Virus record (IMG/VR): IMGVR_UViG_3300032282_001282
Span: 1 to 64,000 of that record
DNA: 64,000 nucleotides
Strand: one strand, 5' to 3'
From: a virus
The translations under genes were made by a program, and so were the position numbers. Below, one piece after another: positions 1 to 64,000 of the stretch. The first letter of the stretch is position 1. Each line of letters starts with the position of its first letter. The notes under the pieces were generated by a model, which was not told where the DNA came from, did not search any database, and saw nothing but the letters and a program-made list of their open reading frames with translations.

Positions 1-83
1 CAAACAAAACCTTAAAGGCCATGAACGGAAATCTTCTTTGGCGTAGTGTAGGCTATTGCCAAACCATCCAATGAATAAATCAA
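1..83. other. Left edge, no supported gene
   Basis: No convincing gene is visible here. On the minus strand a 23-codon frame beginning TTG directly after the stop of the DsbA-like gene can be read, but it has no recognisable content. It may belong to a leader of a gene outside the window. Confidence 0.3.
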
Positions 84-344
84 TCAAAGTGTTTTACCTA
101 CTGTTTCGAGAATTGTATTCAATTCTTCGTGATCGGCATTAGTGTCTGTTAGTTTAGACTTTTGTGCGATCTTAATTGCTTTTTTAAGAATGGCCGGTTT
201 AATTTCCATTTCTTCAGCAATAGCTTTTACGGTATCACTAAGTCCAGCATTTAGGTCTTCAATTTCTTGAAGTACGGCTACGCCTTCGTTAATAATTTGT
301 GTGAGTTTGGCTTTTTGTTCGCCACTAAACATACGTGCTGGCAT
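84..344 (-). CDS. DsbA-like late-transcription dsDNA-binding protein
   Basis: This 86-aa soluble protein resembles T4-like DsbA, a small double-stranded DNA-binding protein that binds near late promoters and assists late transcription. The match rests on size, an all-helical charged composition and a conserved layout: an N-terminal helix (residues 5-30), a central IKPAILKKAIKIAQ-type segment and an acidic C-terminal helix. It has a good ribosome-binding site (AGGAG, 8 nt before ATG) and its own sigma70-type promoter at 369-397. The abundant T4-like late boxes elsewhere in the window fit a late-transcription role. No catalytic motif is present, and the assignment is by family resemblance only. 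Confidence 0.55.
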   Translation of the reverse strand: MPARMFSGEQKAKLTQIINEGVAVLQEIEDLNAGLSDTVKAIAEEMEIKPAILKKAIKIAQKSKLTDTNADHEELNTILETVGKTL

Positions 345-368
345 TTGAATCTCCTGTGTAATTGACTT

Positions 369-397
369 AGTATATACTACTTATTTGATAAAAGCAA
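369..397 (-). promoter_or_regulatory. Sigma70-type promoter of the DsbA-like gene
   Basis: On the minus strand TTGCTT is followed after 17 bp by TATACT, about 25 nt upstream of the start codon at 344. The -10 box is near consensus and the -35 box is weaker. Confidence 0.6.
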
Positions 398-420
398 GAG
401 TATTTTGGAAAAGATGCTCA

Positions 421-515
421 CTTTAAAAACGCATTCCGGGGCACGACTCCCATACGTTCTTGCCCAGCAGCCGGGCAACCCTGAAGTAACCATAAGGTCC
501 TAAGGTAGGGTGTTC
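421..515. other. GC-rich structured intergenic element
   Basis: This stretch is clearly more GC-rich than its surroundings. It holds a 6-bp hairpin (460-465 with 473-478), a second GGGGC/TCCC hairpin near 438-451, and an ACCCT/AGGGT inverted pair (478-482 with 507-511) followed by a T-rich run on the plus strand. Positions 496-508 read GGTCCTAAGGTAG, identical to the core of the conserved 23S rRNA/I-CeuI site. It also covers the stop codon of the hydrolase gene. It could be a structured RNA, a terminator region or a remnant of foreign DNA. Confidence 0.4.
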
Positions 516-1078
516 TTTTTAATCTTTTGTTTTATTAACTTGATAACATTATCACTGAGTACAACTTCGTAGTGATTGCAGTCTACTTCTATCAAATCCA
601 TATTTGCATGATGACGTTGACTAGCAATAGTCACTACACCATCATTGGGCTCGTGCATAAACGGACTTTGTCCTTTTACGGTTACTATATTGGTCCAAGG
701 ATGCTGTATTTTAATTTTATCTGCCTGACGCATAACCCAACTACTAGGCCCAATATCACGCATTAAGCGGCTAAATGGTAAAAAGTATTTGGCATAGTCT
801 GCTACTTCAGCGCCGCCATATGGTGTACTTAGTGTAACAGCACCTTTGACAGAATCTGGCAAAGCATTGGCAAGATGCAGAGCATATATACCACCTAAAC
901 TGTGTGCAACAAAAAACAAATTGCCATATCCCTTTAATTGAACCTGCATGTCTATTAGATTATTTTCAAACCCGTTGCGACTGTCGTAATTAACAACTAT
1001 ACCATCGCCTATCTTACTTCTAATATAATTGAAGCTCTCACCGGTAGCACTAGCACCGTGAATATAGACTAATGTCAT
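500..1078 (-). CDS. Alpha/beta-hydrolase, lipase/esterase-like
   Basis: This 192-aa protein has the alpha/beta-hydrolase plan. It starts with the strand VYIHGASATG (oxyanion region), carries the nucleophile elbow AHSLGG with Ser60, and has a late PNDGVV segment (candidate acid) and CNHYEVV (candidate histidine near residue 168). The short length and missing lid resemble PGAP1/triacylglycerol-lipase-type esterases. There is no signal peptide, so it should act in the cytoplasm or be packaged. Its ATG overlaps the stop of the deaminase-fusion gene by 4 nt, indicating coupled translation. The substrate cannot be inferred. Confidence 0.75.
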   Translation of the reverse strand: MTLVYIHGASATGESFNYIRSKIGDGIVVNYDSRNGFENNLIDMQVQLKGYGNLFFVAHSLGGIYALHLANALPDSVKGAVTLSTPYGGAEVADYAKYFLPFSRLMRDIGPSSWVMRQADKIKIQHPWTNIVTVKGQSPFMHEPNDGVVTIASQRHHANMDLIEVDCNHYEVVLSDNVIKLIKQKIKKNTLP

Positions 1079-3093
1079 TTTTTACTCGCTACAAATCTTA
1101 AGTCTCTGCTAATTGAGCCTAATTCACGTTTCATTTGTGGTCCTGCTTTCTTTACATCACTACGTGCTACGTGTGTATCTGGTTCGTCTTGTGTAGTTAC
1201 ATTTACTGGCTTGTTAGTCTTAGTATCAAACCCGTGTACCGTAATGTTCTTGTAACGCTTTTCTAATTCTTGCCATACACGATAACCACCTTCGCTTTGT
1301 TTGTTATCGCTTACTAATGTTAGTCCTTGATTTAAGATTAAGAAAGCATAAAGGTCTGCGGCACGATAGCTATTCTTAGGTCCAGAGTACACACCTTGGA
1401 CAACAAAGCTATCACGATTAGTTTTATAAGGACGTCCTGTAGTACCCAATTGGCTTGTGCGTGTGCGTGTATCAAATACGTAGTAAGTGACAGTACCGCG
1501 ATCAGTCCACGACCATAGTTGAAAACCGTTGCCTATTTTAGCAACTAGGTCACCTAAGTATTCTGACTCTTGACCTTTGGGAATAGGTTTGCCGTCGTTA
1601 GGCATAACGTCTAAATGTTCACGTTTGCTTTTAGCTACACTAGGCACCATTGTTACTTCGTTTAGATCATTAAACAATTCGTAAACAGTAGACCCAGCAT
1701 GATCAGATACCTCAACACTATATCCCCAAGAGTTAGCATAACGCTGAACTAATCGGGTATATAAGTTAGATCTACTTTGATTATTGTTACTGTCGTTATC
1801 TTCTTTACTGGCACTAAAACGAATACGTTCTGGATGTCGTTTTTGAATAAATTTTTGTATTGCCGCTAATACTGTAGCAAATATTCTTTGTGCATCGCCT
1901 TCGCCTGTAACGTCTTGACTGTTGTTACGCCAAAATTCTACCACCCATTCTTCGTCACCATATGCACCATAGTCCATACTAAACATAATGCTTAAATTAG
2001 TACCATCGGGTAGTCGAACTAATGCATCAGATGATTCTTCACCTTGTTCCCATGTCATAGGATACGGCTGGTTAAATGTTTCTTTAACCTGATTGGGTAT
2101 TTGAAATACGCTGTATAAAATAGGATAGTCTTCATCACCGGTAAAGTTTTGTTCTATAGGCTTACGGCCACCTTCACGGGCAATGTGATCTGCAAATACT
2201 TGATTATATACTGCTTCTGGATTCTCGCAATAGTCTGCACTACTTTGGCAATCATCTGTAAAGCCTTCGTAGTGTATGCGATATGGGCCTATTTCATCCA
2301 CACCCGCATCTCCTGGTGTAAGATCATATAGGAAGTCTTCCACTTCAGCAGGCATGCGAGCTTCTTCTATAATACCTGTAGCACGACGTAAACGTAAATC
2401 AAAGTCTACATCGGACACGTAGTCACGAATAAACCGTTCATAATACTTTTGTGCAAGAGCAGGAGTATCTGCTTCAAAGCGATCTACTATCTGCGAGCCA
2501 CCCGCAGGACGATCAGCGTGATAGATTTCATAACCTTTGTTCAAACGTTCACGTGCTTGAGCCATGCGGTCCATTCTATTGCTAACCTGACGATCGGCTC
2601 TAGATAGATAACTTTGTAGAGTTTTGTCACTAACTTCTTTTAAAAATGTATCTGATAACTTTTTACAAAGTTCACGTAGTTTTGGATTATCAGTTTCTAT
2701 ACTGTCATCATGATCTTGTGTGGGATCTTTGTATCCACAGTAAACATGTTCAATGCCATATTCAGCAATTAGATCTTCACAGCTTTCGCCTGAACGTTCA
2801 TCCATTGGACGATTACATGGGCTTAGTGTAGTAACAATTATACAGTCAGGCGTTACATTAGCACAGCGTTCTAGAGCCGCACGTTCAGCGTGTACTCTAC
2901 GACCATCTTCAGCTTCGTAGTTAACACCATATACTAGATCACCACCTGGGCATACTACACAAGCTCCTACCATGCCATAAAACTCATCGTCGCTCGCTTG
3001 TCCGTTGAGAACCATCTCGCAACATTTAGCAAGTATACGGTCTAGTTCTTGTTGGGGGTCAGACTGGGCTGAAAGGATTTCTTGGACTATCAT
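1075..3093 (-). CDS. Large protein with N-terminal CMP/dCMP-type deaminase domain
   Basis: This is a 672-aa multidomain protein. Residues about 15-150 form a zinc-dependent deaminase fold with the signature HAE at 68-70 and PC...C (Cys93, Cys105), as in RibD/dCMP deaminases. The wider gap between the two zinc cysteines departs from the usual PCxxC. The remaining 520 residues have no recognised domain. They include a basic FSAS...LYTRLVQRYA-like stretch around residue 425-450 of a type seen in other phage proteins. The length is unusual, because stand-alone dCMP deaminases are about 150-190 aa. Possible roles are nucleotide metabolism or base modification, or a virion-associated enzyme given the surrounding genes. 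Confidence 0.65.
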   Translation of the reverse strand: MIVQEILSAQSDPQQELDRILAKCCEMVLNGQASDDEFYGMVGACVVCPGGDLVYGVNYEAEDGRRVHAERAALERCANVTPDCIIVTTLSPCNRPMDERSGESCEDLIAEYGIEHVYCGYKDPTQDHDDSIETDNPKLRELCKKLSDTFLKEVSDKTLQSYLSRADRQVSNRMDRMAQARERLNKGYEIYHADRPAGGSQIVDRFEADTPALAQKYYERFIRDYVSDVDFDLRLRRATGIIEEARMPAEVEDFLYDLTPGDAGVDEIGPYRIHYEGFTDDCQSSADYCENPEAVYNQVFADHIAREGGRKPIEQNFTGDEDYPILYSVFQIPNQVKETFNQPYPMTWEQGEESSDALVRLPDGTNLSIMFSMDYGAYGDEEWVVEFWRNNSQDVTGEGDAQRIFATVLAAIQKFIQKRHPERIRFSASKEDNDSNNNQSRSNLYTRLVQRYANSWGYSVEVSDHAGSTVYELFNDLNEVTMVPSVAKSKREHLDVMPNDGKPIPKGQESEYLGDLVAKIGNGFQLWSWTDRGTVTYYVFDTRTRTSQLGTTGRPYKTNRDSFVVQGVYSGPKNSYRAADLYAFLILNQGLTLVSDNKQSEGGYRVWQELEKRYKNITVHGFDTKTNKPVNVTTQDEPDTHVARSDVKKAGPQMKRELGSISRDLRFVASKK

Positions 3094-3132
3094 AACCGTC
3101 GTCTTCGGGGTATACTGGGTATTCGTTTGGGG

Positions 3133-4239
3133 TCATTTTAAACCAAAGTATTCTGGATTGTTTTCAGCGAAGCCACGCATAACAACACCAGCATTAGCAT
3201 TGGCTTCATTTTCTTGTGGTGTACCGGTTTCACCAGCACCAGCAGGTAAGTTACCCTCGGAGTCTTGTTTGTAATGTGTTAGTTCATGTGCTAGTGTGCG
3301 TAGTACATCAATCGGATGACGACCTGTTGTTACTAAGCGAATTGAACGTGTGTTTGGATCATATTGTCCAAATGTAGTATCCACTGGTTTGTCTAGTAAA
3401 ACAATTTTAGGAAGTTTTTCAATTCCTAATTGTTCTGCAATCCATGGAGTAAATTTTTTAACAAAATTGTTTACGTTATGTTCTGTGTCATTACCAGGAG
3501 TAGAGCTTTCCTCTATAGTACCAATGTAGTGATGATCGTGTACCTTAAAGCCTTTGCGGCGATAGTGTGCAATAGCGGCGTTGATGGCTTTGGCTGGATC
3601 TTCACCAGGAACACGTACAGTTCTCTGAATAGTCTCATCACGCTTGCTAACCATTGGATGGTTAGGGTCTGTTACAGTCAATGCAATACGATGAACTGTT
3701 TTACCTTGATCTTCTTTAATACGTTTGCCGTCTTTATTATATTTGCCAGATTCTCTCTTGGCTATAGCAATAGCGGCCGCTTGTGCATTGCCGCCTTCGT
3801 TCTTAACACAGTTGTTAACACGAGTGTCACCTTTGATTTTAGTACCAGCTTTGTGATAACCAGTCCAGCAACTTTTATCTAAACGTTGTTTAATTTTTGC
3901 TTCGGCAATAACTAATAACTGTTGTAGTTCTTCTACTGATTCACAATGCCATTTACGCAATGATTTATTAATACGGCTATCCGGATCACGTTTAGTCTTA
4001 GCACTAGTATTGTGTTTCTTCATGCCCTTCATACGAGCACAGAAACTCTTACGACGTTTAGCGTCTTTACTGCCTTTTTTAATTTCACTAGGTTTTTTAG
4101 TTACTGCTGTTTGTAATTTAGAACCAGGATGTTCTTTGCGATAGCTCTTAACACCCTTCTTGTTTAAGCCGCCATTTTTATTCTTGCCAGATTTTTTCTG
4201 CCAAGCCGCGGTTTCAATAATTAGTTCGTTTATTTTCAT
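3133..4239 (-). CDS. Zinc metallopeptidase with basic N-terminal phage domain
   Basis: In this 368-aa protein the first 115 residues are very Lys/Arg-rich (SYRKEHPGSKLQTAVTKKP and KRRKSFCARMKGMKK). They match a conserved phage domain I associate with DUF6321. The C-terminus has the zinc-peptidase motif HELTH (residues 318-322) with downstream glutamates that could be the third ligand, about 50 residues from the end. The N-terminal MKINELIIE peptide resembles a T4 capsid-targeting leader. The stop overlaps nothing downstream, while the start overlaps the Dps gene by 4 nt. A virion-packaged protease is plausible but inferred. Confidence 0.65.
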   Translation of the reverse strand: MKINELIIETAAWQKKSGKNKNGGLNKKGVKSYRKEHPGSKLQTAVTKKPSEIKKGSKDAKRRKSFCARMKGMKKHNTSAKTKRDPDSRINKSLRKWHCESVEELQQLLVIAEAKIKQRLDKSCWTGYHKAGTKIKGDTRVNNCVKNEGGNAQAAAIAIAKRESGKYNKDGKRIKEDQGKTVHRIALTVTDPNHPMVSKRDETIQRTVRVPGEDPAKAINAAIAHYRRKGFKVHDHHYIGTIEESSTPGNDTEHNVNNFVKKFTPWIAEQLGIEKLPKIVLLDKPVDTTFGQYDPNTRSIRLVTTGRHPIDVLRTLAHELTHYKQDSEGNLPAGAGETGTPQENEANANAGVVMRGFAENNPEYFGLK

Positions 4240-4670
4240 TTGCTAGTAGCACGTAACATCCAAGCATGTTTACGGAATGCATCCATACGTTCTGCTAGGA
4301 AGTTAGAGAAACCGTGCTCTCCCTCTGCTTCTGCTATATCATAAACTTTCTTAAGAATTAAAACCATGTTATCAGCATCTTGCAATAGTTCAGCAACCAT
4401 TTGCTCTGCTGGTATTACGTTAGTTTCATCTTCAATCTGTGACAACATACTAAAGCGACTGTTACTACCGGGTGCATAACTACCTAGGCTACGAATCTTT
4501 TCTGCAAAGTCATCTACACTACCATACACTTCAGTATAGATCTTTTCAAACAAGGCATGCATCTCTTGGAAGTTAATACCTTCAACGTTCCAATGAAAGA
4601 AAGCGGCCTTTAGATAAAATGTAAATTGACTTGCAAATGCTATTTTAGCGGCTTTAACTAGATTGTTCAT
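4236..4670 (-). CDS. Dps-like ferritin (DNA-protection/iron storage)
   Basis: This 144-aa four-helix protein of the Dps family oxidises and stores ferrous iron and protects DNA from peroxide damage. The ferroxidase signature FHWNVEGINFQEMH is present, followed by EKIY and DDFAEKI. These supply both His ligands, the Asp and the Glu, and one usual Asp is replaced by Glu. The ATG at 4670 is preferred over an in-frame start at 4721 because it begins right after the stop of the upstream gene and gives the usual N-terminus MNNLVKAAKIAF. The longer reading would add 17 residues overlapping that gene. Confidence 0.85.
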   Translation of the reverse strand: MNNLVKAAKIAFASQFTFYLKAAFFHWNVEGINFQEMHALFEKIYTEVYGSVDDFAEKIRSLGSYAPGSNSRFSMLSQIEDETNVIPAEQMVAELLQDADNMVLILKKVYDIAEAEGEHGFSNFLAERMDAFRKHAWMLRATSK

Positions 4671-4671
4671 A

Positions 4672-6651
4672 TTAATACTCGTTGTTCTGTAATTTTTGGA
4701 ATACTTGACGGACCCAGCCACTTACATCGCTAGAGCCAATTTCTTCTACATCACTATTCCAGTCAGCAACATCTTCAATAGCGGACATTACACGCTCAGG
4801 GCCAAACTGACTTAATAAACTTGCATGGCCGCCAATGATTCTGCGTAAGATTGCATTGTACACAGCATCTCTAGAATCATTTTGTGGCTCTAGGCCTTCT
4901 TTAGTCCATTGGTCGTGTTCACTAGACCATTGTCCTTGACCATCGCTCCATGAATCTTCGTTCATTGGGAAGAAACCGCTTTTACCTAAATGGTGTGCCT
5001 GCATCCATACTTTTAAGAATGGATATTTTTTCTTAATGCTACGAGCATGACGTTCTGCATCATCCATGCTACATTGTTTAGTAATAATACGCTTTGGTTC
5101 AGCATCTTTAGAACCTTGTGTCCAGATGCTGTATGTACCGTTGTCTTCTGGTTCTAGGCCTGCGTTGCGTTCCTGGTTACGAAGTTCGTCGTTTGCTCTT
5201 AATTTAGGAGCATTAGGATCAGCGGCACCGTGATTGTACCCACCTTCCGCCACACCTTGTGGTGTTTTGGGGTCGGCAAACAACGAGTCTATTGCTTTTT
5301 TGCCGCCATACAATATAGCTAACACAATGCCAGCAGGAATAGCATATTTAAAAGCCAGGGTAGCCAGATCAAATATAGTTTTTTCGTCGACAGCAGTACC
5401 CACTTTGGCAGTTATGTCTTTGGCAATGTCTGCCACAGAAGATCCAATTTCGTAGGCACCGGCACCAACTCCAATTTGTCCTGCATTTTTGGCTGCAATC
5501 TCTGCACCAGATTTAGCAACCTGTCCTACACCGCGAGCTCCTGCTTGTCCTACTTTCCCAACAACCTGTGCTATTTTTGGAGCGGCAGCCATAAACAGTC
5601 TTGCACCGAGTGCCAACAACGGCGCAATTTCATTTAATTTCTGTTCGTCAGTTAATTCCCTACCGGCTATTTGTCCCGCTGTGCTGCCGGCTGCACCACC
5701 CACTAATGCACCCATTGGTCCACCTACGGTGGCCCCAACAACTGCGCCGCCGACGCCGCCAGCAGTTCCACCGACGAATTCACCAGGCAAGCCTTCCGCC
5801 ACACCTTGTTGTTTTTCTTTTCTTTTTAGTTCACGTTTTTTACGAAGTGCCTGGCGCCCCGGCGTATTACCACCTTTATATCTTCCGGGCTCATCAAAGT
5901 CTTTGATCTTTTCCCACGCACCTTTAAGCGTATCAACTACGCCTTCTTCCATGTCTTGGTCAAATGCTTCTGGTGGGTTTTCTTTGAGCATACGCTCAAC
6001 TTGTGCAACCCAGGCACTGATATCACTGCTACCAATTTCATCTACATCACCCACATAGTCAGCAACGTTGTCAATTGCGGCACCTACTAGTTCAGGACCG
6101 TATTCTTTTAATAAGTCCAGCCGTTGTTTTAGTATACGGCGTGTGATAGCACCAGTGACTGGGCTGGCATCACTGAGTTGTTCTGTTACACCTTGTTGCT
6201 GTGCTACTTGTTGGCTTGGTGGAACCTGTGTTGGTTGCTTTGCTTCCGGGGATGATGCCCATTGTACAATAGATCTTTTTACATCAAGTGGAGCCATTTC
6301 CCATGTCTTAGGCTGAATGTGCGGTGTAACCTTAGGATCTGCATAAGAGATTTTTGTGGTGTTAGATACTGCACCATTTAGGCCTGAGCGATAATCAACT
6401 TGTACAACTTTACCATTGGATAATGTGTAATAATCAGTTGTTGGTTCAAATAATTCGTTTACTTTCTTTGGCAAGTCTTTATAGTCTTGCTTACGATCAG
6501 CACCATGGAATTCTTTAGCCACCGATTGTTTAATACCAACTTTCTTAGCAAACTTAGGATTATGTGCCGCGGCCGCCATTGTACGGAACTGTGCCTTAGA
6601 AACAGATTTTTCGTTTAATAGGTCTGGGCCAATGATATCATCTAAAAACAT
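4672..6651 (-). CDS. Probable virion protein with glycine-zipper and duplicated domain
   Basis: This 659-aa protein was not recognised as a named family. A domain of about 55 residues ending EIGSSDISAWV occurs twice, near residues 172-222 and again at the C-terminus (EIGSSDVSGWV). Between the copies lies a Gly/Ala-rich zipper stretch (about 290-335, GGVGGAVVGATVGGPMGALV) and a hydrophobic segment near 435-450 (AIPAGIVLAILYG), so membrane contact is likely. The motif QGVAEG appears twice and QGVTEQ once, encoded by near-identical DNA. The N-terminus MFLDDIIGPDLLNE resembles a capsid-targeting peptide. An internal, possibly ejected protein is a fair guess. Confidence 0.55.
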   Translation of the reverse strand: MFLDDIIGPDLLNEKSVSKAQFRTMAAAAHNPKFAKKVGIKQSVAKEFHGADRKQDYKDLPKKVNELFEPTTDYYTLSNGKVVQVDYRSGLNGAVSNTTKISYADPKVTPHIQPKTWEMAPLDVKRSIVQWASSPEAKQPTQVPPSQQVAQQQGVTEQLSDASPVTGAITRRILKQRLDLLKEYGPELVGAAIDNVADYVGDVDEIGSSDISAWVAQVERMLKENPPEAFDQDMEEGVVDTLKGAWEKIKDFDEPGRYKGGNTPGRQALRKKRELKRKEKQQGVAEGLPGEFVGGTAGGVGGAVVGATVGGPMGALVGGAAGSTAGQIAGRELTDEQKLNEIAPLLALGARLFMAAAPKIAQVVGKVGQAGARGVGQVAKSGAEIAAKNAGQIGVGAGAYEIGSSVADIAKDITAKVGTAVDEKTIFDLATLAFKYAIPAGIVLAILYGGKKAIDSLFADPKTPQGVAEGGYNHGAADPNAPKLRANDELRNQERNAGLEPEDNGTYSIWTQGSKDAEPKRIITKQCSMDDAERHARSIKKKYPFLKVWMQAHHLGKSGFFPMNEDSWSDGQGQWSSEHDQWTKEGLEPQNDSRDAVYNAILRRIIGGHASLLSQFGPERVMSAIEDVADWNSDVEEIGSSDVSGWVRQVFQKLQNNEY

Positions 6652-7482
6652 TTACATATCCTTTTTAACTTGCTTTAACGCATCAGCTACTCGAGCTACC
6701 TGGTTTGAGTCACCAGTGGTTAATAATTTCTCAAGTTCTTGACCAAGTCCCATTGATACTTTTTTATCAGTTTGATCAGGAATAGCAGTAGGTGTATCTG
6801 TGGCCTTAATAGCAGTTTTAACTGCTTGGCTTGTGCTGGTTGGTAATGTAATGCCAGCAGACTTTAGTTTGTTTAAATTATTTTGTGTTTGTTGTACTGT
6901 CTGTGCTTGGTTGGCAACATCCTGTGGGTTTGTTGTAGAAGTAGCACCACCGCCCATGTTATTCTGTCCAGGGTTGTTAGCACCAAATTCCATCAAGCCT
7001 TTTTGTTTTTTAGTTTCTTCCCAACGAGCACGTAGCTTATCCATTAGTGTTGGCTGTACTCGCTCGCACTCTTGTTCAACACTTTCGCTTGCGCCAACCA
7101 ACCGACCTTTGAACGGATGTTCGCCATTGGCTTTCTTTGTGGCTTTTTCTGTTCCACGTACTTGGTCACCGGGTTTCTGTGATGGATTAGCAAATGGATA
7201 TGCGGCTTCAGCAACTCCACCAAACTGATCTTCTAAGCGATCAAATACTAATTCTTCAATACGTTCAAAATCATCATCAGGATGTAAACGATTGTCTATA
7301 GAAACATCGTTATAAATTTCTTGTACATAACGACCAGCAGGAGTATTGGCTGAAAATAGATTATACAATGCATCAAAGTCTTGGTTAGCAACAATTTCAC
7401 GCAACTCCAAATCGATTTCGCTCATTACACCTTCGTTGAGCTTTTTAAATGTTTGAAGAATGTTATAAAAATTGTTATCCAT
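6652..7482 (-). CDS. Unrecognised phage protein, possible internal virion/scaffold protein
   Basis: This 276-aa soluble protein has an acidic helical N-terminal half (residues 1-90). The middle is Gln/Asn/Thr-rich and disordered (NPGQNNMGGGATSTTNPQD, then QTVQQTQNN), and a helical tail ends in DALKQVKKDM. The beginning MDNNFYNILQTFKKLNE resembles the short leader ending in LxE seen on several neighbours. It is packed end-to-end between two other probable virion genes, with its start touching the stop of the 102-aa gene. I recognise no family. Confidence 0.5.
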   Translation of the reverse strand: MDNNFYNILQTFKKLNEGVMSEIDLELREIVANQDFDALYNLFSANTPAGRYVQEIYNDVSIDNRLHPDDDFERIEELVFDRLEDQFGGVAEAAYPFANPSQKPGDQVRGTEKATKKANGEHPFKGRLVGASESVEQECERVQPTLMDKLRARWEETKKQKGLMEFGANNPGQNNMGGGATSTTNPQDVANQAQTVQQTQNNLNKLKSAGITLPTSTSQAVKTAIKATDTPTAIPDQTDKKVSMGLGQELEKLLTTGDSNQVARVADALKQVKKDM

Positions 7483-7790
7483 TACTTTGGTGCCTTAAGT
7501 TTAACTGGGCCACCACGAGTAAGTGCGTTGGTGTAGCTTCCTAGTTTTTTGTTTACCTCTTTTTTACTAAACGAACCTTTTTCGCCTAGCTCTTGCATGA
7601 CTACAGCAACACTAGAACTCATTGATGAGCCGCCGGTAGCATCTTCTAGTAACTCGTTATATTGTGATTCAGCAGATTCAAACGTAAATTCAGGCATAAT
7701 TGATTCGGCAATTGGTGCCTTTACAGTAGTCGCAACTGCTTCTTCTACTGGTTGTTTGACTCTTGCATTAATAAAATCTGTTGTTTTCAT
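7482..7790 (-). CDS. Small unrecognised phage protein
   Basis: This 102-aa protein begins MKTTDFINARVKQPVEEA, close in style to the T4 internal-protein leader MKTYQEFI.EA. An Ala/Glu/Ser-rich middle and a basic C-terminal region with KKEVNKKLGSYTNAL follow. An AATAAATA late-type box lies about 21 nt upstream. A small packaged internal protein is possible. No fold is recognised. Confidence 0.5.
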   Translation of the reverse strand: MKTTDFINARVKQPVEEAVATTVKAPIAESIMPEFTFESAESQYNELLEDATGGSSMSSSVAVVMQELGEKGSFSKKEVNKKLGSYTNALTRGGPVKLKAPK

Positions 7791-7810
7791 TGCTATTTCC
7801 GATGTTTTAA

Positions 7811-7818
7811 TATTTATT
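7811..7818 (-). promoter_or_regulatory. Possible late promoter box (AATAAATA)
   Basis: The minus strand reads AATAAATA about 21 nt before the start codon at 7790. This is one mismatch from the T4 late consensus TATAAATA. It is weaker than the other boxes listed. Confidence 0.35.
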
Positions 7819-8095
7819 CAGTTACTACAAACTCGTGTGTATCTATAGGACTGTTGTTTACTGCTATATTCTTAATTTTAACGGTTCCAGTACCATAACC
7901 ATTAACTTGTTCTAGTGTTATTGTATGTCCGCCAGGTTTTAACCGAACTAACATACTTTCGGTGATGTAAATTTCTGCACCATTGTAAACAAAGTCTCTT
8001 TCGGTCATTAAAGTCTGATCAACAAACACACGATAACGTGGAGGAGTATCACCCCATGTAGCCTGTATGTCTGCTGTTATTTTAACTTCTTTCAT
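7814..8095 (-). CDS. Small beta-rich protein, possible carbohydrate-binding module
   Basis: This 93-aa all-beta-looking protein contains TWGDTPPRYRVFVDQ near its start and ends with alternating hydrophobic strands. It resembles the N-terminal part of the 151-aa protein at 9103-9558 (TYWDKKPRYGIMVNDQ), so the two are likely paralogs. The pattern 'PRYxVxVDxxL' recalls small CBM-like domains, but that is only suggestive. It overlaps the nucleotidyltransferase gene by 4 nt. Confidence 0.5.
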   Translation of the reverse strand: MKEVKITADIQATWGDTPPRYRVFVDQTLMTERDFVYNGAEIYITESMLVRLKPGGHTITLEQVNGYGTGTVKIKNIAVNNSPIDTHEFVVTE

Positions 8096-9072
8096 TGTGC
8101 TTCACCAATATCAATTTCTCTACCACGTGCAATAGGACGGCGCCCTTGCTTTTTCATAAATTCTTCGTAACGTGCTAGTGCTTCAATTTTAGCTTTCATT
8201 GCACCTGCTCTATATAGCAAGTATTCTACATTAGAGTAGTTTTTAAATTTTAATTGGTTAATTAAATCATCTAACTGTTTAGTTAAACTGCTGGCCAGGG
8301 TTGGCTCATCCCAAGTACCCATGCCGCCACTTGGACGTATTTGTAAATTGGGCTTTTCTGGATCTTTATAAACTGTAGCTTCTTTAATACCTGCGGCTTT
8401 AGCAGTTTTAGGCAACTTAGTTGGGCGAGCCGGTTCAACTGCGGCCTGTGGTGCTAACTTATTATTCATAATCTGTTCAGCTTCACGAGTATAACGACCA
8501 AACAAATCTTTAACAATAGCCTGACGTGTCTTTTCATCTGCTTCTACATACTGAGCACGAATCTCTGACGCAGAAGTTGCTGGTTGTCCCAGTACAGTAA
8601 AGTTAAATGTAGGAACAGTCATAATATAACCGTGTTCCTGCATAGACTTTGTATCTTTAATATTTTCCAACCTTTGGAAATAAGCAGGTGAACCATCTTT
8701 TTTAGTCCAGCTTGCAAAGCGTGGATCTTCGGCCATGTCCTTTTCACTTACAGCAAATATAACAACGGTATTGTTAGGATCGTTTACAGTAACTTGCCCG
8801 CCGGCTAGTACGCTGTCAATTTGATATGGGCTAGTTGCTTGTACAACACGGTTAGCCGGAACACCGGTTAACTGCATAAAATATGCTTTTTCTGCAAAAG
8901 TAAAAGGGGACTTTGAAGTATCTGTTTTATTGCTGGTAGCAATAAACACGTTTGACCCACCAAATTTACCGCATAGCCACTCATAAACGGCATGATGCCC
9001 TTTGTGAAAGGGCTGGAATCTGCCAGGGTATATTACAAGTAGTGTTGGCTCTGCTAGTTCGGATATGTACAT
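8092..9072 (-). CDS. NMN adenylyltransferase-like nucleotidyltransferase
   Basis: This 326-aa protein has an N-terminal HxGH-type nucleotidyltransferase fold: YPGRFQPFHKGHHAVY with HKGH at 23-26, and a later TSASEIR segment in the place of the ISSTxIR motif. Family members such as NadM/NadR transfer AMP to nicotinamide mononucleotide to make NAD, so this may restore NAD during infection. The C-terminal 130 residues (PSGGMGTWDEP..., then a helical tail) are extra and unrecognised. The first eight residues MYISELAE resemble a cleavable leader. A GATAAATA late box lies just upstream. Confidence 0.7.
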   Translation of the reverse strand: MYISELAEPTLLVIYPGRFQPFHKGHHAVYEWLCGKFGGSNVFIATSNKTDTSKSPFTFAEKAYFMQLTGVPANRVVQATSPYQIDSVLAGGQVTVNDPNNTVVIFAVSEKDMAEDPRFASWTKKDGSPAYFQRLENIKDTKSMQEHGYIMTVPTFNFTVLGQPATSASEIRAQYVEADEKTRQAIVKDLFGRYTREAEQIMNNKLAPQAAVEPARPTKLPKTAKAAGIKEATVYKDPEKPNLQIRPSGGMGTWDEPTLASSLTKQLDDLINQLKFKNYSNVEYLLYRAGAMKAKIEALARYEEFMKKQGRRPIARGREIDIGEAQ

Positions 9073-9094
9073 AGTAATAGTTTCTCTATTACTA

Positions 9095-9102
9095 TATTTA
9101 TC
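9095..9102 (-). promoter_or_regulatory. Late promoter box (GATAAATA)
   Basis: GATAAATA on the minus strand, 23 nt before the ATG at 9072, matches the T4-type late -10 element except for the first base. Confidence 0.55.
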
Positions 9103-9558
9103 TTAAATGTTTTCTAGTAGCCAAATGTAGAAAGGGCTATCAAACGATAAAACCCAGGTGCCGTTCCACCCTAAATCAATACACATATCTAAATCGGGGC
9201 GGTTAGGATCGTCAGCAATAAACGTAGACTTTGAGTAAATTAAATTAGCCAGGTCAATTTCGTCTATTTCAACGCTTTTGATGTTTAACAATAGGTCTTT
9301 AACAATCTTAAACTCTGCAGAGCTAGAGTCATCTTTAACAACGTCGGAGTCTTCCTTGTTAATTAACTTAATTTTTAACTTACAAGGACCTTCTTCAATG
9401 TTGGCATCAAACTCTATGTACTCTACTTCGCCGGATGGCGCAGAAATGTTATCAATTTTAATAATTTGATCATTGACCATAATACCATAGCGGGGCTTTT
9501 TGTCCCAGTATGTACCTGCTAAACCAATTTTAAAATGTAAGTTTTCTACGTCAGCCAT
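9103..9558 (-). CDS. Beta-rich phage protein, paralog of the 93-aa protein
   Basis: This 151-aa soluble protein has an N-terminal half (GLAGTYWDKKPRYGIMVNDQ) that resembles the 93-aa protein at 7814-8095. The C-terminal half is unique and ends in a Trp/Tyr-rich stretch (NGTWVLSFDSPFYIWLLENI). The two paralogs flank the NMN adenylyltransferase-like gene. A small virion decoration or carbohydrate-binding role is possible, but nothing in the sequence proves it. Confidence 0.5.
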   Translation of the reverse strand: MADVENLHFKIGLAGTYWDKKPRYGIMVNDQIIKIDNISAPSGEVEYIEFDANIEEGPCKLKIKLINKEDSDVVKDDSSSAEFKIVKDLLLNIKSVEIDEIDLANLIYSKSTFIADDPNRPDLDMCIDLGWNGTWVLSFDSPFYIWLLENI

Positions 9559-9569
9559 TGTAATTCCTA

Positions 9570-10466
9570 TTATTGTGCTGGTGCTGGTTGCGGATCTGCT
9601 TTTAGCGGACCGTCTAGTTTAGCGCCTTGTGCTTTTAATGTATCTTCAATGATACCAATAGATCCACGCTCGCTAATAGCAATCTTATCTAGGTCACCTG
9701 CGTACTCGTAGTGTCCAACGTGGTTCAACAATACTTTACTGTGTGCCCAAATTTCGCCACCAACTGCGGCCCAGCGACGGCAGAATAGCCAATCCTCTGA
9801 CAAATAATGTCCACGCTCATCAATCTTACAATCAAAGATAGAATACATCATTGGCTCGTACTGTTTGCCTAAGCCAACATCGTCGACATATTTGCATTCT
9901 GGATGAACTTCAATGAGTTTTTCGTACACATGACGCTTGAACATCAAGAAGCCTGTGCCCATAGTATCTACAGTAAAGATATCGCCTTGGATTTTAGTCT
10001 GTGGGCGTAAGTTAATAACATAGCTAACAGGCAATGCTTTCTTAGGATATAGTCCACCGATAACATCTTTGTCGTATGCCATCATTTGTAGAATTGATTC
10101 TGGTTGGAAGCGAATGTCTGCGTCAATGAACATAAAATGCGTAGCATCTTTGTTGGTCATCATCTTAGCCATTAAGTTATTACGAGCACGAGTAACCAAT
10201 GATTCATTAACCATTGTATCCAATGACCAGTTTAATCCTGCTTGTTGTGCTAATAGCACAAAACGCAAGAAGCTAGTCATAGTAGGTTCACTTACCATAC
10301 CACCGTAACATGGAATACCAATGTGTAAATGACACTTGCGGAAGTCAAAAGGAACACCTTGACCCTGTGGTTGTGCAACAGGCGCGGCCATTGCTTGCTT
10401 TTGTTTTGCGGCAGCGGCCTTAATAAGGTTCACAGCATCGCTTTGACTGATTTTTTTATCGCTCAT
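9570..10466 (-). CDS. GT-A type glycosyltransferase
   Basis: This 298-aa protein begins its catalytic domain at about residue 40 with LHIGIPCYGGMV and includes the metal-binding motif FIDADIRF. The context ESLVTRARNNLMAKM...THFMFIDAD is typical of phage glycosyltransferases of GT-A fold. It would transfer a sugar from a nucleotide sugar to DNA, a virion protein or a host glycan, and the acceptor is unknown. An Ala/Gln-rich linker precedes the domain and a Pro/Ala tail follows. It lies just downstream of a 55-aa gene in the same direction. Confidence 0.75.
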   Translation of the reverse strand: MSDKKISQSDAVNLIKAAAAKQKQAMAAPVAQPQGQGVPFDFRKCHLHIGIPCYGGMVSEPTMTSFLRFVLLAQQAGLNWSLDTMVNESLVTRARNNLMAKMMTNKDATHFMFIDADIRFQPESILQMMAYDKDVIGGLYPKKALPVSYVINLRPQTKIQGDIFTVDTMGTGFLMFKRHVYEKLIEVHPECKYVDDVGLGKQYEPMMYSIFDCKIDERGHYLSEDWLFCRRWAAVGGEIWAHSKVLLNHVGHYEYAGDLDKIAISERGSIGIIEDTLKAQGAKLDGPLKADPQPAPAQ

Positions 10467-10492
10467 TGAGTTCTCTCTTTAATTAGTTGATT

Positions 10493-10660
10493 TTACGCTT
10501 TACTTACTTCGACAACAACTCCGTTGCCTAATAATTCTTCTGCTACTGATGCTAGTGCTGTTACAATATCTTCGTTAACTACAACAACAGCGCCTACACC
10601 ATCGTTTTTAACCAATTTACTGACAGTAATAACAATTACTTCTTCTTGAACTTTTGCCAT
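10493..10660 (-). CDS. Small 55-aa phage protein
   Basis: This short gene reads MAKVQEEVIVITVSKLVK and continues with a Val-rich beta/alpha pattern to a stop at 10493. It has a strong ribosome-binding site (AAGGAG, 5 nt spacing). The composition (VITVSKLV..., EELLGNGVVVEVSK) suggests one strand-helix-strand unit. An AATAAATA box lies upstream at 10690-10697. No family is recognised. Confidence 0.7.
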   Translation of the reverse strand: MAKVQEEVIVITVSKLVKNDGVGAVVVVNEDIVTALASVAEELLGNGVVVEVSKA

Positions 10661-10688
10661 TTGTCACTCCTTGAAAAATGCTATGCTA

Positions 10689-11417
10689 TTATTTATTAGA
10701 CAGCACAACCAGCTCGTGAGTATTTGAAACTATGCCCGGACTTATTAGGTTTACAAAACTTAGTAAAGATAAGTCATTTACATAAAAGTAAACGTTCCAC
10801 ATAAAAGTGGTAGGTTTGGACAACATGTCAGCATTAGTTCTGGAAATTTTAACGTTTTCGGGTCCTAAGTTTTCTAAATACTTGTAGATGCTTTGTTTAA
10901 TATTAAAATCATAACGCCCATCACGTAGAATTACTTTATACTTAAAACCAACATCAACTCTACGTATAATAGAACCAGAATTTAAAATGTCTTCGGCATG
11001 CTTATCCACTGGACCAGATAGTATTTCAACACTGGTGTTAAATGGTACAAAATAGTTTTTTGCTATATCAATTAATTCGTGTTCATACTTAGAGTATATT
11101 TGAACTTTTGGTTCTTCTATACGAATTTTAACTGGTATAGTAGTATCTTGTTTTATTGTACGCAACTGTTCAAGCAAATCAGTATTGGCATTTTCCAAAT
11201 CTCTGTTGTTACGATAGCCCCAATACCCACCTGAGTTAAAGTTCTTTTGAACCAAACGTCTATGCTCTAACTCTTGATCCAACAAACCACGGCTGTCAAT
11301 TAAACGGCCGCCAGGGGCATGTAGGACCAATTTGTACAAGTATTGGTTGTAGTATTTTTTTGTAGTGTTAGCTACTGTAATATTAGGATTGAACCGAGTC
11401 CAGAATAATGTATCCAT
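10689..11417 (-). CDS. Unrecognised 242-aa phage protein
   Basis: This protein has mixed alpha/beta composition and no signal peptide or membrane segment. It is rich in Tyr/Asn/Arg and contains LVLHAPGGRLIDSRGLLDQE near residue 35, with a C-terminal hydrophobic stretch (FYVNDLSLLSFVNLISPG). Its first 35 nt overlap the 3' end of the Clp gene in another frame, so the two are probably coupled. A structural role is as plausible as an enzymatic one. Confidence 0.55.
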   Translation of the reverse strand: MDTLFWTRFNPNITVANTTKKYYNQYLYKLVLHAPGGRLIDSRGLLDQELEHRRLVQKNFNSGGYWGYRNNRDLENANTDLLEQLRTIKQDTTIPVKIRIEEPKVQIYSKYEHELIDIAKNYFVPFNTSVEILSGPVDKHAEDILNSGSIIRRVDVGFKYKVILRDGRYDFNIKQSIYKYLENLGPENVKISRTNADMLSKPTTFMWNVYFYVNDLSLLSFVNLISPGIVSNTHELVVLSNK

Positions 11418-13671
11418 TGCTATCTATAGTTGGTGCAATAGGTGTATAGGTGTCTATTGCTGTAAATTTAAATTCATCATCAACATAATTGACTTCTACT
11501 ATTGTGTTAGCTGGAATAGCTTCAAACAGTATCTTTTTACTTAGGGGAACTTTAATCAAGTCGCTAATCTTGCGACCCAACGGACGAGCACCCATCTTAG
11601 GATCATATCCAACACCGACCAACTGTTCTACAGCTGACTCAGTAAGTCGGATTTTAATTGATTTTTCGCTGAGTAGATCATTAATTTCATTTACAAACTT
11701 AGCAACAATCTTCTTAATACTTAGATTATCAAGTTTATTGAATTTACAAATGCCATCTAAACGATTACGGAATTCTGGTTTAAAGAAGTCTTTAACAGCT
11801 TTATCATCTTCTCCTGACTTTTGCAGTTCACGACCAAAGCCAATGTTATTACGTTCACCATCGGCGGCGCCTAAGTTACTGGTTAAAATAACAATAGCGT
11901 TACGTGCATCTGCTTTCTTACCATTGCTTGACGTAATAGTACCCTCATCCATTAACTGTAACAAGATATTAGTTACATCTGGGTGTGCTTTTTCAATTTC
12001 ATCAAACAAGATAACACAGTTAGGATTCTTTTCAATATCGCTAATTAGCAAGCCACCGCCTAGGTTACTGTCGTCGTAGCCAACATAGCCCGGAGGAGCA
12101 CCAATTAGTTTTGCCGCGGCATGTTTTTCTTGGAACTCCGACATATCGTAACGCAAGAGTTTCATGCCCATACCTTCGGACAATAGTTTAGCAAATTCTG
12201 TTTTACCTGTACCTGTTGGGCCAAGGAACAAGAAGTTACCAATGGGTTTATTTATAGACTTAAGACCAGCACGGGCAACATAAATCTTTTCTAGTACAGT
12301 TTCAACAACTTGATCCTGTCCAAACAACTTGGTCTTGACTGTTTCTTCCAAGTTAACAAGACTCTTAGTGCTTTCGCTACCAATTTGCTCTGCTGGAATC
12401 TTAGTAAACTTGCTGATAATATCAACAATATGATTCTTACGCACAGTCCAACTCATTGCGTTAATCTTTAGTTTTGCCGCGGCAGTATCAATTAAGTCAA
12501 TAGCCTTGTCTGGTAGTTTCTTATCTGGTTGATAACGCACTGATAAATCAACTGCGGCATCAATGGCTTCATCACTGATCTGTCCGTTGTGGAATGCTTC
12601 AAAGTATTCACGTAGGCCACGTAGAATTTCTTTAGCAATAGCTGGTGTAGGTTCTTCAATAGTCATGCGTACAAATCGACGCATTAGAGCACGATCCTTT
12701 TCAAAGGATTGTGTGTATTCTTCCCATGTAGTACTTGCCAGAACTTTAATGTTACCTTTAGCCAGTGCCGGCTTGATCATGTTGGCAAAGTCTACTGAGC
12801 TATTGCTACCCGATCCTGCGCCACGCATTTGGTGTGCTTCATCAATAAACAATACTGTTTTGCCTTTGGCTTGTAGTGCGCCAATAACATCTTTAAACTT
12901 TTCTTCAAACTCACCGCGATACTTGCTACCTGCTAACAAACTACCAATGTCTAAGTTCCATACTGTATAATCACGTAGGTATTCAGGAACCTTACCTTCT
13001 GTAATGTTACGTGCAAGCCCTTCGGCAATAGCAGTCTTACCTACACCAGCGTCGCCGACCATTAATACGTTTGACTTGTTACGCTTGGCGAGGATCTGTG
13101 CTATTTCGTCTAGTTCAAACTCACGTCCTACTACAGGATCAATCTTGCCTTCTTTGGCTCGTACATTTAAGTTATCGCAGTACTCAGCTAAGATTTGATC
13201 GGCACGAGCATTTGCTGGAATACGACTGCGTTTAGTTTCTACATAGTTTTGATTGTAAAAATCAATTACTTGACTACGTTCCATGCCGTACTTGATAAAG
13301 AAGTAACTGGCATGACTGTTTGTTTCGTTTGAAATACTTAGGAAGATATCAATAATCTGTACGTGGTTACGTCCCGAGAATAGGACTTGTGTAAATGCAC
13401 GATTGAATACACGTTCTAGACTATGTGTTTTCTTTGGTACATAGTCTGCGTGTTTACTAATAATGTATGTTTGTTTTTGTAGATACTCTTCGATATCATT
13501 AACCATGGCATCAACATCAACACCAAATGCAAGCATTAACTCAGCCCAGGGCTTAAAAGTCATTAACCCATGTGCCAAATGTTCTAAGGTAACATATTCG
13601 TGATCGTATCTTTTTGCTTGCTCAGTTGCATTAGCAATAACTACTTCAATTTCGGGATTGTGTTGTATCAT
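11383..13671 (-). CDS. clpA: ClpA-like double AAA+ unfoldase
   Basis: This 762-aa protein is close to E. coli ClpA (758 aa) in length. It has an N-domain (residues 1-145), a first AAA+ module with Walker A GDAGVGKT (206-213), and a second with GPTGTGKT, FDEIEKAHPDV and FRNRLDG. There is no ClpB-like middle coiled coil. A loop NNIGFGRELQKSG precedes FKPEFRNRLD, the position of the IGL/IGF loop with which ClpA/ClpX bind ClpP. It may therefore dock on host ClpP and redirect proteolysis during infection. It is followed by the 242-aa gene and preceded by dnaJ, forming a chaperone unit. Confidence 0.88.
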   Translation of the reverse strand: MIQHNPEIEVVIANATEQAKRYDHEYVTLEHLAHGLMTFKPWAELMLAFGVDVDAMVNDIEEYLQKQTYIISKHADYVPKKTHSLERVFNRAFTQVLFSGRNHVQIIDIFLSISNETNSHASYFFIKYGMERSQVIDFYNQNYVETKRSRIPANARADQILAEYCDNLNVRAKEGKIDPVVGREFELDEIAQILAKRNKSNVLMVGDAGVGKTAIAEGLARNITEGKVPEYLRDYTVWNLDIGSLLAGSKYRGEFEEKFKDVIGALQAKGKTVLFIDEAHQMRGAGSGSNSSVDFANMIKPALAKGNIKVLASTTWEEYTQSFEKDRALMRRFVRMTIEEPTPAIAKEILRGLREYFEAFHNGQISDEAIDAAVDLSVRYQPDKKLPDKAIDLIDTAAAKLKINAMSWTVRKNHIVDIISKFTKIPAEQIGSESTKSLVNLEETVKTKLFGQDQVVETVLEKIYVARAGLKSINKPIGNFLFLGPTGTGKTEFAKLLSEGMGMKLLRYDMSEFQEKHAAAKLIGAPPGYVGYDDSNLGGGLLISDIEKNPNCVILFDEIEKAHPDVTNILLQLMDEGTITSSNGKKADARNAIVILTSNLGAADGERNNIGFGRELQKSGEDDKAVKDFFKPEFRNRLDGICKFNKLDNLSIKKIVAKFVNEINDLLSEKSIKIRLTESAVEQLVGVGYDPKMGARPLGRKISDLIKVPLSKKILFEAIPANTIVEVNYVDDEFKFTAIDTYTPIAPTIDSNGYIILDSVQS

Positions 13672-13679
13672 AAAAATAT

Positions 13680-14534
13680 TTATTGTTTATTGATTAATGA
13701 TCGAACAGTTTCTAGTTGTTCAGGAGAAAGGTTTTGTGGGACAGTAACACCTAGTTCTACAAATAAATCACCACGGCGACTTGAATTTATTTCATATAAT
13801 CCTTGTCCGGATAATCTAAATTTTATTCCCGGTTGTGCTCCAGGTGGAATGGTTAATTCGTACATTTTTCCATCTAACGTTGTAATATTTGTTTTACCAC
13901 CAACTGTTGCTACAAAGCAGTTTACACTAGTTTTAGTATATAAGTCAATACCGTTAATAGCAAAATTATTATCATTTAATACAGATATTTGTACATATAG
14001 ATCGCCACGTGGTATAGTGTTAAAAAGGTTATCACCTAAGCCACTGTATCTAATGTTATTACCGTTTGATATACCACGTGGGATATTTACTTCTACAGTT
14101 TCTCTATGTCCATTTGATGTTTGTACACTGATTGTTTTTCTTTGTTCTTCTAATGTACTTGCTAAGGTAACAGGCAATTCTATTCTTAGATCTTTATTGC
14201 GTTTTGGTTGTTGCTGTCTAAATTGCCCAAATGGATCTCCTCCACCAAAACCAAAGTTACGAAATATCTCGCCAATGTCATTAGGCATGTTACCATCGTT
14301 AGTATGCCAATGGAAACGCACTCCACCGGGACCGCCACCTTGTCGTTGCATATCATATTGCTGGCGCCGGTTTGGATCACTTAATGTGTCGTATGCTGTT
14401 TGTATTTCCTGGAATCGTTTTGTATCACCGCCCTTGTCTGGATGGTGTTGACTAGCGAGCCTACGATAGGCTTTTTTAAGTTCGTCGGCAGTAAAATTTT
14501 CGCCAACACCTAGTGTTTCGTAGTGTGTAGTCAT
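13680..14534 (-). CDS. DnaJ/CbpA-type co-chaperone
   Basis: This 284-aa protein has a J-domain (residues 1-70, HPD at 31-33), a Gly/Phe-rich linker (GGGPGGVRF, FGFGGGDPFGQF) and two C-terminal substrate-binding beta domains. The cysteine-rich zinc finger of class A DnaJ is absent, so this is a CbpA-like class B protein that would stimulate the ATPase of host DnaK. It sits directly upstream of the Clp gene in the same direction, 8 nt apart. TATAAT and AAGG stand immediately before its ATG. Confidence 0.88.
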   Translation of the reverse strand: MTTHYETLGVGENFTADELKKAYRRLASQHHPDKGGDTKRFQEIQTAYDTLSDPNRRQQYDMQRQGGGPGGVRFHWHTNDGNMPNDIGEIFRNFGFGGGDPFGQFRQQQPKRNKDLRIELPVTLASTLEEQRKTISVQTSNGHRETVEVNIPRGISNGNNIRYSGLGDNLFNTIPRGDLYVQISVLNDNNFAINGIDLYTKTSVNCFVATVGGKTNITTLDGKMYELTIPPGAQPGIKFRLSGQGLYEINSSRRGDLFVELGVTVPQNLSPEQLETVRSLINKQ

Positions 14535-14550
14535 CCTTGTATTATAAATG

Positions 14551-14580
14551 AAAAAGCCGGCAGAGTCAAACTACCGGCTT
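14551..14580 (-). terminator. Rho-independent terminator
   Basis: On the minus strand AAGCCGG pairs with CCGGCTT across a 13-nt loop and is followed by TTTTT. It closes the lysis and exported-protein operon that ends at 14598 and separates it from dnaJ. Confidence 0.75.
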
Positions 14581-14597
14581 CCATATGATAAAGAAAA

Positions 14598-14783
14598 TTA
14601 CTTCTTTTTCTTGTCGTCTTTTTTGGCCGGTGCTTTTGGCTTGTCATCTGCTACTTTACCAGATGCTTCGGCTTTTTTATGCTTTTTAACTTTTTTTGGT
14701 GCTTGCTTGTCAGCCGCGTATGTTGGTGCAACTACAGTACTTGCAACCATTGCCGCTATTAAAATTGCTAAAAACTTTTTCAT
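14598..14783 (-). CDS. Small exported lysine-rich protein
   Basis: This 61-aa protein has a clear Sec signal peptide (MKKFLAILIAAMVASTVVAP, cleavage probably at TYA/AD). The mature part is almost entirely Lys/Ala/Pro (KKVKKHKKAEASGK, KKDDKKKK). It would be a highly basic unstructured periplasmic peptide, somewhat like acid-shock proteins. A protein of the same design is encoded at 54480-54704. It is the last gene before the terminator. Confidence 0.7.
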   Translation of the reverse strand: MKKFLAILIAAMVASTVVAPTYAADKQAPKKVKKHKKAEASGKVADDKPKAPAKKDDKKKK

Positions 14784-14814
14784 TTAACTACCTCCGTGTT
14801 ATTATTATATATTA

Positions 14815-15318
14815 TTAAATGGCAGGAAACGACTGTTGTGGAACAACTTTTTGTCCATTTGCATTTACAGATGGAGAGCTTGATCCAAAGCCGCCACCAA
14901 AACTATTTGTTGTTGGTGCTGGCGCTGTACTCATGCTGTTTCCACCTAACGGTGTGCTACCAAAACCACTGCTTTGGATTGGAGCAGGAGGTGTGTATGT
15001 TGTACCTAATTGTGCGCCACCATTGTTGGCACCATTTAGTTTTTCCTGTGTACGACCGTATGCACTAACACCAATAATAGCACCCATAGCAATGTGGAAT
15101 AGTCCAGCACCTTGTAGTGTAATTGGTTGCCACTGTACGTTTACAGCACCGTGACCTAGGGTTTGTACAATACTCCACAGAATTGGGAATAATACAAAGT
15201 CAAACATACATACTACCATGTACATCCAACCCATCATTGGACGCCACTTTGAGTTCATCCAATCTTCTTTTTTCTTATCGCTGTCACTCATTGCTGAGTA
15301 TTCTTCTTTTGTTGGCAT
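14815..15318 (-). CDS. Holin-like membrane protein
   Basis: In this 167-aa protein a charged N-terminus (KKKEDWMNSKWRPMMGWMYM) leads into a transmembrane helix (VVCMFDFVLFPILWSIV), a short polar loop, and another hydrophobic helix (GAGLFHIAMGAIIGVSAYG). The tail is Gly/Ser/Pro-rich. This matches the three-helix phage/GTA-type holin family in its N-terminal 'WRP' pattern and topology. It lies in the lysis region downstream of the spanins and endolysin and has a perfect late box TATAAATA upstream and an AAGGAG site. Confidence 0.7.
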   Translation of the reverse strand: MPTKEEYSAMSDSDKKKEDWMNSKWRPMMGWMYMVVCMFDFVLFPILWSIVQTLGHGAVNVQWQPITLQGAGLFHIAMGAIIGVSAYGRTQEKLNGANNGGAQLGTTYTPPAPIQSSGFGSTPLGGNSMSTAPAPTTNSFGGGFGSSSPSVNANGQKVVPQQSFPAI

Positions 15319-15360
15319 TTCTAGCTCCTTTGTTGAACAACATTCTTATTGTTATTATAA

Positions 15361-15368
15361 TATTTATA
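15361..15368 (-). promoter_or_regulatory. Late promoter box (TATAAATA)
   Basis: This is a perfect T4-type late element on the minus strand, 43 nt upstream of the holin-like start codon. It coincides with the end of the 85-aa gene. Confidence 0.65.
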
Positions 15369-15621
15369 CGGCTAGGGCTATTGTTATTAACCCGTTTATT
15401 GCTACGTTTAATTTTTCCTTAAATGCAAGCTGACTCATGTCTTCTAGGATTGCTAACTGACTTTGTGCGTCTTTTAAGATTTCTGCTACTTCTGCATTTG
15501 ACATTTGTCCAACTTTAGCCTGCTCCACAATCATATTAATATCGTGTGCAAACTGTGCGAATGTTGGATCATTGCTATTAGCAATTTCTGCCAGGCTTTG
15601 TTGTATGTTGTCTAAATTCAT
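15364..15621 (-). CDS. Small 85-aa protein of the lysis region
   Basis: This is a helical protein (MNLDNIQQSLAEIANSNDPT...) whose C-terminus is hydrophobic (LNVAINGLITIALAV) and may touch the membrane. Its ATG overlaps the stop of the lipoprotein gene by 4 nt, so it belongs to the lysis operon. An accessory lysis factor or antiholin is conceivable. No family is recognised. Confidence 0.55.
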   Translation of the reverse strand: MNLDNIQQSLAEIANSNDPTFAQFAHDINMIVEQAKVGQMSNAEVAEILKDAQSQLAILEDMSQLAFKEKLNVAINGLITIALAV

Positions 15622-16022
15622 CTTGGTCTTTGTCCGATCACGTGTTGTATTGTTTGAGCAGAGTGCTCAATGCTTTCAAACTTCAATTTACAAAATGTAG
15701 GGCTTACAGCATCGCCTTTGTTGTAGCGTTCTTTTAGTCCCTGTGCTATTTTGTTTAGCTCTTTACTGGCGTTAATTCCGTTGCTGTTACGTGGGATTTG
15801 TTCGCTGTAATTTTGAAACAAACTGGTCTTATAACTTATACTACCTGCGTTGGCCTTGCTTTTAACAGCGTCATCGCATTGTGTTTTAAACTCGCCTGCA
15901 TCGGTACGCACTTCTGTAATAATACGATATTCATTGGGATCAAACCCGGTCATCATATAAGCATCATACAGAGCACAACCGTTTAATGCTAACACTACTA
16001 CTGCTAGTAATATTTTTTTCAT
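15618..16022 (-). CDS. Lipoprotein of the lysis region
   Basis: This 134-aa protein has a type II signal peptide: MKKILLAVVVLALNGC with a lipobox LNGC and predicted acylated Cys16. The mature part is soluble, with two further cysteines and KELNKIAQGLKERYNKG. It overlaps the o-spanin-like gene by 4 nt. It may be an additional envelope lipoprotein for lysis or superinfection exclusion. It is unlike the classical Rz1 in length. Confidence 0.65.
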   Translation of the reverse strand: MKKILLAVVVLALNGCALYDAYMMTGFDPNEYRIITEVRTDAGEFKTQCDDAVKSKANAGSISYKTSLFQNYSEQIPRNSNGINASKELNKIAQGLKERYNKGDAVSPTFCKLKFESIEHSAQTIQHVIGQRPR

Positions 16023-16285
16023 TTTACGCTTTCAAAGATACTACGTTGTGTTTTATACCATTCTATCCAACTATCTACTTTAATTCTGCATTCGTGGTAT
16101 TGTACGTAGTTGTCTGTAACAACTTTAACCACATCACTTAACTTATCTGTCTTAGTATCTACTTGTTCTAAATCAGGGCAGGCAGTGATTAATTCTGCAG
16201 GGACTTCGGGAAAGTGTCTGCTTACTGGTGTATTCAAACAGCCAGTTAACATTACTATTGGAATTAGGGCTAATAATTTTTTCAT
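16019..16285 (-). CDS. Outer-membrane spanin subunit (Rz1-like lipoprotein)
   Basis: This 88-aa lipoprotein has a signal peptide MKKLLALIPIVMLTGC with lipobox LTGC and acylated Cys16. A Pro-containing start (FPEVPAELITACPDLEQ) and a helix ending in YHECRIKVDSWIEWY follow. The FPEVP...C, T.KLSD, NY..Y.EC arrangement is typical of phage o-spanins. It follows the i-spanin-like gene with a 4-nt overlap. It would bridge to the inner-membrane subunit and fuse the membranes in the last step of lysis. Confidence 0.75.
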   Translation of the reverse strand: MKKLLALIPIVMLTGCLNTPVSRHFPEVPAELITACPDLEQVDTKTDKLSDVVKVVTDNYVQYHECRIKVDSWIEWYKTQRSIFESVK

Positions 16286-16743
16286 TTACGACCCTTTTGA
16301 TTTTTAGCTGAATCGTTTAAAATATCAATTGCTTCGCGATCTATTTTACAATCAGCGTCAATTTTCTTTTCAACTTCTTTGATTCGTTCTTCGATTACAA
16401 CTTGCGTATCTTTAACAACTTTAACCTTGTCTCGATATTGTGTTTGTATAACTACGTTGGTTTCGCGGCTTTTTTCTTCTGCGACTTTAACCTTGGCTTC
16501 TAGATCAGCAACCTTGGCACGCCAAGCCATTTCAGTATTGTATCCGCCCTTGAAGTACACACCAAGTACAATTAACACAATACCAATTGGTCTTAAGAAT
16601 TGTACATAGTTACCGTAGAAGGGAATAAACTTGCCTAGCCAACCAGCAAACAATCCAGTCAGGCCAAGCGAAATGATTCCTATGTAGACCCAGTTTAGTA
16701 TAGCGTCGGGAATGAGTCCGACTATCCATTGTAATTGCCACAT
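16282..16743 (-). CDS. Inner-membrane spanin-like/holin-like protein
   Basis: This 153-aa protein has two N-terminal transmembrane helices (WVYIGIISLGLTGLFAGWLG and FLRPIGIVLIVLGVYFKGG). A long charged coiled coil follows (residues 70-140, AKVADLEAKVKVAEEKSRE), ending in a basic tail. The coiled-coil periplasmic arm and its place between the endolysin and the Rz1-like lipoprotein support an i-spanin. The extra membrane helix makes a combined holin/spanin role possible. Confidence 0.65.
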   Translation of the reverse strand: MWQLQWIVGLIPDAILNWVYIGIISLGLTGLFAGWLGKFIPFYGNYVQFLRPIGIVLIVLGVYFKGGYNTEMAWRAKVADLEAKVKVAEEKSRETNVVIQTQYRDKVKVVKDTQVVIEERIKEVEKKIDADCKIDREAIDILNDSAKNQKGRK

Positions 16744-16745
16744 GA

Positions 16746-17369
16746 TTAAACGCCAAATACGTGTAGTGCGTGTTGATAATGTTTCTTACGATCATCAAGA
16801 CCCAATGTACCACCGTTGATACGTTTGGTCATTGTTAGGATATCACCGTTGTCTGCGTATTGGTTTAGATTGTTGGCTTCCCAGAACCAGCAAGCCGATT
16901 GTACACAGCCTTCAAAAGTCTGCATAAATTCTGTGATTTCTTCTAGAGGTGTATCGATACTTTCAGCAAACTTGCTGTAGTTTGATTTACCAGTTAACTG
17001 AATAAGTCCACGTCCGCAGTATTTCCAACCATCGCCCGACTCTTCTGGACCATTGCCCATACGGTTAGCGTAGGCACGATTAGCAATAGCTTCTGGCTTG
17101 TGTGCATAGTCATTTGCGTTTCCAGCATTGAAATACTTAGGCCATACACGGCATAGACTTTCTGCCTTGTAGTTTAAGTTTTCTTGAATAAAATTAAAGC
17201 CACCGGACTCGTGAGCACACTGAGCCAAGAAAGCCGCCACACGCTGTGGTGTATCAATTTCATAGTCGGGAAGAATTTTGCAAAGTGCTTCATACCAATG
17301 TTCTACATGGGTATTTTGCGGAATTATTTGTTGTAGTTGGTCTTGCGTAAAATTAAACTTGAAATCCAT
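16746..17369 (-). CDS. GH19 endolysin (chitinase-like muramidase)
   Basis: This 207-aa single-domain enzyme of glycoside hydrolase family 19 would cut the peptidoglycan glycan strands. Evidence is the AAFLAQCAHESGGF segment with the catalytic Glu, NRAYANRMGNGPEESGDGWK, then YCGRGLIQLTGKSNYS and CVQSACWFWE. No signal peptide is present, so release through a holin is needed, consistent with the adjacent lysis genes. It is the first gene of the lysis operon, with an AAGGAG site 6-8 nt before ATG. Confidence 0.92.
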   Translation of the reverse strand: MDFKFNFTQDQLQQIIPQNTHVEHWYEALCKILPDYEIDTPQRVAAFLAQCAHESGGFNFIQENLNYKAESLCRVWPKYFNAGNANDYAHKPEAIANRAYANRMGNGPEESGDGWKYCGRGLIQLTGKSNYSKFAESIDTPLEEITEFMQTFEGCVQSACWFWEANNLNQYADNGDILTMTKRINGGTLGLDDRKKHYQHALHVFGV

Positions 17370-17384
17370 TTTGATTGCTCCTTA

Positions 17385-17933
17385 TTATCGAATTATGCCG
17401 GCTAGGTTCCTTAGACTTTCTGTGTAATCATTTGTAGGGGCCTTTGTATCAACAGGCAAACCCGCGGCTGTTTTTATTTGATCAATAGCTTCTTGACCAT
17501 ATGCTTGTTCGTATTCATCTGGGTTTGTTGGGATTAGTGATTCTAATGCTTCTAAACTTAGATTAGTTTCTTTATGGCTCTTGTAATAACGCACACGCCA
17601 ATCTTCTATTTTTTGATCGGTAACGTTCATTAGATCTTCCATAAGGTCCATGATATTTGTTGGAGCTTCTTCATTGCGATCTAGTTCAACAAATACAATG
17701 TAGCTACCGTCTTCCATTTCGCCTGAGCTTAGGTCTGCGTCAAGGATCCAGTCATAACCTTTTTCAACAAAGTTTACTAAATCTGTTGCAGGTTCTTTAC
17801 TATCAACTTTGAAACTTAGTACAACAACATCAGCGTCGTCACCAAGTTTGCTTTTAAATTCATCAATGTGTAACTCGGGATGAATTAGTCGTGCTAGATC
17901 ACCTTGTTCAAGGCCTTCAAATAAATTAGGCAT
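17385..17933 (-). CDS. Unrecognised phage protein, probably structural
   Basis: This 182-aa acidic protein begins MPNLFEGLEQGDLARLIHPE and has a mixed alpha/beta core (VVVLSFKVDSKEPATDLVNF, SYIVFVELDRNEEAP). The start at 17933 is chosen over 17954 because it overlaps the upstream gene by only 8 nt. The two proteins upstream of the endolysin look like a pair of neck- or tail-completion proteins of T4-like phages, but I do not recognise a named family. Confidence 0.5.
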   Translation of the reverse strand: MPNLFEGLEQGDLARLIHPELHIDEFKSKLGDDADVVVLSFKVDSKEPATDLVNFVEKGYDWILDADLSSGEMEDGSYIVFVELDRNEEAPTNIMDLMEDLMNVTDQKIEDWRVRYYKSHKETNLSLEALESLIPTNPDEYEQAYGQEAIDQIKTAAGLPVDTKAPTNDYTESLRNLAGIIR

Positions 17934-18486
17934 TTGTCGGCTCCTGTTGTGCATCTTGTTGCTCTAGGTCTTGATTAATTAGACCTTGTTGGTTTTGTGC
18001 TTCATTGTCAGCACCTGTTTCATAGGCTTGATCAATGTCTTCCATGTCAACGGTACCGCCTTCTAATTCCAACGCACCCTGTTCAATGTCAGCCATCAAT
18101 TTTTTAGGCATAGTAATTTCAACTAGCCAAATTGGGCTTTTAATCATCTTAGGAACTTTTGTGCCAGGTTGAAAATCGTTTGGAGTTTTTACCTTTATTG
18201 GATGTTCAAAGAAGTCACGTTTAAAGTTAACGTCGCAGTCATATTCGCTTAAACGTGCGGCACCTTTGGGATCGGGCATTTTTTTGTAAGGCCACATAAA
18301 AGTACATTTTACAAAATACTTTTCGTAGACGGGACCTTCAACTAGTTCACCTTGTTTCCAGTGTGCAAAAGCATACAGGTCAAGTTCATCTAAGACACGT
18401 TCAAAATCCAGCAAGGTATTAACTGCTGAATCTGTCATGAATATGTCTTTAGTATTCTTTAATAAGTCTCTTATATTAGCTGCCAT
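17926..18486 (-). CDS. Unrecognised phage protein, probably structural
   Basis: This 186-aa protein has an ordered N-terminal domain (residues 1-125, with TFMWPYKKMPDPKGAARLSEY) and an acidic Gln/Glu-rich disordered tail (QDLEQQDAQQEPTNA). The order and tail suggest a scaffold or adaptor protein. It lies 12 nt after the first PP-loop gene and is followed by the 182-aa gene with an 8-nt overlap. Confidence 0.5.
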   Translation of the reverse strand: MAANIRDLLKNTKDIFMTDSAVNTLLDFERVLDELDLYAFAHWKQGELVEGPVYEKYFVKCTFMWPYKKMPDPKGAARLSEYDCDVNFKRDFFEHPIKVKTPNDFQPGTKVPKMIKSPIWLVEITMPKKLMADIEQGALELEGGTVDMEDIDQAYETGADNEAQNQQGLINQDLEQQDAQQEPTNA

Positions 18487-18497
18487 AGTAAAAGTAT

Positions 18498-19760
18498 TTA
18501 TCTCTTACTTGGCTGTACGACCTTTAGCTTTCGATCCTTAACTATGCGATAATCGGTGTTGGATTTTGTAATATAATCGCGGTTTAGCAACGCCGGTGTT
18601 GCTTGGTATTTGGTAGTTCCAAAGTAATAATTAGGCGTAAAGTTAACTTTAAGGCCCGTAGGACGATCAAGTTCGTAGATAAGAAGGTCAGGACTGATAT
18701 TGTTTGCTAGGTGCTGTAAACCCGATTCCCATGCACTATATAGGTTAGTGCCTTCTAAATTTTTGTAAAACCAATGGTCCATTTCATTAAAGAAACTGTT
18801 ACTTGGCTTGCTAGTTTGCCAAGTTTCTAAATCATAATCTGGGTATATAATGCTCTTGGCAACGTGTTCGTATGCCGTACGTTCTTTGCTTAAATTACCC
18901 GACCAATTGACCATAAACTGTAAGTGTTGATTCTGCGGTAACTCAAACCAATTCTTAATCATGTGTACTTGTTTAACAACTAACTCGGGTAAATCAGGAG
19001 TCCAGTAAAATAATTCTGTAGTTATGTTTGTGTAGTCTCCAACAATGGGACTAGGATGATTACACATAACATCATTAAAATAAAAATACCAGTTGCTGTC
19101 AATGATAGTCATCCTGGGTTTATCAATTCCGTATAGCACACAGATCTTTTTACCAGTGTCGGCTAAGTCCCTGTGTTCTTTTGAATTTAAGTTATTGTGC
19201 TTATCACCGTGTCCGGGCTGGAACCAGTCACGAGTTGTGAATATCCAAGACTCATCTCGAGTTGTTTCTTGTTCAAACATAAACTCGCTGTAGTCATGGA
19301 ATGTTGTTTTAGTCTTTGGATAGTTAGTGCGTATCCAATCAAATAAAGGTTTAGCCGCAAACTCAGCTTCACCTAAGGTATTATTTGCGTTTGTAGTAAA
19401 TGCATCATATACAGCATCTTTGGCCGCTGTCTTGGGATAACGAAACACAACTTCATCTAAGTGTATACCGTTGAGTAAGAAACTAAAGATAGCAGTAGTA
19501 CTGTCACCACCGCCACTGGCTTCTATACGTATCCAATCGTACTTTTCACGTAATTGTACAGCCCTTAGTCTATACAGCTCACGCAAGTCTGTTTCTGGTT
19601 CTATTGACCAGTCACTTCGTGCAAAAACCAACTCGTTAAAATGCCAAGTTGGTTTCTGTCTTGTTTTTGAAGCATACAAGTAAGCCTGAGGCTTTGAATA
19701 AAAAACCTCAGACCCTACCTTGTAATATCCTAACTTAGGATTTTGTTCTATACCATGCAT
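18498..19760 (-). CDS. PP-loop ATP-pyrophosphatase family protein (copy 1)
   Basis: This 420-aa protein carries the PP-loop motif SGGGDS at residues 82-87, the signature of enzymes that adenylate a carbonyl or carboxylate (asparagine synthase, QueC, tRNA thiolases). The preceding region (LGYYKVGSEVFYSKPQAYLYA, EPETDLRELYRLRAVQLREK) and later RDESWIF, CVLYGIDKP and NEMDHWFYK are shared with copies at 20868-22094 and 25875-27002. No glutaminase domain or signal peptide is present. Its ATG overlaps the stop of the upstream Bug gene, so the two are co-translated. The substrate is unknown. Confidence 0.75.
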   Translation of the reverse strand: MHGIEQNPKLGYYKVGSEVFYSKPQAYLYASKTRQKPTWHFNELVFARSDWSIEPETDLRELYRLRAVQLREKYDWIRIEASGGGDSTTAIFSFLLNGIHLDEVVFRYPKTAAKDAVYDAFTTNANNTLGEAEFAAKPLFDWIRTNYPKTKTTFHDYSEFMFEQETTRDESWIFTTRDWFQPGHGDKHNNLNSKEHRDLADTGKKICVLYGIDKPRMTIIDSNWYFYFNDVMCNHPSPIVGDYTNITTELFYWTPDLPELVVKQVHMIKNWFELPQNQHLQFMVNWSGNLSKERTAYEHVAKSIIYPDYDLETWQTSKPSNSFFNEMDHWFYKNLEGTNLYSAWESGLQHLANNISPDLLIYELDRPTGLKVNFTPNYYFGTTKYQATPALLNRDYITKSNTDYRIVKDRKLKVVQPSKR

Positions 19761-20668
19761 TACTGGTCTAGTTTAACACCAACTGTTAGTTTAGTCCAGT
19801 ATTCGTTTTGTTCATCAAACCAAGACTTTAGTTGCTTTTCAGGAACAGTGAACGCCTGGCAATAATCTAATGCGTAGGCATCGTGTACAGATTTTGCATT
19901 TTCAACTTTGAGTAAAATCTCGCGGATTTCTTTAGCCTTAGCTTCAGGGAACGAACTAGGAACCATAAAGTTATATGGTGTATTCATTTTAGCCAATGAT
20001 GCCGGGAAGCCTTGACTGCTCAAGTTAGGAAACTTACCAACTGGCTTAGGACCTGTAGTACCTAGGATATTTAAACGAACTTTATTATCTTCGCCAGTCC
20101 AACGTTCCATGTCGCCTACAAAACCAACAACAAAGTCAACCTGTCCGCCTACGCTACCAATAATAGCTTCAGTGGTACTTTTAAACGGAATGATAGTTGA
20201 ATCGGGGAATTTCTTTTGGAACTGTAGTGCAACTAAATGACTAACAACACCAAGACCACTGGTACCAATAGTTAAGTGTTTGTCTTTAGGAACATCACTC
20301 CATGTGCGATATTTAGGACTTGCAATAGCAAATGGTACGCTACATTGTGTCCAGATAGTTCTAAAGTCATTTACGTTCCAGCTTTCTTTAGGATAGAAGT
20401 TTGGACGTAACCAAAACGCACCAGATGTCATAAAAATGGTGTTAGGGTTATTTTTTACGTGATTTACTGCTACTGCTTGACCGCCACCGGGATAAGCATC
20501 TACTAAGAATTCATATTTCTTTTGTATAGCGTTTGCTTCTCTTGCTAGGTTGCGGGTGTAGTTAAATGAATTGTCAGCGGCGCTGAATCCATAAACGATT
20601 GTAACTTTATCTTGTGCTACGGCTGAAAAAGCCAGAGCCGCAAGTAGTACTGCTAAAATTTTCTTCAC
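19760..20668 (-). CDS. Bug/TctC-type periplasmic solute-binding protein (copy 1)
   Basis: This 302-aa protein has a Sec signal peptide (MKKILAVLLAALAFSAVAQ, cleavage after AVA). The mature fold is of the TctC/Bug type: VTIVYGFSAADNSFNY, YPGGGQAVAVNHVKNNP, TIGTSGLGVVSHL and LSSQGFPASLAKMNTPYN. Such proteins bind carboxylates or similar solutes in the periplasm and pass them to TctAB-type permeases. It starts with GTG. The upstream leader holds both a late box (20855) and a sigma70 promoter (20692-20721). The downstream PP-loop gene overlaps its stop. Confidence 0.85.
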   Translation of the reverse strand: MKKILAVLLAALAFSAVAQDKVTIVYGFSAADNSFNYTRNLAREANAIQKKYEFLVDAYPGGGQAVAVNHVKNNPNTIFMTSGAFWLRPNFYPKESWNVNDFRTIWTQCSVPFAIASPKYRTWSDVPKDKHLTIGTSGLGVVSHLVALQFQKKFPDSTIIPFKSTTEAIIGSVGGQVDFVVGFVGDMERWTGEDNKVRLNILGTTGPKPVGKFPNLSSQGFPASLAKMNTPYNFMVPSSFPEAKAKEIREILLKVENAKSVHDAYALDYCQAFTVPEKQLKSWFDEQNEYWTKLTVGVKLDQ

Positions 20669-20691
20669 GAGAGATCTCCAATAAGTTTATA

Positions 20692-20721
20692 AGTTTACGA
20701 TATTACTCGTATGTTTGTCAA
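20692..20721 (-). promoter_or_regulatory. Sigma70-type promoter of the first Bug gene
   Basis: On the minus strand TTGACA is followed after 18 bp by TAAACT. It lies 24 nt upstream of the GTG start at 20668. The -35 box is perfect, and the promoter looks host-type rather than late phage-type. Confidence 0.6.
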
Positions 20722-20734
20722 ATGTTTTATTTGG

Positions 20735-20850
20735 CTAGTAGAGAAATCTACTTACGGGAATCGGCGTTCTAGGCATAACATGCTAGTAAAAGAGTTTCGC
20801 TACTCTAGGCGTCAATGTGTAGTCCGACGTCGGAGGATCCGGCGTTGCTA
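20735..20850 (-). other. Structured leader between PP-loop copy 2 and Bug copy 1
   Basis: This non-coding stretch has small hairpins (AGTAGA/TCTACT near 20738-20753, AGAGT/ACTCT near 20791-20807) and a 12-bp perfect palindrome TCCGACGTCGGA. Repeated GCCTAGA units and repeated CGGCGTT units are also present. It is transcribed from the late box at 20855 and lies upstream of the sigma70 promoter of the Bug gene. A regulatory or small RNA is possible. Confidence 0.4.
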
Positions 20851-20854
20851 AATT

Positions 20855-20862
20855 TATTTATA
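20855..20862 (-). promoter_or_regulatory. Late promoter box (TATAAATA)
   Basis: This perfect T4-type late element on the minus strand stands just after the stop of the second PP-loop gene. Transcription from it would include the structured leader and the first Bug gene. Confidence 0.6.
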
Positions 20863-20867
20863 CTAGA

Positions 20868-22094
20868 TTAAAATCTGTCGGCAATTTCTACGCTGTAACG
20901 ACGATTGGGATTAGTATACTCTGCAGGACCAATTTTGTAAAATGGAGTTAAGAATCCAACAAAGCCTACTGCACGTTTTAATTCCCAATTAAAATACTTT
21001 GGGTCTACGTTGCGTTCAACAAATTCGATGCCAGCTCGCCAGCTTTGGTACAATTTGTGATTTTCAAATTGACTATAGAACCAATAATCCATTTCACTGT
21101 AGAAGTTAGTAGCAGGCTTACCGACTTGGAAAGTCATTTGATCATAGTCGGGGTATACCAAGGGTTTAATCATTGCTTCATAGGCTGTACGCTGTGCATT
21201 ACTATGATTAGGCCAGCGAGCTAAAAATTGTAAATGACTGTTTGCTGGTTGATTAAACCAGTTGCGTATCACGTGTGCTTGTTTTACACTTAGCTCGGGT
21301 AAATCAGGAGTCCAAAAGAAATACTCGTTAGTAATATTAGTATACTCACCCATGTCGGGGTTGGCGTAGTTAGCTTGGAAGTCGATAAAATACAAATACC
21401 ATTCGCCATCACGTATACACATCTTGGGTTTATCTATGCCGTAGAGTACGCAAATACTTTTTCCAGCGTCGGCTAAGATTCTGTGATTAATTGTTTGGTA
21501 ATTGGGAAATTTAGTAACGTGCCCTGGTTGTAAAAAGTCCTTGGCACTATATACCCAAGACTCATCACGGCCATCATTGGCCAGCATATCAGCAGAGTAA
21601 TCGTGTACTGTTATTTTAATATTAGGGTAGTGTGTCTTGAGCCAATTAAACAGTGGGCGAGTAGCGTACTCATATTCGCTTAGGTGATTTTCTGCGTGAA
21701 AGTTATTTTGTGTAATTGGAATCTTGCCTTCACCGGCTCTAGGATAACGAAACACAATTTCATCTAGGTGTATATCATTTAATAAAAAATTAAATAATGC
21801 CTGTGTGCTATCACTGCCACCACTGCACTCTAATCTAATATAATCGTACTTGTCTCGTAACTGTTGAGCACGAATACGATACAGTTCTTTCAAGCCAATT
21901 TCAGGTTCGTGTTCCCAGTCCTGGGCACCGTAGATTTCATTGTTAAAATTCCAATGCGGAAACTCGCCAGTCTTGGTTGCTTCAATTAAGGCCTGTACCT
22001 TGCTAAAGAAAACTTTATCGCCGACTGTGTAGTAACCTAACTTAGGATTGTTTTCTAAGTTAACATCATAAAACTTTGTTATAAATTTATTCAT
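20868..22094 (-). CDS. PP-loop ATP-pyrophosphatase family protein (copy 2)
   Basis: This 408-aa paralog of the 420-aa protein has SGGSDS at residues 91-96. Shared blocks are LGYYTVGDKVFFSK, EPEIGLKELYRIRAQQLR, RDESWVYSAKDFLQPGH, CVLYGIDKPKM and EMDYWFYSQFE. It is cytoplasmic, with no signal peptide. It follows the oxygenase-like gene, start touching stop, in the order Bug, oxygenase, PP-loop. The strong conservation of blocks far from the PP-loop indicates that the copies do similar chemistry on possibly different substrates. Confidence 0.75.
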   Translation of the reverse strand: MNKFITKFYDVNLENNPKLGYYTVGDKVFFSKVQALIEATKTGEFPHWNFNNEIYGAQDWEHEPEIGLKELYRIRAQQLRDKYDYIRLECSGGSDSTQALFNFLLNDIHLDEIVFRYPRAGEGKIPITQNNFHAENHLSEYEYATRPLFNWLKTHYPNIKITVHDYSADMLANDGRDESWVYSAKDFLQPGHVTKFPNYQTINHRILADAGKSICVLYGIDKPKMCIRDGEWYLYFIDFQANYANPDMGEYTNITNEYFFWTPDLPELSVKQAHVIRNWFNQPANSHLQFLARWPNHSNAQRTAYEAMIKPLVYPDYDQMTFQVGKPATNFYSEMDYWFYSQFENHKLYQSWRAGIEFVERNVDPKYFNWELKRAVGFVGFLTPFYKIGPAEYTNPNRRYSVEIADRF

Positions 22095-22819
22095 TAGAGA
22101 TTAATAACTAAATCTGGACTTGCACGTTTAAGTAATTCTAGTGTTGTTTCTGTTACGTTGCCTGTTACCTGTAGCATAGGACGATCATGCCAACCCATGT
22201 TACAAGTAGCGTGTGGAATGTCTTGCCATTCCCAAGTAATACAATCACCTGCTCGCCATTGTGTCCACATAGCGTTACCTAACTGAAACACCTGTCCTAA
22301 TTGCCAGTCGGTTAACATAATAGCAAAGCGTCGATAGACTTCGGGGTTTTCGTCAAACTTAGTGACCTTAAAACTATTTTCACGTATAGGATTACCGGGA
22401 AAGTTATCTATGTGTGTAACTAACATCTGTCCTGTACGTTGATTGTGGAAGTTAACGTCAGCTCTAGTAAGACCTAATATGTCTCGGATCATACTAAACA
22501 CACCAACGTTTGTTACGTTTTTGCGATCGTAAATTTCCATTTTAGGATCAGCACCGGCACGTATTAAATCAGCTTCTTCGGCACTGGCGGTATACAACTC
22601 GCCTTTTACTTTGTGTTTGTTACGGTCAGCCCAACCTGTTGCTTTCGATGTTGGCGTACATTGTTGTATAGCCGCTGTAAAATCGTAATTAAAACGACAA
22701 ACGTATGTATAACTGTCCTTACCCGGCTCAGGAGGCCGAGTGGGATCAAAATGCCAACGACTTGTAGCCTTTGTGCCTTCCCAACGGCTACCGTTCCAAT
22801 CTAAATATTTTTCTGTCAT
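22094..22819 (-). CDS. 2OG-Fe(II) oxygenase-like protein (copy 1)
   Basis: This 241-aa cytoplasmic protein has TGQMLVTHID (His136, Asp138), then GDCITWEWQDIPHATCN (His203) and HDRPMLQVTG (Arg213). This matches the HxD...H iron triad and 2-oxoglutarate-binding Arg of aspartyl/asparaginyl-hydroxylase-like oxygenases. The core is shared with the 244-aa protein at 27917-28651. It starts directly after the stop of Bug copy 2. The hydroxylation target (amino acid, protein or imported solute) is unknown. Confidence 0.65.
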   Translation of the reverse strand: MTEKYLDWNGSRWEGTKATSRWHFDPTRPPEPGKDSYTYVCRFNYDFTAAIQQCTPTSKATGWADRNKHKVKGELYTASAEEADLIRAGADPKMEIYDRKNVTNVGVFSMIRDILGLTRADVNFHNQRTGQMLVTHIDNFPGNPIRENSFKVTKFDENPEVYRRFAIMLTDWQLGQVFQLGNAMWTQWRAGDCITWEWQDIPHATCNMGWHDRPMLQVTGNVTETTLELLKRASPDLVINL

Positions 22820-23779
22820 TTATTTTGTGGAGAGCGATTTAATTAACGGATTAAAAGTTTTTCTTAAATCTTCAACATGACTTTTAATACCTTGTGGGTA
22901 TAACTCTTCTTCAACGTAGAATACAAAGTTTAAGTCAGCATATTCTTTATACTCTGGACTACGTATTGCATCTGCAAAAACACGTTGATACCAATCGACT
23001 ATGTCCTTGGGTGCATTCGGTGGCAACAACAAACTCCATCCGCCATAGATATTAATGTTTCCTACTGAATCTCTTAGTAGTGGGACATTTGGTAACTGTG
23101 GCAACTTTTTATTACCAGTTAAGCCGATGAATTTAATTTTGCCTGCTTCAGCCAACGGCCTTGCAACAGCACTAGGTAATACGCCAAACTCAATACCGGC
23201 ATCACTGGCAACACTGGTTACAACCTGCGCCGGTCCTTGAAATTGAATATACTGTACCTGTTGATTTCCATTGGCTTTAAGCATCATGTATTCGTAGACC
23301 ATACGATGTGCTCCGCTACCAACTCCAACGTTAATAGGATTTTGTGTAGTCTGTAGTCTCTTTACAAATTCAGCCGGAGTGTTTGTTCGGCTGTCGGCTT
23401 TTGCAACCAAGGCCAGTGGACTCTTGCCAATGGTCATTATGTCGGTGAAACTATTGTAATTAAATTTTTTAACATCCGCTTGCCAAATATCGTTAGTAAC
23501 ATAGATACTCATTTGACTGGGAATTAAAATAGTATAACCGTCAGCTGGCGTAGTTACAAAACTGTTGAGAGCCACTACTCCATCTGCGCCAACTTTGTTT
23601 TCAAATATAAATTTAACATCAGGGTTGCGTTTAGAAATAATGTTTGCAATAGCTCTGAATGTAAGTTCATTACCTGTGCCTGGGCCATAACCTATCACTA
23701 CGTTAATTGGTTTAGTGGGTTCCCAAGCAAATGCGGCCAATGGAAATAGCAATAATGCTAATAGAAGTTTTTTTATCAT
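22820..23779 (-). CDS. Bug/TctC-type periplasmic solute-binding protein (copy 2)
   Basis: This is a 319-aa classical Bug protein with signal peptide MIKKLLLALLLFPLAAFA. The mature part begins WEPTKPINVVIGYGPGTGNE and includes NKVGADGVVALNSFVTTPADGYT, then INVGVGSGAHRMVYEYM and KLPQLPNVPLLRDS. Bug proteins bind organic acids, amino acids or amides. It is the first gene of a Bug, oxygenase, PP-loop operon and is driven by an excellent sigma70-type promoter. phoH starts divergently 130 bp away. Confidence 0.9.
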   Translation of the reverse strand: MIKKLLLALLLFPLAAFAWEPTKPINVVIGYGPGTGNELTFRAIANIISKRNPDVKFIFENKVGADGVVALNSFVTTPADGYTILIPSQMSIYVTNDIWQADVKKFNYNSFTDIMTIGKSPLALVAKADSRTNTPAEFVKRLQTTQNPINVGVGSGAHRMVYEYMMLKANGNQQVQYIQFQGPAQVVTSVASDAGIEFGVLPSAVARPLAEAGKIKFIGLTGNKKLPQLPNVPLLRDSVGNINIYGGWSLLLPPNAPKDIVDWYQRVFADAIRSPEYKEYADLNFVFYVEEELYPQGIKSHVEDLRKTFNPLIKSLSTK

Positions 23780-23825
23780 TTTGATTGAAATTCTGATGTG
23801 CCTAATACTTATACTAGTTTCTACA

Positions 23826-23854
23826 AGTATAAACTGTTATTTTATCAAAGTCAA
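23826..23854 (-). promoter_or_regulatory. Sigma70-type promoter of the Bug copy 2 operon
   Basis: On the minus strand TTGACT, a 17-bp spacer and TATACT lie 47 nt upstream of the ATG at 23779. It faces away from phoH. Confidence 0.75.
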
Positions 23855-23909
23855 GCCATGACCTAAATAATTTAGTAGACACCATGTCTACTATTTCAAG
23901 GAGGCAAAT

Positions 23910-24677
23910 TTGTCCAAACGACAACGAGGTAATAGAGCAGAGGCTCTAATTGTAGATAATCACAGTAGTTTTAGTAGTAATAATACAGTAAGGTTGGACT
24001 TGTATCAGAAACCTAGTAAGTTTCAACAACGCCCAATTACGCTGATCCCAAAAAGTCTTGCCCAAGAGACCTATATTGACCTATTAACCGATCCCGAAAA
24101 ACTTATAGTGTTTGCCACAGGCCCAGCGGGCACAGGCAAAACAATGCTGGCTGTACTGGCCGCACTCAAAGCATTTAGGGATGGCAAAATAGAACGTATA
24201 GTCGTAACAAGACCTGCTGTGGGAGTCGATGATGAAGAACATGGGTTTTTACCCGGAGACTTAAATGAAAAGATGGCTCCGTGGACTAGACCTATATTTG
24301 ACATAATCGGCGAATACTACCGCCAAACAGAAATCGTACGTATGCTAGATGAAAATCAAATTGAGATCAGTCCCCTAGCCTATATGAGAGGTAGAACATT
24401 TAAAAAATCGTGGATTATTGCAGACGAAATGCAAAACGCGACACCAAGTCAGATGAAAATGTTACTCACACGATTAGGGGAAGGCAGTAAAATGATCGTT
24501 ACAGGTGATACACGCCAAGCAGATAGACAGGAGGACGACAACGGATTGTTGGATTTCCAGCGTTTAGTAGAGGATTATCAACGCTGTAAATATGTGTCTG
24601 GAATCGAGTTCGATCACAGAGATATTCAACGACACCCTGCTGTGCTTGAAATTCTTAAAATTTACAAGGAGGTCTAG
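23910..24677 (+). CDS. phoH: PhoH-like ATPase
   Basis: This 255-aa P-loop ATPase of the PhoH family has Walker A GPAGTGKT (71-78), VTRPAVGVDDEEHGFLPGDL, DEMQN (Walker B) and VTGDTRQ. These proteins are nucleotide-dependent RNA/DNA-associated helicase-like enzymes common in phages. The start is TTG, chosen for its ideal AGGAGG site 6 nt upstream. It is one of only two genes on the plus strand and is closed by a terminator at 24700-24724. Confidence 0.92.
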   Translation: MSKRQRGNRAEALIVDNHSSFSSNNTVRLDLYQKPSKFQQRPITLIPKSLAQETYIDLLTDPEKLIVFATGPAGTGKTMLAVLAALKAFRDGKIERIVVTRPAVGVDDEEHGFLPGDLNEKMAPWTRPIFDIIGEYYRQTEIVRMLDENQIEISPLAYMRGRTFKKSWIIADEMQNATPSQMKMLLTRLGEGSKMIVTGDTRQADRQEDDNGLLDFQRLVEDYQRCKYVSGIEFDHRDIQRHPAVLEILKIYKEV

Positions 24678-24699
24678 TTTATACAAATTAGATAGAGTA

Positions 24700-24724
24700 A
24701 ACCCGGGATCTTCCCGGGTTTTGT
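24700..24724 (+). terminator. Rho-independent terminator of phoH
   Basis: AACCCGGG pairs perfectly with CCCGGGTT across a 5-nt loop and is followed by TTGTT. It lies 23 nt after the phoH stop. Confidence 0.8.
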
Positions 24725-24743
24725 TATACCCCCCACTAAATAC

Positions 24744-24751
24744 TATAAATA
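24744..24751 (+). promoter_or_regulatory. Late promoter box (TATAAATA), plus strand
   Basis: This is a perfect T4-type late element 90 nt before the DctP-like start. A second AT-rich CATAAATA occurs closer, near 24805. It is the only strong late box found on the plus strand. Confidence 0.5.
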
Positions 24752-24840
24752 TTTCAAGTATGCCTTGCTGTGCCCCCCAAATTCACAAACATTATTTAAT
24801 TAAGGCATAAATATGTTTATATCACTAGGAGATTTACAAT

Positions 24841-25878
24841 ATGTCAGACCGCAGAAAAATTCGTTGGTTAATTGCCCACTTTCCGGTACACCTATTTCAA
24901 AGAACTGCCGAAGCATTTGGCCGCGAACTAGAAACTTTGTGCCCAGGACAATTTGAACTCGAAATCCACACTTTAGATACTTTTGCAGAAAAGTACAGCG
25001 ACAAGTATAGCAATATCAATAAGCGTATGCCACGCTTGCCAGGCTTAGAAGATAAGCAAGGAATTGCAAAGAAGCATGCCGCTACTGACGTTAAAGAAAT
25101 GTACGAAAAATGGGATACATTCTTTGATGGTTTGCGTGAAGGCGATTTCGAAATGAGCCAAACACAAGTATTTACAGTTGCTGAAAAATTACATAATAAA
25201 GATTTTGCCGCACTAGATTTACCATTCTTGTTTGACAATCACGACCACGTTAGCCGTGTATTAGATGGCGAAATTGGTGACGAGCTATGCAAAGGCCTAG
25301 AAAATGAAAAGATTCGTGGTTTAGCATTTACTTACTCCGGTGGTTATCGCATTATCGGTAGCACAAATGGTCTAAGCAACCTTAGTGATTTAGCACACAC
25401 AGATTTGATCGTTGCTAACCGTCCAAGCGAAGTATTGTTTGGCAATGGTTTTGGAACTCCAATCCTACGTCGCTCTGAAGTTGCTAACGCTAGTTTAGCT
25501 GAAGGTGTAAATGACGGCATGGCTGTTGAAACTACATACATTCGCTTTACTGGTAAGCACGTATTAAAAACAAATCACAGTATTTTCATGACAACTATCT
25601 TAACTGGTACTAAGTTCTTAGATAGTTTAACAGAAGACCAACGTAATGCATTTATGGTTGCCGCAAAGCGTGTAGCTAAGATCGAACGTGAGTGGTCTGT
25701 TGCAGATGCTGAAAAATACGAACGCGATGCTGTAACCAATGGTGTTACAATCATTGACTTGTCTGAAGAAGACCAGGCGTTGTTACAGAAGCGAGCAAAA
25801 CTAAGCTATCGCCATGTTGAAGACATGGGTATCGATGTAAACTTAGTAAAACGTATTATTGAACGTCGTAAAGATTAA
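24841..25878 (+). CDS. DctP/TRAP-type solute-binding protein without signal peptide (copy 1)
   Basis: This 345-aa protein has a DctP fold pattern: LDLPFLFDNHDHVSRVLDGE, IRGLAFTYSGGYRIIGS and then VETTYIRFTGKHVLKT. TRAP SBPs normally bind carboxylates in the periplasm, using an Arg in the G-x-R region. Here the N-terminus MSDRRKIRWLIAHFPVH lacks any signal peptide, so it should stay in the cytoplasm. It has a good AGGAG site. Its last 4 nt overlap the end of the convergent PP-loop copy 3. A paralog lies at 28635-29597. Confidence 0.7.
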   Translation: MSDRRKIRWLIAHFPVHLFQRTAEAFGRELETLCPGQFELEIHTLDTFAEKYSDKYSNINKRMPRLPGLEDKQGIAKKHAATDVKEMYEKWDTFFDGLREGDFEMSQTQVFTVAEKLHNKDFAALDLPFLFDNHDHVSRVLDGEIGDELCKGLENEKIRGLAFTYSGGYRIIGSTNGLSNLSDLAHTDLIVANRPSEVLFGNGFGTPILRRSEVANASLAEGVNDGMAVETTYIRFTGKHVLKTNHSIFMTTILTGTKFLDSLTEDQRNAFMVAAKRVAKIEREWSVADAEKYERDAVTNGVTIIDLSEEDQALLQKRAKLSYRHVEDMGIDVNLVKRIIERRKD

Positions 25879-27002
25879 ATATCACCCACGTAATAACGTG
25901 GGCTGTATTTAGGAATAGTGCCCCGGCCGTTGAGAAACTCCGGGGCTATATTTTTGGCTAGATAATCTGCACCTTGTGCCCAAACATCACGTGCTCGACT
26001 AAACTGTTTTGTATTATAGAACCAAGTATCAAACTCATTGTCCCAATCGCTCTGCGGCTTGTCGACCTGGAACCACGTATTGTCCCATGTTGTTTGATAC
26101 ACAACTCCACGTAAGATCTTTTCCTTGGCAGTTTTAAATATACTGTTAGTACTAGACCAAATACGCTGATAGGTAGGATTGACTTGTAAGAATCGTAAGA
26201 AGGTATGACATTGTTTAGCAAGTATATCGCAAGCTTCAGGCGACCAGTAAAAGAATTCTACTGTGCTGTTATCGTATTCACCAAAGTTTGGATTGATGTT
26301 AATGTTATTAGCTGGCTTGTCTATAAACTGTAGATAGAGTTTGCCGTCAACAATAGTACACGGCGGCTTATCAATGCCTAGTATAATACCAATGTTTTGT
26401 CGGCTGTCAATACGTGAACGTACTTCTTTAACGTGGTAATAATTGTAACGTTGATTACCGCCAGGATTAATAACATCACGACTGTCTAACACCCAAGACT
26501 CGTCACGTGCTTTTAAGTAATAGGTTAAGATGTCTTTGCTAGAATCGTATACTGTAACCTTAGTATTAGGCATATTATCTGCAATCCATTGCATCTTATC
26601 CTTGACTGTTAGTTCATACTCGGCGTTTTGATTCCACGTTTCTGTAATTGCGGGATCTAGTACTAGGAAGTCAGTTTTACTTGCTTCAAAGATCCAGTTA
26701 GTAATAATTTCATCAATGTGCAGACCTTGACGATAGAATGACATTAGGATATTATGACTGTCTGCACCACCTGAGTAACTTAGGATAATGTAATCATATT
26801 GTTCACGTAGTTCACGTGCCCTACGATCATATAGTGCATCTAATGACAGTTCTGGTTCATGACTAAAATCGTACGCATCAAATACATCATTGTTAAACAC
26901 CCATTCAACAGGCAGTTTATTTTGTGTAGCGTGTAGCAAACAGCGGGCTTTGCTGGCAAATGCTTGATTGCCAGCAATATAATATCCTAAGGATTTATTC
27001 AT
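25875..27002 (-). CDS. PP-loop ATP-pyrophosphatase family protein (copy 3)
   Basis: This 375-aa protein has SGGADS at residues 77-82, closest to the SGGxDS consensus. It shares LGYYIAGNQAFASKA, EPELSLDALYDRRARELREQ, RDESWVLDSRDVINPGG and LGIDKP with the other copies. It is the last gene of the operon DctP-like, oxygenase-like, Bug, PP-loop and begins on the Bug stop codon. Its 3' end contains a CCCACG/CGTGGG hairpin and overlaps the end of the convergent DctP copy 1 gene. Confidence 0.75.
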   Translation of the reverse strand: MNKSLGYYIAGNQAFASKARCLLHATQNKLPVEWVFNNDVFDAYDFSHEPELSLDALYDRRARELREQYDYIILSYSGGADSHNILMSFYRQGLHIDEIITNWIFEASKTDFLVLDPAITETWNQNAEYELTVKDKMQWIADNMPNTKVTVYDSSKDILTYYLKARDESWVLDSRDVINPGGNQRYNYYHVKEVRSRIDSRQNIGIILGIDKPPCTIVDGKLYLQFIDKPANNININPNFGEYDNSTVEFFYWSPEACDILAKQCHTFLRFLQVNPTYQRIWSSTNSIFKTAKEKILRGVVYQTTWDNTWFQVDKPQSDWDNEFDTWFYNTKQFSRARDVWAQGADYLAKNIAPEFLNGRGTIPKYSPRYYVGDI

Positions 27003-27907
27003 TATTGTAGTGGCTTAACTTTTGCGGCTTGCTCGCGCCAGAACTTAACCTGTTGGTTAAACCAGCTAACTGTTTGTGCCCAGGTAAAATCTGCTGGTGT
27101 TGAAAACTCTCTAGCATAACCAGCTTGTACATCCGGTGCCCGGTTAGCTACACGTAGTAGCTCATATAGCTCTCGAACTTTTTCTGCAGGCATCTCAGTA
27201 CTAGCAACAATAACAGTATTGGTACTTACATTTTCAAATCCTTTGATACCTTGGCTTGCTAAAGTTGGGTGGCCTTTGATGCTACGTGTTCCTGTTAGGC
27301 CTAGCACACTTGTCAAATTTGCGTCAACTGCGCCTTCAATTTCACTTAACCAGTTCCAACCAGTATCAATATGTCGACCTAATACATCTTTATTGGCATC
27401 TACTAAACTAGTGTAATTAACAATACGAACACCGCTATAATGTTCGCCTAAAATACTTCCCATTAAATTACTGTGGCTACCATAACCGCTGATTGATGTC
27501 GTAAACCCATAGTCTTTCTTTATATCTTTGACGCTTTTGTATTGTGTACTAAAGAGTGCAACTGGTGCGCCAAGGGTTTGAACTAATACTGGTTGAAAAC
27601 TTTCTGCGGCATATCCTGTTTCTTTATCAAAGTTTGGCCGAATAAAGAACGTGCTTGTGCCACCGAGTAATGTATTCTTAGGATTATCCAATATATACTT
27701 TGCGGCTACTGCACCACCTGCACCAGGTTTAGTTTCAAAAACAAACTCGTACTTGGTTTGATTCTTATTAAGATCTGCTACCATAGCACGATAAAAGTTT
27801 GCTTGGTTAGCGGCAGGACTAAAACCCCAGACTAAGGTAATTCTTTCTGCGGCCATTGCCGTGACTGAAGCGGCCATAAGTGCGGCCAACACTATTTTTT
27901 TAAACAT
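27002..27907 (-). CDS. Bug/TctC-type periplasmic solute-binding protein (copy 3)
   Basis: This 301-aa protein has signal peptide MFKKIVLAALMAASVTAMAA and a mature TctC-like domain (ITLVWGFSPAANQANFYRAM, KPGAGGAVAAKYILDNPKN, TSISGYGSHSNLMGS, HPTLASQGIKGFENVS). It is most like copy 1 in its short 'FSPAANQANF' pocket start. It lies 9 nt after the oxygenase-like gene and overlaps PP-loop copy 3. Confidence 0.85.
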   Translation of the reverse strand: MFKKIVLAALMAASVTAMAAERITLVWGFSPAANQANFYRAMVADLNKNQTKYEFVFETKPGAGGAVAAKYILDNPKNTLLGGTSTFFIRPNFDKETGYAAESFQPVLVQTLGAPVALFSTQYKSVKDIKKDYGFTTSISGYGSHSNLMGSILGEHYSGVRIVNYTSLVDANKDVLGRHIDTGWNWLSEIEGAVDANLTSVLGLTGTRSIKGHPTLASQGIKGFENVSTNTVIVASTEMPAEKVRELYELLRVANRAPDVQAGYAREFSTPADFTWAQTVSWFNQQVKFWREQAAKVKPLQ

Positions 27908-27916
27908 TTAATTTTC

Positions 27917-28651
27917 CTATTTGAAATTTCTTACATTGAACTTGGGATCAGTACGATCTGTTCTAAGTCCAGTTACTTGCAAAGTCATGCGGCTATGCTC
28001 ACTTGCATTGGCTGTGGCGTGTGGAACATTTGGCCAATCATGCATATGAACTTCTCCGGCTCTCCATTGTTGATATACAGAGTTACCATATATCATAAAC
28101 TGTCCGGGCTTCCAATCTTCTAACATAACAGTAGCACGGACAATATCTAAAGGATCGTAACCATAGTCCTGGTTATCAGGATTACCATTACCATCCCGGT
28201 AAAACAATCTTTGTATTGGGTCTATGTGTGCTGTAAACATTTGCCCAGTTTTTTGTACATGACAACGAGAGTGTGTCACACTAAAATTAAAACTGTCAAT
28301 AACTTTTTGTAATTCAGGAAACTCTGTAAAGTCATCAAAGACATCAGTTAATTCGATTTGATCGAGATTGCCACCGCCCCGAGCAATATCAGACTTGCGT
28401 TTGTCGATGCCCAGTACAATTTGCTTGGAACCACCTGTATAGGTAATGTTGTTCCAAGTGGCAGAAAAACTGCGATTGCGTATAACAGGAAGGTAGTCGT
28501 TCCACGTTACTGGAACACTACCTAATACCATAAATGTTGAGTTGGGTCTGTCTTGTTTAAAATTATCAAAGTGGTAAGAGCTTTTTGTCTTTGACCACTC
28601 CCATACGCTATCGTAATCTGCTAGAGTTTTTGGTTTATTTGAGTTTTCCAT
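27917..28651 (-). CDS. 2OG-Fe(II) oxygenase-like protein (copy 2)
   Basis: This 244-aa paralog of the 241-aa protein has TGQMFTAHID (His142, Asp144), AGEVHMHDWPNVPHATAN (His211) and SRMTLQVTG (Arg221). The N-terminal 110 residues differ and have no recognised match. It overlaps the DctP copy 2 gene by 17 nt and precedes Bug copy 3. The same core motifs at similar spacing in both copies argue for an active enzyme. Confidence 0.65.
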   Translation of the reverse strand: MENSNKPKTLADYDSVWEWSKTKSSYHFDNFKQDRPNSTFMVLGSVPVTWNDYLPVIRNRSFSATWNNITYTGGSKQIVLGIDKRKSDIARGGGNLDQIELTDVFDDFTEFPELQKVIDSFNFSVTHSRCHVQKTGQMFTAHIDPIQRLFYRDGNGNPDNQDYGYDPLDIVRATVMLEDWKPGQFMIYGNSVYQQWRAGEVHMHDWPNVPHATANASEHSRMTLQVTGLRTDRTDPKFNVRNFK

Positions 28652-29597
28652 TTGTTAATTGATCAAGCAGTCCTGAGCTAAAATAAGTGTTAAACTTATT
28701 ATACAGTCCTGCTGTTGCAGATACAAATTTTTCTTTTTCATTTGCAGTCATGCGTACAGTAGGAATGCCTTGCTCAGCGGCACGTTTTTGAATTACAACA
28801 TTATCGGCTAGGCTATGATCACGTTCGATTTGAGCGGCTCTCATAGCGGCACGAGCAAAAATGCCCTGTACCTTTTCACCTAAGGCTAACCAAGTTTGTT
28901 GGTTGATAATTAAACTGGTTAGGAACAAGCTGTGTTCGTTATCATTAATATGTGTAGTTTGCTTATCGTGGCCTAGTACAAAGAAACGAGTGTAAGTAGT
29001 TTCACCACCATCAACACGACCAGTTTCTAAACTAGCTTCTAAGTCTTCGATAAACATTGGAACTGGAGTAGAGCCAACGGCCTTGAAAGTTTCAACTGCT
29101 ACTGGGTTATTACCACAGCCGATATTCATACTAGCAAAATCGCCAATGGATTCGATTGCACGATTACTTGGAACAATACGGAAACCACCTGAGTAAGTAA
29201 ATGCTAGTCCACGGATATTGCTATTATCAGCAACTTTGGCCAACATGTGTTGCCCAACTGGACCATCAATAACTTGACGTGCTTGCTCATCGCTGTTGAA
29301 TAAGAATGGCATTGTTAGTGCATACATATCTTTGTCAACACGACCTAAAGTACTTGCATAAACTGTAGCCATGTCAATAATACCATTATCAACTAAACCG
29401 ATAACACGCTCACGGTCTGTAGTGTGTTCTGTTAAATTATCTTTAGCAATAGCGTTCCATTCTTTAAGATCTAGAACATTAATTGTATATTGACCGTTGG
29501 TTTCTGTATAAACTTCTTCGGCAAAGCTCTTAGCGGCTTCAATAAAAACATGGTAAGGCTCATGGGCCAATACCCAGTTTAGGGTGTACTTTTGCAT
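28635..29597 (-). CDS. DctP/TRAP-type solute-binding protein without signal peptide (copy 2)
   Basis: This 320-aa protein shares with copy 1 the blocks ALTMPFLFNSDEQARQVIDG, RGLAFTYSGGFRIVPS and GETTYTRFFVLGHDK. The start MQKYTLNWVLAHEPYHVF is not a signal peptide, so a cytoplasmic location is likely. It is the first gene of the second module, with a late box GATAAATA and an AGGAG site upstream. A ligand-binding sensor or substrate carrier feeding the PP-loop enzyme are possible roles, both inferred. Confidence 0.7.
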   Translation of the reverse strand: MQKYTLNWVLAHEPYHVFIEAAKSFAEEVYTETNGQYTINVLDLKEWNAIAKDNLTEHTTDRERVIGLVDNGIIDMATVYASTLGRVDKDMYALTMPFLFNSDEQARQVIDGPVGQHMLAKVADNSNIRGLAFTYSGGFRIVPSNRAIESIGDFASMNIGCGNNPVAVETFKAVGSTPVPMFIEDLEASLETGRVDGGETTYTRFFVLGHDKQTTHINDNEHSLFLTSLIINQQTWLALGEKVQGIFARAAMRAAQIERDHSLADNVVIQKRAAEQGIPTVRMTANEKEKFVSATAGLYNKFNTYFSSGLLDQLTNGKLK

Positions 29598-29632
29598 TTT
29601 GGGGTCTCCTGTTGGACTGCTACTTGATATAA

Positions 29633-30229
29633 TTATTTATCTACAGGACCGGCAATAATACTATAAACTTCTTCCCAGTTTTTAACTGTACGCACACCAT
29701 CGTGATAGTGATTCATATTATGCCCGTGTTCCATTAACAGAGCATTTAATCCCAAATTTGCACCCAATTCAGCGTTTTGCGGTTTATCTTCAATCCACCA
29801 GCAACCTGTGTCGCGGTATGGGTATAGTGCTTCATCTTTGTCTGCGCCTGTGGCCAAACAAACAACACGTTGGAATACCGTATCTCCAAATAGTTTACTT
29901 AGATTCATTTCCCTAAGTCGTTGTGCATTTGGGTCTGTGCTTAGGCTAGTAATACAATGGAAAACATACCCATGTTCTTCGTGTAGCTTTTTAACATAGT
30001 GTATGGCATCACGTAACGGAGGCAAGAAACCAATTGCGGCACTTTCGTTAAACATCTTAATTAGACGTTTGCCTTGGTCCTTACTAATACCGTACCTTGT
30101 GCCAATATCATAGTTAAATTCACCACCGGGTAGTTTTTCAAATCCGTGTGTTTCTAACCAAATATTAAATGCGTACTCCCAATTGAGTAACACACCATCT
30201 GCATCTACTAATATAACTGATTCTTTCAT
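29633..30229 (-). CDS. HAD-superfamily phosphatase, possibly 5'-nucleotidase-like
   Basis: This 198-aa protein has HAD motif I DADGVLLNW (residues 9-17), a helical cap, motif II ITSLSTD and motif III/IV WWIEDKPQNAELGANLG. The N-terminal layout resembles 5'(3')-deoxyribonucleotidases used by phages in nucleotide salvage. It is not obviously GmhB, because the DRDGT signature is absent. Its ATG overlaps the end of the next gene by 4 nt. Confidence 0.7.
   Translation of the reverse strand: MKESVILVDADGVLLNWEYAFNIWLETHGFEKLPGGEFNYDIGTRYGISKDQGKRLIKMFNESAAIGFLPPLRDAIHYVKKLHEEHGYVFHCITSLSTDPNAQRLREMNLSKLFGDTVFQRVVCLATGADKDEALYPYRDTGCWWIEDKPQNAELGANLGLNALLMEHGHNMNHYHDGVRTVKNWEEVYSIIAGPVDK
29634..29641 (-). 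promoter_or_regulatory. Late promoter box (GATAAATA)
   Basis: It lies 37 nt upstream of the DctP copy 2 start, overlapping the stop of the HAD gene. It should drive the four-gene module. Confidence 0.5.
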
Positions 30230-30681
30230 TCTGCTCCTTTTGTTAGTTCACATACTAACATAAAATGATCGTATGCTTGTCTAACACTTTCATGTTTCAA
30301 TAGTTTGTCTGCTTCTGCTTGCATAGCGTGTACACCAGCTTCGGCACAATCACGGATGCTGAGTCCTTGTAGTGTACACAGCTCGTCACCAAAGGCTTCA
30401 GCAAGAGCATGCCAAGCTCGTTTCTGCTCTGGGGTAACAGTCGCCTGTTTTGGGCGTAGTTCACTGGCCTTTTGTATAGCCTTACATATAGCATCTTCTG
30501 CTATACGGCTAGCGGCTATCATTGGTGCGTAAGCAGGATCGACATTATACCTACGACTAGAACCACCTGGGTATACACTTAGCAAGTGATGGCCTTTGGG
30601 TAATGCGTCCATTAGTTCAGTATCGTACTCATATACTGGAACATATCGACGGCCTTCTTTTTTGTAATACAACTGCTTCAT
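30226..30681 (-). CDS. Unrecognised 151-aa phage protein
   Basis: This is a helical soluble protein with YPGGSSRRYNVDPAYAPMIA near residue 37 and a C-terminal alpha-helical half (RAWHALAEAFGDELCTLQ). It is coupled by 4-nt overlaps to both neighbours, so it is part of a conserved-looking operon with the HAD enzyme. Confidence 0.5.
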   Translation of the reverse strand: MKQLYYKKEGRRYVPVYEYDTELMDALPKGHHLLSVYPGGSSRRYNVDPAYAPMIAASRIAEDAICKAIQKASELRPKQATVTPEQKRAWHALAEAFGDELCTLQGLSIRDCAEAGVHAMQAEADKLLKHESVRQAYDHFMLVCELTKGAE

Positions 30682-31349
30682 AGTACTTTTACATAATTTA
30701 GATTTGTAACACGAGCATTACCGCGGTACTTGTCTTTGTTATGTGCTTTAACTTTACCTTGGATACGGCCTGCTTCAATAATTTTCTTATTGTCCTTAGC
30801 CCAATAAAAAATCAAATCCCCATTGTCGTCATTGCCGTATACTGCATAACAATCCATACTAGGGACATATCGGCTTTCAATAATTGAAAAATTTACAACA
30901 ATTTTTTCGCCAATTTTGCCAACAAAATTACTTTGGTGTTCGTAACGAGCACTTACTTCGCGGATCTGATCTTTTTTCTTTTGATCGTGGGCAAGTTTTG
31001 GAGCCCATGCAAGTAGCCCAATATCTCGTATGTTGAGATTTTCGTTGCCGAGTATTTCTGCAATTTTATGAAGGAATTGATTTGAGCTACCCTTGGTCAA
31101 GGTTTGCATTATATGTGTCTGTTGCAGGAAAGACACAATGTCTTCGGCTTCAGCACGATGCGAATCTTTAATTTCAAAATTTGATGTTTGATTTAGCACA
31201 CCAAGGATAATTTCTCTGTTGGGTGCTAGTTTTTCTGGGCCGTTGGCATCACGAACAACTTTTTGTTGGTTGTGTTCAAAGGCGGCAACTGCTACTGCAA
31301 GAGCCTGAATAGTAGAAAAATGTTTTTGCTTATTCACAGGCAACTCCAT
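30678..31349 (-). CDS. Unrecognised 223-aa phage protein
   Basis: This protein starts with a helical domain and ends in a compact beta-rich domain (residues 140-223: VSARYEHQSNFVGKIGEK, YVPSMDCYAVYGNDDNGD, then KVKAHNKDKYRG..LNYVKV). The C-terminal part could be an OB- or SH3-like fold. Just upstream is a near-perfect early promoter. It is the first gene of the operon through the HAD gene. Confidence 0.5.
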   Translation of the reverse strand: MELPVNKQKHFSTIQALAVAVAAFEHNQQKVVRDANGPEKLAPNREIILGVLNQTSNFEIKDSHRAEAEDIVSFLQQTHIMQTLTKGSSNQFLHKIAEILGNENLNIRDIGLLAWAPKLAHDQKKKDQIREVSARYEHQSNFVGKIGEKIVVNFSIIESRYVPSMDCYAVYGNDDNGDLIFYWAKDNKKIIEAGRIQGKVKAHNKDKYRGNARVTNLNYVKVL

Positions 31350-31365
31350 ATTTAAGATATGCTAT

Positions 31366-31394
31366 ATTATAGCATATTGGGAATATTGGGTCAA
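31366..31394 (-). promoter_or_regulatory. Early-type promoter with TTCCCAATATG spacer motif
   Basis: On the minus strand TTGACC, a 17-bp spacer and TATAAT lie 17 nt upstream of the ATG at 31349. The spacer contains ATTCCCAATATG, which recurs in three other promoters of this window. Confidence 0.8.
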
Positions 31395-31636
31395 CCTTTT
31401 TTGATCTGGGAAATGTAGCGGTGTAGCTCGCTTAAATAGGCACTTTGATTGCTCATTTTGCCTTCTAAATCACGTACCCTGCGATTTAAGTTTTGGTTTT
31501 CAGACTGCAATTGGTCCATGGTAACTTTGTTATCTTTAAGTACTTTTTCGTGACTTAGTAAGTTAGGGCGTGGTGGCGCATTAGGGTCCACCGGACGCTT
31601 CTTCTTTACCTTGTACATACTTTTGATATCTATCAT
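31391..31636 (-). CDS. Small coiled-coil protein
   Basis: This 81-aa protein has a basic Pro-rich start (VKKKRPVDPNAPPRPN) and a heptad-patterned helix (residues 38-78, LQSENQNLNRRVRDLEGK). Its stop lies inside the -35 region of the promoter for the next operon. It overlaps the cupin gene by 4 nt. Confidence 0.55.
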   Translation of the reverse strand: MIDIKSMYKVKKKRPVDPNAPPRPNLLSHEKVLKDNKVTMDQLQSENQNLNRRVRDLEGKMSNQSAYLSELHRYISQIKKG

Positions 31637-31956
31637 ACGTAATATTTATCGCCTAGTACACTTGGTACCTTGATACAAACGGTATAGGTATCTTCTAAAT
31701 ATACACATTCAAGAGTTTCTCCTGCCCTAACTTCGAATATATCACCTTTGACAAAATGCTCGCCGTTGGCAATAACATGTCCTTCGGTGATTAAACTTAG
31801 TTCTTTGGCAATTTTATGAACGTGCTTGGGGCTAATATCATCCTTAGGGTTAAACTGATAACTTACTTCAAACTTGTCAGTTTTCCAGATAGCACGATCA
31901 AATGCACCAATGAACCAGCCACGGTCACCGCTTTCACTCAGCTTGAACCGTTTCAT
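31633..31956 (-). CDS. Cupin-fold protein
   Basis: This 107-aa single cupin domain has PKHVHKIAKELSLITEGH with His-x-His, then GDIFEVRAGETLECVY and a final VCIKVPSVLG. Small cupins can be sugar isomerase-like or binding proteins, and the function is unknown. The start overlaps the 122-aa gene by 23 nt. Confidence 0.65.
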   Translation of the reverse strand: MKRFKLSESGDRGWFIGAFDRAIWKTDKFEVSYQFNPKDDISPKHVHKIAKELSLITEGHVIANGEHFVKGDIFEVRAGETLECVYLEDTYTVCIKVPSVLGDKYYV

Positions 31957-32302
31957 CTTTCTTTTCTTCTTCTTTAGGAATAAATTGTTCTAGGTAGGCC
32001 AAATCTAATTCAGCCATTACTGTGGCTACTTCTTTTGGATAACCCTCTAAGAAGTATTTAAAAAGACTATCAAAGTCTTTTTGTTCAGTGTCGTAGCGAT
32101 TTTGTACAACAGTTTTTTTATTAAGATTTAGTACAACTCCAGCGTACTGTTGATCTTTACCGGACAGGCCTTTGGTAAACTCAACACGTTCGTCGAATTG
32201 AATATTCTTTGGATCTTTATTCCAGCCAGGTTGTTCTGTGCGAACTCCGCGGCGTGGTTTCATTACATAAAATGCTACAAGGTGTAGGTCTTTGATTTTC
32301 AT
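31934..32302 (-). CDS. Small protein following the clamp-loader gene
   Basis: This 122-aa protein overlaps the clamp-loader stop by 4 nt. In T4 the gene following gene 44 is 62, the small clamp-loader subunit, and position is the only argument for that here. The sequence contains DLHLVAFYVMKPRRGVRTEQ and a helix LFKYFLEGYPKEVATVMAEL, with an acidic tail. I cannot confirm gp62 by motif. Confidence 0.45.
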   Translation of the reverse strand: MKIKDLHLVAFYVMKPRRGVRTEQPGWNKDPKNIQFDERVEFTKGLSGKDQQYAGVVLNLNKKTVVQNRYDTEQKDFDSLFKYFLEGYPKEVATVMAELDLAYLEQFIPKEEEKKDETVQAE

Positions 32303-33216
32303 AGTTGTGTAAGCTCGATTAAAGTTGCTGATAAGTTAATTTCAGGATCAGCACACATTGGGTGATTAACCAATCCTTTGCGGATTGCCAAGATAGCTTG
32401 GTCTTGTTTTTCTGGATCCTTAGACCACAGTTCCAAATTGTCGTACATCCAACGGAATAACCCGTCCATATCTTCCATACTGGCTTGTGTACAAATTGCT
32501 TGTCGACCTTCTCTAATTTTTCCAGCCTTAAACAATTCTACAGCACCAAGACGCCAGTCTTTAACAGCACGATCATTTTCACCGGGCTTGTCTAGACGTC
32601 CTGTAGTTGAGTTTGCTTGTACAAGATTTAGACATTTACGCAGATCTGGATATGTTGCTTTGACATAGCTGTCAAGCGTATCCAAATCAAACTCAACATT
32701 TTCTGATACCAAGATAGTGGCAATACGAGCAGTAAATTCTGTCAAGTCTGTTTTATCGATATGGAAACCTTGACAACGACTGTGTAAAGCATCCATAATT
32801 TTATGTGGTTTGTTACAAGTTAAAATAAATCGAACTTGTGCCGCATACTGTTCTAATGCACCACGCAACAATGCTTGACTGTTCGGAGTCAAATAGTCTG
32901 CTTCGTCTAGCAAAACAATCTTTAAATGTCCAAACGGCATAGTACTAGCAAAACCCAGTACCTTGTCACGCATGTCATCAACTTTGGTTTCATTAGATGC
33001 ATTAATATGCAATACATCATAATCATCAATGCCCAACTCGTTGATAAGAACTTTGGCTAGCGTAGTTTTACCTGTGCCCGGACTACCGCTTAGTAGAATA
33101 TGTGGAATTGATTTTTCTTTTACCCAAGATTCAATTTGCTGTTTTTGTCCAGCGTCAGTGAACACATAATCTTGTATCGTTTTGGGACGATACTTTTCTG
33201 TCCAGAGTTCTTTCAT
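32299..33216 (-). CDS. Sliding-clamp loader large subunit (gp44/RFC-like AAA+)
   Basis: This 305-aa AAA+ ATPase has Walker A GSPGTGKT (44-51), Walker B LLDEADYL, the SRC motif (HSRCQGF) and sensor 2-like TYPDLRKCLNLVQ. It opens the sliding clamp and loads it at primer ends for phage replication. It overlaps the zinc-finger gene by 4 nt upstream and the 122-aa gene downstream. Confidence 0.92.
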   Translation of the reverse strand: MKELWTEKYRPKTIQDYVFTDAGQKQQIESWVKEKSIPHILLSGSPGTGKTTLAKVLINELGIDDYDVLHINASNETKVDDMRDKVLGFASTMPFGHLKIVLLDEADYLTPNSQALLRGALEQYAAQVRFILTCNKPHKIMDALHSRCQGFHIDKTDLTEFTARIATILVSENVEFDLDTLDSYVKATYPDLRKCLNLVQANSTTGRLDKPGENDRAVKDWRLGAVELFKAGKIREGRQAICTQASMEDMDGLFRWMYDNLELWSKDPEKQDQAILAIRKGLVNHPMCADPEINLSATLIELTQL

Positions 33217-33428
33217 TTATTACCTTTAAAAAATTTGATTAAGTTGTAAAAGCGTGCCTTGTAAGGACTATCCATAATTTGTTGCGCCAGGCTCGGAACG
33301 TGAGGGCAACGTCCTTGTTTCCAATCGCAAGTGTCTTCAATGACTCGGCGACAAACGCTACATTTAGGTGGCTTTTTTACTGCGGCTGTTTGGATTTTAG
33401 TATCTGCAATACTCTGTCTTGTTCCCAT
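33213..33428 (-). CDS. Small zinc-ribbon-like protein
   Basis: This 71-aa protein has CSVCRRVIEDTCDWKQGRCPH, giving CxxC followed by C...C and His as likely zinc ligands, and a basic helical end. The first 52 nt overlap the 77-aa gene in another frame. The start at 33428 is the only ATG before the cysteines. Related small proteins are common next to T4-like replication genes. Confidence 0.6.
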   Translation of the reverse strand: MGTRQSIADTKIQTAAVKKPPKCSVCRRVIEDTCDWKQGRCPHVPSLAQQIMDSPYKARFYNLIKFFKGNK

Positions 33429-33610
33429 TTATCTTCCCCGACAAAAGTTGGTAGTTGGTCATATTGATCGTCTAGCCAACATTTTAGCATATATAATTCA
33501 TGCTTACAAGACATTTGAGTATATCCGTCGTTGTAGGCGCTATGTATTTCGCCCAAACTTGTGCGAATAGCGGCATAGGCTTGATCTAGATTAGGTTTAC
33601 GAAATCCCAT
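33377..33610 (-). CDS. Unrecognised 77-aa phage protein
   Basis: This is a helical protein (NLDQAYAAIRTSLGEIHSAY, then HELYMLKCWLDDQYDQLP). It starts on the stop codon of the next gene upstream and overlaps the zinc-ribbon gene by 52 nt. It is a soluble small phage protein with no recognised family. Confidence 0.5.
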   Translation of the reverse strand: MGFRKPNLDQAYAAIRTSLGEIHSAYNDGYTQMSCKHELYMLKCWLDDQYDQLPTFVGEDKWEQDRVLQILKSKQPQ

Positions 33611-33759
33611 TAGCTAGGAATCATGTGTGGGAGATAAGGAACGTTACGAGGACCGTGACGTTGTTCAAATAGCCGTTTTGCTTCTTGAGCATTAGCCGCA
33701 TACACTCGATCTTTCTTTTCGCCCTCGGGTGTCTTTACGGTTGTTTCGTACATTGGCAT
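33610..33759 (-). CDS. Small 49-aa phage protein
   Basis: The start at 33759 (MPMYETTVKTPEGEKKDR) is preferred to 33813, which would overlap the GroES-like gene by 50 nt. The sequence is of the short beta-helix type (VKTPEGEKKDRVYAANAQEA, AKRLFEQRHG), as found in small proteins that append to chaperone or modification operons. Confidence 0.5.
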   Translation of the reverse strand: MPMYETTVKTPEGEKKDRVYAANAQEAKRLFEQRHGPRNVPYLPHMIPS

Positions 33760-33763
33760 AGAT

Positions 33764-34138
33764 TTACCAGCGTGACTTGCTGTCGATCTGAGTTGCGTTG
33801 GAAAGTGTATCATCGCCTTCGGGCTCCTCGTCTGATACTAATAGTATATCATTTGGATCAATACGACGTATAGTTACTTCGCCTGATTGGTCTTCAATAG
33901 TAACACCGCGGGTCCAACGACCATGTGCTACTAGGATCCATTGTCCAATTTTAATATCTTCTTGCTCTGGGCCTGTAGCATACACCCTGGCCCAACGTGG
34001 ACGAATACCGGCGCCACGTCCATCATCATTTAGCAAGTAAATACCACTGCTTAATTTACGTTCTTTGAAATTCATATCTGCTACTAACACATGATCATTA
34101 AGTGCTCGTAAGCTGTCTATTTTGATTGGTTTAAACAT
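33764..34138 (-). CDS. GroES/gp31-like co-chaperonin
   Basis: This 124-aa protein has the co-chaperonin pattern LRALNDHVLVADMNF, a mobile-loop region ERKLSSGIYLLNDDGRGAG and ARVYATGPEQ...GQWILVAHGRWTRGV. T4 gp31 replaces host GroES on GroEL to fold the capsid protein, and a similar role is likely here. An acidic tail follows. It lies between two small genes with 4-nt scale spacing. Confidence 0.8.
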   Translation of the reverse strand: MFKPIKIDSLRALNDHVLVADMNFKERKLSSGIYLLNDDGRGAGIRPRWARVYATGPEQEDIKIGQWILVAHGRWTRGVTIEDQSGEVTIRRIDPNDILLVSDEEPEGDDTLSNATQIDSKSRW

Positions 34139-34140
34139 AA

Positions 34141-34587
34141 TTATATTCTAGTCGGTCCAGTTTTCTTATTCGGCTTTGGCAATGGTTTCTGTACCACAGT
34201 AGCAGTTTTGGCTACAGCACTTGCCAGGCTACCACGTACTAAAGGAGCCGCAGGTTCTTCGGTTGCTATTTCTTCTTTGATAGGTTCGGTTAAATTAGCA
34301 CCAAGGTTAAACAATTCTTGAGCTTGATTTTTAGCAATAGCCGCTTCACGTGCCGCAAATATAGCAGGATCATTTGGGCTATATGTTTGTACAGGTGCAT
34401 CAACACCAACAGCATAGGCTTTGTCCATGAGCTCATTACGACCAACTGCAACACCAGCACCGGGACCTAATAGATCACCGCGGGCATTGACTTTCATGTT
34501 ACCAACTGCAATAGTATTTTCATTGGCTAGTTTGATTTTATCCAAATCAACAGCCCTACCTCGAGCAGTTTTGTATATTTTCGACAT
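34141..34587 (-). CDS. Conserved phage protein with KTARGRAVDLDKI motif
   Basis: This 148-aa protein begins MSKIYKTARGRAVDLDKIKL, followed by ANENTIAVGNMKVNARGD. This start is shared by hypothetical proteins of T4-like cyanophages. The C-terminal half is Ala/Pro-rich and disordered. It has a perfect late box (TATAAATA, 23 nt before ATG) and AAGGAG. Function is unknown, and a structural role fits the promoter. Confidence 0.55.
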   Translation of the reverse strand: MSKIYKTARGRAVDLDKIKLANENTIAVGNMKVNARGDLLGPGAGVAVGRNELMDKAYAVGVDAPVQTYSPNDPAIFAAREAAIAKNQAQELFNLGANLTEPIKEEIATEEPAAPLVRGSLASAVAKTATVVQKPLPKPNKKTGPTRI

Positions 34588-34609
34588 TAGAAATTCTCCT
34601 TAACGCACA

Positions 34610-34617
34610 TATTTATA
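34610..34617 (-). promoter_or_regulatory. Late promoter box (TATAAATA)
   Basis: This perfect T4-type late element lies 23 nt upstream of the start codon at 34587, with a strong AAGGAG between them. Confidence 0.7.
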
Positions 34618-34628
34618 AACGGCGTAGT

Positions 34629-35156
34629 TTACTTTAAAAATTCTTCGATTGGTAAATCATAGTATAAACTATTGACTTTGTGTACACCAATTAAGTATAG
34701 CACATAACTGGCTACACTACTACCTCTACCTAGTCCCCAAACCACATTGTTTTCACGCATGGTGTCAACAAAGTATTTTAGAAACTTTAACAAATTAAAC
34801 GCATTGCGTTCTTGAAACAACAATAGCTCTTGGCCAACTCTTTGTAGTTCTTCTTCTGTGACACATTTGCTCAGCACATATTGGGCTATATCTAATTCTT
34901 TATAAGAGTCGGGCATGTGCCAATGCTGTTGCTGTGACCAATCAAATAATTCAATTGGTACTTCTTCCCTAGCATTAATAGGAACGTAGGATTTTACAGT
35001 TGGGAAGTCTGCATAAGTTTTGTGTACAGATTTATTGTACACACCCGGCTGATCCGAAACTTGGAATCTAGTTAAATCTAAATTGGGGTTTTGATAAAGC
35101 ATATCACAGAGTTCATCTTCTGTAGTATATGCTTGACCATACACGTCATATTTCAT
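34629..35156 (-). CDS. DnaE-like fragment protein
   Basis: This 175-aa protein ends with VWGLGRGSSVASYVLYLIGV, the 'GRGSS' block of bacterial DNA polymerase III alpha subunits (C-family polymerases), then YYDLPIEEFLK. In DnaE the catalytic aspartates follow immediately, and here the protein stops there. The N-terminal 120 residues show no recognised match. It may be a stand-alone remnant of a polymerase or a split gene whose catalytic part is elsewhere. Confidence 0.55.
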   Translation of the reverse strand: MKYDVYGQAYTTEDELCDMLYQNPNLDLTRFQVSDQPGVYNKSVHKTYADFPTVKSYVPINAREEVPIELFDWSQQQHWHMPDSYKELDIAQYVLSKCVTEEELQRVGQELLLFQERNAFNLLKFLKYFVDTMRENNVVWGLGRGSSVASYVLYLIGVHKVNSLYYDLPIEEFLK

Positions 35157-35389
35157 TGAATGTCGATGATTTTTTTGAACTGTTTAGAATTCTTTTCCAT
35201 CTCTTCTAACTGTCGACGATTTCTTTCGTCAAGTTCTCGTTGATAATCACCCAGTAGTAATTGTAGTTGCTGAACCATATCCGCACGGCCCATACGGTAT
35301 GAAGTGTTTAGGCGTTTGACTAACTCACTGTGCTTAGTGGTTAATTCATCCATTGTTAATTTAGAAAGGTCTGGGGTTAACGGGTGCAT
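35153..35389 (-). CDS. Small coiled-coil protein
   Basis: The start at 35389 (MHPLTPDLSKLTMDEL) overlaps the stop of the exported-protein gene as TAATG and is preferred to 35425. The 78-aa product is mostly one charged helix (RREL..ERNRRQLEEMEKN) and would form a coiled coil. It overlaps the DnaE-like gene by 4 nt. Confidence 0.55.
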   Translation of the reverse strand: MHPLTPDLSKLTMDELTTKHSELVKRLNTSYRMGRADMVQQLQLLLGDYQRELDERNRRQLEEMEKNSKQFKKIIDIQ

Positions 35390-35682
35390 TAGTTTGGTAT
35401 CAAAACAGTTCTGTAGCATTGACAATTACTGTCAAGTATCTGTTCCCAGTGATACCCAACTGGTGGAGTATATACCGTTGGCGCTGGTTGTTGAACTATA
35501 ACAGGCTGTTGTTGAACGACTACAGGTGGATAATAATATGGTTGCCGAGCTAGACTATAACCAACTACCCCGCCAATTACAGCAGGGCCTACCCAATATC
35601 CGCCTCTCCAGTAACCGTGTCCGTGTGCATTAGCAGAACCGATTACAGCAAATAAACTGAGTGCAATTAAAATCTTTTTCAT
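35389..35682 (-). CDS. Small exported protein with Val/Gln/Pro-rich tail
   Basis: This 97-aa protein has signal peptide MKKILIALSLFAVIGSANA, cleaved before HGHGYW. The mature part has a Gly-rich hydrophobic start (WRGGYWVGPAVIGGVVGYSL) and a Pro/Gln/Val-rich segment, and ends with two Cys residues. It resembles host periplasmic or surface proteins. A strong sigma70-type promoter lies upstream at 35701-35729. Confidence 0.65.
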   Translation of the reverse strand: MKKILIALSLFAVIGSANAHGHGYWRGGYWVGPAVIGGVVGYSLARQPYYYPPVVVQQQPVIVQQPAPTVYTPPVGYHWEQILDSNCQCYRTVLIPN

Positions 35683-35700
35683 AGCAACCTCCTATATGGT

Positions 35701-35729
35701 AGTATACTATATTTAACGCACCAGGTCAA
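35701..35729 (-). promoter_or_regulatory. Sigma70-type promoter of the exported protein
   Basis: On the minus strand TTGACC, a 17-bp spacer and TATACT lie 19 nt before the start at 35682. The surrounding region resembles that upstream of the other exported protein at 54704. Confidence 0.75.
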
Positions 35730-35745
35730 CCTTTAGTTGACAGGG

Positions 35746-37332
35746 TTAAACTCTATACCAAACGTTCGAAGCAAATCCATTTATGGTGCTTGCAAACTGT
35801 AAAGTAATTGAAGTGTTACCAGAAATATTTGGGAAGGTACTTGATACATCCGATTTTGGCAAATATTTAATAACTGGACTACCAAAACTTCCAGGATAAA
35901 TGTTTGCGCCACCATTTAAACCATTACGTGTAATGTTGGCCAGGAACACCATCTTAACTGTTTGTCCGTGTACTGGGCGACGTGGTAATTCGATGTTAGC
36001 ATAAGTTAGGTTAGCATTGATACCATCAGTGTCAATAATAACTGTACTGATGTTGTCTGGAATAACATAAGTGTTGCCAGAGTTATTATTACTAATAAAA
36101 CTTTGAACAGTAAAGCCAGTGTCAACTTTACGACCTGTTGTAGCTATGTTACCATTGATAGTGACATTACCGTAGAAGGTTGTACTTTGATCGTTTTCAA
36201 TTCCAACAGCTTGTTTTAAGAAACCAGCACGACCATCTGGTGAGGTCATCATAACAATGTTACCACCTAGGCCGCCCCAGGCATTAGCACCCTTGGCAAA
36301 AAAGTTGATACTGGCTTCTTGTGCAATGGTTACTGTATTAGTATTTGTAGTTAAGTCGTGATAGTTGCTATAAGCGTATGAACCAAAATAACCTAGGTAG
36401 TCGCCATTTTGTACAACCTGTACATTGGCGTTGGCTAAGAATCCACGTGCGGCTGTAACGCTGTAGCCAGCTACTTGTCCGCCGCCACCGGCTAATTCGT
36501 TATAGCTTACATTGGCAGTTGATAAGTTGCCAATGGTAACACTATTAATAGAACCGTTGGCACTGATACGATCGCCGCCAGTTTCGAGAGCCAACACCGG
36601 CTCAAAGCCATCACCGTAGCCAACTAGTAGTGTAGGCAATACGGTATTGTTAAAATATAATTCTGGGTCACGGAAACTTACACGATTACGTGATACGTCA
36701 AAAATTTGATAAGAGTCACCGCCGTCAATTGAGCTAAAGTCAAAAATGTAGTCGCCTTCTACGTCAAATTTAATTGTGTGTGAAAGATCTAGGTTTTCTG
36801 TAGAACCTGCAATGTCTGATACACCAACGTTGATTTTTGGATCTAGGGTAATAGTGTGGTATCTATTATTAATCTTAATCCAAACACGCATAACACCATA
36901 ACCAAGAGCACCATTACCAAAGTTGTTTTGTCCAGGCCAACCAATTAACTGAATATTAATAGTACCTTCATCATCACTGATAGGTGTAGCAAGTTTCTGG
37001 AAGTTAGCACCGTTACTAGATGCACCTGTACTACCAAAATCTAAAATTGTTGTTTGTCCTAAAAGAATAGTTCCTTTGTCAATTAAACTTTGTGTCCATG
37101 CAGTTAATTGAGGACGCTTAATTTGCGAACCAGCCATATCATTGTTTAGAGTCTGGCCATTTAAAGCACTGGTTAAAATTGCTTTGTTTTGTAGGTCGCT
37201 AATTTCGTTTTCAGCGTAGGTAAAGTTATTCTTAATGTTTGTGAAATTATCACGGAAACCTTGGCTGGAATTGTCTTGCCCTGCTACTGGGAAAGTACCG
37301 TCAATGTTATATGGGTTAATGTTTGATGCCAT
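35746..37332 (-). CDS. Tail fibre/structural protein
   Basis: This 528-aa beta-rich protein starts MASNINPYNIDGTFPVAGQ, followed by DNSSQGFRDNFTNIKNNF, a start shared with the 198-aa protein encoded next to it. Asn/Thr/Gly-rich strands (VSYNELAGGGGQVAGYSV, TFYGNVTINGNIATTG) follow, typical of phage fibre shafts. The C-terminal domain (YVIPDNISTVIIDTDG, then VHGQTVKMVFLANITRNG) may be a receptor-binding or trimerisation head. The late box GATAAATA lies 24 nt upstream. Confidence 0.7.
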   Translation of the reverse strand: MASNINPYNIDGTFPVAGQDNSSQGFRDNFTNIKNNFTYAENEISDLQNKAILTSALNGQTLNNDMAGSQIKRPQLTAWTQSLIDKGTILLGQTTILDFGSTGASSNGANFQKLATPISDDEGTINIQLIGWPGQNNFGNGALGYGVMRVWIKINNRYHTITLDPKINVGVSDIAGSTENLDLSHTIKFDVEGDYIFDFSSIDGGDSYQIFDVSRNRVSFRDPELYFNNTVLPTLLVGYGDGFEPVLALETGGDRISANGSINSVTIGNLSTANVSYNELAGGGGQVAGYSVTAARGFLANANVQVVQNGDYLGYFGSYAYSNYHDLTTNTNTVTIAQEASINFFAKGANAWGGLGGNIVMMTSPDGRAGFLKQAVGIENDQSTTFYGNVTINGNIATTGRKVDTGFTVQSFISNNNSGNTYVIPDNISTVIIDTDGINANLTYANIELPRRPVHGQTVKMVFLANITRNGLNGGANIYPGSFGSPVIKYLPKSDVSSTFPNISGNTSITLQFASTINGFASNVWYRV

Positions 37333-37355
37333 TTAGCTGTATCCTGTTTATTAAG

Positions 37356-37363
37356 TATTTATC
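37356..37363 (-). promoter_or_regulatory. Late promoter box (GATAAATA)
   Basis: It lies 24 nt upstream of the start codon of the 528-aa structural protein. Confidence 0.55.
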
Positions 37364-37378
37364 ACGTATTTTGGCACA

Positions 37379-37975
37379 TTAACTTAATGTAACGTTGGCC
37401 CATTTGGTACCATTGTACACCTGTATATTGCCAGTGGTATAATTGTATACAGTCATTCCGCGGGATGGATTGATTGCATTAACCTGTGCTGTTGTTAGAT
37501 TTGCAAACTGAATAGCACTAGATAGAGTAATTGTATTGGCTCCAATATTGCCAGTATATGTAGGCAAATAAGATCCAGTAGCTATTGCCGCATTAGCCGC
37601 TGTTACGTTAGCTTGTACCCCTGTAATCAAATTAGTCAGGGTAGAACTCAAGCTGACGTTGTTTGCCAAACTTTGATCAATTTCTAATAAAGTATCTAAT
37701 GCTAATGGAGCACCTGCAATAAGGTCAGTTACAATAGTCTGCATTGATGTAACACTGGATTGTAAAGATCCAACGTTTGCAATAATATTGCCCATGCCGC
37801 TGATAGTACTGTTTATAGTAATAACATTACTTTGTATGTCTGTAATTTCTTTTGCCGCAGTTGCAAAATTGTTTTTAATGTTAATATAGTTGGTTCTAAA
37901 TCCCTGCGTGTCGTTGTCTTGACCTGCAATCGGGTAAGTTGCGTCTATATTAGAAGGATTGATCTGTGATGCCAT
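37379..37975 (-). CDS. Small tail-fibre-like protein
   Basis: In this 198-aa protein the N-terminal 50 residues (MASQINPSNIDATYPIAGQ, then DNDTQGFRTNYINIKNNF) are nearly the same as in the 528-aa protein, so both attach to the same virion site. A Ser/Thr/Ala-rich helical or beta stalk and a C-terminal YNYTTGNIQVYNGTKW, a short fibre-tip pattern, follow. The start overlaps the stop of the 1294-aa gene. Confidence 0.65.
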   Translation of the reverse strand: MASQINPSNIDATYPIAGQDNDTQGFRTNYINIKNNFATAAKEITDIQSNVITINSTISGMGNIIANVGSLQSSVTSMQTIVTDLIAGAPLALDTLLEIDQSLANNVSLSSTLTNLITGVQANVTAANAAIATGSYLPTYTGNIGANTITLSSAIQFANLTTAQVNAINPSRGMTVYNYTTGNIQVYNGTKWANVTLS

Positions 37976-40900
37976 TAGTTAAACACTCCATATTGTGGGA
38001 ATTTAACATATTTATCCTGAGTATTAGGCTCGTAATATTTGTCCCTAAAGTTAAAGAATCGTGTACCACCTTTATTAAAGGTTGTTCGAGTAGCAATAGT
38101 ATTTGCCGCTTGGTAACGATATACTTCGTAAAACGGTACGTTTTGTCCCGGTTTTAAATTCAAGCTGTAGAATACAATAGCACTAGTATATGTCTTACCA
38201 CTTAAGATTCTAATGTGACGATTTAATTCAACAGTTTGTACAAAGAATAAGTTTACAACATCATTAACAATTTGTATTTCCCAGATACCTCCACGTTGGT
38301 TCTCAACTTTATAGTAACTAACAATTCCGTTACCTGAGTCAGCATTACCAGCAGATGTAGCAACAAATCTATCGCCAGCATTAATAACACCATTGATGTT
38401 GGGTTTAGCACCAAGTGTTGCAAAATTGGTTGTACCTATACCTTCGATAGTGTATGTAATACCAGGGACAACGTCGCTGGCGCTGATAACAGTTTTAGAT
38501 TGTGCGTGTTCTAAGAAACCCGGAACAATCTTGTATTGGTCAAATGGAACGGCACCGTAGCCTTCAACAGTTGAGGTAGTAATATCATCACCGCCATATA
38601 ATTCTGTATAATCGACCCAGCCATCATATGTGCCGGCATTGTTAAATTTTTCTTGCTGTATGAATACTAGTCGTTGGCCACTAAAGAAGTTATCAAGTCC
38701 GTCGATACCACCATTGGCCTGGATGTATTCTAAAGGACGACCGTTGATTTCACTGAAAGGTACAGTAACGCCGTAGTCAACTGTGTAGTCAATGGATCCA
38801 ATGTTTTTATTTGGTAAAGAATCAAACGTAGTCTCAGTACTTGTTTTGTATGTGTCTGTTGCTGGATCAAAGTTTGTACTATAGAAGTCATCAACAATAT
38901 ATCGGTCAGACTTAAATTCGATTCGATTAAAGTTAATGCCCGAGTTTCTTAGACGATATGCAATTAGATTACTCTTTCCAGGCTTGGTGTGAGCTATTAC
39001 AATACCTTTAGTAAATCCCAACGGAGTTTTAAATTTGTTTGGGCTTGTTGGATCTGGTTGGTTGCTGGTCATCCACTCAGGTAAACTGTTTTGGTCTTCG
39101 TAGTTAACACCTGCAATTAATCTTGCTATCATATCTTTTGTAGTGTTTGGATATACTACCGTATGAGTTACGCCATTGCTGTCCACATAAGGATTTTTTA
39201 CAAACAAATCAATTTCTAGCCCAGGGCCTTGTCCTTGTAAATTTTCTTCAGGATCTAACACTTCGAGATACACAACTTCGTACTTAGGAACATATTTGTC
39301 ATCGAGTACTACGGCTGTTTTAATATCGCCGAATGTATATGTTTTAGTATAATGGTTCTTTTGCATCGCGGCTGTAAATTCAGCCATCACCTTAGACTTT
39401 AATCCAGGAAGAAATAACATTTCTAAATTTTTATTAATACCAAACCAAGGATCATCTGGTCTATAAATTAAATCGTAATCTGTTTCGTTAGTAAAATAAT
39501 TTTTGTTTGTAACTACAGATGTATAAATCTGTCGTTGATCAAATGTTGGCATGGCACGTAGATACAAATTCTTATATGGATTTGGATCTATTACATTCAA
39601 TGTTAGTGTAAATTCTTTAAGAGCATATACCGTTGCTAGTGTGTCATCTAAACTGTCAGCAACCTTAACAGTAAAGTTAAATGTGCGATCAACAGTTAAT
39701 TTATTACCATCAAATGTAGTAGCATAGTCATCTAAGGTAAATGCTTCAAAACTTACACGGCCACTAATTTCGCCACTTGGTAATAACTGTAACCCCTGTG
39801 GTAATTCCACCAAGGTACCCGATCGGTCAAATAGTTTGTAATATAATTTTTTACCAATGGTGCTAGTTGCAGAAATTGCTAGTTCACTAATAGATCCATT
39901 GTTAATAGTTCCGAGATTAGTAGGACTATTCCAAACAATATTATTGTTAATGTCGCCGTAGACTGGTAGTGTAAAGAATACTGTTTTACTACTGTATGTT
40001 TGTCCGTTCTGTACCTTGCTTACAAAAACACCAAAGGTATATTCTTGATATGGGGTTGTCTGGGCACTTAGTTTTCCATAAACCCAACCAGAGCCAGCGT
40101 CAAGTTGTACACCGGGCAAGTTACTAATACCAGTACTACCATCCACATAACTACTAAAACCAACACCACTACGTAAACCTGTGTCAGTTGAAAATCCAGC
40201 GCCGCCTTCATCACCACCACCGACACCTGCACCACCGTAGTCAAAACCTGCATCAATGCCGGCTACATAAGCATCAAAGGTTCCAATGGTATTGGATATG
40301 TTGTAGGCCAATTCTCTACCTTGGAAATCGTACCCATCAATTTTAAAAGCATAGTTACTGTTTTGTCGCCCAGCTGGTAATACAGTACTGGTATTTCTAA
40401 TAACAGGTACATATACATCACCGATGTCGGCTGTTAGTTGTGTATTGTTTAATGGCAAGTCACTATCAGCAGTCCAACTGTTTCTTCCTACAATTTGTAG
40501 TATGTATTTTTGTTTAACGTAGTCAGCGCCATCATAAGCACGTATTGTAAAACTGTAACTCTCTGATTGATTTATATTGTTAAAGTCGTATGGGCCAAAG
40601 TCGTAATCTTGTTCTGCGGTAATAATGCCAGTGTCAAACCCGCTAGGAGTTTTATAAGTAACATCTCCGTCGTATCCATCAGGTCCCCACGGACCAACGT
40701 TTTGAACAGGATTAATGTATCCGCTTATTATACCATCCGCTGACAAAGTAACACCCGGTGGGAGTTCTCCATCATCTAATGTCCACTCAATTCGAGCGTT
40801 AGGATTTAATTCAATTAATTTTAATTGTTGATAATAAAACGCACCATCAACTGCACTACCTAAGTCATATGGTTCAACTCGTATAGCATCTTTTGCCGGT

Positions 40901-41859
40901 GGACGTCTTGGTAAAATAATTGGTTCTGTTTTATTTGTAATTGTAAATGCAAATGATCTATCAGTAACAAGGTTAGCAGTATTAGTTGCACGAATTGTGA
41001 ATCTAAATTCTTCTTCTTTGATGTTTTGTGTTTCAGTAATAGTTGGAGTACCTTGTAAGTATCCATTGGTATAAACAACACCTCCGCTGACATAATCACC
41101 AAAGTCAGTGCGTCCGTTAACAGGATTTAGTAAGAGACTATCGTAATATAATTCAAAATAAGGACTTGCACCTGGTGCCACATCCGCCAATGGTTGCACT
41201 GGTAATCCGTTGTCTTTGTTAATGCCCAACATCTTAACATAGTACTTGTTACCATTTAACTCTGTTGTTCCAGTAAGACCTTTGAAGTGTACAATTTGTC
41301 CATAGAAAAAATTAACATCAACTGCGGCACGAACAATCATTGGATTTGTTTTTAGTACAGCTCTAATGTTATGTGATTTAGCAGTGACTAATTGTAAGCC
41401 CGACGGCAATTGCCCAGATATAAAACTATATTGTATAGCTGAATTGTTGCTGTCTACTGCTTCAAGTTCTTGACTAAAGAAGCCCGAATCGGATGTATAT
41501 TTGCCAACAGATCCGCCTGCGGTTACCCAAGTTATTTTGTTAGCATTAGTATAATTTGTAACTTCTATGTTAAATGCACAGTCAGCATATTTTCCTGATA
41601 TTGGATCTAATGCTCTGATAGTAAAGTTATAAGTTTGTGTAGAATAGTATGTGCCGCTTGGTGCCGCAAAACTTGGGATACCCGATATAACACCAGTGCG
41701 ACCTAATGTTAGTCCAACTGGAAGTTTACCACCAATTAGTACGTAGGTTAAATCTCTATTACTAACTGTGTCTACAGCTGATACAGTAATAGTCGTAGTT
41801 TGACCTATGACAGCCCTTGCAAGCGGTCCAGGGGCAGTATTCCAAATTAAGTTTACCAT
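37975..41859 (-). CDS. Giant tail protein with Ig-like/cadherin-like repeats
   Basis: This 1294-aa protein is composed of repeated putative-Ig (He_PIG-type) domains, recognisable by 'G.LP.GL.L...G.I.G.P' blocks (GKLPVGLTLGRTGVISGIPS, GQLPSGLQL, GELPPGVTLSADGIISGYI). These modules form extended fibres and can bind carbohydrates. The C-terminal third is different (Tyr/Asn-rich, ending FRDKYYEPNTQDKYVKFPQY). A distal tail fibre or long tail protein is likely. It starts 4 nt after the stop of the 955-aa gene. Confidence 0.75.
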   Translation of the reverse strand: MVNLIWNTAPGPLARAVIGQTTTITVSAVDTVSNRDLTYVLIGGKLPVGLTLGRTGVISGIPSFAAPSGTYYSTQTYNFTIRALDPISGKYADCAFNIEVTNYTNANKITWVTAGGSVGKYTSDSGFFSQELEAVDSNNSAIQYSFISGQLPSGLQLVTAKSHNIRAVLKTNPMIVRAAVDVNFFYGQIVHFKGLTGTTELNGNKYYVKMLGINKDNGLPVQPLADVAPGASPYFELYYDSLLLNPVNGRTDFGDYVSGGVVYTNGYLQGTPTITETQNIKEEEFRFTIRATNTANLVTDRSFAFTITNKTEPIILPRRPPAKDAIRVEPYDLGSAVDGAFYYQQLKLIELNPNARIEWTLDDGELPPGVTLSADGIISGYINPVQNVGPWGPDGYDGDVTYKTPSGFDTGIITAEQDYDFGPYDFNNINQSESYSFTIRAYDGADYVKQKYILQIVGRNSWTADSDLPLNNTQLTADIGDVYVPVIRNTSTVLPAGRQNSNYAFKIDGYDFQGRELAYNISNTIGTFDAYVAGIDAGFDYGGAGVGGGDEGGAGFSTDTGLRSGVGFSSYVDGSTGISNLPGVQLDAGSGWVYGKLSAQTTPYQEYTFGVFVSKVQNGQTYSSKTVFFTLPVYGDINNNIVWNSPTNLGTINNGSISELAISATSTIGKKLYYKLFDRSGTLVELPQGLQLLPSGEISGRVSFEAFTLDDYATTFDGNKLTVDRTFNFTVKVADSLDDTLATVYALKEFTLTLNVIDPNPYKNLYLRAMPTFDQRQIYTSVVTNKNYFTNETDYDLIYRPDDPWFGINKNLEMLFLPGLKSKVMAEFTAAMQKNHYTKTYTFGDIKTAVVLDDKYVPKYEVVYLEVLDPEENLQGQGPGLEIDLFVKNPYVDSNGVTHTVVYPNTTKDMIARLIAGVNYEDQNSLPEWMTSNQPDPTSPNKFKTPLGFTKGIVIAHTKPGKSNLIAYRLRNSGINFNRIEFKSDRYIVDDFYSTNFDPATDTYKTSTETTFDSLPNKNIGSIDYTVDYGVTVPFSEINGRPLEYIQANGGIDGLDNFFSGQRLVFIQQEKFNNAGTYDGWVDYTELYGGDDITTSTVEGYGAVPFDQYKIVPGFLEHAQSKTVISASDVVPGITYTIEGIGTTNFATLGAKPNINGVINAGDRFVATSAGNADSGNGIVSYYKVENQRGGIWEIQIVNDVVNLFFVQTVELNRHIRILSGKTYTSAIVFYSLNLKPGQNVPFYEVYRYQAANTIATRTTFNKGGTRFFNFRDKYYEPNTQDKYVKFPQYGVFN
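38009..38016 (-). promoter_or_regulatory. Late promoter box (GATAAATA)
   Basis: It lies inside the end of the 1294-aa gene, 34 nt before the start of the 198-aa tail protein, which also has a GGAG site. Confidence 0.5.
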
Positions 41860-41862
41860 GTG

Positions 41863-44730
41863 TTACTCTAAACCTAAATGACGTTTAATGTCTTTCAATT
41901 CGCGTCTTAATTCTTTGATACCTTCAATTAGTAATGGAGCAAACTTTTCGTAACGTACAGTCAAGTACTGTTCATCAATTGGGGCAGGTGCTACAATCTC
42001 TGGCATCTGACGTAGTGTATCTTGAGCCGACACACCAACTTCGCGTTTAACTTCATAACCTAATGCTTGTGCTGTTTCGTTGGCTTCATAGTAGAAACCA
42101 GTTAACTGATCAATCTTGTCTAGGGCATTATCAATAACACCTAAACGTGTTTTTAATCTGTCGTCTGAGTAGTAAGCAGTAATGTTGTTAGTAGCACGTA
42201 TCTCACCAGTTGTTCCACTGGCCGCTGTACCAACACCTAAACTAGCATGTTGTACACTTGCTGTAGTAGAGATATTTTGTATAGCAACAGAAGTCAATCC
42301 AGTAACTCGACCAAAGGTATCAGTGCTAACAACAGGCACAGCAGTTGTACTACCAGCAGTTGTGACTCCGGGGCCTATAGTAGTTAATGTAATGTTGCTA
42401 CCGCTGAGTGTTAGGTTACCTGTGCCAGTTGTAGTACTAATTACACGATTACCATTGTCAAATAATCTTGTAGCACGTAGACCAATGTTACTGTTCCAGT
42501 CGCTATTAGAAGAATTTAATGTTATAGAACCAAATGGTGTTATAAAACCTGCGCCATTGGCAGCATTAAGAGAAACTGCATTGGCCGCCGCTACATAATA
42601 TAAATCATTTGTAGTTACAGCAGTTGCATCAACGGTAGTAGTTACACCATTGACCCACAGGCTACCGCCAATATAAACATTGTTGGTAAAGTATGAACCT
42701 GGTGTTGTTACTGTTAAGTTACCAGCAACAACATTATTACCAGTTAAAATACTTGTTCCAGTTAAGGTTGTTGTACCGCTGACACCTAGACCAGTTAGTG
42801 TACCGAGGCTAGTAATGAAAGGTTGTGCATTGCTTAGAGTGCCAATAGTACCAGTTAATACTGTTCCGGTATTACCGATAGTCGGAGCTGTAACACTACT
42901 ACCGACTAAGAATGGAGCCTGTACGTTTTGTAAAGCAATTAAACTGGTCGTACCAATTTGGTTAGTAATTGTTAAACTACCAAATGTTGGTGTTCCAGTA
43001 TTTCTTAAATCCTGGCCCATGGTAAGGTTGAAAGTACCATTACCAACAGTAGTAACAATACCGTTAGTAGATGTAATTGCCAAGTTACCACCAACGAATA
43101 CGTTACCTGTACCGTTAGAACCAACTAAGGTAATTGGACTAACTTGTAGTAACTGAGCTTGTGTAGCACGACCCTTAGAGTCAAATGTAACTTGTGGTAT
43201 GTAGGTAGTAGTACCATAGCTTCCGGCAATAATACCAGTAGGAGTAAGATTGAAACCTGTGTTCCAACCACTGACTAAATTAGATGTAATCTCAGAAGTG
43301 TTAGCGTATGTGACTGTAATGTATGGAACACCGTTGGCAAATCTATGACCGTCGGAATATAAATTAGTAATTACAGCACTAGTAGCATTAAGGTTACCAT
43401 TTAATGTTGGTGCACCAATGTTACCGGCTACACTCAATGATGACAATGTACCAAGACTTGTAATCAGTGGTTGTGCTGGTAATGCTACTAAACCTTGTAG
43501 CGTTCCGTTGAATTGTGTTGCGGCAATGTTGGCAACAGCAACGTTACCTGACGCTGTAAATGTTTGGAATGATACAGTACCACCAGTGGCAGTTAAACTA
43601 TTAACACCGACACTGGTAGCTTGAATACTGTTTGCTGTCAGTGTAGGTAGTACACCGAGGCTGGTAATGTTTGGTTGATCTGGAGTTTGAATTTGACCCC
43701 ATAGTGGTCCAACTAAAATACCTGCAGAAATATTTCCAAGTACACTTAGGCCGCCGTCGATACGAACAGCACCAGACCCTAGTCCAGTACTTTGTGTAAC
43801 AGATAAGAAACGTGTATCACCAGTGATTAGGCCGCCTTGATAGAAAGTACCAAAGCCAACCATGTCAGTAGTAACAACTACACCTGATCCAGAGCCAACA
43901 GTAATAAAACCATCAACGTGTACGTTACCGTTGATACTGCCTGATACGTTTAAGTTTTGAATATTAGCACGTTGGCTATTAATATTACCAAAGGCAGTTC
44001 CGTAGATAATTGAGTTGCCGGACATGATCAACGCATTGGCTGTTCCGACGTTACTTAAGAATAAACTACCAACGTGTATGTTACCATAGACACCACCAGA
44101 CACAACACTATTAGCTGATATACTTACATCGTAATCGACTACTTTATAAATGAAGTCATTGGTTTGATATTGCAAACCAAAATAAGCATAGGCATTTGAA
44201 CTGTTTTTATTGTACTTGCCCAATACACCAATATCTTTAATATCGCCCGGGGACAAGTTAGCGTGTAGTAATAAAATACCAGCATCACTAGAAGCCGCAA
44301 CCTGTGTGGATGAAATAACTTTACCAGCGTAAATGTTACCAAAGAAGTGTGTTGGGCTACCTAAGTTTTGTACTGAGTTACCCGATGGAACAATATCAGT
44401 ATGCGGTACAATATAGTTGTAAAAGTCAGCTTGTCCTGTTGCTACTAGGTTAGCAGTAACATTAACCGTTGGAGCATTTAGAGTATTGACAAATAAGTTT
44501 GATGTAAAAGCACCATTGTTACCAATAGTATTACCAACAACTAGGTTACTTAGTGTACCGTTGTTGGCCTTTATAGAAGGAAACTCAACAAGATCGCTAC
44601 TTAAATATGTGTTAAGTTCTTGAAAGTTTTCGTCAGTGTAAATAAACGCTGTTCTAATTTCATCACCGGTACCATCATTGGGCGATACGCCAACGTTAAT
44701 ACTTGTAATAGAAGAGTTCCATTTTGCCAT
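41863..44730 (-). CDS. Tail fibre with C-terminal S74-type chaperone domain
   Basis: This 955-aa protein has a virion-binding N-terminus (MAKWNSSITSINVGVSPND) and a long shaft of Asn/Gly/Thr-rich repeats with many 'ITSLGTL' units (QPLITSLGTLSSL, QPFITSLGTLTGL, PNITSLGVLPTL). The C-terminal peptidase-S74-type intramolecular chaperone has YSDDRLKTRLGVIDNALDKI, then GVSAQ and a final coiled coil. S74 domains trimerise the fibre and then cleave themselves off. A late box GATAAATA lies 25 nt upstream. Confidence 0.85.
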   Translation of the reverse strand: MAKWNSSITSINVGVSPNDGTGDEIRTAFIYTDENFQELNTYLSSDLVEFPSIKANNGTLSNLVVGNTIGNNGAFTSNLFVNTLNAPTVNVTANLVATGQADFYNYIVPHTDIVPSGNSVQNLGSPTHFFGNIYAGKVISSTQVAASSDAGILLLHANLSPGDIKDIGVLGKYNKNSSNAYAYFGLQYQTNDFIYKVVDYDVSISANSVVSGGVYGNIHVGSLFLSNVGTANALIMSGNSIIYGTAFGNINSQRANIQNLNVSGSINGNVHVDGFITVGSGSGVVVTTDMVGFGTFYQGGLITGDTRFLSVTQSTGLGSGAVRIDGGLSVLGNISAGILVGPLWGQIQTPDQPNITSLGVLPTLTANSIQATSVGVNSLTATGGTVSFQTFTASGNVAVANIAATQFNGTLQGLVALPAQPLITSLGTLSSLSVAGNIGAPTLNGNLNATSAVITNLYSDGHRFANGVPYITVTYANTSEITSNLVSGWNTGFNLTPTGIIAGSYGTTTYIPQVTFDSKGRATQAQLLQVSPITLVGSNGTGNVFVGGNLAITSTNGIVTTVGNGTFNLTMGQDLRNTGTPTFGSLTITNQIGTTSLIALQNVQAPFLVGSSVTAPTIGNTGTVLTGTIGTLSNAQPFITSLGTLTGLGVSGTTTLTGTSILTGNNVVAGNLTVTTPGSYFTNNVYIGGSLWVNGVTTTVDATAVTTNDLYYVAAANAVSLNAANGAGFITPFGSITLNSSNSDWNSNIGLRATRLFDNGNRVISTTTGTGNLTLSGSNITLTTIGPGVTTAGSTTAVPVVSTDTFGRVTGLTSVAIQNISTTASVQHASLGVGTAASGTTGEIRATNNITAYYSDDRLKTRLGVIDNALDKIDQLTGFYYEANETAQALGYEVKREVGVSAQDTLRQMPEIVAPAPIDEQYLTVRYEKFAPLLIEGIKELRRELKDIKRHLGLE

Positions 44731-44754
44731 AAGCTCAAAATCCTATATATAGCT

Positions 44755-44762
44755 TATTTATC
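44755..44762 (-). promoter_or_regulatory. Late promoter box (GATAAATA)
   Basis: It lies 25 nt upstream of the start of the 955-aa fibre gene. Confidence 0.6.
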
Positions 44763-44788
44763 GGATCGAGCTAAAGGTCTGTTTTCGG

Positions 44789-45115
44789 CTATGCTGGGCT
44801 AAAACTTGATCCGCATCCGCAGGTTGTTTGTGCGTTGGGGTTTTTGATAGTAAAACTAGCACCATAAAGATCATCTTTATAGTCTATTTCTGCACCAGTT
44901 AAGTACTGGCTACTCATTGAATCTACCAGGATATGTACGCCGTTTATGTCCAGGTCAAAGTCGTCTTCGTTGGCCATTTCGTCTAAGGTAAATCCGTACT
45001 GCATACCCGAGCATCCGCCACCTTGGACAAATACACGTAATTTAATTGCTGGGTTATTTTCTTCAGCAATTATGTCTTGAATTTTTTCTTTTGCGGTTTC
45101 TGTAATTGTAATCAT
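44789..45115 (-). CDS. erpA: ErpA/IscA-type iron-sulfur carrier
   Basis: This 108-aa protein matches A-type carriers in all key places: [17 protein letters not shown] with Cys35, [16 protein letters not shown] and the C-terminal TTCGCGSSF with Cys99 and Cys101. It would receive and deliver [4Fe-4S] or [2Fe-2S] clusters to apoproteins. The close match to ErpA suggests transfer from a bacterial host. It starts one base after the stop of the ADP-ribosyltransferase-like gene. Confidence 0.9.
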
Positions 45116-45116
45116 A

Positions 45117-45521
45117 TTAATTTTCGGGTCCTAGGCTTGCTCTATAAGCTGATGCAATATCCCACCATTCTCCGGGGAAAAATTCTACTTCTAATATTGC
45201 AGACGGTACTGCTTTTGGTACTATAATTTCGTTGTCATCGCGTTCAATACCGTTGGGATTTTCAGGGTATGCACCAAACAGTTGAACTAAATCTGCCCAA
45301 CGAGCACGAAACATAGTAGCTTCTGATTTGTCTACGTGATAGTAACAGTCTGCTGGATCGTAGGCAAAGTAAACTCCAGGTCCAGCATAACCTGTTTTGC
45401 TTGGTCTTAGGCCGTGTTGTGCTACGCTGTTTAACCCTTGACTTTGGTCAGGCAAGTAGCTGGCATGATAAACATATTCGCCAGGTTGTCGACTTTCTCT
45501 AAAAATATCTCGTATTCTCAT
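45117..45521 (-). CDS. ADP-ribosyltransferase-like protein
   Basis: This 134-aa protein carries a YHAS motif (residues 18-21), [19 protein letters not shown] and [18 protein letters not shown]. The arrangement of an early H/Y, GVYFA and a late (D/N)EI(I)VP strand resembles the H-Y-E class of ART-fold enzymes. The start [12 protein letters not shown] resembles a capsid-targeting leader, as on T4 Alt. It overlaps the SOD-like gene by 4 nt. Modification of host proteins is possible but unproven. Confidence 0.45.
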
Positions 45522-46060
45522 AGTCTTCTATTAACGGCGTCCCAATCAATAATGCGCCAAATGTTATCTAGGTACTTGGCTTTGTTAGAACCATACTGTT
45601 CTTGCCAAGCGTGTTCCCACATATCTACTAGTAGAGCTATGTCGGTACGTTTTTGATGATTGCGTATGGTTTTAATAACCCCACTTTTACTAAGATAAAT
45701 CCAGCCCGATCCTTGGACTTTCATTGCTTCTTCTTTGAAGTGCTTTTTGAAATCAACAAAATTAGTGTGATGTCTATTAATAATATCCAAAATAGTGCCA
45801 TGTGGTCTACTTACTCCTGGTCGTTTAAATTGACTAAAGAATATAGCGTGTAGATAAGCACCAGCTTCGTTAAAGCGGTCATCACCTTCACCTTTGTTGT
45901 AACGGTCAACATAGCCTTTGTAGAGTTTGCCGTAATGTAAATCAATCAAGGCACTACTCATAACAGGGCTAAGGCCCGACTTACTGTAAGGCAATTTTAT
46001 TTGCTTTAACTCAGTTTTGTTTTTAGATTCTAATAGATCAATGGTATCGCGTATATCCAT
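45518..46060 (-). CDS. Fe/Mn superoxide dismutase-like protein
   Basis: This 180-aa protein is of SOD fold. KLPYSKSGLSPVMSSALI is followed by LHYGKLYKGYV (His42), GAYLHAIFF (His71), GSGWIYLSKSG and VDMWEHAW (Asp146, His150). All four metal ligands are present, while the usual second-shell HH of the GKHH motif is LY. It would detoxify superoxide. An extra N-terminal peptide MDIRDTIDLLE precedes the fold and may direct it into the capsid. Confidence 0.75.
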   Translation of the reverse strand: MDIRDTIDLLESKNKTELKQIKLPYSKSGLSPVMSSALIDLHYGKLYKGYVDRYNKGEGDDRFNEAGAYLHAIFFSQFKRPGVSRPHGTILDIINRHHTNFVDFKKHFKEEAMKVQGSGWIYLSKSGVIKTIRNHQKRTDIALLVDMWEHAWQEQYGSNKAKYLDNIWRIIDWDAVNRRL

Positions 46061-46064
46061 ACTA

Positions 46065-46289
46065 CTATTTAGTGCGATATACCACCCGTCCTCTAGTAAG
46101 GTCGTATGGACTCATTTCTACTTCTACTGAGTCACCCATTAATATGCGTATATTATGCTGTCTTAGTTTGCCACCGATTGTGGCTGTGATTTTTGATTTT
46201 TGTTCATTGTCTAGAATAACTCTGAACATTGCGTTTGGTAGTACTTCATCAACGGTTCCGCTGAATCGTAGCAGGTCTTCTTTGCTCAC
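46065..46289 (-). CDS. infA: Translation initiation factor IF-1
   Basis: This 74-aa protein matches bacterial IF-1 (about 72 aa) along its whole length: [37 protein letters not shown], then [17 protein letters not shown]-1 occupies the A site of the 30S subunit during initiation. A phage-encoded IF-1 is unusual and may alter initiation in favour of phage mRNA. It lies between the SOD-like gene and an unrecognised gene in the same operon. Confidence 0.9.
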
Positions 46290-46323
46290 TTGTAAAATTA
46301 TCTCCTTAAAAAGTGCTTAGTAT

Positions 46324-46728
46324 TTAGCGGCGCATCCTGCTGATATCAACCGCTTCTTCATCAGAGAAAATTGGCACAGCATTAGATTTGTGCATAGTAC
46401 CAATACCTTTGATTTTAGTGCCAGTATAGACTTTGTCGGCGGGCTTGGGACAAGGGCCACCTGTAAAAGGCAAACTGTTGATCTTTTGTGTCACTCGCCC
46501 TGGGGGAATAGTAAGCGAGTAGACGTCTTGGAGCTCAGTGGGTTTTTTGGTAACTGTAACAGTTTTGCCACTGAATCGCGGAGCCTCTTTATCAAACTTA
46601 CGCAACCGTTCTTCCCAGTCACGTTTTAGATTCTCCGCTTGGCGTTTAGCTTCTGCACTGGCCCACTTGCGTTTGCCTTTCTTTTTGCCGGTAGTACTAA
46701 GCCACGGGCCTTCGAGATGCATAGTCAT
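46324..46728 (-). CDS. Phage protein with MHLEGPWLS start
   Basis: This 134-aa very basic protein begins MTMHLEGPWLSTTGKKKGK, and residues 3-20 are a start found in several phage hypothetical proteins. Lys/Arg-rich helices (AEAKRQAENLKRDWEERL) and a Pro/Gly-rich tail suggest nucleic-acid or ribosome contact. It precedes the IF-1 gene in the operon. Confidence 0.5.
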   Translation of the reverse strand: MTMHLEGPWLSTTGKKKGKRKWASAEAKRQAENLKRDWEERLRKFDKEAPRFSGKTVTVTKKPTELQDVYSLTIPPGRVTQKINSLPFTGGPCPKPADKVYTGTKIKGIGTMHKSNAVPIFSDEEAVDISRMRR

Positions 46729-46743
46729 ATATGTATAGTGTAG

Positions 46744-47100
46744 TTAAGAAGAAATACGGTCAGTACCTTTGCGTGGCTCCCAGCCAGTGCCTTCGGCAAT
46801 AAAATGCTCTGAAGGCAAATAAAAGATATGTTTAGGAAATCGTTGTTTTAGTCGCTCGATAATTTCTTCGTGGTTGCGACCCTGCGCCAAAAATTCATTG
46901 TCGTCATCATCGTACCAAAGTATATGATCATCGGTGATTTTTTCTTCGCGGACACGGTGTACAATATTGTCAAGATGCTTACGAATTTTGTCTTCAAATT
47001 CTTTAGTATCGCCCTTAACAGCATCTAGCATACCAATAATGATATTGGCTAAAAACCAAGTCGAAACCGCCCAAATTAGATAAAATGTAAAATCATCCAT
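46744..47100 (-). CDS. Membrane-anchored small protein
   Basis: This 118-aa protein has one N-terminal transmembrane helix (FYLIWAVSTWFLANIIIGML) followed by an acidic soluble domain (HILWYDDDDNEFLAQGRNHE). It is the first gene after an early promoter that probably also serves the genes through ErpA. No family is recognised. Confidence 0.55.
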   Translation of the reverse strand: MDDFTFYLIWAVSTWFLANIIIGMLDAVKGDTKEFEDKIRKHLDNIVHRVREEKITDDHILWYDDDDNEFLAQGRNHEEIIERLKQRFPKHIFYLPSEHFIAEGTGWEPRKGTDRISS

Positions 47101-47128
47101 GTTTGTATTTACTAGTTATTGAGCATTT

Positions 47129-47157
47129 ATTATAACATATTGGGAATTAATGATCAA
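47129..47157 (-). promoter_or_regulatory. Early-type promoter with TTCCCAATATG spacer motif
   Basis: On the minus strand TTGATC, a 17-bp spacer and TATAAT lie 29 nt before the ATG at 47100. It shares the spacer TTCCCAATATG with the promoter at 31366. Confidence 0.75.
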
Positions 47158-47359
47158 CTTCATCTACACGATCTAGCACTTGTTTGGCGTACCAGCCCAT
47201 ACGCCCTTCTGGGTCCATACGCTGTATATCTTCCAGGCCAATCCGCATCAACTCCATTTGTTGCTCAGCACGATATACACGATTACGTAGGTTGCTGGCT
47301 TGCATCCACGACATGAGCATAGATATAAACTTGGCAATAAGAATATTCCAATTGATCAT
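47147..47359 (-). CDS. Small membrane-associated protein
   Basis: This 70-aa protein begins MINWNILIAKFISMLMSWMQ, a hydrophobic N-terminal helix, and continues as a charged helix (NRVYRAEQQMELMRIGLEDI). It starts inside the end of the preceding array gene. The chosen ATG at 47359 gives the shortest overlap. Confidence 0.55.
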   Translation of the reverse strand: MINWNILIAKFISMLMSWMQASNLRNRVYRAEQQMELMRIGLEDIQRMDPEGRMGWYAKQVLDRVDEVDH

Positions 47360-47592
47360 AGCCAACGCAACCTAAAATGTACAAGATCACGGGCATCTTC
47401 AAATCTAAAACTAAAGCCTACTGTGCTTTCGTATCCGTGTATGTGGTAACGTCCACCCGGTGCTGTTTCTAACCATTTAAGTATTTCTCTAATAGGGTAG
47501 TGTGGCCCTTCTAGTACATCACGCCAGAGTACGATAGCCTCAAACCAATGTTTGGGTGGCGGCCATAGTTGGTCTGATGGAACGTGTATCAT
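47356..47592 (-). CDS. Array protein with C-terminal LRW motif
   Basis: In this 78-aa protein the C-terminus FEDARDLVHFRLRWL carries the signature shared by its neighbours, an acidic/aromatic stretch followed by F.LRW. The N-terminal part (VPSDQLWPPPKHWFEAIVLW) is unique. It overlaps the next gene by 4 nt. Confidence 0.6.
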   Translation of the reverse strand: MIHVPSDQLWPPPKHWFEAIVLWRDVLEGPHYPIREILKWLETAPGGRYHIHGYESTVGFSFRFEDARDLVHFRLRWL

Positions 47593-47837
47593 TTAAATTT
47601 TAGACTAAAGATAGTAGCATCTTTTCCATCGATAAAGTAAAACGCGGCAACTTCATCAAACATAGCACTGACATCAGCTGTTTCTACTATCTCTGAATAT
47701 ATTAAACTTAGATTTTGTTCACGGCACCAACGTTTCATTTGCCAAAGGCGAAACGCAGGATCGCCAACTAGGACCTGATGGCATCGGTCTAAAACTTCTT
47801 TAGGCGGAACTGGAATACTATGATTGTTTACGTACAT
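47589..47837 (-). CDS. Array protein with C-terminal LKF motif
   Basis: In this 82-aa protein FYFIDGKDATIFSLKFK at the end is the array signature in variant form. The ATG at 47837 overlaps the upstream stop (TAATG) and has a GAGGTGG site supplied by the LRW codons of the upstream gene. A GTG at 47846 is a less likely start. Confidence 0.6.
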   Translation of the reverse strand: MYVNNHSIPVPPKEVLDRCHQVLVGDPAFRLWQMKRWCREQNLSLIYSEIVETADVSAMFDEVAAFYFIDGKDATIFSLKFK

Positions 47838-48103
47838 TATGACCACCTCAATGACATTAGAGTATAAAGTCTTTCGTGTACATCAAATGTATCTAGCACA
47901 CGATAACGGTACTGTGAAGTAGTATGCTCATACCACAGGTTGTTTTCTTGCTCACGTATCCAAGGAGTAACCCTGGGTTCAACATGAACTACAAACCATT
48001 TTTCTCCATCAACTACCGCAGAGTCAACAACTTCAAAACGATTCCGTTGCACGGCACGTGGCACAACGGTTGCTCGATTGGTTAATGCACGTTTCTTTTT
48101 CAT
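47837..48103 (-). CDS. Array protein with C-terminal LRW motif
   Basis: This 88-aa basic protein (MKKKRALTNRATVVPRAVQR) ends VHERLYTLMSLRWS. The codons for LRW read TTGAGGTGG and form the ribosome-binding site of the following gene. The start at 48103 follows GAGGTGG encoded by the LRW codons of its own upstream neighbour. Confidence 0.6.
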   Translation of the reverse strand: MKKKRALTNRATVVPRAVQRNRFEVVDSAVVDGEKWFVVHVEPRVTPWIREQENNLWYEHTTSQYRYRVLDTFDVHERLYTLMSLRWS

Positions 48104-48402
48104 CCCCACCTCAGCAAAAACATAGTGCGGTCGGCATCATGGTTAAAATGTAAAACCATGCCTTCTTGTCTAATACCTGGATACTGACCCATCCACTTTT
48201 CTATAGCCTGTTGATTATTAACCCAATGTACATAGTCCTCAATAATCAACAATAGCTCGCCATCTGTTGGACTTTTAGCCGGAATAAACTTTCCGCCAGT
48301 GGTCATTTGTATTACCCCGTTAAGAAACGTAAGTTCCTGCCCGTTGTGTTCTACAGTAACCTGTGTCAGCGTGGGAGTAATTTCTTTGTAGGTCTTTTTC
48401 AT
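48100..48402 (-). CDS. Array protein with C-terminal LRW motif
   Basis: This 100-aa protein starts with beta strands (KEITPTLTQVTVEHNGQELT) and ends HFNHDADRTMFLLRWG. LRW is encoded as CTGAGGTGG, giving the next gene its ribosome-binding site. The tail again has the acidic residue followed by F.LRW. Confidence 0.6.
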   Translation of the reverse strand: MKKTYKEITPTLTQVTVEHNGQELTFLNGVIQMTTGGKFIPAKSPTDGELLLIIEDYVHWVNNQQAIEKWMGQYPGIRQEGMVLHFNHDADRTMFLLRWG

Positions 48403-48671
48403 ACCAAAGATTCGATATCTTTACAAATAAGTTTGAGCCACACTAGTTCTTGTTCGTCAACTCGATCCCAGCCCAGCTCGGATATCGGCCCTTTGATCAA
48501 GCTGGTACCATTGGCATTTTCTAGCCACACACGTCGACTATGTGTTTGTGCTTCTTCGTGCAAATGGCGCCAACCTATAGTATCAGGTTTAAGATCTGTA
48601 ATGCTCAGATATCTAATGTCTTGTCCAAAGACTGTAGTATCTTCGTAAATTTCGTAATAGTAGTTGATCAT
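48399..48671 (-). CDS. Array protein, diverged C-terminus
   Basis: This 90-aa protein starts at 48671 (MINYYYEIYEDTTVFGQD) on the ATGA overlap with the upstream gene, preferred to 48716. It has QELVWLKLICKDIESLV at the end, a relaxed version of the signature. The rest is Tyr/Asp/Leu-rich with a beta-strand pattern. Confidence 0.55.
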   Translation of the reverse strand: MINYYYEIYEDTTVFGQDIRYLSITDLKPDTIGWRHLHEEAQTHSRRVWLENANGTSLIKGPISELGWDRVDEQELVWLKLICKDIESLV

Positions 48672-48925
48672 TTTTCTACCCACTGCTCGCATTTCATACG
48701 TGCTGTTGGTTCCCATTCTTCATTGTATAGAAAATATTCAGCCTGGCTACCATTGTCGCCATCTTCCTGCATCATTTTGCTAATTTCAGGAAAGTAGTTT
48801 AGGAATGCTTGGCCAAACCTATAGTCTGGTGCTTGCAGACGTGTCCATACCAAGTGTTTAAGAAACTCTTCGTATCGTTCTCGTGTTATTTTATACTGAT
48901 AAGGGTTTGCTTTATACTCTGGCAT
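48668..48925 (-). CDS. Small array protein of a different family
   Basis: This 85-aa protein contains RFGQAFLNYFPEISKMM, a helix type that I recall from other phage small proteins, and has no LRW end. It lies inside the array and overlaps neighbours by 14 and 4 nt. Confidence 0.55.
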   Translation of the reverse strand: MPEYKANPYQYKITRERYEEFLKHLVWTRLQAPDYRFGQAFLNYFPEISKMMQEDGDNGSQAEYFLYNEEWEPTARMKCEQWVEK

Positions 48926-49169
48926 TCATGCCCCATTTTAACTTAAAAAATGTGCAGTCTTTTTCTTCTAGATGACCTACTATGTCGACTCGGTATCCAT
49001 AGCTTTCAGGATCGGGTATACAATGAAATACTATTTCTCCTACAGCGTGGTCCATTACCCACTGACCATGTTCTGTCTGTTGCCACTCGTGTATAGGGAA
49101 GCCTGCATACAAATATGGGTCTTCAACATCGCCCATTTTAAAAGAATAAAGGCGTAACTTAACTGTCAT
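48912..49169 (-). CDS. Array protein with LKW motif
   Basis: This 85-aa protein ends with EEKDCTFFKLKWGMNARV, the array signature extended by a short tail. Its N-terminal part is beta-rich (VKLRLYSFKMGDVEDPYLYA). The start at 49169 shares its base with the preceding stop. Confidence 0.55.
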   Translation of the reverse strand: MTVKLRLYSFKMGDVEDPYLYAGFPIHEWQQTEHGQWVMDHAVGEIVFHCIPDPESYGYRVDIVGHLEEKDCTFFKLKWGMNARV

Positions 49170-49420
49170 TACACCAATCTTCTACCGACAAATTCCACAG
49201 CAATTTCATCTTCACTACGTCGCCGTCCTGCAGTCTTAAGTTGAAACATAAGTGCATCCTGCTCATCGTCAAAGGTAAAATCCATAAAATTTTCTGTGGG
49301 ATGAAACTGCATACGCTCGCCGGGTAAGCCAAAGGTCTCCACAGTCCATGCCAGTAGTTCGTTCCACATATGATCTTTATCATATGGATTTTCCCAAGGT
49401 ACTCTAATTGTTATCGACAT
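49169..49420 (-). CDS. Array protein, diverged C-terminus
   Basis: This 83-aa protein has FTFDDEQDALMFQLKTAGRR, the signature without Trp, followed by a longer tail (RRSEDEIAVEFVGRRLV). The beginning SITIRVPWENPYDKDHMW fits a small alpha/beta fold. It overlaps its neighbours by 1 and 17 nt. Confidence 0.55.
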   Translation of the reverse strand: MSITIRVPWENPYDKDHMWNELLAWTVETFGLPGERMQFHPTENFMDFTFDDEQDALMFQLKTAGRRRSEDEIAVEFVGRRLV

Positions 49421-49631
49421 GCTGTTCCTTTAGTATTTCCCAGGCACTATTGTGCCAATCTCTAAGCCACGGAGTACCATCACATTCTTCAACGTGCCGC
49501 ATCACTGCAACACGACCAGCTGTTTCCATGGCCTCACCCAAAAAGAAACTGAACAATCGTTCGCCGTTCTTGTTAATTACTATTGACATAGAGCCCGGTT
49601 CTATGTTCCAGGAATAATTATCTATTGCCAT
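49404..49631 (-). CDS. Small array protein
   Basis: This 75-aa protein starts at 49631 (MAIDNYSWNIEPGSMSIV), which overlaps the upstream gene by 10 nt; 49646 would be a TTG-type alternative. It has a beta-rich N-terminal part and helices (EAMETAGRVAVMRHVEE), with no LRW end. Its position in the array suggests a related function. Confidence 0.5.
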   Translation of the reverse strand: MAIDNYSWNIEPGSMSIVINKNGERLFSFFLGEAMETAGRVAVMRHVEECDGTPWLRDWHNSAWEILKEQHVDNN

Positions 49632-49810
49632 TTTAATCGAAACCAATTGGCTTTTTTTGTGTCGTTAAATGAAAAGGTATACACTGGGCGTAAATCAGCC
49701 ATGTGTAAATTCCAATCGTCTCTGTTGATATGTGATTGACACCACTCAGATGCCGCATTACATTTATCAACGCCGTTAATTACAACTGTATAAGGTAAGT
49801 TTGTGTTCAT
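49622..49810 (-). CDS. First array protein with LKW motif
   Basis: This 62-aa protein starts the array and ends FSFNDTKKANWFRLKWQ, giving a clear F.LKW signature. It lies just downstream of a good sigma70-type promoter (49816-49844) with almost no leader, so its own ribosome-binding site is weak. Confidence 0.6.
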   Translation of the reverse strand: MNTNLPYTVVINGVDKCNAASEWCQSHINRDDWNLHMADLRPVYTFSFNDTKKANWFRLKWQ

Positions 49811-49815
49811 ACCTT

Positions 49816-49844
49816 ATTATACATTATTTGCTATTTCTTGTCAG
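49816..49844 (-). promoter_or_regulatory. Sigma70-type promoter of the small-gene array
   Basis: On the minus strand CTGACA, a 17-bp spacer and TATAAT end 6 nt upstream of the first array start. The -10 box is perfect. The spacer lacks the TTCCC motif. Confidence 0.65.
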
Positions 49845-50223
49845 CGTTTTCGGCAGAACAACATAGTGCTTCAAGAGTTTTATAGTGTTCGTATGCTTGT
49901 TTGAGAGCTTCAAATTCTTTGAGCTTTTTTGGGTCCGGTACAAGTATGGCAAGTCGATCTTGCAAGGTCTTTAAGGTCTCTCGGAGGCTCATACCATCTA
50001 GTTCAATATCTGATTCGGTTATTTTAACTTTACCTACAGTCATATTTGGGCTTGTTTGTGTAGTCCAACTTGGAGCATATCCGCTGGTACCAGAGCCCGA
50101 AATAATATATGGACTAGTTAATACTGTTCCGCTACCCCCACCAGCTATTGTTATATTACCTGTGTATGGGCCGGCGTTGACTGTATATGTAGGTGGTATT
50201 GTTATATTTGAGTAATTTGCCAT
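49831..50223 (-). CDS. Small phage protein with SLRETLKTLQDRLAI motif
   Basis: In this 130-aa protein a Gly/Thr/Ser-rich N-terminal half (ITIPPTYTVNAGPYTGNITI) is followed by a helical tail (ELDGMSLRETLKTLQDRLAI, then VPDPKKLKEFEALKQAY). This arrangement recurs in hypothetical phage virion proteins. The start at 50223 is preferred to 50241 because the latter lies closer to the terminator and has no better site. It could be a small tail or decoration protein. Confidence 0.6.
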   Translation of the reverse strand: MANYSNITIPPTYTVNAGPYTGNITIAGGGSGTVLTSPYIISGSGTSGYAPSWTTQTSPNMTVGKVKITESDIELDGMSLRETLKTLQDRLAILVPDPKKLKEFEALKQAYEHYKTLEALCCSAENADKK

Positions 50224-50241
50224 TGTGTTCTTTCTGGCCAA

Positions 50242-50270
50242 GAAAAAGCCTATACGGTTAAGTATAGGCT
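50242..50270 (-). terminator. Rho-independent terminator of the porin gene
   Basis: A 9-bp stem (AGCCTATAC with GTATAGGCT across 6 nt) is followed on the minus strand by TTTTTC. It lies 24 nt after the porin stop codon. Confidence 0.8.
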
Positions 50271-50293
50271 CTTTGCGTTACGTTGTCAACTGA

Positions 50294-51451
50294 TTAGAAG
50301 CGATGTGTCATACCAACCACATAAGCGTTTTGAGTAGTTCCTGTAGAAGCTACCACGCTTGGGTATGTTGCTGTTCCGTATAGTGAACCATAGTTTGCAC
50401 CACCAGCACCATATGGAGCAAATCCACTAGTACCTTTGTTGGCAGTAGAAGCTACACCAATGTAAGCAGTGGTACGCTTGCTAAAGTTGTAGTCACCCAC
50501 TAGACTCCAGGTTTGCGAACCATTAGCAGAACTGATATTGTCTTTGAGATTGTAATAACCAGCAGTCACATCAACCTTGGAAGTTGCATTATACTTGACA
50601 CTTACTTGACGTAGATCAAAGTCTGTGTTAGCGGCATTGGCACCATTTGGGTTTTGGAAGTTTGCCCAACCAGCGGCTACCTTGAACTTGTCAATGGTGT
50701 AGTTACCACCGATAGTTGTTGTTTCAGCAGTTGCTAACCCAGCGGCACTATTAGATGTCTGATAACTGGCAGAACCATTAAACGCACCACGAGTATAAGC
50801 CAATGCATACAAACGACGGCTACTTGCATCCAACGCACCAAAAGTTGTGTTATCGGCTACACCGCCAGTTGTGTATTGTACAGAACCTTTGAAGCCTGCA
50901 ATCACTGGAGTGTCTAAACGAACAGCGTTACTCAGGAATGTTGTACCAGTCATGGTAGCAAGACCAGTCTTGGCTGTGCTTGTGCCACCAAAGGTAGAAC
51001 CATCATTCCAGTAGTTCAAAGAACCACCAAAGTTACGGCCTGCGTTAACGTCACCAACTGCAAATGATTCAAATGCCAAGTTGTCTTGACGACCTAGAGT
51101 CATACGACCCAAGCCGGTGTTGTCTAGATAAACGTTTGCGCCACGGCTGAACACGTTGTTTGCTGTGCCCGAACTTGAACTTGCACCTTGGCTACCATCG
51201 GCTGGATTGATCTGTGATTCAATTTTGAATCCAGCTTTTGTACCGCCACCTAAATCTTCTGTACCAGTAAAACCAATACGGCTGGTCCACATTGGTGAAC
51301 TGAGGACTTGGGTCGCGTTTTGACCTGCTGTTCCAACGTTGGTTGCGTTAACAACACCAATGTCCATGATACCATAGACACTAACGTTTGATTGAGCGTG
51401 GGCGATGCCAAAACTTAAGGCAAGGCTTACCGCTAATAGTAGTTTCTTCAT
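50294..51451 (-). CDS. Outer-membrane porin of the Burkholderiales type
   Basis: This 385-aa full-length Gram-negative porin has signal peptide MKKLLLAVSLALSFGIAHA. The mature start QSNVSVYGIMDIGVV, beta-barrel strand patterns throughout (GSLNYWNDGSTFGGTST, YALAYTRGAFNGSASYQTSN) and the C-terminal aromatic signature YVVGMTHRF needed for BamA insertion are all present. It would form a trimeric diffusion pore in the outer membrane. It has its own sigma70-type promoter and terminator, so it is a single-gene unit. It is probably host-derived. Confidence 0.92.
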   Translation of the reverse strand: MKKLLLAVSLALSFGIAHAQSNVSVYGIMDIGVVNATNVGTAGQNATQVLSSPMWTSRIGFTGTEDLGGGTKAGFKIESQINPADGSQGASSSSGTANNVFSRGANVYLDNTGLGRMTLGRQDNLAFESFAVGDVNAGRNFGGSLNYWNDGSTFGGTSTAKTGLATMTGTTFLSNAVRLDTPVIAGFKGSVQYTTGGVADNTTFGALDASSRRLYALAYTRGAFNGSASYQTSNSAAGLATAETTTIGGNYTIDKFKVAAGWANFQNPNGANAANTDFDLRQVSVKYNATSKVDVTAGYYNLKDNISSANGSQTWSLVGDYNFSKRTTAYIGVASTANKGTSGFAPYGAGGANYGSLYGTATYPSVVASTGTTQNAYVVGMTHRF

Positions 51452-51502
51452 TGTAAAATTTTCCTTTTTTTATTAAGATCGATAGTTAAACTATCTTGGT
51501 TG

Positions 51503-51532
51503 ATATTAACATAACTGTAGTCGTTATGTCAA
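51503..51532 (-). promoter_or_regulatory. Sigma70-type promoter of the porin
   Basis: On the minus strand TTGACA, an 18-bp spacer and TAATAT lie 50 nt before the ATG. The leader contains GATAGTT/AACTATC, a 7-bp inverted repeat near 51480-51494. Confidence 0.7.
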
Positions 51533-51606
51533 TAGACTGCTTTTTTATTTAGTGGTAGTTGGCTATACCAGTTTAAAAAAGATTCTTTTTTGGCGTAATT
51601 TGGCCA

Positions 51607-52386
51607 TTAACTACTACTATAACTAGCTTTTAATGTATTTTCTAGTTTAGTTGTATCAGCACAAGTATAGGCTTGGTAACTGTTTTTTAGTTCGGCGGGC
51701 ATTGGAACAACATCAATGGGTACATCAAATAATTGAGCTACACTATAAAAACTTCTTGGTTGACCAGTACCTACGTTCCATACTCCGGACTCTTTAACGT
51801 TTAAAAACTTCATGTGCGTATCTACAACACGACCAACGTGAATAAAATCTCTACAGTATTTTTCACTGTTTTCAAAAACTTCAATTCGACCTAGAGTCTT
51901 GGCCTGCTGTTGGAATTGCATAAAAGGACTTGCTTGGTTGCCTTTGTGTTCTTCGCCGTTGGGACCATAGACATTAAAGTATCGAAACCCTTGTGCTGTA
52001 AAACTACTAGGATTGTTTTGCACATAGCGTTCAAACAAATACTTTGACCAAGCATAAGGTGTGCGTGGATCAACAGGAGCATCTTCTTTAAAAGTACTTA
52101 CTAGACCGTAGACGCTTGCAGAGCTTGCATATTGAAATTTTACTCTAACACTTTTACAATCTTCGTAAAGCTGAATACTAAAATCTAAATTTTGTCTAAG
52201 TACTTTTTCAATGTCACGCTCAGTAGTGCTACTAATAGCACCAAGGTGTATACACCAGTTGTGTCCTGATATTTGTGGATAAGGATCTCCCCACTCGTAT
52301 GTAGTAACTTCGTGACCTTCGGCTTGCAGTCTAAGTAACATATGGCCACCAATGAAACCACGGTGGCCTGTTAATAAAATTTTCAT
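51607..52386 (-). CDS. HldD-like ADP-heptose epimerase
   Basis: This 259-aa short-chain dehydrogenase has GHRGFIGGHM at the NAD(P)-binding start, a YxxxK active site in TPYAWSKYLFERY, and RYFNVYGPNGEEHKGNQASP. The latter resembles the HldD block FNVYGPNEYHKGDMAS, with RDFIHV after it. HldD converts ADP-D-glycero- to ADP-L-glycero-D-manno-heptose for the LPS core. The protein is shorter than bacterial HldD (about 310 aa). It lies in an operon with a cupin, HldE-like kinase and nucleotidyltransferase. Confidence 0.75.
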   Translation of the reverse strand: MKILLTGHRGFIGGHMLLRLQAEGHEVTTYEWGDPYPQISGHNWCIHLGAISSTTERDIEKVLRQNLDFSIQLYEDCKSVRVKFQYASSASVYGLVSTFKEDAPVDPRTPYAWSKYLFERYVQNNPSSFTAQGFRYFNVYGPNGEEHKGNQASPFMQFQQQAKTLGRIEVFENSEKYCRDFIHVGRVVDTHMKFLNVKESGVWNVGTGQPRSFYSVAQLFDVPIDVVPMPAELKNSYQAYTCADTTKLENTLKASYSSS

Positions 52387-52742
52387 CGCTGACTATCGCC
52401 CTTGCCTACTCGGTAATTGTCCTCTACAGAGTCTGGCGTAGAAACTTCAATAACTGTACCTGCTTTAATACATTCTAATTGATGCGGCATACAAGGAGTA
52501 TTATGCCAAGTATCGCCTTCATTTAATTCTACTTCATAAACCGAAGCATCCTTGGTATCAATATGTCGGACAATAAATTTACCCGATTGTATATACCAAG
52601 TTTCTTCTTTGTCTTTATGGAAGTGCATACTAAATTTACAACCTGTTTCAAAGTTCATAAACTTGCCGCAATATTTGTCGTTAGTGGCCCAGATAAATTC
52701 TGAACCCCACCCCTTTGGTACTAAACCTTTTAATTTTGTCAT
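52383..52742 (-). CDS. Cupin protein of the heptose operon
   Basis: This 119-aa single cupin has FSMHFHKDKEETWYIQSGKF with two His and Glu as likely metal ligands. GDTWHNTPCMPHQLECI and VIEVSTPDS follow. It resembles sugar isomerases or WxcM-like cupins of nucleotide-sugar operons. It overlaps both neighbours by 4 nt. Confidence 0.7.
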   Translation of the reverse strand: MTKLKGLVPKGWGSEFIWATNDKYCGKFMNFETGCKFSMHFHKDKEETWYIQSGKFIVRHIDTKDASVYEVELNEGDTWHNTPCMPHQLECIKAGTVIEVSTPDSVEDNYRVGKGDSQR

Positions 52743-53491
52743 TTGATTTCCTCTAAAGTAGGCGCATAGTTTCCTAGGTGCTGTACTGTAACTGCACTGG
52801 CACGTATAGCAAACTCAATTGCCTGTTCCATATTTTTTGTATTTAGATATTCATATGTAAGGGCAGACAAGAATGTATCTCCTGCGCCACATACATCGGC
52901 AACTTCAACGGGTTCAGCGTCAAAGTCAAAGCCATTCCAAAAAGCACCTTCAGCACCCATTGTAATAATTAGGTACCCGGGGTCTGGAACGCTTGTAACA
53001 AGACCTGCTTCTAGTTGGTTGATTTTAATATAGCAACCATTGATAGATTTTAAGTCTGTTTTCTTAGTGTCAACAAATATAGGGCCAACAAATTCCTTAC
53101 GCAATTCTTCTATTAATTCGTAACTAACTGTGCCCTTATTATAATCGCTAATAACTATAGCATCGTAGATGTCGGGGATTTCGCTGGCAAAACTAAGCGG
53201 ACTAGATACTTGATCATCGTCAATGCGAACTATATGTTGTTTGCTACGACTATCAATCAGTCTAGTCTTAGTAGATGTTTTACCATGTAGGAAGTTTACA
53301 TTACATCCAAGTGCTACTAGGTTAGCATATACATTACCAGCCATACCAGGCTTAGAGTCTGTGCCGCGTGGTACAAACACCGGTACAGGTGCTTCGGGAC
53401 TAACACGATCTACAGTACCGTACTGATATACGTCTGTGCAGTTATCCCCGATTAATAATATGTTGAATTTTTTTTGTGCTTGAGTACTCAT
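52739..53491 (-). CDS. HldE-like heptose kinase (PfkB family)
   Basis: This 250-aa PfkB-family kinase has an N-terminal NILLIGDNCTDVYQYGTVDR...SPEAPVPVF block typical of HldE, PGMAGNVYANLVALGC and the catalytic loop VADVCGAGDTFLSAL. It would phosphorylate D-glycero-D-manno-heptose 7-phosphate at O1. HldE also contains the nucleotidyltransferase as a fused domain, and here that domain is a separate upstream gene. The start at 53491 (MSTQAQ) is preferred to 53512, although it still overlaps that gene by 50 nt. Confidence 0.8.
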   Translation of the reverse strand: MSTQAQKKFNILLIGDNCTDVYQYGTVDRVSPEAPVPVFVPRGTDSKPGMAGNVYANLVALGCNVNFLHGKTSTKTRLIDSRSKQHIVRIDDDQVSSPLSFASEIPDIYDAIVISDYNKGTVSYELIEELRKEFVGPIFVDTKKTDLKSINGCYIKINQLEAGLVTSVPDPGYLIITMGAEGAFWNGFDFDAEPVEVADVCGAGDTFLSALTYEYLNTKNMEQAIEFAIRASAVTVQHLGNYAPTLEEIK

Positions 53492-53864
53492 CGATTCTTT
53501 CAAAAAATACAATTTGTGGGCATACCTCTTCCCCCACTATAGGCTTTCCTCGATAGTCACTACCTTTAACCATTATACTACAGTTCTTGATAATGTCAAC
53601 TAGCTCTGCGTCGGTGCCAAAAATTTTAACTTCGTCAACAGAACGCAAATTTTCTAATAGAGTTTTTCTTTCTACTTCATTGTTAACTGGCCGTGAGGGA
53701 CCTTTTAGACTGCGTACACGGCTATCGGAATCAATGGCTACAACTAGATAATCACCAAGGGATTTAGCATAATTTAATAATGCTAAGTGCCCGAGGTGCA
53801 ATACATCAAAGGTACCATTTACTACTATTTTGACTGCTCTGCTAATTCTTTGTACCCTGCCCAA
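53442..53864 (-). CDS. HldE-like adenylyltransferase domain protein
   Basis: This 140-aa protein is a nucleotidyltransferase of the HxGH class: VNGTFDVLHLGHLALLNYA, then RVRSLKGPSRPVN, RKTLLENLRSVDEV and VKGSDYRG. It corresponds to the C-terminal half of HldE that makes ADP-heptose from heptose 1-phosphate. The first ten residues overlap the SGNH gene by 40 nt, as no later start exists before the catalytic motif. Confidence 0.8.
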   Translation of the reverse strand: MGRVQRISRAVKIVVNGTFDVLHLGHLALLNYAKSLGDYLVVAIDSDSRVRSLKGPSRPVNNEVERKTLLENLRSVDEVKIFGTDAELVDIIKNCSIMVKGSDYRGKPIVGEEVCPQIVFFERIDEYSSTKKIQHIINRG

Positions 53865-54223
53865 CTTGGGTGAATGCCATCTGGCTGTAGTTGCTTAATT
53901 GGCAATACTACATCGCCATAATATGCGGCTACCTTTTTAACTGTTTCTTGGATGTCGGGTTTAATAGCCGGCAAAATCCAATAGACCCTTTCAGCTTTAG
54001 TCAGCTGACGAATAGTGCGTAATTCTGTTTCAGTCTTAACATACTTGTGATCATTTGATCCTAGACTAATAATAACAGTCTTAGCTTCGTACGGTGCTTT
54101 GTCAACGTTCTTATTAACCCATTGATAACTATTGATTCCGCCCTTGGCAATTACACTACATTCTTTTTTAAACTGATGGGTACCAACAGCAATACTGTCG
54201 CCCATTATTAAACACTCTAACAT
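53825..54223 (-). CDS. SGNH/GDSL-family hydrolase
   Basis: In this 132-aa protein block I is MGDSIAVG (Ser10), block III VIISLGSND and block V PDGIHPSWAG with Asp and His. It lacks a signal peptide. Likely activities are esterase or deacetylase on a sugar or polymer, fitting the adjacent nucleotide-sugar genes. It begins the operon from the promoter at 54257. Confidence 0.75.
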   Translation of the reverse strand: MLECLIMGDSIAVGTHQFKKECSVIAKGGINSYQWVNKNVDKAPYEAKTVIISLGSNDHKYVKTETELRTIRQLTKAERVYWILPAIKPDIQETVKKVAAYYGDVVLPIKQLQPDGIHPSWAGYKELAEQSK

Positions 54224-54256
54224 TATACGTAACTTTCTTCAATTTGATGTAATAAT

Positions 54257-54285
54257 AGTATATAGTAACTTGACAAAATAGTCAA
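54257..54285 (-). promoter_or_regulatory. Sigma70-type promoter of the ADP-heptose operon
   Basis: On the minus strand TTGACT, a 17-bp spacer and TATACT lie 34 nt upstream of the SGNH start. The -35 region is within an inverted repeat CTTGAC/GTCAAG. Confidence 0.75.
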
Positions 54286-54315
54286 GAAAAAACCTGAGGT
54301 TTTATCCCCAGGTTT
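54286..54315 (-). terminator. Rho-independent terminator
   Basis: On the minus strand a hairpin with AAACCTG/CAGGTTT arms is followed by TTTTTTC. It overlaps the end of the 81-aa reading frame at 54302, which supports that frame being transcribed as a gene. Confidence 0.7.
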
Positions 54316-54547
54316 CTTCATACTTCATAAGTGCTAACTGTCTAGCTAACCATAATCTAAATTTTACACGATCCGATAATTCAATGTCCTCTTGGACTAG
54401 CTTACCAAAATCTTTACTTCTTAGATTACGACCAAAGGTGACATCATCATCGACAATAATGTCATCATTGTCTTCTAGATTACTTAGCGGCCGGCTTAGC
54501 TTCAGCCTTAGGTGCGTCTTTCTTAACAGAGTTGCTTTTTGTGGCAT
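54302..54547 (-). CDS. Small protein overlapping the exported-protein gene
   Basis: An 81-aa reading from ATG at 54547 overlaps the exported-protein gene out of frame for 68 nt and ends before a terminator. The part after the overlap (NLEDNDDIIVDDDVTFGRN, then LSDRVKFRLWLARQLALMKY) looks like genuine protein sequence. No ATG, GTG or TTG occurs downstream of the overlap before that part. A +1 shift from the exported protein near its end would also yield this tail. Confidence 0.4.
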   Translation of the reverse strand: MPQKATLLRKTHLRLKLSRPLSNLEDNDDIIVDDDVTFGRNLRSKDFGKLVQEDIELSDRVKFRLWLARQLALMKYEETWG

Positions 54548-54704
54548 CTTCTGCTTTTTTGTGCTCCTTCTTGGCTTCTGGTTTAACTTCTGCCTTAGCT
54601 GGTGCTGAAGCGGCAGGCGCAGGATTTGCAGGAGCCTTGGCAGGTTCTGCGGCAAATGCTGTTAGTGCCAATGCTGAAACGATGGTTGCGATAAGTGCTT
54701 TCAT
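54480..54704 (-). CDS. Small exported Lys/Ala/Pro-rich protein
   Basis: This 74-aa protein has signal peptide MKALIATIVSALALTAFAA and a mature part of Ala/Lys/Pro/Glu repeats (EPAKAPANPAPAASAPAKAE, KKEHKKAEDATKSNSVKKDA). It has the same design as the 61-aa protein at 14598-14783. It would be a disordered periplasmic protein. Its upstream sequence resembles that of the exported protein at 35682. Confidence 0.7.
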   Translation of the reverse strand: MKALIATIVSALALTAFAAEPAKAPANPAPAASAPAKAEVKPEAKKEHKKAEDATKSNSVKKDAPKAEAKPAAK

Positions 54705-54793
54705 TTTGAATTTCCTTTTAGGTTATACACAATTCTCACTGTGTACATATATAACGCATGGACCAACTGGTTAGTTGACAGCGTTATATAAAA

Positions 54794-55624
54794 TTATACA
54801 TCAAAACTAAAACTTGGATCAAATTGTTCAGCACGATCTTCGTAGTACTTGTAACCACGTGGGTTGCAAAGAACACGAGTTGAACCAAGCATATAATCAA
54901 ACGTATCGTGAGTATGTCCGTGAGTCCACACTTTAATCTGTGGGTTATCCAGGATAAACTCGCTTAGGTCCGAACTGTAGCCACCATTGGTTAAATGGTC
55001 ACCTTGGTAACGTGGTTTGATACTGACCTTGCTAGGTGCATGGTGTGTTACTACCACAAACTTACGATCTACTTTACCTTCAACAGTTTCGCGAATAAAG
55101 TTACGGGTTTTCCAATGATCTTCCTCAGTGCGTTCTGGAGTAAGACGGTGGTACACCGACTTAGCTTCGTTAAACATAGTTACTTGACGATAGTCGTTCA
55201 TGTAGTTTTGCAAATGAAAGCGAGTATGCGGATCACCCTTGTTCATATCAGTCCACAATGTTCCGCCAACAAAAGTAACATCTTCTAGATCGTAAGTTTC
55301 GTTTTCTAGTAGATGTATGTTGCTAGGCAACTGCTCTTTGATATGATTGTAGGTCTTTTGGTATTGGAAACCATAGTGTTCGTGGTTACCCATAACATAA
55401 ATGACTTCTTTATACTTGCTACATTCTTCCTCAAGGAAGCGAAAGAAACGATCAGGTCGTTGATCGGTACGCTCGTGCTCAAGCAAGACCATGTCCCGAT
55501 TGTACATTTCTTTTTTGATACGTTTTGCTTCGCACACATCACCAGACAAGATTAAGACATCGCCACCGGGCAATGTAAGGTCCGCAAATTCGAGATGCAA
55601 GTCCGACATTAAATTGATACGCAT
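54794..55624 (-). CDS. Calcineurin-type metallophosphoesterase
   Basis: This 276-aa enzyme has the dimetal motifs in order: SDLHLE, SGDV, MGNHEHYG, VVTHHAPS and HGHTHDTFD. It would hydrolyse phosphoesters of nucleotides or nucleic acids, and the substrate is unknown. The ATG at 55624 begins just after the stop of the upstream gene and gives the standard MRINLMSDLHLE start, rather than 55657. Confidence 0.88.
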   Translation of the reverse strand: MRINLMSDLHLEFADLTLPGGDVLILSGDVCEAKRIKKEMYNRDMVLLEHERTDQRPDRFFRFLEEECSKYKEVIYVMGNHEHYGFQYQKTYNHIKEQLPSNIHLLENETYDLEDVTFVGGTLWTDMNKGDPHTRFHLQNYMNDYRQVTMFNEAKSVYHRLTPERTEEDHWKTRNFIRETVEGKVDRKFVVVTHHAPSKVSIKPRYQGDHLTNGGYSSDLSEFILDNPQIKVWTHGHTHDTFDYMLGSTRVLCNPRGYKYYEDRAEQFDPSFSFDV

Positions 55625-55625
55625 T

Positions 55626-56303
55626 TTAGTCCCATAGATTTTGATAATATTTTCCAAACAACACGAAGCCGTTTTGGATACGCTTTTGTACTTTTTCGAT
55701 GCCTTTCCAATCGTACTTTAAAGTATGATTAGGTCCGTCTTGCATCTGGAACATAGTGGCCTTACCGTTCTCATCCCACTCGCAGGCTACAGTTTTATAG
55801 TCTGCTACACCAGAACGATATGCTTCTTGCCAGTCATCGTTGAGCTTGTGTTCAAACGCAAAGATCATTTCGTCTAGTACCCAATCCCAACGCTTAAAGT
55901 GATTAGCATCGGTGTCCCACTCGTTTTCCTTAGGAGGTGCTTCTGTGCTACGCAGGCCTAGCCCTTTAGGAACATCCTTGTCATCAACGTGAGGTGCACC
56001 ATGTTTGGTTTCCTTTAGCTGTTTTAGCATAGGTAGTGCAATTTGTCCTAGAGTATGATCCATTGACCAAGTATCGTAACGATCAATTTTAACATAGTCA
56101 ATCTTTGGGTGTACAAAGTCTAAAAACTTTTGCAACGCAGAGCAAATAGGATTTAAGCGATCAACCCACTTGGTATACGTGTGGTTAGGTTTGTCTTCGT
56201 GGTTATAAAAGACGTCATCATCTTTTTCCCAGAAGCAAACTTTCTTTAGAATAGTATATGGTGACAGCCAATGATCACGATAATTCGAGAAATAGACTTT
56301 CAT
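55626..56303 (-). CDS. Conserved phage protein of unknown function
   Basis: This 225-aa soluble protein is rich in Trp/Asp/His (SNYRDHWLSPYTILKKVCFW, then KIDRYDTWSMDHTLGQIALP). Its overall pattern recurs in T4-like phage hypothetical proteins with a 'W..D....LA' central part and a C-terminal helix. It lies just after an early promoter and is followed by the phosphoesterase. Confidence 0.55.
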   Translation of the reverse strand: MKVYFSNYRDHWLSPYTILKKVCFWEKDDDVFYNHEDKPNHTYTKWVDRLNPICSALQKFLDFVHPKIDYVKIDRYDTWSMDHTLGQIALPMLKQLKETKHGAPHVDDKDVPKGLGLRSTEAPPKENEWDTDANHFKRWDWVLDEMIFAFEHKLNDDWQEAYRSGVADYKTVACEWDENGKATMFQMQDGPNHTLKYDWKGIEKVQKRIQNGFVLFGKYYQNLWD

Positions 56304-56329
56304 TGAAATTCCTTAGTTGACAATATGTT

Positions 56330-56358
56330 ATTATATGATATTTTGAATTACTTGTCTA
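56330..56358 (-). promoter_or_regulatory. Sigma70-type promoter
   Basis: On the minus strand TAGACA, a 17-bp spacer and TATAAT lie 27 nt before the ATG at 56303. The -10 box is perfect. Confidence 0.65.
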
Positions 56359-56748
56359 CGGTAATTCAACAAATCTTCTAGTTGTTAGCAACCATCCAAT
56401 TTGTCCAAAATCAGTTTCGATTTCTTCGGTAACGTAACTTTCTTCAACAAAACCTGCAAAGTCTATGCCTTTGAATCCGGTACCTGAGCAGTACCAATCT
56501 ATGTAACTTTCGTCTTCTCGAATTTCAGAAACTAGATCTGCCGCATAACGCCAATTACAGTCCCACGTAATGTTTTTGAGTATTCCCCAGACATCTTTGG
56601 GTACGTAAGAGTTGTTACACAATGCCGCATACAAATTTTGAGCGTAAATTTCACGCTTACGAACTTTTGTTGTTATCCAGTCCGTACCCCGTATATCTCG
56701 CTCTAAGTTAAAAACTTTGCGTGGCATAATACTATTTAAGCCATGCAA
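56356..56748 (-). CDS. Conserved phage protein, paralog of the 127-aa protein
   Basis: This 130-aa protein shares with the product at 58022-58405 the blocks YAQNLYAALCNN, W.C.WR.A, YIDWYCSG and VTEEI..DF...GW. An alternative start at 56727 (MPRKVFNLERDIRGTDW) would remove seven residues. Function is unknown. The downstream promoter overlaps its end. Confidence 0.6.
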   Translation of the reverse strand: MHGLNSIMPRKVFNLERDIRGTDWITTKVRKREIYAQNLYAALCNNSYVPKDVWGILKNITWDCNWRYAADLVSEIREDESYIDWYCSGTGFKGIDFAGFVEESYVTEEIETDFGQIGWLLTTRRFVELP

Positions 56749-56752
56749 AACA

Positions 56753-56777
56753 AAAAAGGCGCACTAGGCGCCTTTTT
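56753..56777. terminator. Bidirectional Rho-independent terminator
   Basis: AAAAAGGCGC pairs with GCGCCTTTTT across ACTAG, a 10-bp perfect arm with A- and T-runs on both sides. It ends the HTH-protein transcript (minus) and lies just before the 130-aa gene. Confidence 0.85.
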
Positions 56778-56794
56778 GACAGTATTTAAACTGA

Positions 56795-57088
56795 TTAGGC
56801 TACTAGGCCAGCTGCCATTGCTTTGTAAGCGATAGCAACCATTTTACGGCTAGCTTCACCATGGCGATACTCAGTTACTTTAACGCCATTGCCAGCAGTA
56901 CGTTGGTTGCCATAGATAGCATAACCACGGGCACGGATGTCGCTAATAGTAGCGGTTGGGTTCTTGATACCAAAACGCTTAGAAATTTGAGCTGGGCTCA
57001 AAGTTTCGCGATTGATTACCAATGCCTGGAACAATTTACCTTGCTTAGTTTTAAGATCAAACTTCTTTAGTTTTACAGAAATAGACAT
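56795..57088 (-). CDS. Winged-helix/HTH DNA-binding protein
   Basis: This 97-aa basic protein has a helix-turn-helix (LSPAQISKRFGIKNPTATIS) followed by DIRARGYAIYGN, a wing-like part. It would bind DNA as a small transcription regulator. It has its own promoter (57135-57163) and a strong terminator, so it is a single-gene unit. Confidence 0.75.
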   Translation of the reverse strand: MSISVKLKKFDLKTKQGKLFQALVINRETLSPAQISKRFGIKNPTATISDIRARGYAIYGNQRTAGNGVKVTEYRHGEASRKMVAIAYKAMAAGLVA

Positions 57089-57134
57089 GATGTCTCCTTT
57101 TAAGTTAATACGCTGTCATCAACAGCATTTACGT

Positions 57135-57163
57135 ATTATGCACGAATTTTTTGCATTGTGCAA
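57135..57163 (-). promoter_or_regulatory. Sigma70-type promoter of the HTH gene
   Basis: On the minus strand TTGCAC, a 17-bp spacer and CATAAT lie 46 nt before the ATG. The spacer includes an inverted repeat GCAC/GTGC, a possible autoregulatory operator. Confidence 0.6.
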
Positions 57164-57172
57164 CAACTATTT

Positions 57173-57784
57173 TTACCGAACCTTAATACCTTTACCCAGA
57201 ATTGTACCATAAATGGGTGCTTCGTGTGTAAACAATACTTCAAACCCGTGATTCAGTAAAAACGGAACTGCCGCACCCGACTTTCCTGTGTAGTGCCCAA
57301 AATAAGGATTGTACCAAGTATCATCGCATATGACAATACTTACAGGAGCCAAGGCCTTCAAGGCCAACTCGGCCTGCCGCAAATGGGCACGTTGGCTATT
57401 AACATTATTCATTTCTAAACCCAGTTCAGAATAACGTTGTTTTTGTTCTTCAATGAAATCAATTTTTTTGTCTGGGTGCCAATCCCAATCAAAATTGTCT
57501 AAGTACAATAGACTAATAAAACCAATGTGTGCAGGAAACTGCTGTAAGAAGTCTTCGCCTGTGCTGTTTACAACATCAACTGTGGGCAAGTCTAACAAGC
57601 GAATGATATCACAGTGATGTGGGTCAACATCGACTGTAGTCAAAAACCTTCCACGCATTTCGCCCCATTTGGCCAGCACTTGTGTACTGCCGTCATCACC
57701 TGACCGTCCTGTGCCAATCTCTACCCAGACGCCTTTGGTTAATTGATCTAGGTATTGTTCTGCGTGTTTAAATACCTGGCCCAT
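57173..57784 (-). CDS. Class I SAM-dependent methyltransferase-like protein
   Basis: This 203-aa protein has GVWVEIGTGRSGDDGSTQVL (SAM-binding motif I), TTVDVDPHHCD, VDVVNSTGEDF and LYLDNFDWDWH. It resembles the methyltransferase-24 group. The substrate is unknown. It overlaps the 77-aa gene by 1 nt. Confidence 0.65.
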   Translation of the reverse strand: MGQVFKHAEQYLDQLTKGVWVEIGTGRSGDDGSTQVLAKWGEMRGRFLTTVDVDPHHCDIIRLLDLPTVDVVNSTGEDFLQQFPAHIGFISLLYLDNFDWDWHPDKKIDFIEEQKQRYSELGLEMNNVNSQRAHLRQAELALKALAPVSIVICDDTWYNPYFGHYTGKSGAAVPFLLNHGFEVLFTHEAPIYGTILGKGIKVR

Positions 57785-58017
57785 TACTTTTTAAGTTCTT
57801 CTAGTACCAGTCGTTTGCTACGTTCAACATCTTCGTCGGCCATTGCTTTAATAAAGCGGCCGCCAAAAATATTAACTAGATCTAATACAGCTTCTTTGCC
57901 TTGATCAGTTAAATGACAATAATCATGACCCACATTTGAATGATAAAAATACTTTGAATCTTGTAGTAACTCTTTGATACTGCCAACCATCATTTTTTCA
58001 ACATCGTTTGATCGCAT
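57784..58017 (-). CDS. Small helical phage protein
   Basis: This 77-aa protein starts at 58017 (MRSNDVEKMMVGSIKELL) because the longer reading from 58089 overlaps the 127-aa gene. It has a GAGGAT ribosome-binding site. The protein has helices (KYFYHSNVGHDYCHLTDQGK, then AMADEDVERSKRLVLEEL). Confidence 0.6.
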   Translation of the reverse strand: MRSNDVEKMMVGSIKELLQDSKYFYHSNVGHDYCHLTDQGKEAVLDLVNIFGGRFIKAMADEDVERSKRLVLEELKK

Positions 58018-58021
58018 ACGT

Positions 58022-58405
58022 TTAATCCTCATCCTTAGGCCACTCACTTGGATGCCAACCCAGAGTTGCAAAATCTTTAAGTATTTCATCTGTTACAGTT
58101 CCTTCGCCCACATAGCCCTTGGTGCCACTTTCATCACCATTGCCTAATCCACTGCCCATTCCCGAGCAGTACCAATCCATGTAGTCTCCTCCACGGCCCT
58201 GAAATTGTGCCACAATACCACCAGCACTACGCCAACTACATGACCAGTAGTCATCTTTAAGTACTGGCCACACTTCAGCTTTTTGCCAGCGTATGTTGCA
58301 CATGGACGCATATACGTTCTGTGCGTAGGTTTCGCTGGATCTTATTTTATCTAAAAACCATTGACAGTTACTTAGATCTTTAAATAAATCTTGTTGCTCT
58401 TGCAT
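58022..58405 (-). CDS. Conserved phage protein, paralog of the 130-aa protein
   Basis: This 127-aa protein with YAQNVYASMCNIRW, CSWRSAGGIVAQF, DYMDWYCSGMGSGLG and VTDEILKDFATLGW matches the paralog at 56356-56748. It starts on the stop of the 57-aa gene (TAATG). Confidence 0.6.
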   Translation of the reverse strand: MQEQQDLFKDLSNCQWFLDKIRSSETYAQNVYASMCNIRWQKAEVWPVLKDDYWSCSWRSAGGIVAQFQGRGGDYMDWYCSGMGSGLGNGDESGTKGYVGEGTVTDEILKDFATLGWHPSEWPKDED

Positions 58406-58578
58406 TAATCAATTACTTTACTAACTACAATACGACCTTGTTCTACTTGCCAAAGCAGAGTATCGCCTTCACGCCAACCAGCATGAATTAAAACATCGTC
58501 CGGCAATGGCAAAATTAGATCTCCAGTTTCGGGATCTTCTTCGACTGTAACAGTCCATGCTCGTTCATTATTTTCCAT
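58405..58578 (-). CDS. Small AbrB/antitoxin-like protein
   Basis: This 57-aa protein reads MENNERAWTVTVEEDPETGD and continues with LPLPDDVLIHAGWREGDT. It ends LLWQVEQGRIVVSKVID, the pattern of a SpoVT/AbrB-like DNA-binding beta barrel (PDDVL..AGW.EGD.L.W). The ATG is at 58578, and it overlaps the DUF2693-like gene by 11 nt upstream. A transcription regulator role is plausible. Confidence 0.75.
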   Translation of the reverse strand: MENNERAWTVTVEEDPETGDLILPLPDDVLIHAGWREGDTLLWQVEQGRIVVSKVID

Positions 58579-58873
58579 CAATAACCTTTATCTCTAGTAC
58601 ATTGGCGACTCGAAAGCTACGCCATTCGTTTTTATCCAGGCAAAACACACTTAAAGTTTCGGGCTTGTATAAACGAGTTTGGTGAAACTCGTTGGCATCA
58701 CGCTGTGGCATTGCCGCTTCACGTAGAGTGCAGGGCATAGTGCGTACAGTACCATCTACTTTAGTAAATGTTACTTCGCAGTCGTGTTCGTGTAGCAAAT
58801 GACGCAGTTCTCTATTTCTAGAATCTAGATCTAAAAAATCAGCAGGCTCGTTGTATCTGATACCGTATGTCAT
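58568..58873 (-). CDS. DUF2693-like SH3-fold protein
   Basis: This 101-aa protein has EVTFTKVDGTVRTMPCTLRE, then LSVFCLDKNEWRSFRVANV. It matches the DUF2693 family of phage proteins, which take an SH3-like barrel. Function is unknown. It begins one base before the end of the 54-aa gene. Confidence 0.65.
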   Translation of the reverse strand: MTYGIRYNEPADFLDLDSRNRELRHLLHEHDCEVTFTKVDGTVRTMPCTLREAAMPQRDANEFHQTRLYKPETLSVFCLDKNEWRSFRVANVLEIKVIDGK

Positions 58874-59037
58874 TATTCTTCCTTGCCGCGACTACGACTT
58901 CCTTTAACACGGGCCGCAAGTTCTTCAACTCTAACATGGTCCTTGATAAACTGACGTCGATGTTGCGGGTTCATAATTGTTGCCGCAATACGTTTAACTG
59001 ATTTTGAAATTTTTACAGCACGTGGATCATACGACAT
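58873..59037 (-). CDS. Small basic phage protein
   Basis: This 54-aa protein starts at 59037 (MSYDPRAVKISKSVKRIAAT) rather than at an upstream in-frame start at 59205 that would overlap the 82-aa gene. It is Arg/Lys-rich (HRRQFIKDHVRVEELAARVK) and may bind nucleic acid. Confidence 0.6.
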   Translation of the reverse strand: MSYDPRAVKISKSVKRIAATIMNPQHRRQFIKDHVRVEELAARVKGSRSRGKEE

Positions 59038-59275
59038 TGCGAATCCTTTCTTCATCTTTTGAGTGCATTCTACCCGGCTCTCTATTAGTATAAAACTTTT
59101 CATCAGGAATTGCAACCACCATAATTTGATCCATTGTATTGCAATATGGGTCAAGTGGATTAGCATACTTAATAATAGCACACTTAGTTTCTTCACCTTC
59201 TTCAAATCGTTCTAGCTTAGCCAATAGGGTAAGTAGGTTACGCTTTGACAGATAAATTCTTTCTTCAGGGTACAT
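59027..59275 (-). CDS. Conserved small phage protein (SKRNLLTLLAKL)
   Basis: This 82-aa protein has LSKRNLLTLLAKLERFEEGE, then CAIIKYANPLDPYCN and IPDEKFYTNREPGRMHSKD. This arrangement is common in small phage proteins near ligase or nucleotide genes, with no known function. It has an AAGGA site. Confidence 0.65.
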   Translation of the reverse strand: MYPEERIYLSKRNLLTLLAKLERFEEGEETKCAIIKYANPLDPYCNTMDQIMVVAIPDEKFYTNREPGRMHSKDEERIRNVV

Positions 59276-59283
59276 AATAGTCC

Positions 59284-59364
59284 TTAAATTACTGGTACAT
59301 TACTGCTGGTTAAATGTATAAACAACAATACCGTTATTGCAACACAAAAAACACAGTCAATCAT
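59284..59364 (-). CDS. Tiny membrane protein (26 aa)
   Basis: A 26-codon frame MIDCVFCVAITVLLFIHLTS ends in SSNVPVI. It is a single transmembrane helix with two cysteines. Its ATG overlaps the stop of the 34-aa gene as ATGA, indicating coupled translation. It is small, but the coupling and hydrophobicity are supportive. Confidence 0.5.
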   Translation of the reverse strand: MIDCVFCVAITVLLFIHLTSSNVPVI

Positions 59365-59465
59365 ACAACGAGTCCAATCAATAGGCCGAGGCCAAATGAC
59401 ATAATACATACCCACATTAGTGCAAGTGGGTACCAAATATGATGCTCTAAGATTTTTTTAATCAA
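59361..59465 (-). CDS. Tiny membrane protein (34 aa)
   Basis: The TTG start overlaps the ligase stop (TTGA), and a 34-codon frame MIKKILEHHIWYPLALMWVC leads into SFGLGLLIGLVV. It is a single transmembrane helix with a basic cytoplasmic start. It could modulate another membrane protein, and no family is known. Confidence 0.5.
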   Translation of the reverse strand: MIKKILEHHIWYPLALMWVCIMSFGLGLLIGLVV

Positions 59466-60772
59466 ATCTTTTCGCCTGCTTCAAATCCACGGAAGCCTTT
59501 AAAGCGGGGGAACCTTAGACTGTACGATCCGTCTTGGTTTTGTGTAACAGCGTCTGCACGTACTTCGACAATATTACCAACAAGGTTATCCCGACTGGCC
59601 CAATAAGTAATGCGATTATCATCTGTAAGTCCGCTTCCGACATTGGTGCGAATAAGTTTACCATCATCCATTCCTTCGACAATTAATGCACCCAGTCGGC
59701 CTACGTTCTTACCTGTACCTTCTTCAGTGCCTACTACAGTTAGTGAAACTTCAATAAAGGGTTTAAGTTTAAGCCATGCCACGCTACGCTTACATTCGTA
59801 AATAGCATCAGGATCTTTGATCATAATACCTTCGTAGCCACCGGCAACTGCCTGTGCGTTAATCATTTTAAATCGTTCTTGGCCTTTAATAGTGTCAAGG
59901 TCAACAAGTTCTTGTCCCAGCACACTGACGTTGGGCATAAACTCTTTAAGGGGGTCATACCAAATCTTTAGTGCATTACTACGTTCACGCTGGCTAACAT
60001 GACCAATGCCTTCTTTAAACTCACGCAAAGTAATGATATCAAACAAATTAAGTACAGCATCATTGGCATTGACATCACTCTTACGATGCACCTGACGCAT
60101 AAGGTCTTGGAAACTGCTAGACATTACTTCGCCGTCAAATACCATTGGCTCTTGCAAGTATTTGGCATGACGTGCAAACTGATCTTTGATGTGCGGAAAG
60201 TTTACCAGTTCCTTACCATTTCGACTATACTGATCAACATGGCCACTAGGAAAAACGATAGTGATAACCCGTACCCCATCAAGTTTAACTTCCACCAATC
60301 TGGATCCTTGTACTTTACTTTCATGATTTGCACTATCATGTGCAAGCTGGCAACTAAAGACAGGAATAACAAAATTTGCATTGATTTTCTCCACCATCTT
60401 GTTAATGGTTTTTTCACTTACACCACAACGTAGGTCTTTAATAAGAATAAGTCTGTACCACTTATTCCATTCGTCCTCACGAGCATTTAGACGCAAAAAG
60501 TTTACAGCAGTACGAGCCGCATCGCCGGTAAGTTCACGCTTGCTCAATTGTTCAGCAATACGCCAAAAGTTATCGGGACTAATACCTTTACCGTTGCCGG
60601 ACTTTTCTTCTACTTGTTTAATACCAAAAGTAATCATAGAGTCCAATGCGGCACGGGCACCGCGGAAGAACTCAACATTGTTGGCTTGAGCTTCACGCTC
60701 AACAACAGATTCTTTGAACAAGCGACTGTTATCGCTTTCAAGTTCTTGTACAACTTCCCAGGGTTTCAGCAT
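59462..60772 (-). CDS. ATP-dependent DNA ligase (T4 gp30-like)
   Basis: This 436-aa protein has motif I VEVKLDGVR with the adenylated Lys163, FDGEVM (motif III/IIIa), GYEGIMIKDPDA (motif IV) and AWLKLKPF (motif V). An N-terminal helical domain precedes it as in T4 gp30 (487 aa). It seals nicks during replication and repair. The promoter at 60798-60826 lies upstream. Confidence 0.93.
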   Translation of the reverse strand: MLKPWEVVQELESDNSRLFKESVVEREAQANNVEFFRGARAALDSMITFGIKQVEEKSGNGKGISPDNFWRIAEQLSKRELTGDAARTAVNFLRLNAREDEWNKWYRLILIKDLRCGVSEKTINKMVEKINANFVIPVFSCQLAHDSANHESKVQGSRLVEVKLDGVRVITIVFPSGHVDQYSRNGKELVNFPHIKDQFARHAKYLQEPMVFDGEVMSSSFQDLMRQVHRKSDVNANDAVLNLFDIITLREFKEGIGHVSQRERSNALKIWYDPLKEFMPNVSVLGQELVDLDTIKGQERFKMINAQAVAGGYEGIMIKDPDAIYECKRSVAWLKLKPFIEVSLTVVGTEEGTGKNVGRLGALIVEGMDDGKLIRTNVGSGLTDDNRITYWASRDNLVGNIVEVRADAVTQNQDGSYSLRFPRFKGFRGFEAGEKI

Positions 60773-60797
60773 TGGAGCTCCTAATTAATATACAGTT

Positions 60798-60826
60798 ATT
60801 ATAGCATTATGAACAATACGGGTCAA
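60798..60826 (-). promoter_or_regulatory. Early-type promoter of the ligase gene
   Basis: On the minus strand TTGACC, a 17-bp spacer and TATAAT lie 26 nt before the ligase ATG. The spacer ends in CATAATGC, similar to but not identical with the TTCCCAAAATG family. It overlaps the stop of the WGR gene. Confidence 0.75.
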
Positions 60827-61104
60827 GCAGATAGCATGGCCCACATTGTGGTTTGTTCCAAATCTTTTTCAAACTCTGGATAGACTTGGTCCAAATTATT
60901 TTTGTCTACTTTACGATATCCTTTATCGGATTTTTTATAAATCAACTTATCAAGGTCTCGTGAAGTTCCGGTGAATGCTTTGGTTTGCAATTTCTTACCA
61001 CGTCTACCCCAAACGGTAGTGTAGTTATTCTTACCTAGTTCAAGTACAATCCACACTTTGTCGTGGTTGTCTTCTTTGCACCAACCAATCCAACGATAGT
61101 CCAT
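60823..61104 (-). CDS. WGR-domain-like protein
   Basis: This 93-aa protein has HDKVWIVLELGKNNYTTVWG, then RRGKKLQTKAFTG and DLDKLIYKKSDKGYRKV. It is a stand-alone WGR domain, found in PARPs and some bacterial DNA-end proteins. It probably binds DNA or RNA. It overlaps the Api92-like gene by 1 nt. Confidence 0.65.
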   Translation of the reverse strand: MDYRWIGWCKEDNHDKVWIVLELGKNNYTTVWGRRGKKLQTKAFTGTSRDLDKLIYKKSDKGYRKVDKNNLDQVYPEFEKDLEQTTMWAMLSA

Positions 61105-61649
61105 TATTTCTCCTCAGGGGGATTGTGCGGTGTAAGTCCAGTTTCTTCTACACCTTCTTTGTACCATGTAGTAACTTCGTCTTCGTTTTCAGCTTCCCAT
61201 TCAGCCATTGACTCACTGATGCAGTATGCGTCATCTAATTCTTGCGGTAATTGTTGTACTACATCACTAGAGCTCATGCTGGATAAGTCGTAATAGTCGT
61301 CGCTTCCGTTTTCCCACACGCCAGCAAATGCCGAACCAGACTCATAATATGTTGCATAAACTGTAAAGCCTAAGTCAATAAATTTCTCATAGGCCGCAAT
61401 GGGCGGCGACCATGCAGAGTCAAAGTAAAAAACAATTTCGTTATCGTCCCAAGTTTGGATACCGTTACCATCGCCCACGTCCCACTTAGTGCCCCAATTG
61501 GCCACAGACCAGTCATAGTCCCATTCACCAGTTGGGTTGGGGATAAACTCGTTTAAGAACTTACCTTCGGCAAATGCCGCTTTAGCACGAACAATCATTG
61601 CAGGATCGTCGTGTGTAAGAGTTAGCGTATTACCGCACCAATTAGGCAT
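61104..61649 (-). CDS. Api92/YubB-like ferredoxin-fold protein
   Basis: This 181-aa protein has the start MPNWCGNTLTLTHDDP and DSAWSPPIAAYEKFIDLGFT, characteristic of DUF1281/Api92-like proteins on plasmids and phages. The acidic C-terminal tail is variable. Its function is not known. Confidence 0.75.
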   Translation of the reverse strand: MPNWCGNTLTLTHDDPAMIVRAKAAFAEGKFLNEFIPNPTGEWDYDWSVANWGTKWDVGDGNGIQTWDDNEIVFYFDSAWSPPIAAYEKFIDLGFTVYATYYESGSAFAGVWENGSDDYYDLSSMSSSDVVQQLPQELDDAYCISESMAEWEAENEDEVTTWYKEGVEETGLTPHNPPEEK

Positions 61650-62086
61650 TATGCAGTCTCCTGTGTTGACTTAATTACAGCTTCGTGCAAAGGCGTAAAC
61701 TCTTTACGATATGCACTCACATACCAAACACCTGAATCCATAATGTAGTAGAATTCGGCGCCCGAGCCATCGTAATAGTCCATCCATTCCGCTTCGCTAC
61801 CAAAGCTCTTAAACTCAGTACCTTCTTCGCCGCGGTCACGGCCGTAAAATGTAGTCCAGGTGGCTTCTTCACTGCCCTCTACAGCACGTAGATCGAATGA
61901 ATGTTGCAGACCAATTTCTTCACGAAGGCTACTGATGTCACCTAGTGCTACCAGGTTGTTGGCCTTGGCGCTGTTATAGTGCTCAAGCAAGATAGCACCG
62001 TTATGTTCAATATAACCATCCCAATGGCAATAAACTGCCTTAATGCGATCACCGTGTTTTACAGCAATAGTTGAACGAGTACCCAT
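61649..62086 (-). CDS. Conserved phage protein (MGTRSTIA family)
   Basis: This 145-aa protein has MGTRSTIAVKHGDRIKAVYC, then HWDGYIEHNGAILLEHY, a start shared by many phage proteins of unknown role. Further blocks are DYYDGSGAEFYYIMDSGVWY. It starts on the stop of the SWIM gene, with a 1-nt overlap. Confidence 0.7.
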   Translation of the reverse strand: MGTRSTIAVKHGDRIKAVYCHWDGYIEHNGAILLEHYNSAKANNLVALGDISSLREEIGLQHSFDLRAVEGSEEATWTTFYGRDRGEEGTEFKSFGSEAEWMDYYDGSGAEFYYIMDSGVWYVSAYRKEFTPLHEAVIKSTQETA

Positions 62087-62430
62087 TATGCAATCTCCTT
62101 AACATGTTTACAATCGCCACGGAATGTATATCCGGGACAGCTACATTTTAGCATATTGTCGATTTTTTCAACAACATACACATCACCTTTAGAACCAGTA
62201 AATTCCCACTTTTCAGTTTTTACATCGTCTAAACTTACTTCACCTAACTCACGCACTTCACGAAATGTTCTACGACGTGCATCAAACGTGTACGGCTTCT
62301 TGAATACTGTTACTTCTTCTGTACCTGCCTTAAGGTAACCGTACATCTTACTTTTATCTGTGGTTAGTAGATAAATGTGATTGGGCGTAGGGCTTGCCCA
62401 ATCTGCGGTTGTTTCTTTGTAGAACTTCAT
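62086..62430 (-). CDS. SWIM zinc-finger protein
   Basis: This 114-aa protein ends CSCPGYTFRGDCKHVKEIA, the CxC...CxH signature of SWIM fingers, preceded by a beta-rich region. SWIM domains bind DNA or proteins. It overlaps its neighbours by 1 nt. Confidence 0.7.
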   Translation of the reverse strand: MKFYKETTADWASPTPNHIYLLTTDKSKMYGYLKAGTEEVTVFKKPYTFDARRRTFREVRELGEVSLDDVKTEKWEFTGSKGDVYVVEKIDNMLKCSCPGYTFRGDCKHVKEIA

Positions 62431-62774
62431 TAGTCTAAACGGCTACCAGCGTATGCACGGAAACCATATTTCTCAAAAACCTTTGCCGCGGCACGAGCAC
62501 CTTCTTCTTTGGTGTCAATGTTTTGGCAATGCAAATCGCTAGGGTTCCAAATACTGAAGGCCTTGTTATAGTTCTGCTCCAAACCTGCGGCCTTGAGCGT
62601 CTTGCCCAATTTGGTATTACCTTTGACGCCAAAAATTTCAACCCAGGCAAAGCCACAAGCAAACTGATCTTGACCGCCCAAACGTTCTTGGAAAAACTTT
62701 TCAGCGGCTTCGCGAGCGGCTTGTTTAGCTTCGGCTACAATAGCAACAACTTGATCTTTAGTGTAATCCATCAC
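62430..62774 (-). CDS. Conserved small phage protein (DQFACGFAWV)
   Basis: This 114-aa protein has a helical start (KDQVVAIVAEAKQAAREAAE) followed by DQFACGFAWVEIFGVKGNTK and AKVFEKYGFRAYAGSRLD. This arrangement occurs widely in phage proteins of unknown function. A promoter lies upstream at 62801-62829. Confidence 0.65.
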   Translation of the reverse strand: MMDYTKDQVVAIVAEAKQAAREAAEKFFQERLGGQDQFACGFAWVEIFGVKGNTKLGKTLKAAGLEQNYNKAFSIWNPSDLHCQNIDTKEEGARAAAKVFEKYGFRAYAGSRLD

Positions 62775-62800
62775 AGGCTCCTTTTAATTACGATACACAT

Positions 62801-62829
62801 AGTATAACATTTTGGGAATTTCGGGTCTA
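62801..62829 (-). promoter_or_regulatory. Early-type promoter with TTCCCAAAATG spacer motif
   Basis: On the minus strand TAGACC, a 17-bp spacer including ATTCCCAAAATG and TATACT lie 27 nt before the ATG at 62774. Confidence 0.75.
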
Positions 62830-62837
62830 CCGAAATC

Positions 62838-63116
62838 TTACATGGACCAATATGTTTCACTTGCAGGACTGCAACAATTTGGGGTATTAACATCTTCCTC
62901 AAATGTCTTGCCCGTCATTAGGTTAGTACGGGTAACCATACGGGGTTTATAACTGTCACGAGTAATAATTTGAAGTTGGTTAGCACTCCAACCTGCTTTA
63001 TTAATCAAACGGGTTACTGTAGCCTTTGCGGCACCCCAAGTCTTGTATGCACGAGTCTTGTTTGGGCCGTCTGTAACAATAAGACCAGTACCCTTAGAAA
63101 CAATGTAAAAACTCAT
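62838..63116 (-). CDS. Small phage protein, first gene of the right-end unit
   Basis: This 92-aa protein starts at 63116 (MSFYIVSKGTGLIVTDGPN), with AAGGAG at 7-12 nt upstream. The longer reading from 63239 would run through the promoter. KTRAYKTWGAAKATVTRLIN and a C-terminal pair of Cys (PNCCSP) are notable. No family is recognised. Confidence 0.65.
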   Translation of the reverse strand: MSFYIVSKGTGLIVTDGPNKTRAYKTWGAAKATVTRLINKAGWSANQLQIITRDSYKPRMVTRTNLMTGKTFEEDVNTPNCCSPASETYWSM

Positions 63117-63146
63117 TTTCAGCTCCTTTTTACTTACTATACCCAT

Positions 63147-63175
63147 ATTATAGCATTTTGGGAATTTAGGGTAAA
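63147..63175 (-). promoter_or_regulatory. Early-type promoter with TTCCCAAAATG spacer motif
   Basis: On the minus strand TTTACC, a 17-bp spacer with AATTCCCAAAATGC and TATAAT lie 31 nt before the ATG at 63116. The terminator of the Bug gene stands just upstream. Confidence 0.75.
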
Positions 63176-63191
63176 CCAAAATTTTAGGTAT

Positions 63192-63222
63192 AAAAAAGCC
63201 CCTTTTACGGGGCTTTAAAGTG
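63192..63222 (-). terminator. Rho-independent terminator of Bug copy 4
   Basis: An 8-bp stem AAAGCCCC/GGGGCTTT with a 6-nt loop is followed on the minus strand by TTTTTT. It lies about 20 nt after the Bug copy 4 stop codon. Confidence 0.8.
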
Positions 63223-63241
63223 TGGGTTTTTCGCAACAATA

Positions 63242-64000
63242 TTATTGTACGTTTTTCTTGGTTTTTTCTAATATTTTAAATGTCTTATTCTGTATTGTAC
63301 GCAAATCCTCAAACGAGCCACCGGCGTTTATAACGCCCGATGTTTTGAGTCTTTCTGCGTATACAGGATTTTTCAACCCTTCCTCAACCACGAGATGTAT
63401 TCTAGCCACAGTTGCTAAATCAGTACCAGCCGGCGCAAATAGTCCATACCAAATGTTCATGTCTAATTCGGGGTGCTTCTTGGATAACGCTGGTAATTTA
63501 ACAGAAGGATTTAATTCGTTGACCGTATGGCTTCCTTCGGGAGTCAGTGCGGCAATAAATTTAATTTTTCCAGCCTGCCATTGTGGCTTTAGTGTACCCA
63601 GTGAATCAATTGAAAAATCCACATTGCCGGCCATCAAATCAATCAGTGCTGGGCCGCCACCTTTGTAGTTGATAATCTGTGGTGCTGGTAATTTTTCCAA
63701 TTTGGCCCAGTATGTAAACAAGTTGGCATTGTGATTGGACCAGTGTGCTATGTTGAATTTGTTGGGATTTTTGCGTACATAGTCCTTGAGTTCTTCATAG
63801 TTGTTAACAGGACTGTTTGCAGGAACAGCAAGAATAAATGTGGCAATACCCATTGGGATAATTGGAGAGAAACTGGCCGGTGTATATTCTATATTTTCTT
63901 GTGCAGTCTTGAAAACAATATTACTGTCCAAGGTACCTTGACTGACCATGAATACTGTGTGTCCGTCTGGATTGGCCTTGGCCACATAGTTGGCGGCAAT
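63242..64000 (-). CDS. Bug/TctC-type solute-binding protein (copy 4), truncated by window edge
   Basis: The C-terminal 252 residues are visible and the frame stays open to the window end (IAANYVAKANPDGHT). The N-terminus and signal peptide would lie beyond 64000. KANPDGHTVFMVSQG, NYKGGGPALIDLMAGNVDFS and LSKKHPELDMNIWYGLFAP are classic Bug features. A GTG at 63985 is not the real start. The terminator downstream ends the transcript. Confidence 0.85.
   Translation of the reverse strand: MAANYVAKANPDGHTVFMVSQGTLDSNIVFKTAQENIEYTPASFSPIIPMGIATFILAVPANSPVNNYEELKDYVRKNPNKFNIAHWSNHNANLFTYWAKLEKLPAPQIINYKGGGPALIDLMAGNVDFSIDSLGTLKPQWQAGKIKFIAALTPEGSHTVNELNPSVKLPALSKKHPELDMNIWYGLFAPAGTDLATVARIHLVVEEGLKNPVYAERLKTSGVINAGGSFEDLRTIQNKTFKILEKTKKNVQ

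Follow-up and report, generated by a model that had tools for sequence, protein, structure and literature searches.

A recurring set of genes, present in hundreds of contigs of uncultivated T4-like aquatic phages, brings Bug- and DctP-type solute-binding proteins together with an undescribed family of ATP-using PP-loop enzymes. Many copies are preceded by a structured RNA that is likewise undescribed, as is one such unit in the locus analysed here. The existence of both the module and the RNA is well supported. Their joint role we propose more cautiously, as a late-expressed phage accessory-metabolism module that captures and activates carboxylates, partly under the RNA leader. We give this proposal somewhat less than an even chance of being correct, and within it we infer a substrate, a ligand and a product. 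A first-pass annotation of the same DNA had already suggested capture of a solute followed by its activation, which is now the best-supported reading and stays conditional. The combination of genes, which that annotation did not recognize as described, yielded no description in literature searches.

A recurring gene set in T4-like aquatic phages

We analysed a window of 64,000 nucleotides (positions 1 to 64,000 of IMG/VR record IMGVR_UViG_3300032282_001282), in which the following features were found.

18498-19760, minus strand: PP1, PP-loop ATPase-fold protein, 420 aa, SGGGDS
19760-20668, minus: Bug2, TctC/Bug-type solute-binding protein with predicted signal peptide
20733-20856, minus: structured RNA, leader of the Bug2-PP1 unit
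20855-20862, minus: TATAAATA, T4-type late promoter hexamer/octamer
20868-22094, minus: PP2, PP-loop ATPase-fold protein, 408 aa, SGGSDS, modelled
22094-22819, minus: 2OG/Fe(II)-oxygenase-like protein A, 241 aa, HxD...H...R
22820-23779, minus: Bug1, TctC-family solute-binding protein with predicted signal peptide
24841-25878, plus: DctP2, TRAP-type solute-binding protein without signal peptide
25875-27002, minus: PP3, PP-loop ATPase-fold protein, 375 aa, SGGADS
27002-27907, minus: Bug3, divergent Bug-type protein with predicted signal peptide
27917-28651, minus: 2OG/Fe(II)-oxygenase-like protein B, 244 aa
28635-29597, minus: DctP1, TRAP-type solute-binding protein without signal peptide
63242-64000, minus: Bug4, TctC, extending beyond the window end
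64273-65388 of the record, outside the window: PP4, after Bug4

All ten genes of the module lie between 18498 and 29597, at the positions given in the first-pass annotation, which had correctly recognized three Bug/PP-loop pairs, two sets with an oxygenase-like gene and two DctP genes; the sets are Bug3 with PP3, Bug1 with oxygenase-like A and PP2, and Bug2 with PP1. Start/stop coupling, also claimed there, can be read directly: each PP-loop gene shares one base (TAATG) with the preceding gene, including the stop of Bug2 with PP1, and the Bug2 start is free of upstream overlap. The oxygenase-like B gene shares 17 bases with the DctP1 gene. The conserved blocks reported among the copies are real, at 36-50% identity to the first copy for the PP-loop proteins, 34% between the two oxygenase-like proteins and 31% between the two DctP proteins. 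The module is larger than first noted; the fourth Bug/PP-loop pair, the structured RNA and the lack of a signal peptide in DctP had been missed. A PhoH gene (23910-24677, plus strand) lies within the span but is not a module member.

PP-loop genes stand beside Bug and DctP genes far more often than expected by chance. When the order of the approximately 115 genes was randomized, none of 200,000 orders had every one of the four Bug genes adjacent to a PP-loop gene, of which there are likewise four. Among 66 non-redundant contigs anchored on the PP-loop gene, 49 encode Bug and 45 encode DctP; reciprocally, a PP-loop gene is present in 35 of the 50 DctP-anchored and 39 of the 56 Bug-anchored non-redundant contigs, whereas only 3 of the 58 oxygenase-anchored contigs have one (Fisher p 6e-9 and 6e-10, respectively, for loci of at least 12 kb). 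Adjacency, which the first-pass annotation had named in advance as the point to check, is thus mostly kept in related phages. Distinct PP-loop subfamilies are repeatedly found beside DctP, trees of PP-loop proteins correlate with those of neighbouring Bug proteins (Mantel r 0.69 and 0.46, exceeding all 999 permutations), and dN/dS values of 0.05-0.28 in the computable cases also count in support of the module.

A structured RNA beside a T4-type late promoter

Upstream of Bug2 lies a structured RNA of about 110 nt, with a conserved core running from GCAACGCC to AGC (20848-20734). Its single-sequence folding is unremarkable (z about -0.8), and the case for it rests on covariation, with 98% of cells paired and strong compensatory change. 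The structure also holds invariant unpaired blocks. The promoter motif is placed 6 nt ahead of the conserved GCA of the RNA, and relatives of the element begin 5-6 nt past a T4-type late promoter; the motif is no more frequent in the window than chance predicts, but its position before the RNA departs from chance. Judged from these spacings, the RNA sits exactly where a late phage mRNA should begin.

The possibility that the leader is an already known RNA was rejected, with no Rfam match in the window at gathering score, only chance-level Rfam matches (E 0.5-8) on the opposite strand, and nothing found by blastn against INPHARED. The methylophage Melnitz offers the closest comparison, as a T4-like aquatic phage in which a structured RNA, a glutamine riboswitch adjoining tmRNA, likewise occurs with accessory genes (PMC9004378); that RNA is of the known glnA class, whereas ours finds no match in Rfam and stands ahead of genes for transport proteins and enzymes. 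Indeed, the element precedes genes for Bug, DctP, PP-loop, TctA, ABC-type solute-binding, porin, DUF2061, desaturase and TauD proteins, although it leads only some of the Bug and DctP genes and occurs once in the window. As a conserved structured leader ahead of metabolic and transport genes, it may be a riboswitch; its compensatory pairs and unpaired blocks fit a riboswitch, a protein-binding leader or a stabilizing leader alike.

Such a spread of downstream genes, together with the different gene orders of close relatives, would also be expected if unrelated accessory genes were pooled in a shuffling region. In that case the RNA would not be a switch but would serve as a handle for recombination, or would help to stabilize or translate late mRNAs in general. 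We consider this mosaic of cassettes quite improbable, given the one-base start/stop overlaps between Bug and PP-loop genes, their correlated trees and the recurrence with different PP-loop subfamilies; the compensatory pairs and invariant unpaired blocks, furthermore, favour a role at the RNA level.

Folds, motifs and localization of the module proteins

The PP-loop proteins adopt, in a confident AlphaFold model (pLDDT 91.8), an ATP-pyrophosphatase fold whose best Foldseek matches are all PP-loop enzymes, with carbapenam synthetase and beta-lactam synthetase as the nearest solved folds. The TM-scores are low (0.2-0.33), so an AsnB-like sub-assignment is only suggestive; it found no confirmation in sequence profiles (hhalign of the family against AsnB gave no useful match), and searching PDB sequences with the profile of the family was equally uninformative. 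SGGxDS is kept in 222 of 236 copies and is replaced by SGGADG in one clade. The ATP site on which the first-pass annotation had made its module depend is therefore present, and an interpretation as pseudo-ATPases was rejected because motif and fold are retained. In fold, motif and best structural matches these proteins resemble the AsnB-type synthetases of asparagine, beta-lactams and carbapenams, but they lack the N-terminal catalytic cysteine (Cys2 of the glutaminase is absent in all 236 copies), have no Pfam match, including to Asn_synthase, have an N-terminal domain shrunk to about 80 residues, and carry their own invariant GxDKP and KQxH blocks. Encoded at no fewer than 406 places in IMG/VR, with no NCBIfam or named PHROG family and no match among 50,697 isolate-phage records, they constitute a real family.

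The Bug proteins are divergent members of the TctC/Bug receptors. Bug1 (6e-23) and Bug4 (1e-35) exceed the Pfam TctC cut-off, Bug2 (6e-6) falls just under it and Bug3 has no TctC match by Pfam. The Bug profiles point to TphC/TBP, which bind terephthalate, and to BugD/Bug27, the Bug2-type profile matching solved TphC (8e-15), Bug27 and BugD; taken together, the Bug types were too diverse for their alignment to serve as a search profile. By a simple hydropathy test of the N-terminus, about 90% of 90 copies, including Bug1-3, have a hydrophobic N-terminus with an A-x-A-like end. As in BugD, Bug27, TphC and the terephthalate-binding protein, the signal peptide, the TctC match and the ligand loops PGAGG and G.G(T)TSHL are kept, and some phages add a TctA permease (PF01970, 5e-94) adjoining Bug; phage Bug proteins differ in being paired with PP-loop or oxygenase genes, with TctA/TctB missing from most loci.

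The two window DctP genes match Pfam DctP (5e-24 and 1e-43), and the phage DctP profile matches solved TRAP dicarboxylate receptors over its full length (3e-42). The first-pass annotation was right about the family, but these proteins cannot serve in ordinary capture in the periplasm, because none of 70 phage copies has a hydrophobic N-terminus above threshold in the same test; every copy checked is thus predicted to be cytosolic. A normal TRAP receptor was rejected on this ground, DctQM genes also not being found. Unlike DctP and SiaP, the phage protein is sometimes in two pieces, split into two reading frames at the lobe boundary in about 14 contigs. The junctions are ATGA or 17-base overlaps, with one case of two C-lobes; two junction kinds, the number of contigs and conserved reading frames led us to reject sequencing error. 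Two arginines hold the carboxylate in TRAP receptors, and the second is missing in 7 of 24 phage copies, including both in the window.

These departures raise the possibility that cytosolic DctP, whole or in two pieces, and Bug act as sponges or sensors of a small acid or host signal, which the PP-loop enzyme alters or destroys, for example against a host response. The cytosolic location, separate lobes and altered ligand site all suit this explanation. We nevertheless regard it as unlikely: Bug appears to be exported, the TctA permease next to it suggests transport, and PADLOC defence models matched none of the module genes, on which basis a defence or counter-defence family was also rejected.

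The oxygenase-like proteins retain the full HxD...H and arginine motif in 101 of 116 copies, and their model (pLDDT 91.1; structural matches SnoN, P4H and AspH) places triad and arginine on a double-stranded beta helix, as predicted for a 2OG/Fe(II) oxygenase. Sequence comparisons gave no useful match, either to the PDB or, by hhalign, to the same phage's Asp_Arg_Hydrox protein. Gene and motif, as first annotated, are real, but a constant partnership with PP-loop genes was rejected on the 3 of 58 contigs above; 23 oxygenase-anchored contigs encode Bug and many encode a TctA permease, making the gene mainly a companion of Bug/TctA.

Nearby tailoring enzymes (Trp halogenase PF04820, Asp_Arg_Hydrox, 2OG_Oxy_5, and B12 and SPASM radical-SAM proteins), and the two virion-structural genes and the endolysin that follow the module, would fit a role in chemical decoration. 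PP-loop, 2OG, radical-SAM, sulfotransferase-like and halogenase proteins would then tailor a virion protein, a host surface glycan or a DNA precursor, with the binding proteins merely delivering a building block. This, too, seems improbable to us, as the core linkage is to binding proteins, not tailoring enzymes, and the 2OG gene is rarely near PP-loop genes.

A possible capture-and-activate pathway

In the capture-and-activation reading, Bug would go to the periplasm and the carboxylate would be imported through a host or phage TctA/TctB permease; the cytosolic DctP-like protein would hold the same type of acid inside the cell, as carrier or buffer. The PP-loop enzyme would adenylate the carboxylate and, with no glutaminase involved, form an amide bond or a comparable linkage, and the 2OG enzyme, where encoded, would hydroxylate the product. 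The RNA leader would set expression, possibly as a riboswitch reading the acid or a metabolite related to it. In support of this reading, these phages also encode AMP-binding ligase and ATP-grasp proteins, further enzymes that activate carboxylates. Against this reading stand the carboxylate arginine lost from the window DctP copies, a cytosolic receptor that is out of place in ordinary uptake, the SGGADG clade, the low TM-scores and the restriction of the leader to some Bug and DctP genes.

A more specific proposal, which we think rather doubtful, is that a new riboswitch class at the 5' end of late mRNAs coordinates an accessory regulon of Bug, DctP, PP-loop, TctA, porins, desaturases and ligases, with the PP-loop proteins as a new amide-forming family whose acids come from phage-encoded, partly cytosolic solute-binding proteins.

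If capture and activation are borne out, lytic phages would install a late pathway that goes beyond boosting single host reactions and that combines transport receptors relocated to the cytosol with a PP-loop family not known from cells. The RNA leader would represent a phage-specific regulatory class linking many accessory genes and, by comparing the ligand of the RNA with that of the receptors, what such phages sense and import would become directly testable.

Linkage of Bug, DctP and PP-loop genes

The IMG/VR record is 86,283 bases long, of which bases 1–64000 form the window, and PHROGs matches there to a clamp loader, DNA ligase, PhoH, a ClpA-like protease, an endolysin and virion proteins mark it as T4-like. 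All ten module genes of the first-pass annotation are present (as mechanically called ORFs), and the start/stop coupling it described holds, each PP-loop gene overlapping the preceding gene by one base. A fourth Bug/PP-loop pair straddles the window end. All four Bug genes adjoin a PP-loop gene, an arrangement reached by 0 of 200,000 random gene orders. Pfam assigns Bug1, Bug4 and the two DctP genes above cut-off, Bug2 scores just under it and Bug3 is recognizable only via its family. No Pfam or NCBIfam model matched the PP-loop or oxygenase-like genes, and when 80 PP-loop members were compared with PHROGs, seven touched an unnamed 52-residue family and one touched PAPS reductase.

Scanning viral contigs with four PP-loop proteins confirmed the family at 406 places; the best 80, the most kept as loci per scan, hold 135 PP-loop copies, with Bug in 62 loci and DctP in 58, on IMG/VR contigs that are unverified and often fragments. 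Among 50,697 phage records the family has no match, and its two matches among 84,980 species genomes sit on short, viral-looking contigs assembled from metagenomes. Because this locus set had been chosen for PP-loop genes, we reversed the linkage test and anchored it on the partners. A PP-loop gene was found in 35 of 50 non-redundant DctP-anchored contigs (other PP-loop subfamilies included) and in 39 of 56 anchored on Bug, versus only 3 of 58 anchored on the oxygenase-like gene (Fisher p 6e-9 and 6e-10, respectively; loci of at least 12 kb). The proposed Bug/PP-loop adjacency is mostly kept in related phages; the oxygenase-like gene is not a general partner of PP-loop genes. Several PP-loop neighbours of DctP belong to other subfamilies, which have little beyond the loop in common with the window family, an independent recurrence of the pairing. 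PP-loop distances correlate with those of the adjacent Bug downstream (Mantel r 0.69, n = 41) and upstream (r 0.46, n = 28), phage relatedness contributing to this correlation and inflating the counts; dN/dS against four relatives is 0.05–0.28 where dS is unsaturated. The module is real, conserved and undescribed in the sources searched, as the first-pass annotation had supposed of the combination.

Protein folds and putative ligand classes

The model of PP2 (20868–22094, minus strand, 408 aa), built from 80 relatives, has a pLDDT of 91.8, and Foldseek against the PDB returned carbapenam synthetase (2.8e-4), GMP synthetase, LarE, TilS, and β-lactam and NAD synthetases. As modelled, the protein is a PP-loop ATP-pyrophosphatase nearest to AsnB-like synthetases, but with a low TM-score; SGGxDS is retained in 222 of 236 copies. 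An N-terminal catalytic Cys is absent from all 236, so any amide synthesis would proceed without a glutaminase. β-Lactam synthetase forms its amide in this way, and the PP-loop proteins, if amide-making, would resemble it. Their BFVD relatives are all uncharacterized proteins of uncultured Caudovirales.

Structure prediction also bears out the oxygenase-like assignment: the model (pLDDT 91.1) matches the 2OG enzymes SnoN, P4H and AspH, and HxD, H and R are retained in 101 of 116 copies. In phages with this gene, a TctA permease (PF01970, 5e-94) often lies beside Bug (28 non-redundant groups). Loci L165, L168, L180, L204 and others of L164–L242 combine TctA permease, Bug, sulfotransferase-like, 2OG-like and methyltransferase genes, a set that recurs in phages, the permease itself being phage-encoded.

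The closest solved structures are terephthalate-binding proteins (6e-60) for Bug1-type proteins and TphC (8e-15) for the Bug2 type, which points to carboxylate binding rather than to any particular ligand. The DctP proteins have TRAP receptors as matches but, judged by hydropathy only, 0 of 70 have a signal peptide; the K-x-R strand arginine is lost in 7 of 24 aligned copies, both window copies included. In about 14 contigs (L007, L025, L027, L036, L045, L053, L068 and others) DctP is split at the lobe boundary into N-lobe and C-lobe ORFs overlapping by ATGA or 17 bases, with two C-lobe genes in L036. Some split-DctP phages also carry PP-loop proteins with SGGADG replacing SGGxDS.

A structured RNA leader

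Upstream of Bug2 lies an element of about 110 nt:
20733–20856, minus strand, structured RNA leader of the Bug2–PP1 unit

Iterated nhmmer found 119 copies, 73 distinct, within the collected loci, the first gene being DctP after 52, Bug after 18 and another after three. Alignment of 65 elements gave an outer helix and three hairpins, with 14 of 18 pairs changed on both sides, pairing in 98.1% of cells (81% shuffled, 23–58% slid) and covariation, which relatedness inflates, of 0.538 against 0.222. A fourth hairpin of at least 4 bp occurs in 117 of 117 distinct elements (32% shuffled), its pair positions being filled by GC, AT, TA or CG, although its stems, picked as best fit, are weaker evidence. 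The element model matches the window once (2e-35). Of 77 loci that a loose GC-rich pattern retrieved it matches 18, and of 48 loci where no copy was expected two, both known carriers; it therefore discriminates. No copy occurs in 300 other genomes of the same order as the sole MAG with one. The RNA is real, conserved and undescribed in the sources searched.

The motif xATAAATA lies within 40 nt upstream of 80 of 117 distinct elements, in 73 of those 80 at 5 or 6 nt before a conserved GCA; ATAAATA occurs in 68% of upstream windows versus 0.7% of random ones. Since T4 late promoters start transcription at about that distance, the element is expected to form the 5′ end of a late mRNA. A pattern scan blind to genes found at least 119 stretches, the first genes among the matches listed being Bug (17), DctP (12) and PP-loop (3), besides TctA, ABC-type SBP (PF13416), porin, DUF2061, desaturase, TauD and AMP-binding ligase loci; the element therefore leads accessory genes, those for solute-binding proteins being the commonest. 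Its role may be that of a riboswitch, of a protein-binding or stabilizing leader, or of a cassette handle acting at the RNA level; the first two are favoured over the third and are indistinguishable on these data.

Porin genes in L352, L370 and L382 have the same leader. The small membrane protein DUF2061 lies within two genes of DctP in 41 of 56 matches and is itself found behind the leader (DUF2061 loci L129, L141, L319, L321, L329 and L354). Trp-halogenase-like genes stand beside PP-loop/Bug genes or behind the leader (L051, L359).

Accessory genes and a reading of the module

Further genes lie in this record:
Record 66108–74091 (L003:2108–10091), minus strand, radical-SAM/2OG cluster: B12-binding radical-SAM, Asp_Arg_Hydrox and other 2OG-like proteins
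Window 51607–53864, minus strand, sugar-nucleotide genes: NAD-epimerase-like, cupin, kinase and cytidylyltransferase-like, with a porin adjoining
Window 50294–51451, minus strand, phage outer-membrane porin, PorB/Porin_4-like, of betaproteobacterial type

The first is a possible RiPP-like system modifying a virion protein, and the second probably changes a surface glycan. In the first cluster a radical-SAM/SPASM maturase adjoins a Cys-rich protein (L003:7741–8616) whose N-terminus resembles T4-like virion proteins. Permuted tmRNA genes and tRNAs (Rfam matches) occur in module-carrying phages (L011, L130). Around Bug/DctP in L121 and L127 are BKACE, AMP-binding ligase, SDR, Rieske, desaturase, ATP-grasp and three kinds of PP-loop genes, which together look like a whole biosynthetic pathway.

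PP-loop/DctP loci further contain Trp halogenase, BKACE, AMP-binding and ATP-grasp ligases, full AsnB and DUF2061, whose common theme, as annotated, is carboxylate handling and activation. The simplest reading, drawn from family knowledge, is that late in infection the phage would capture a carboxylate, which a cytosolic protein would bind and which would then be activated in an ATP-dependent manner.
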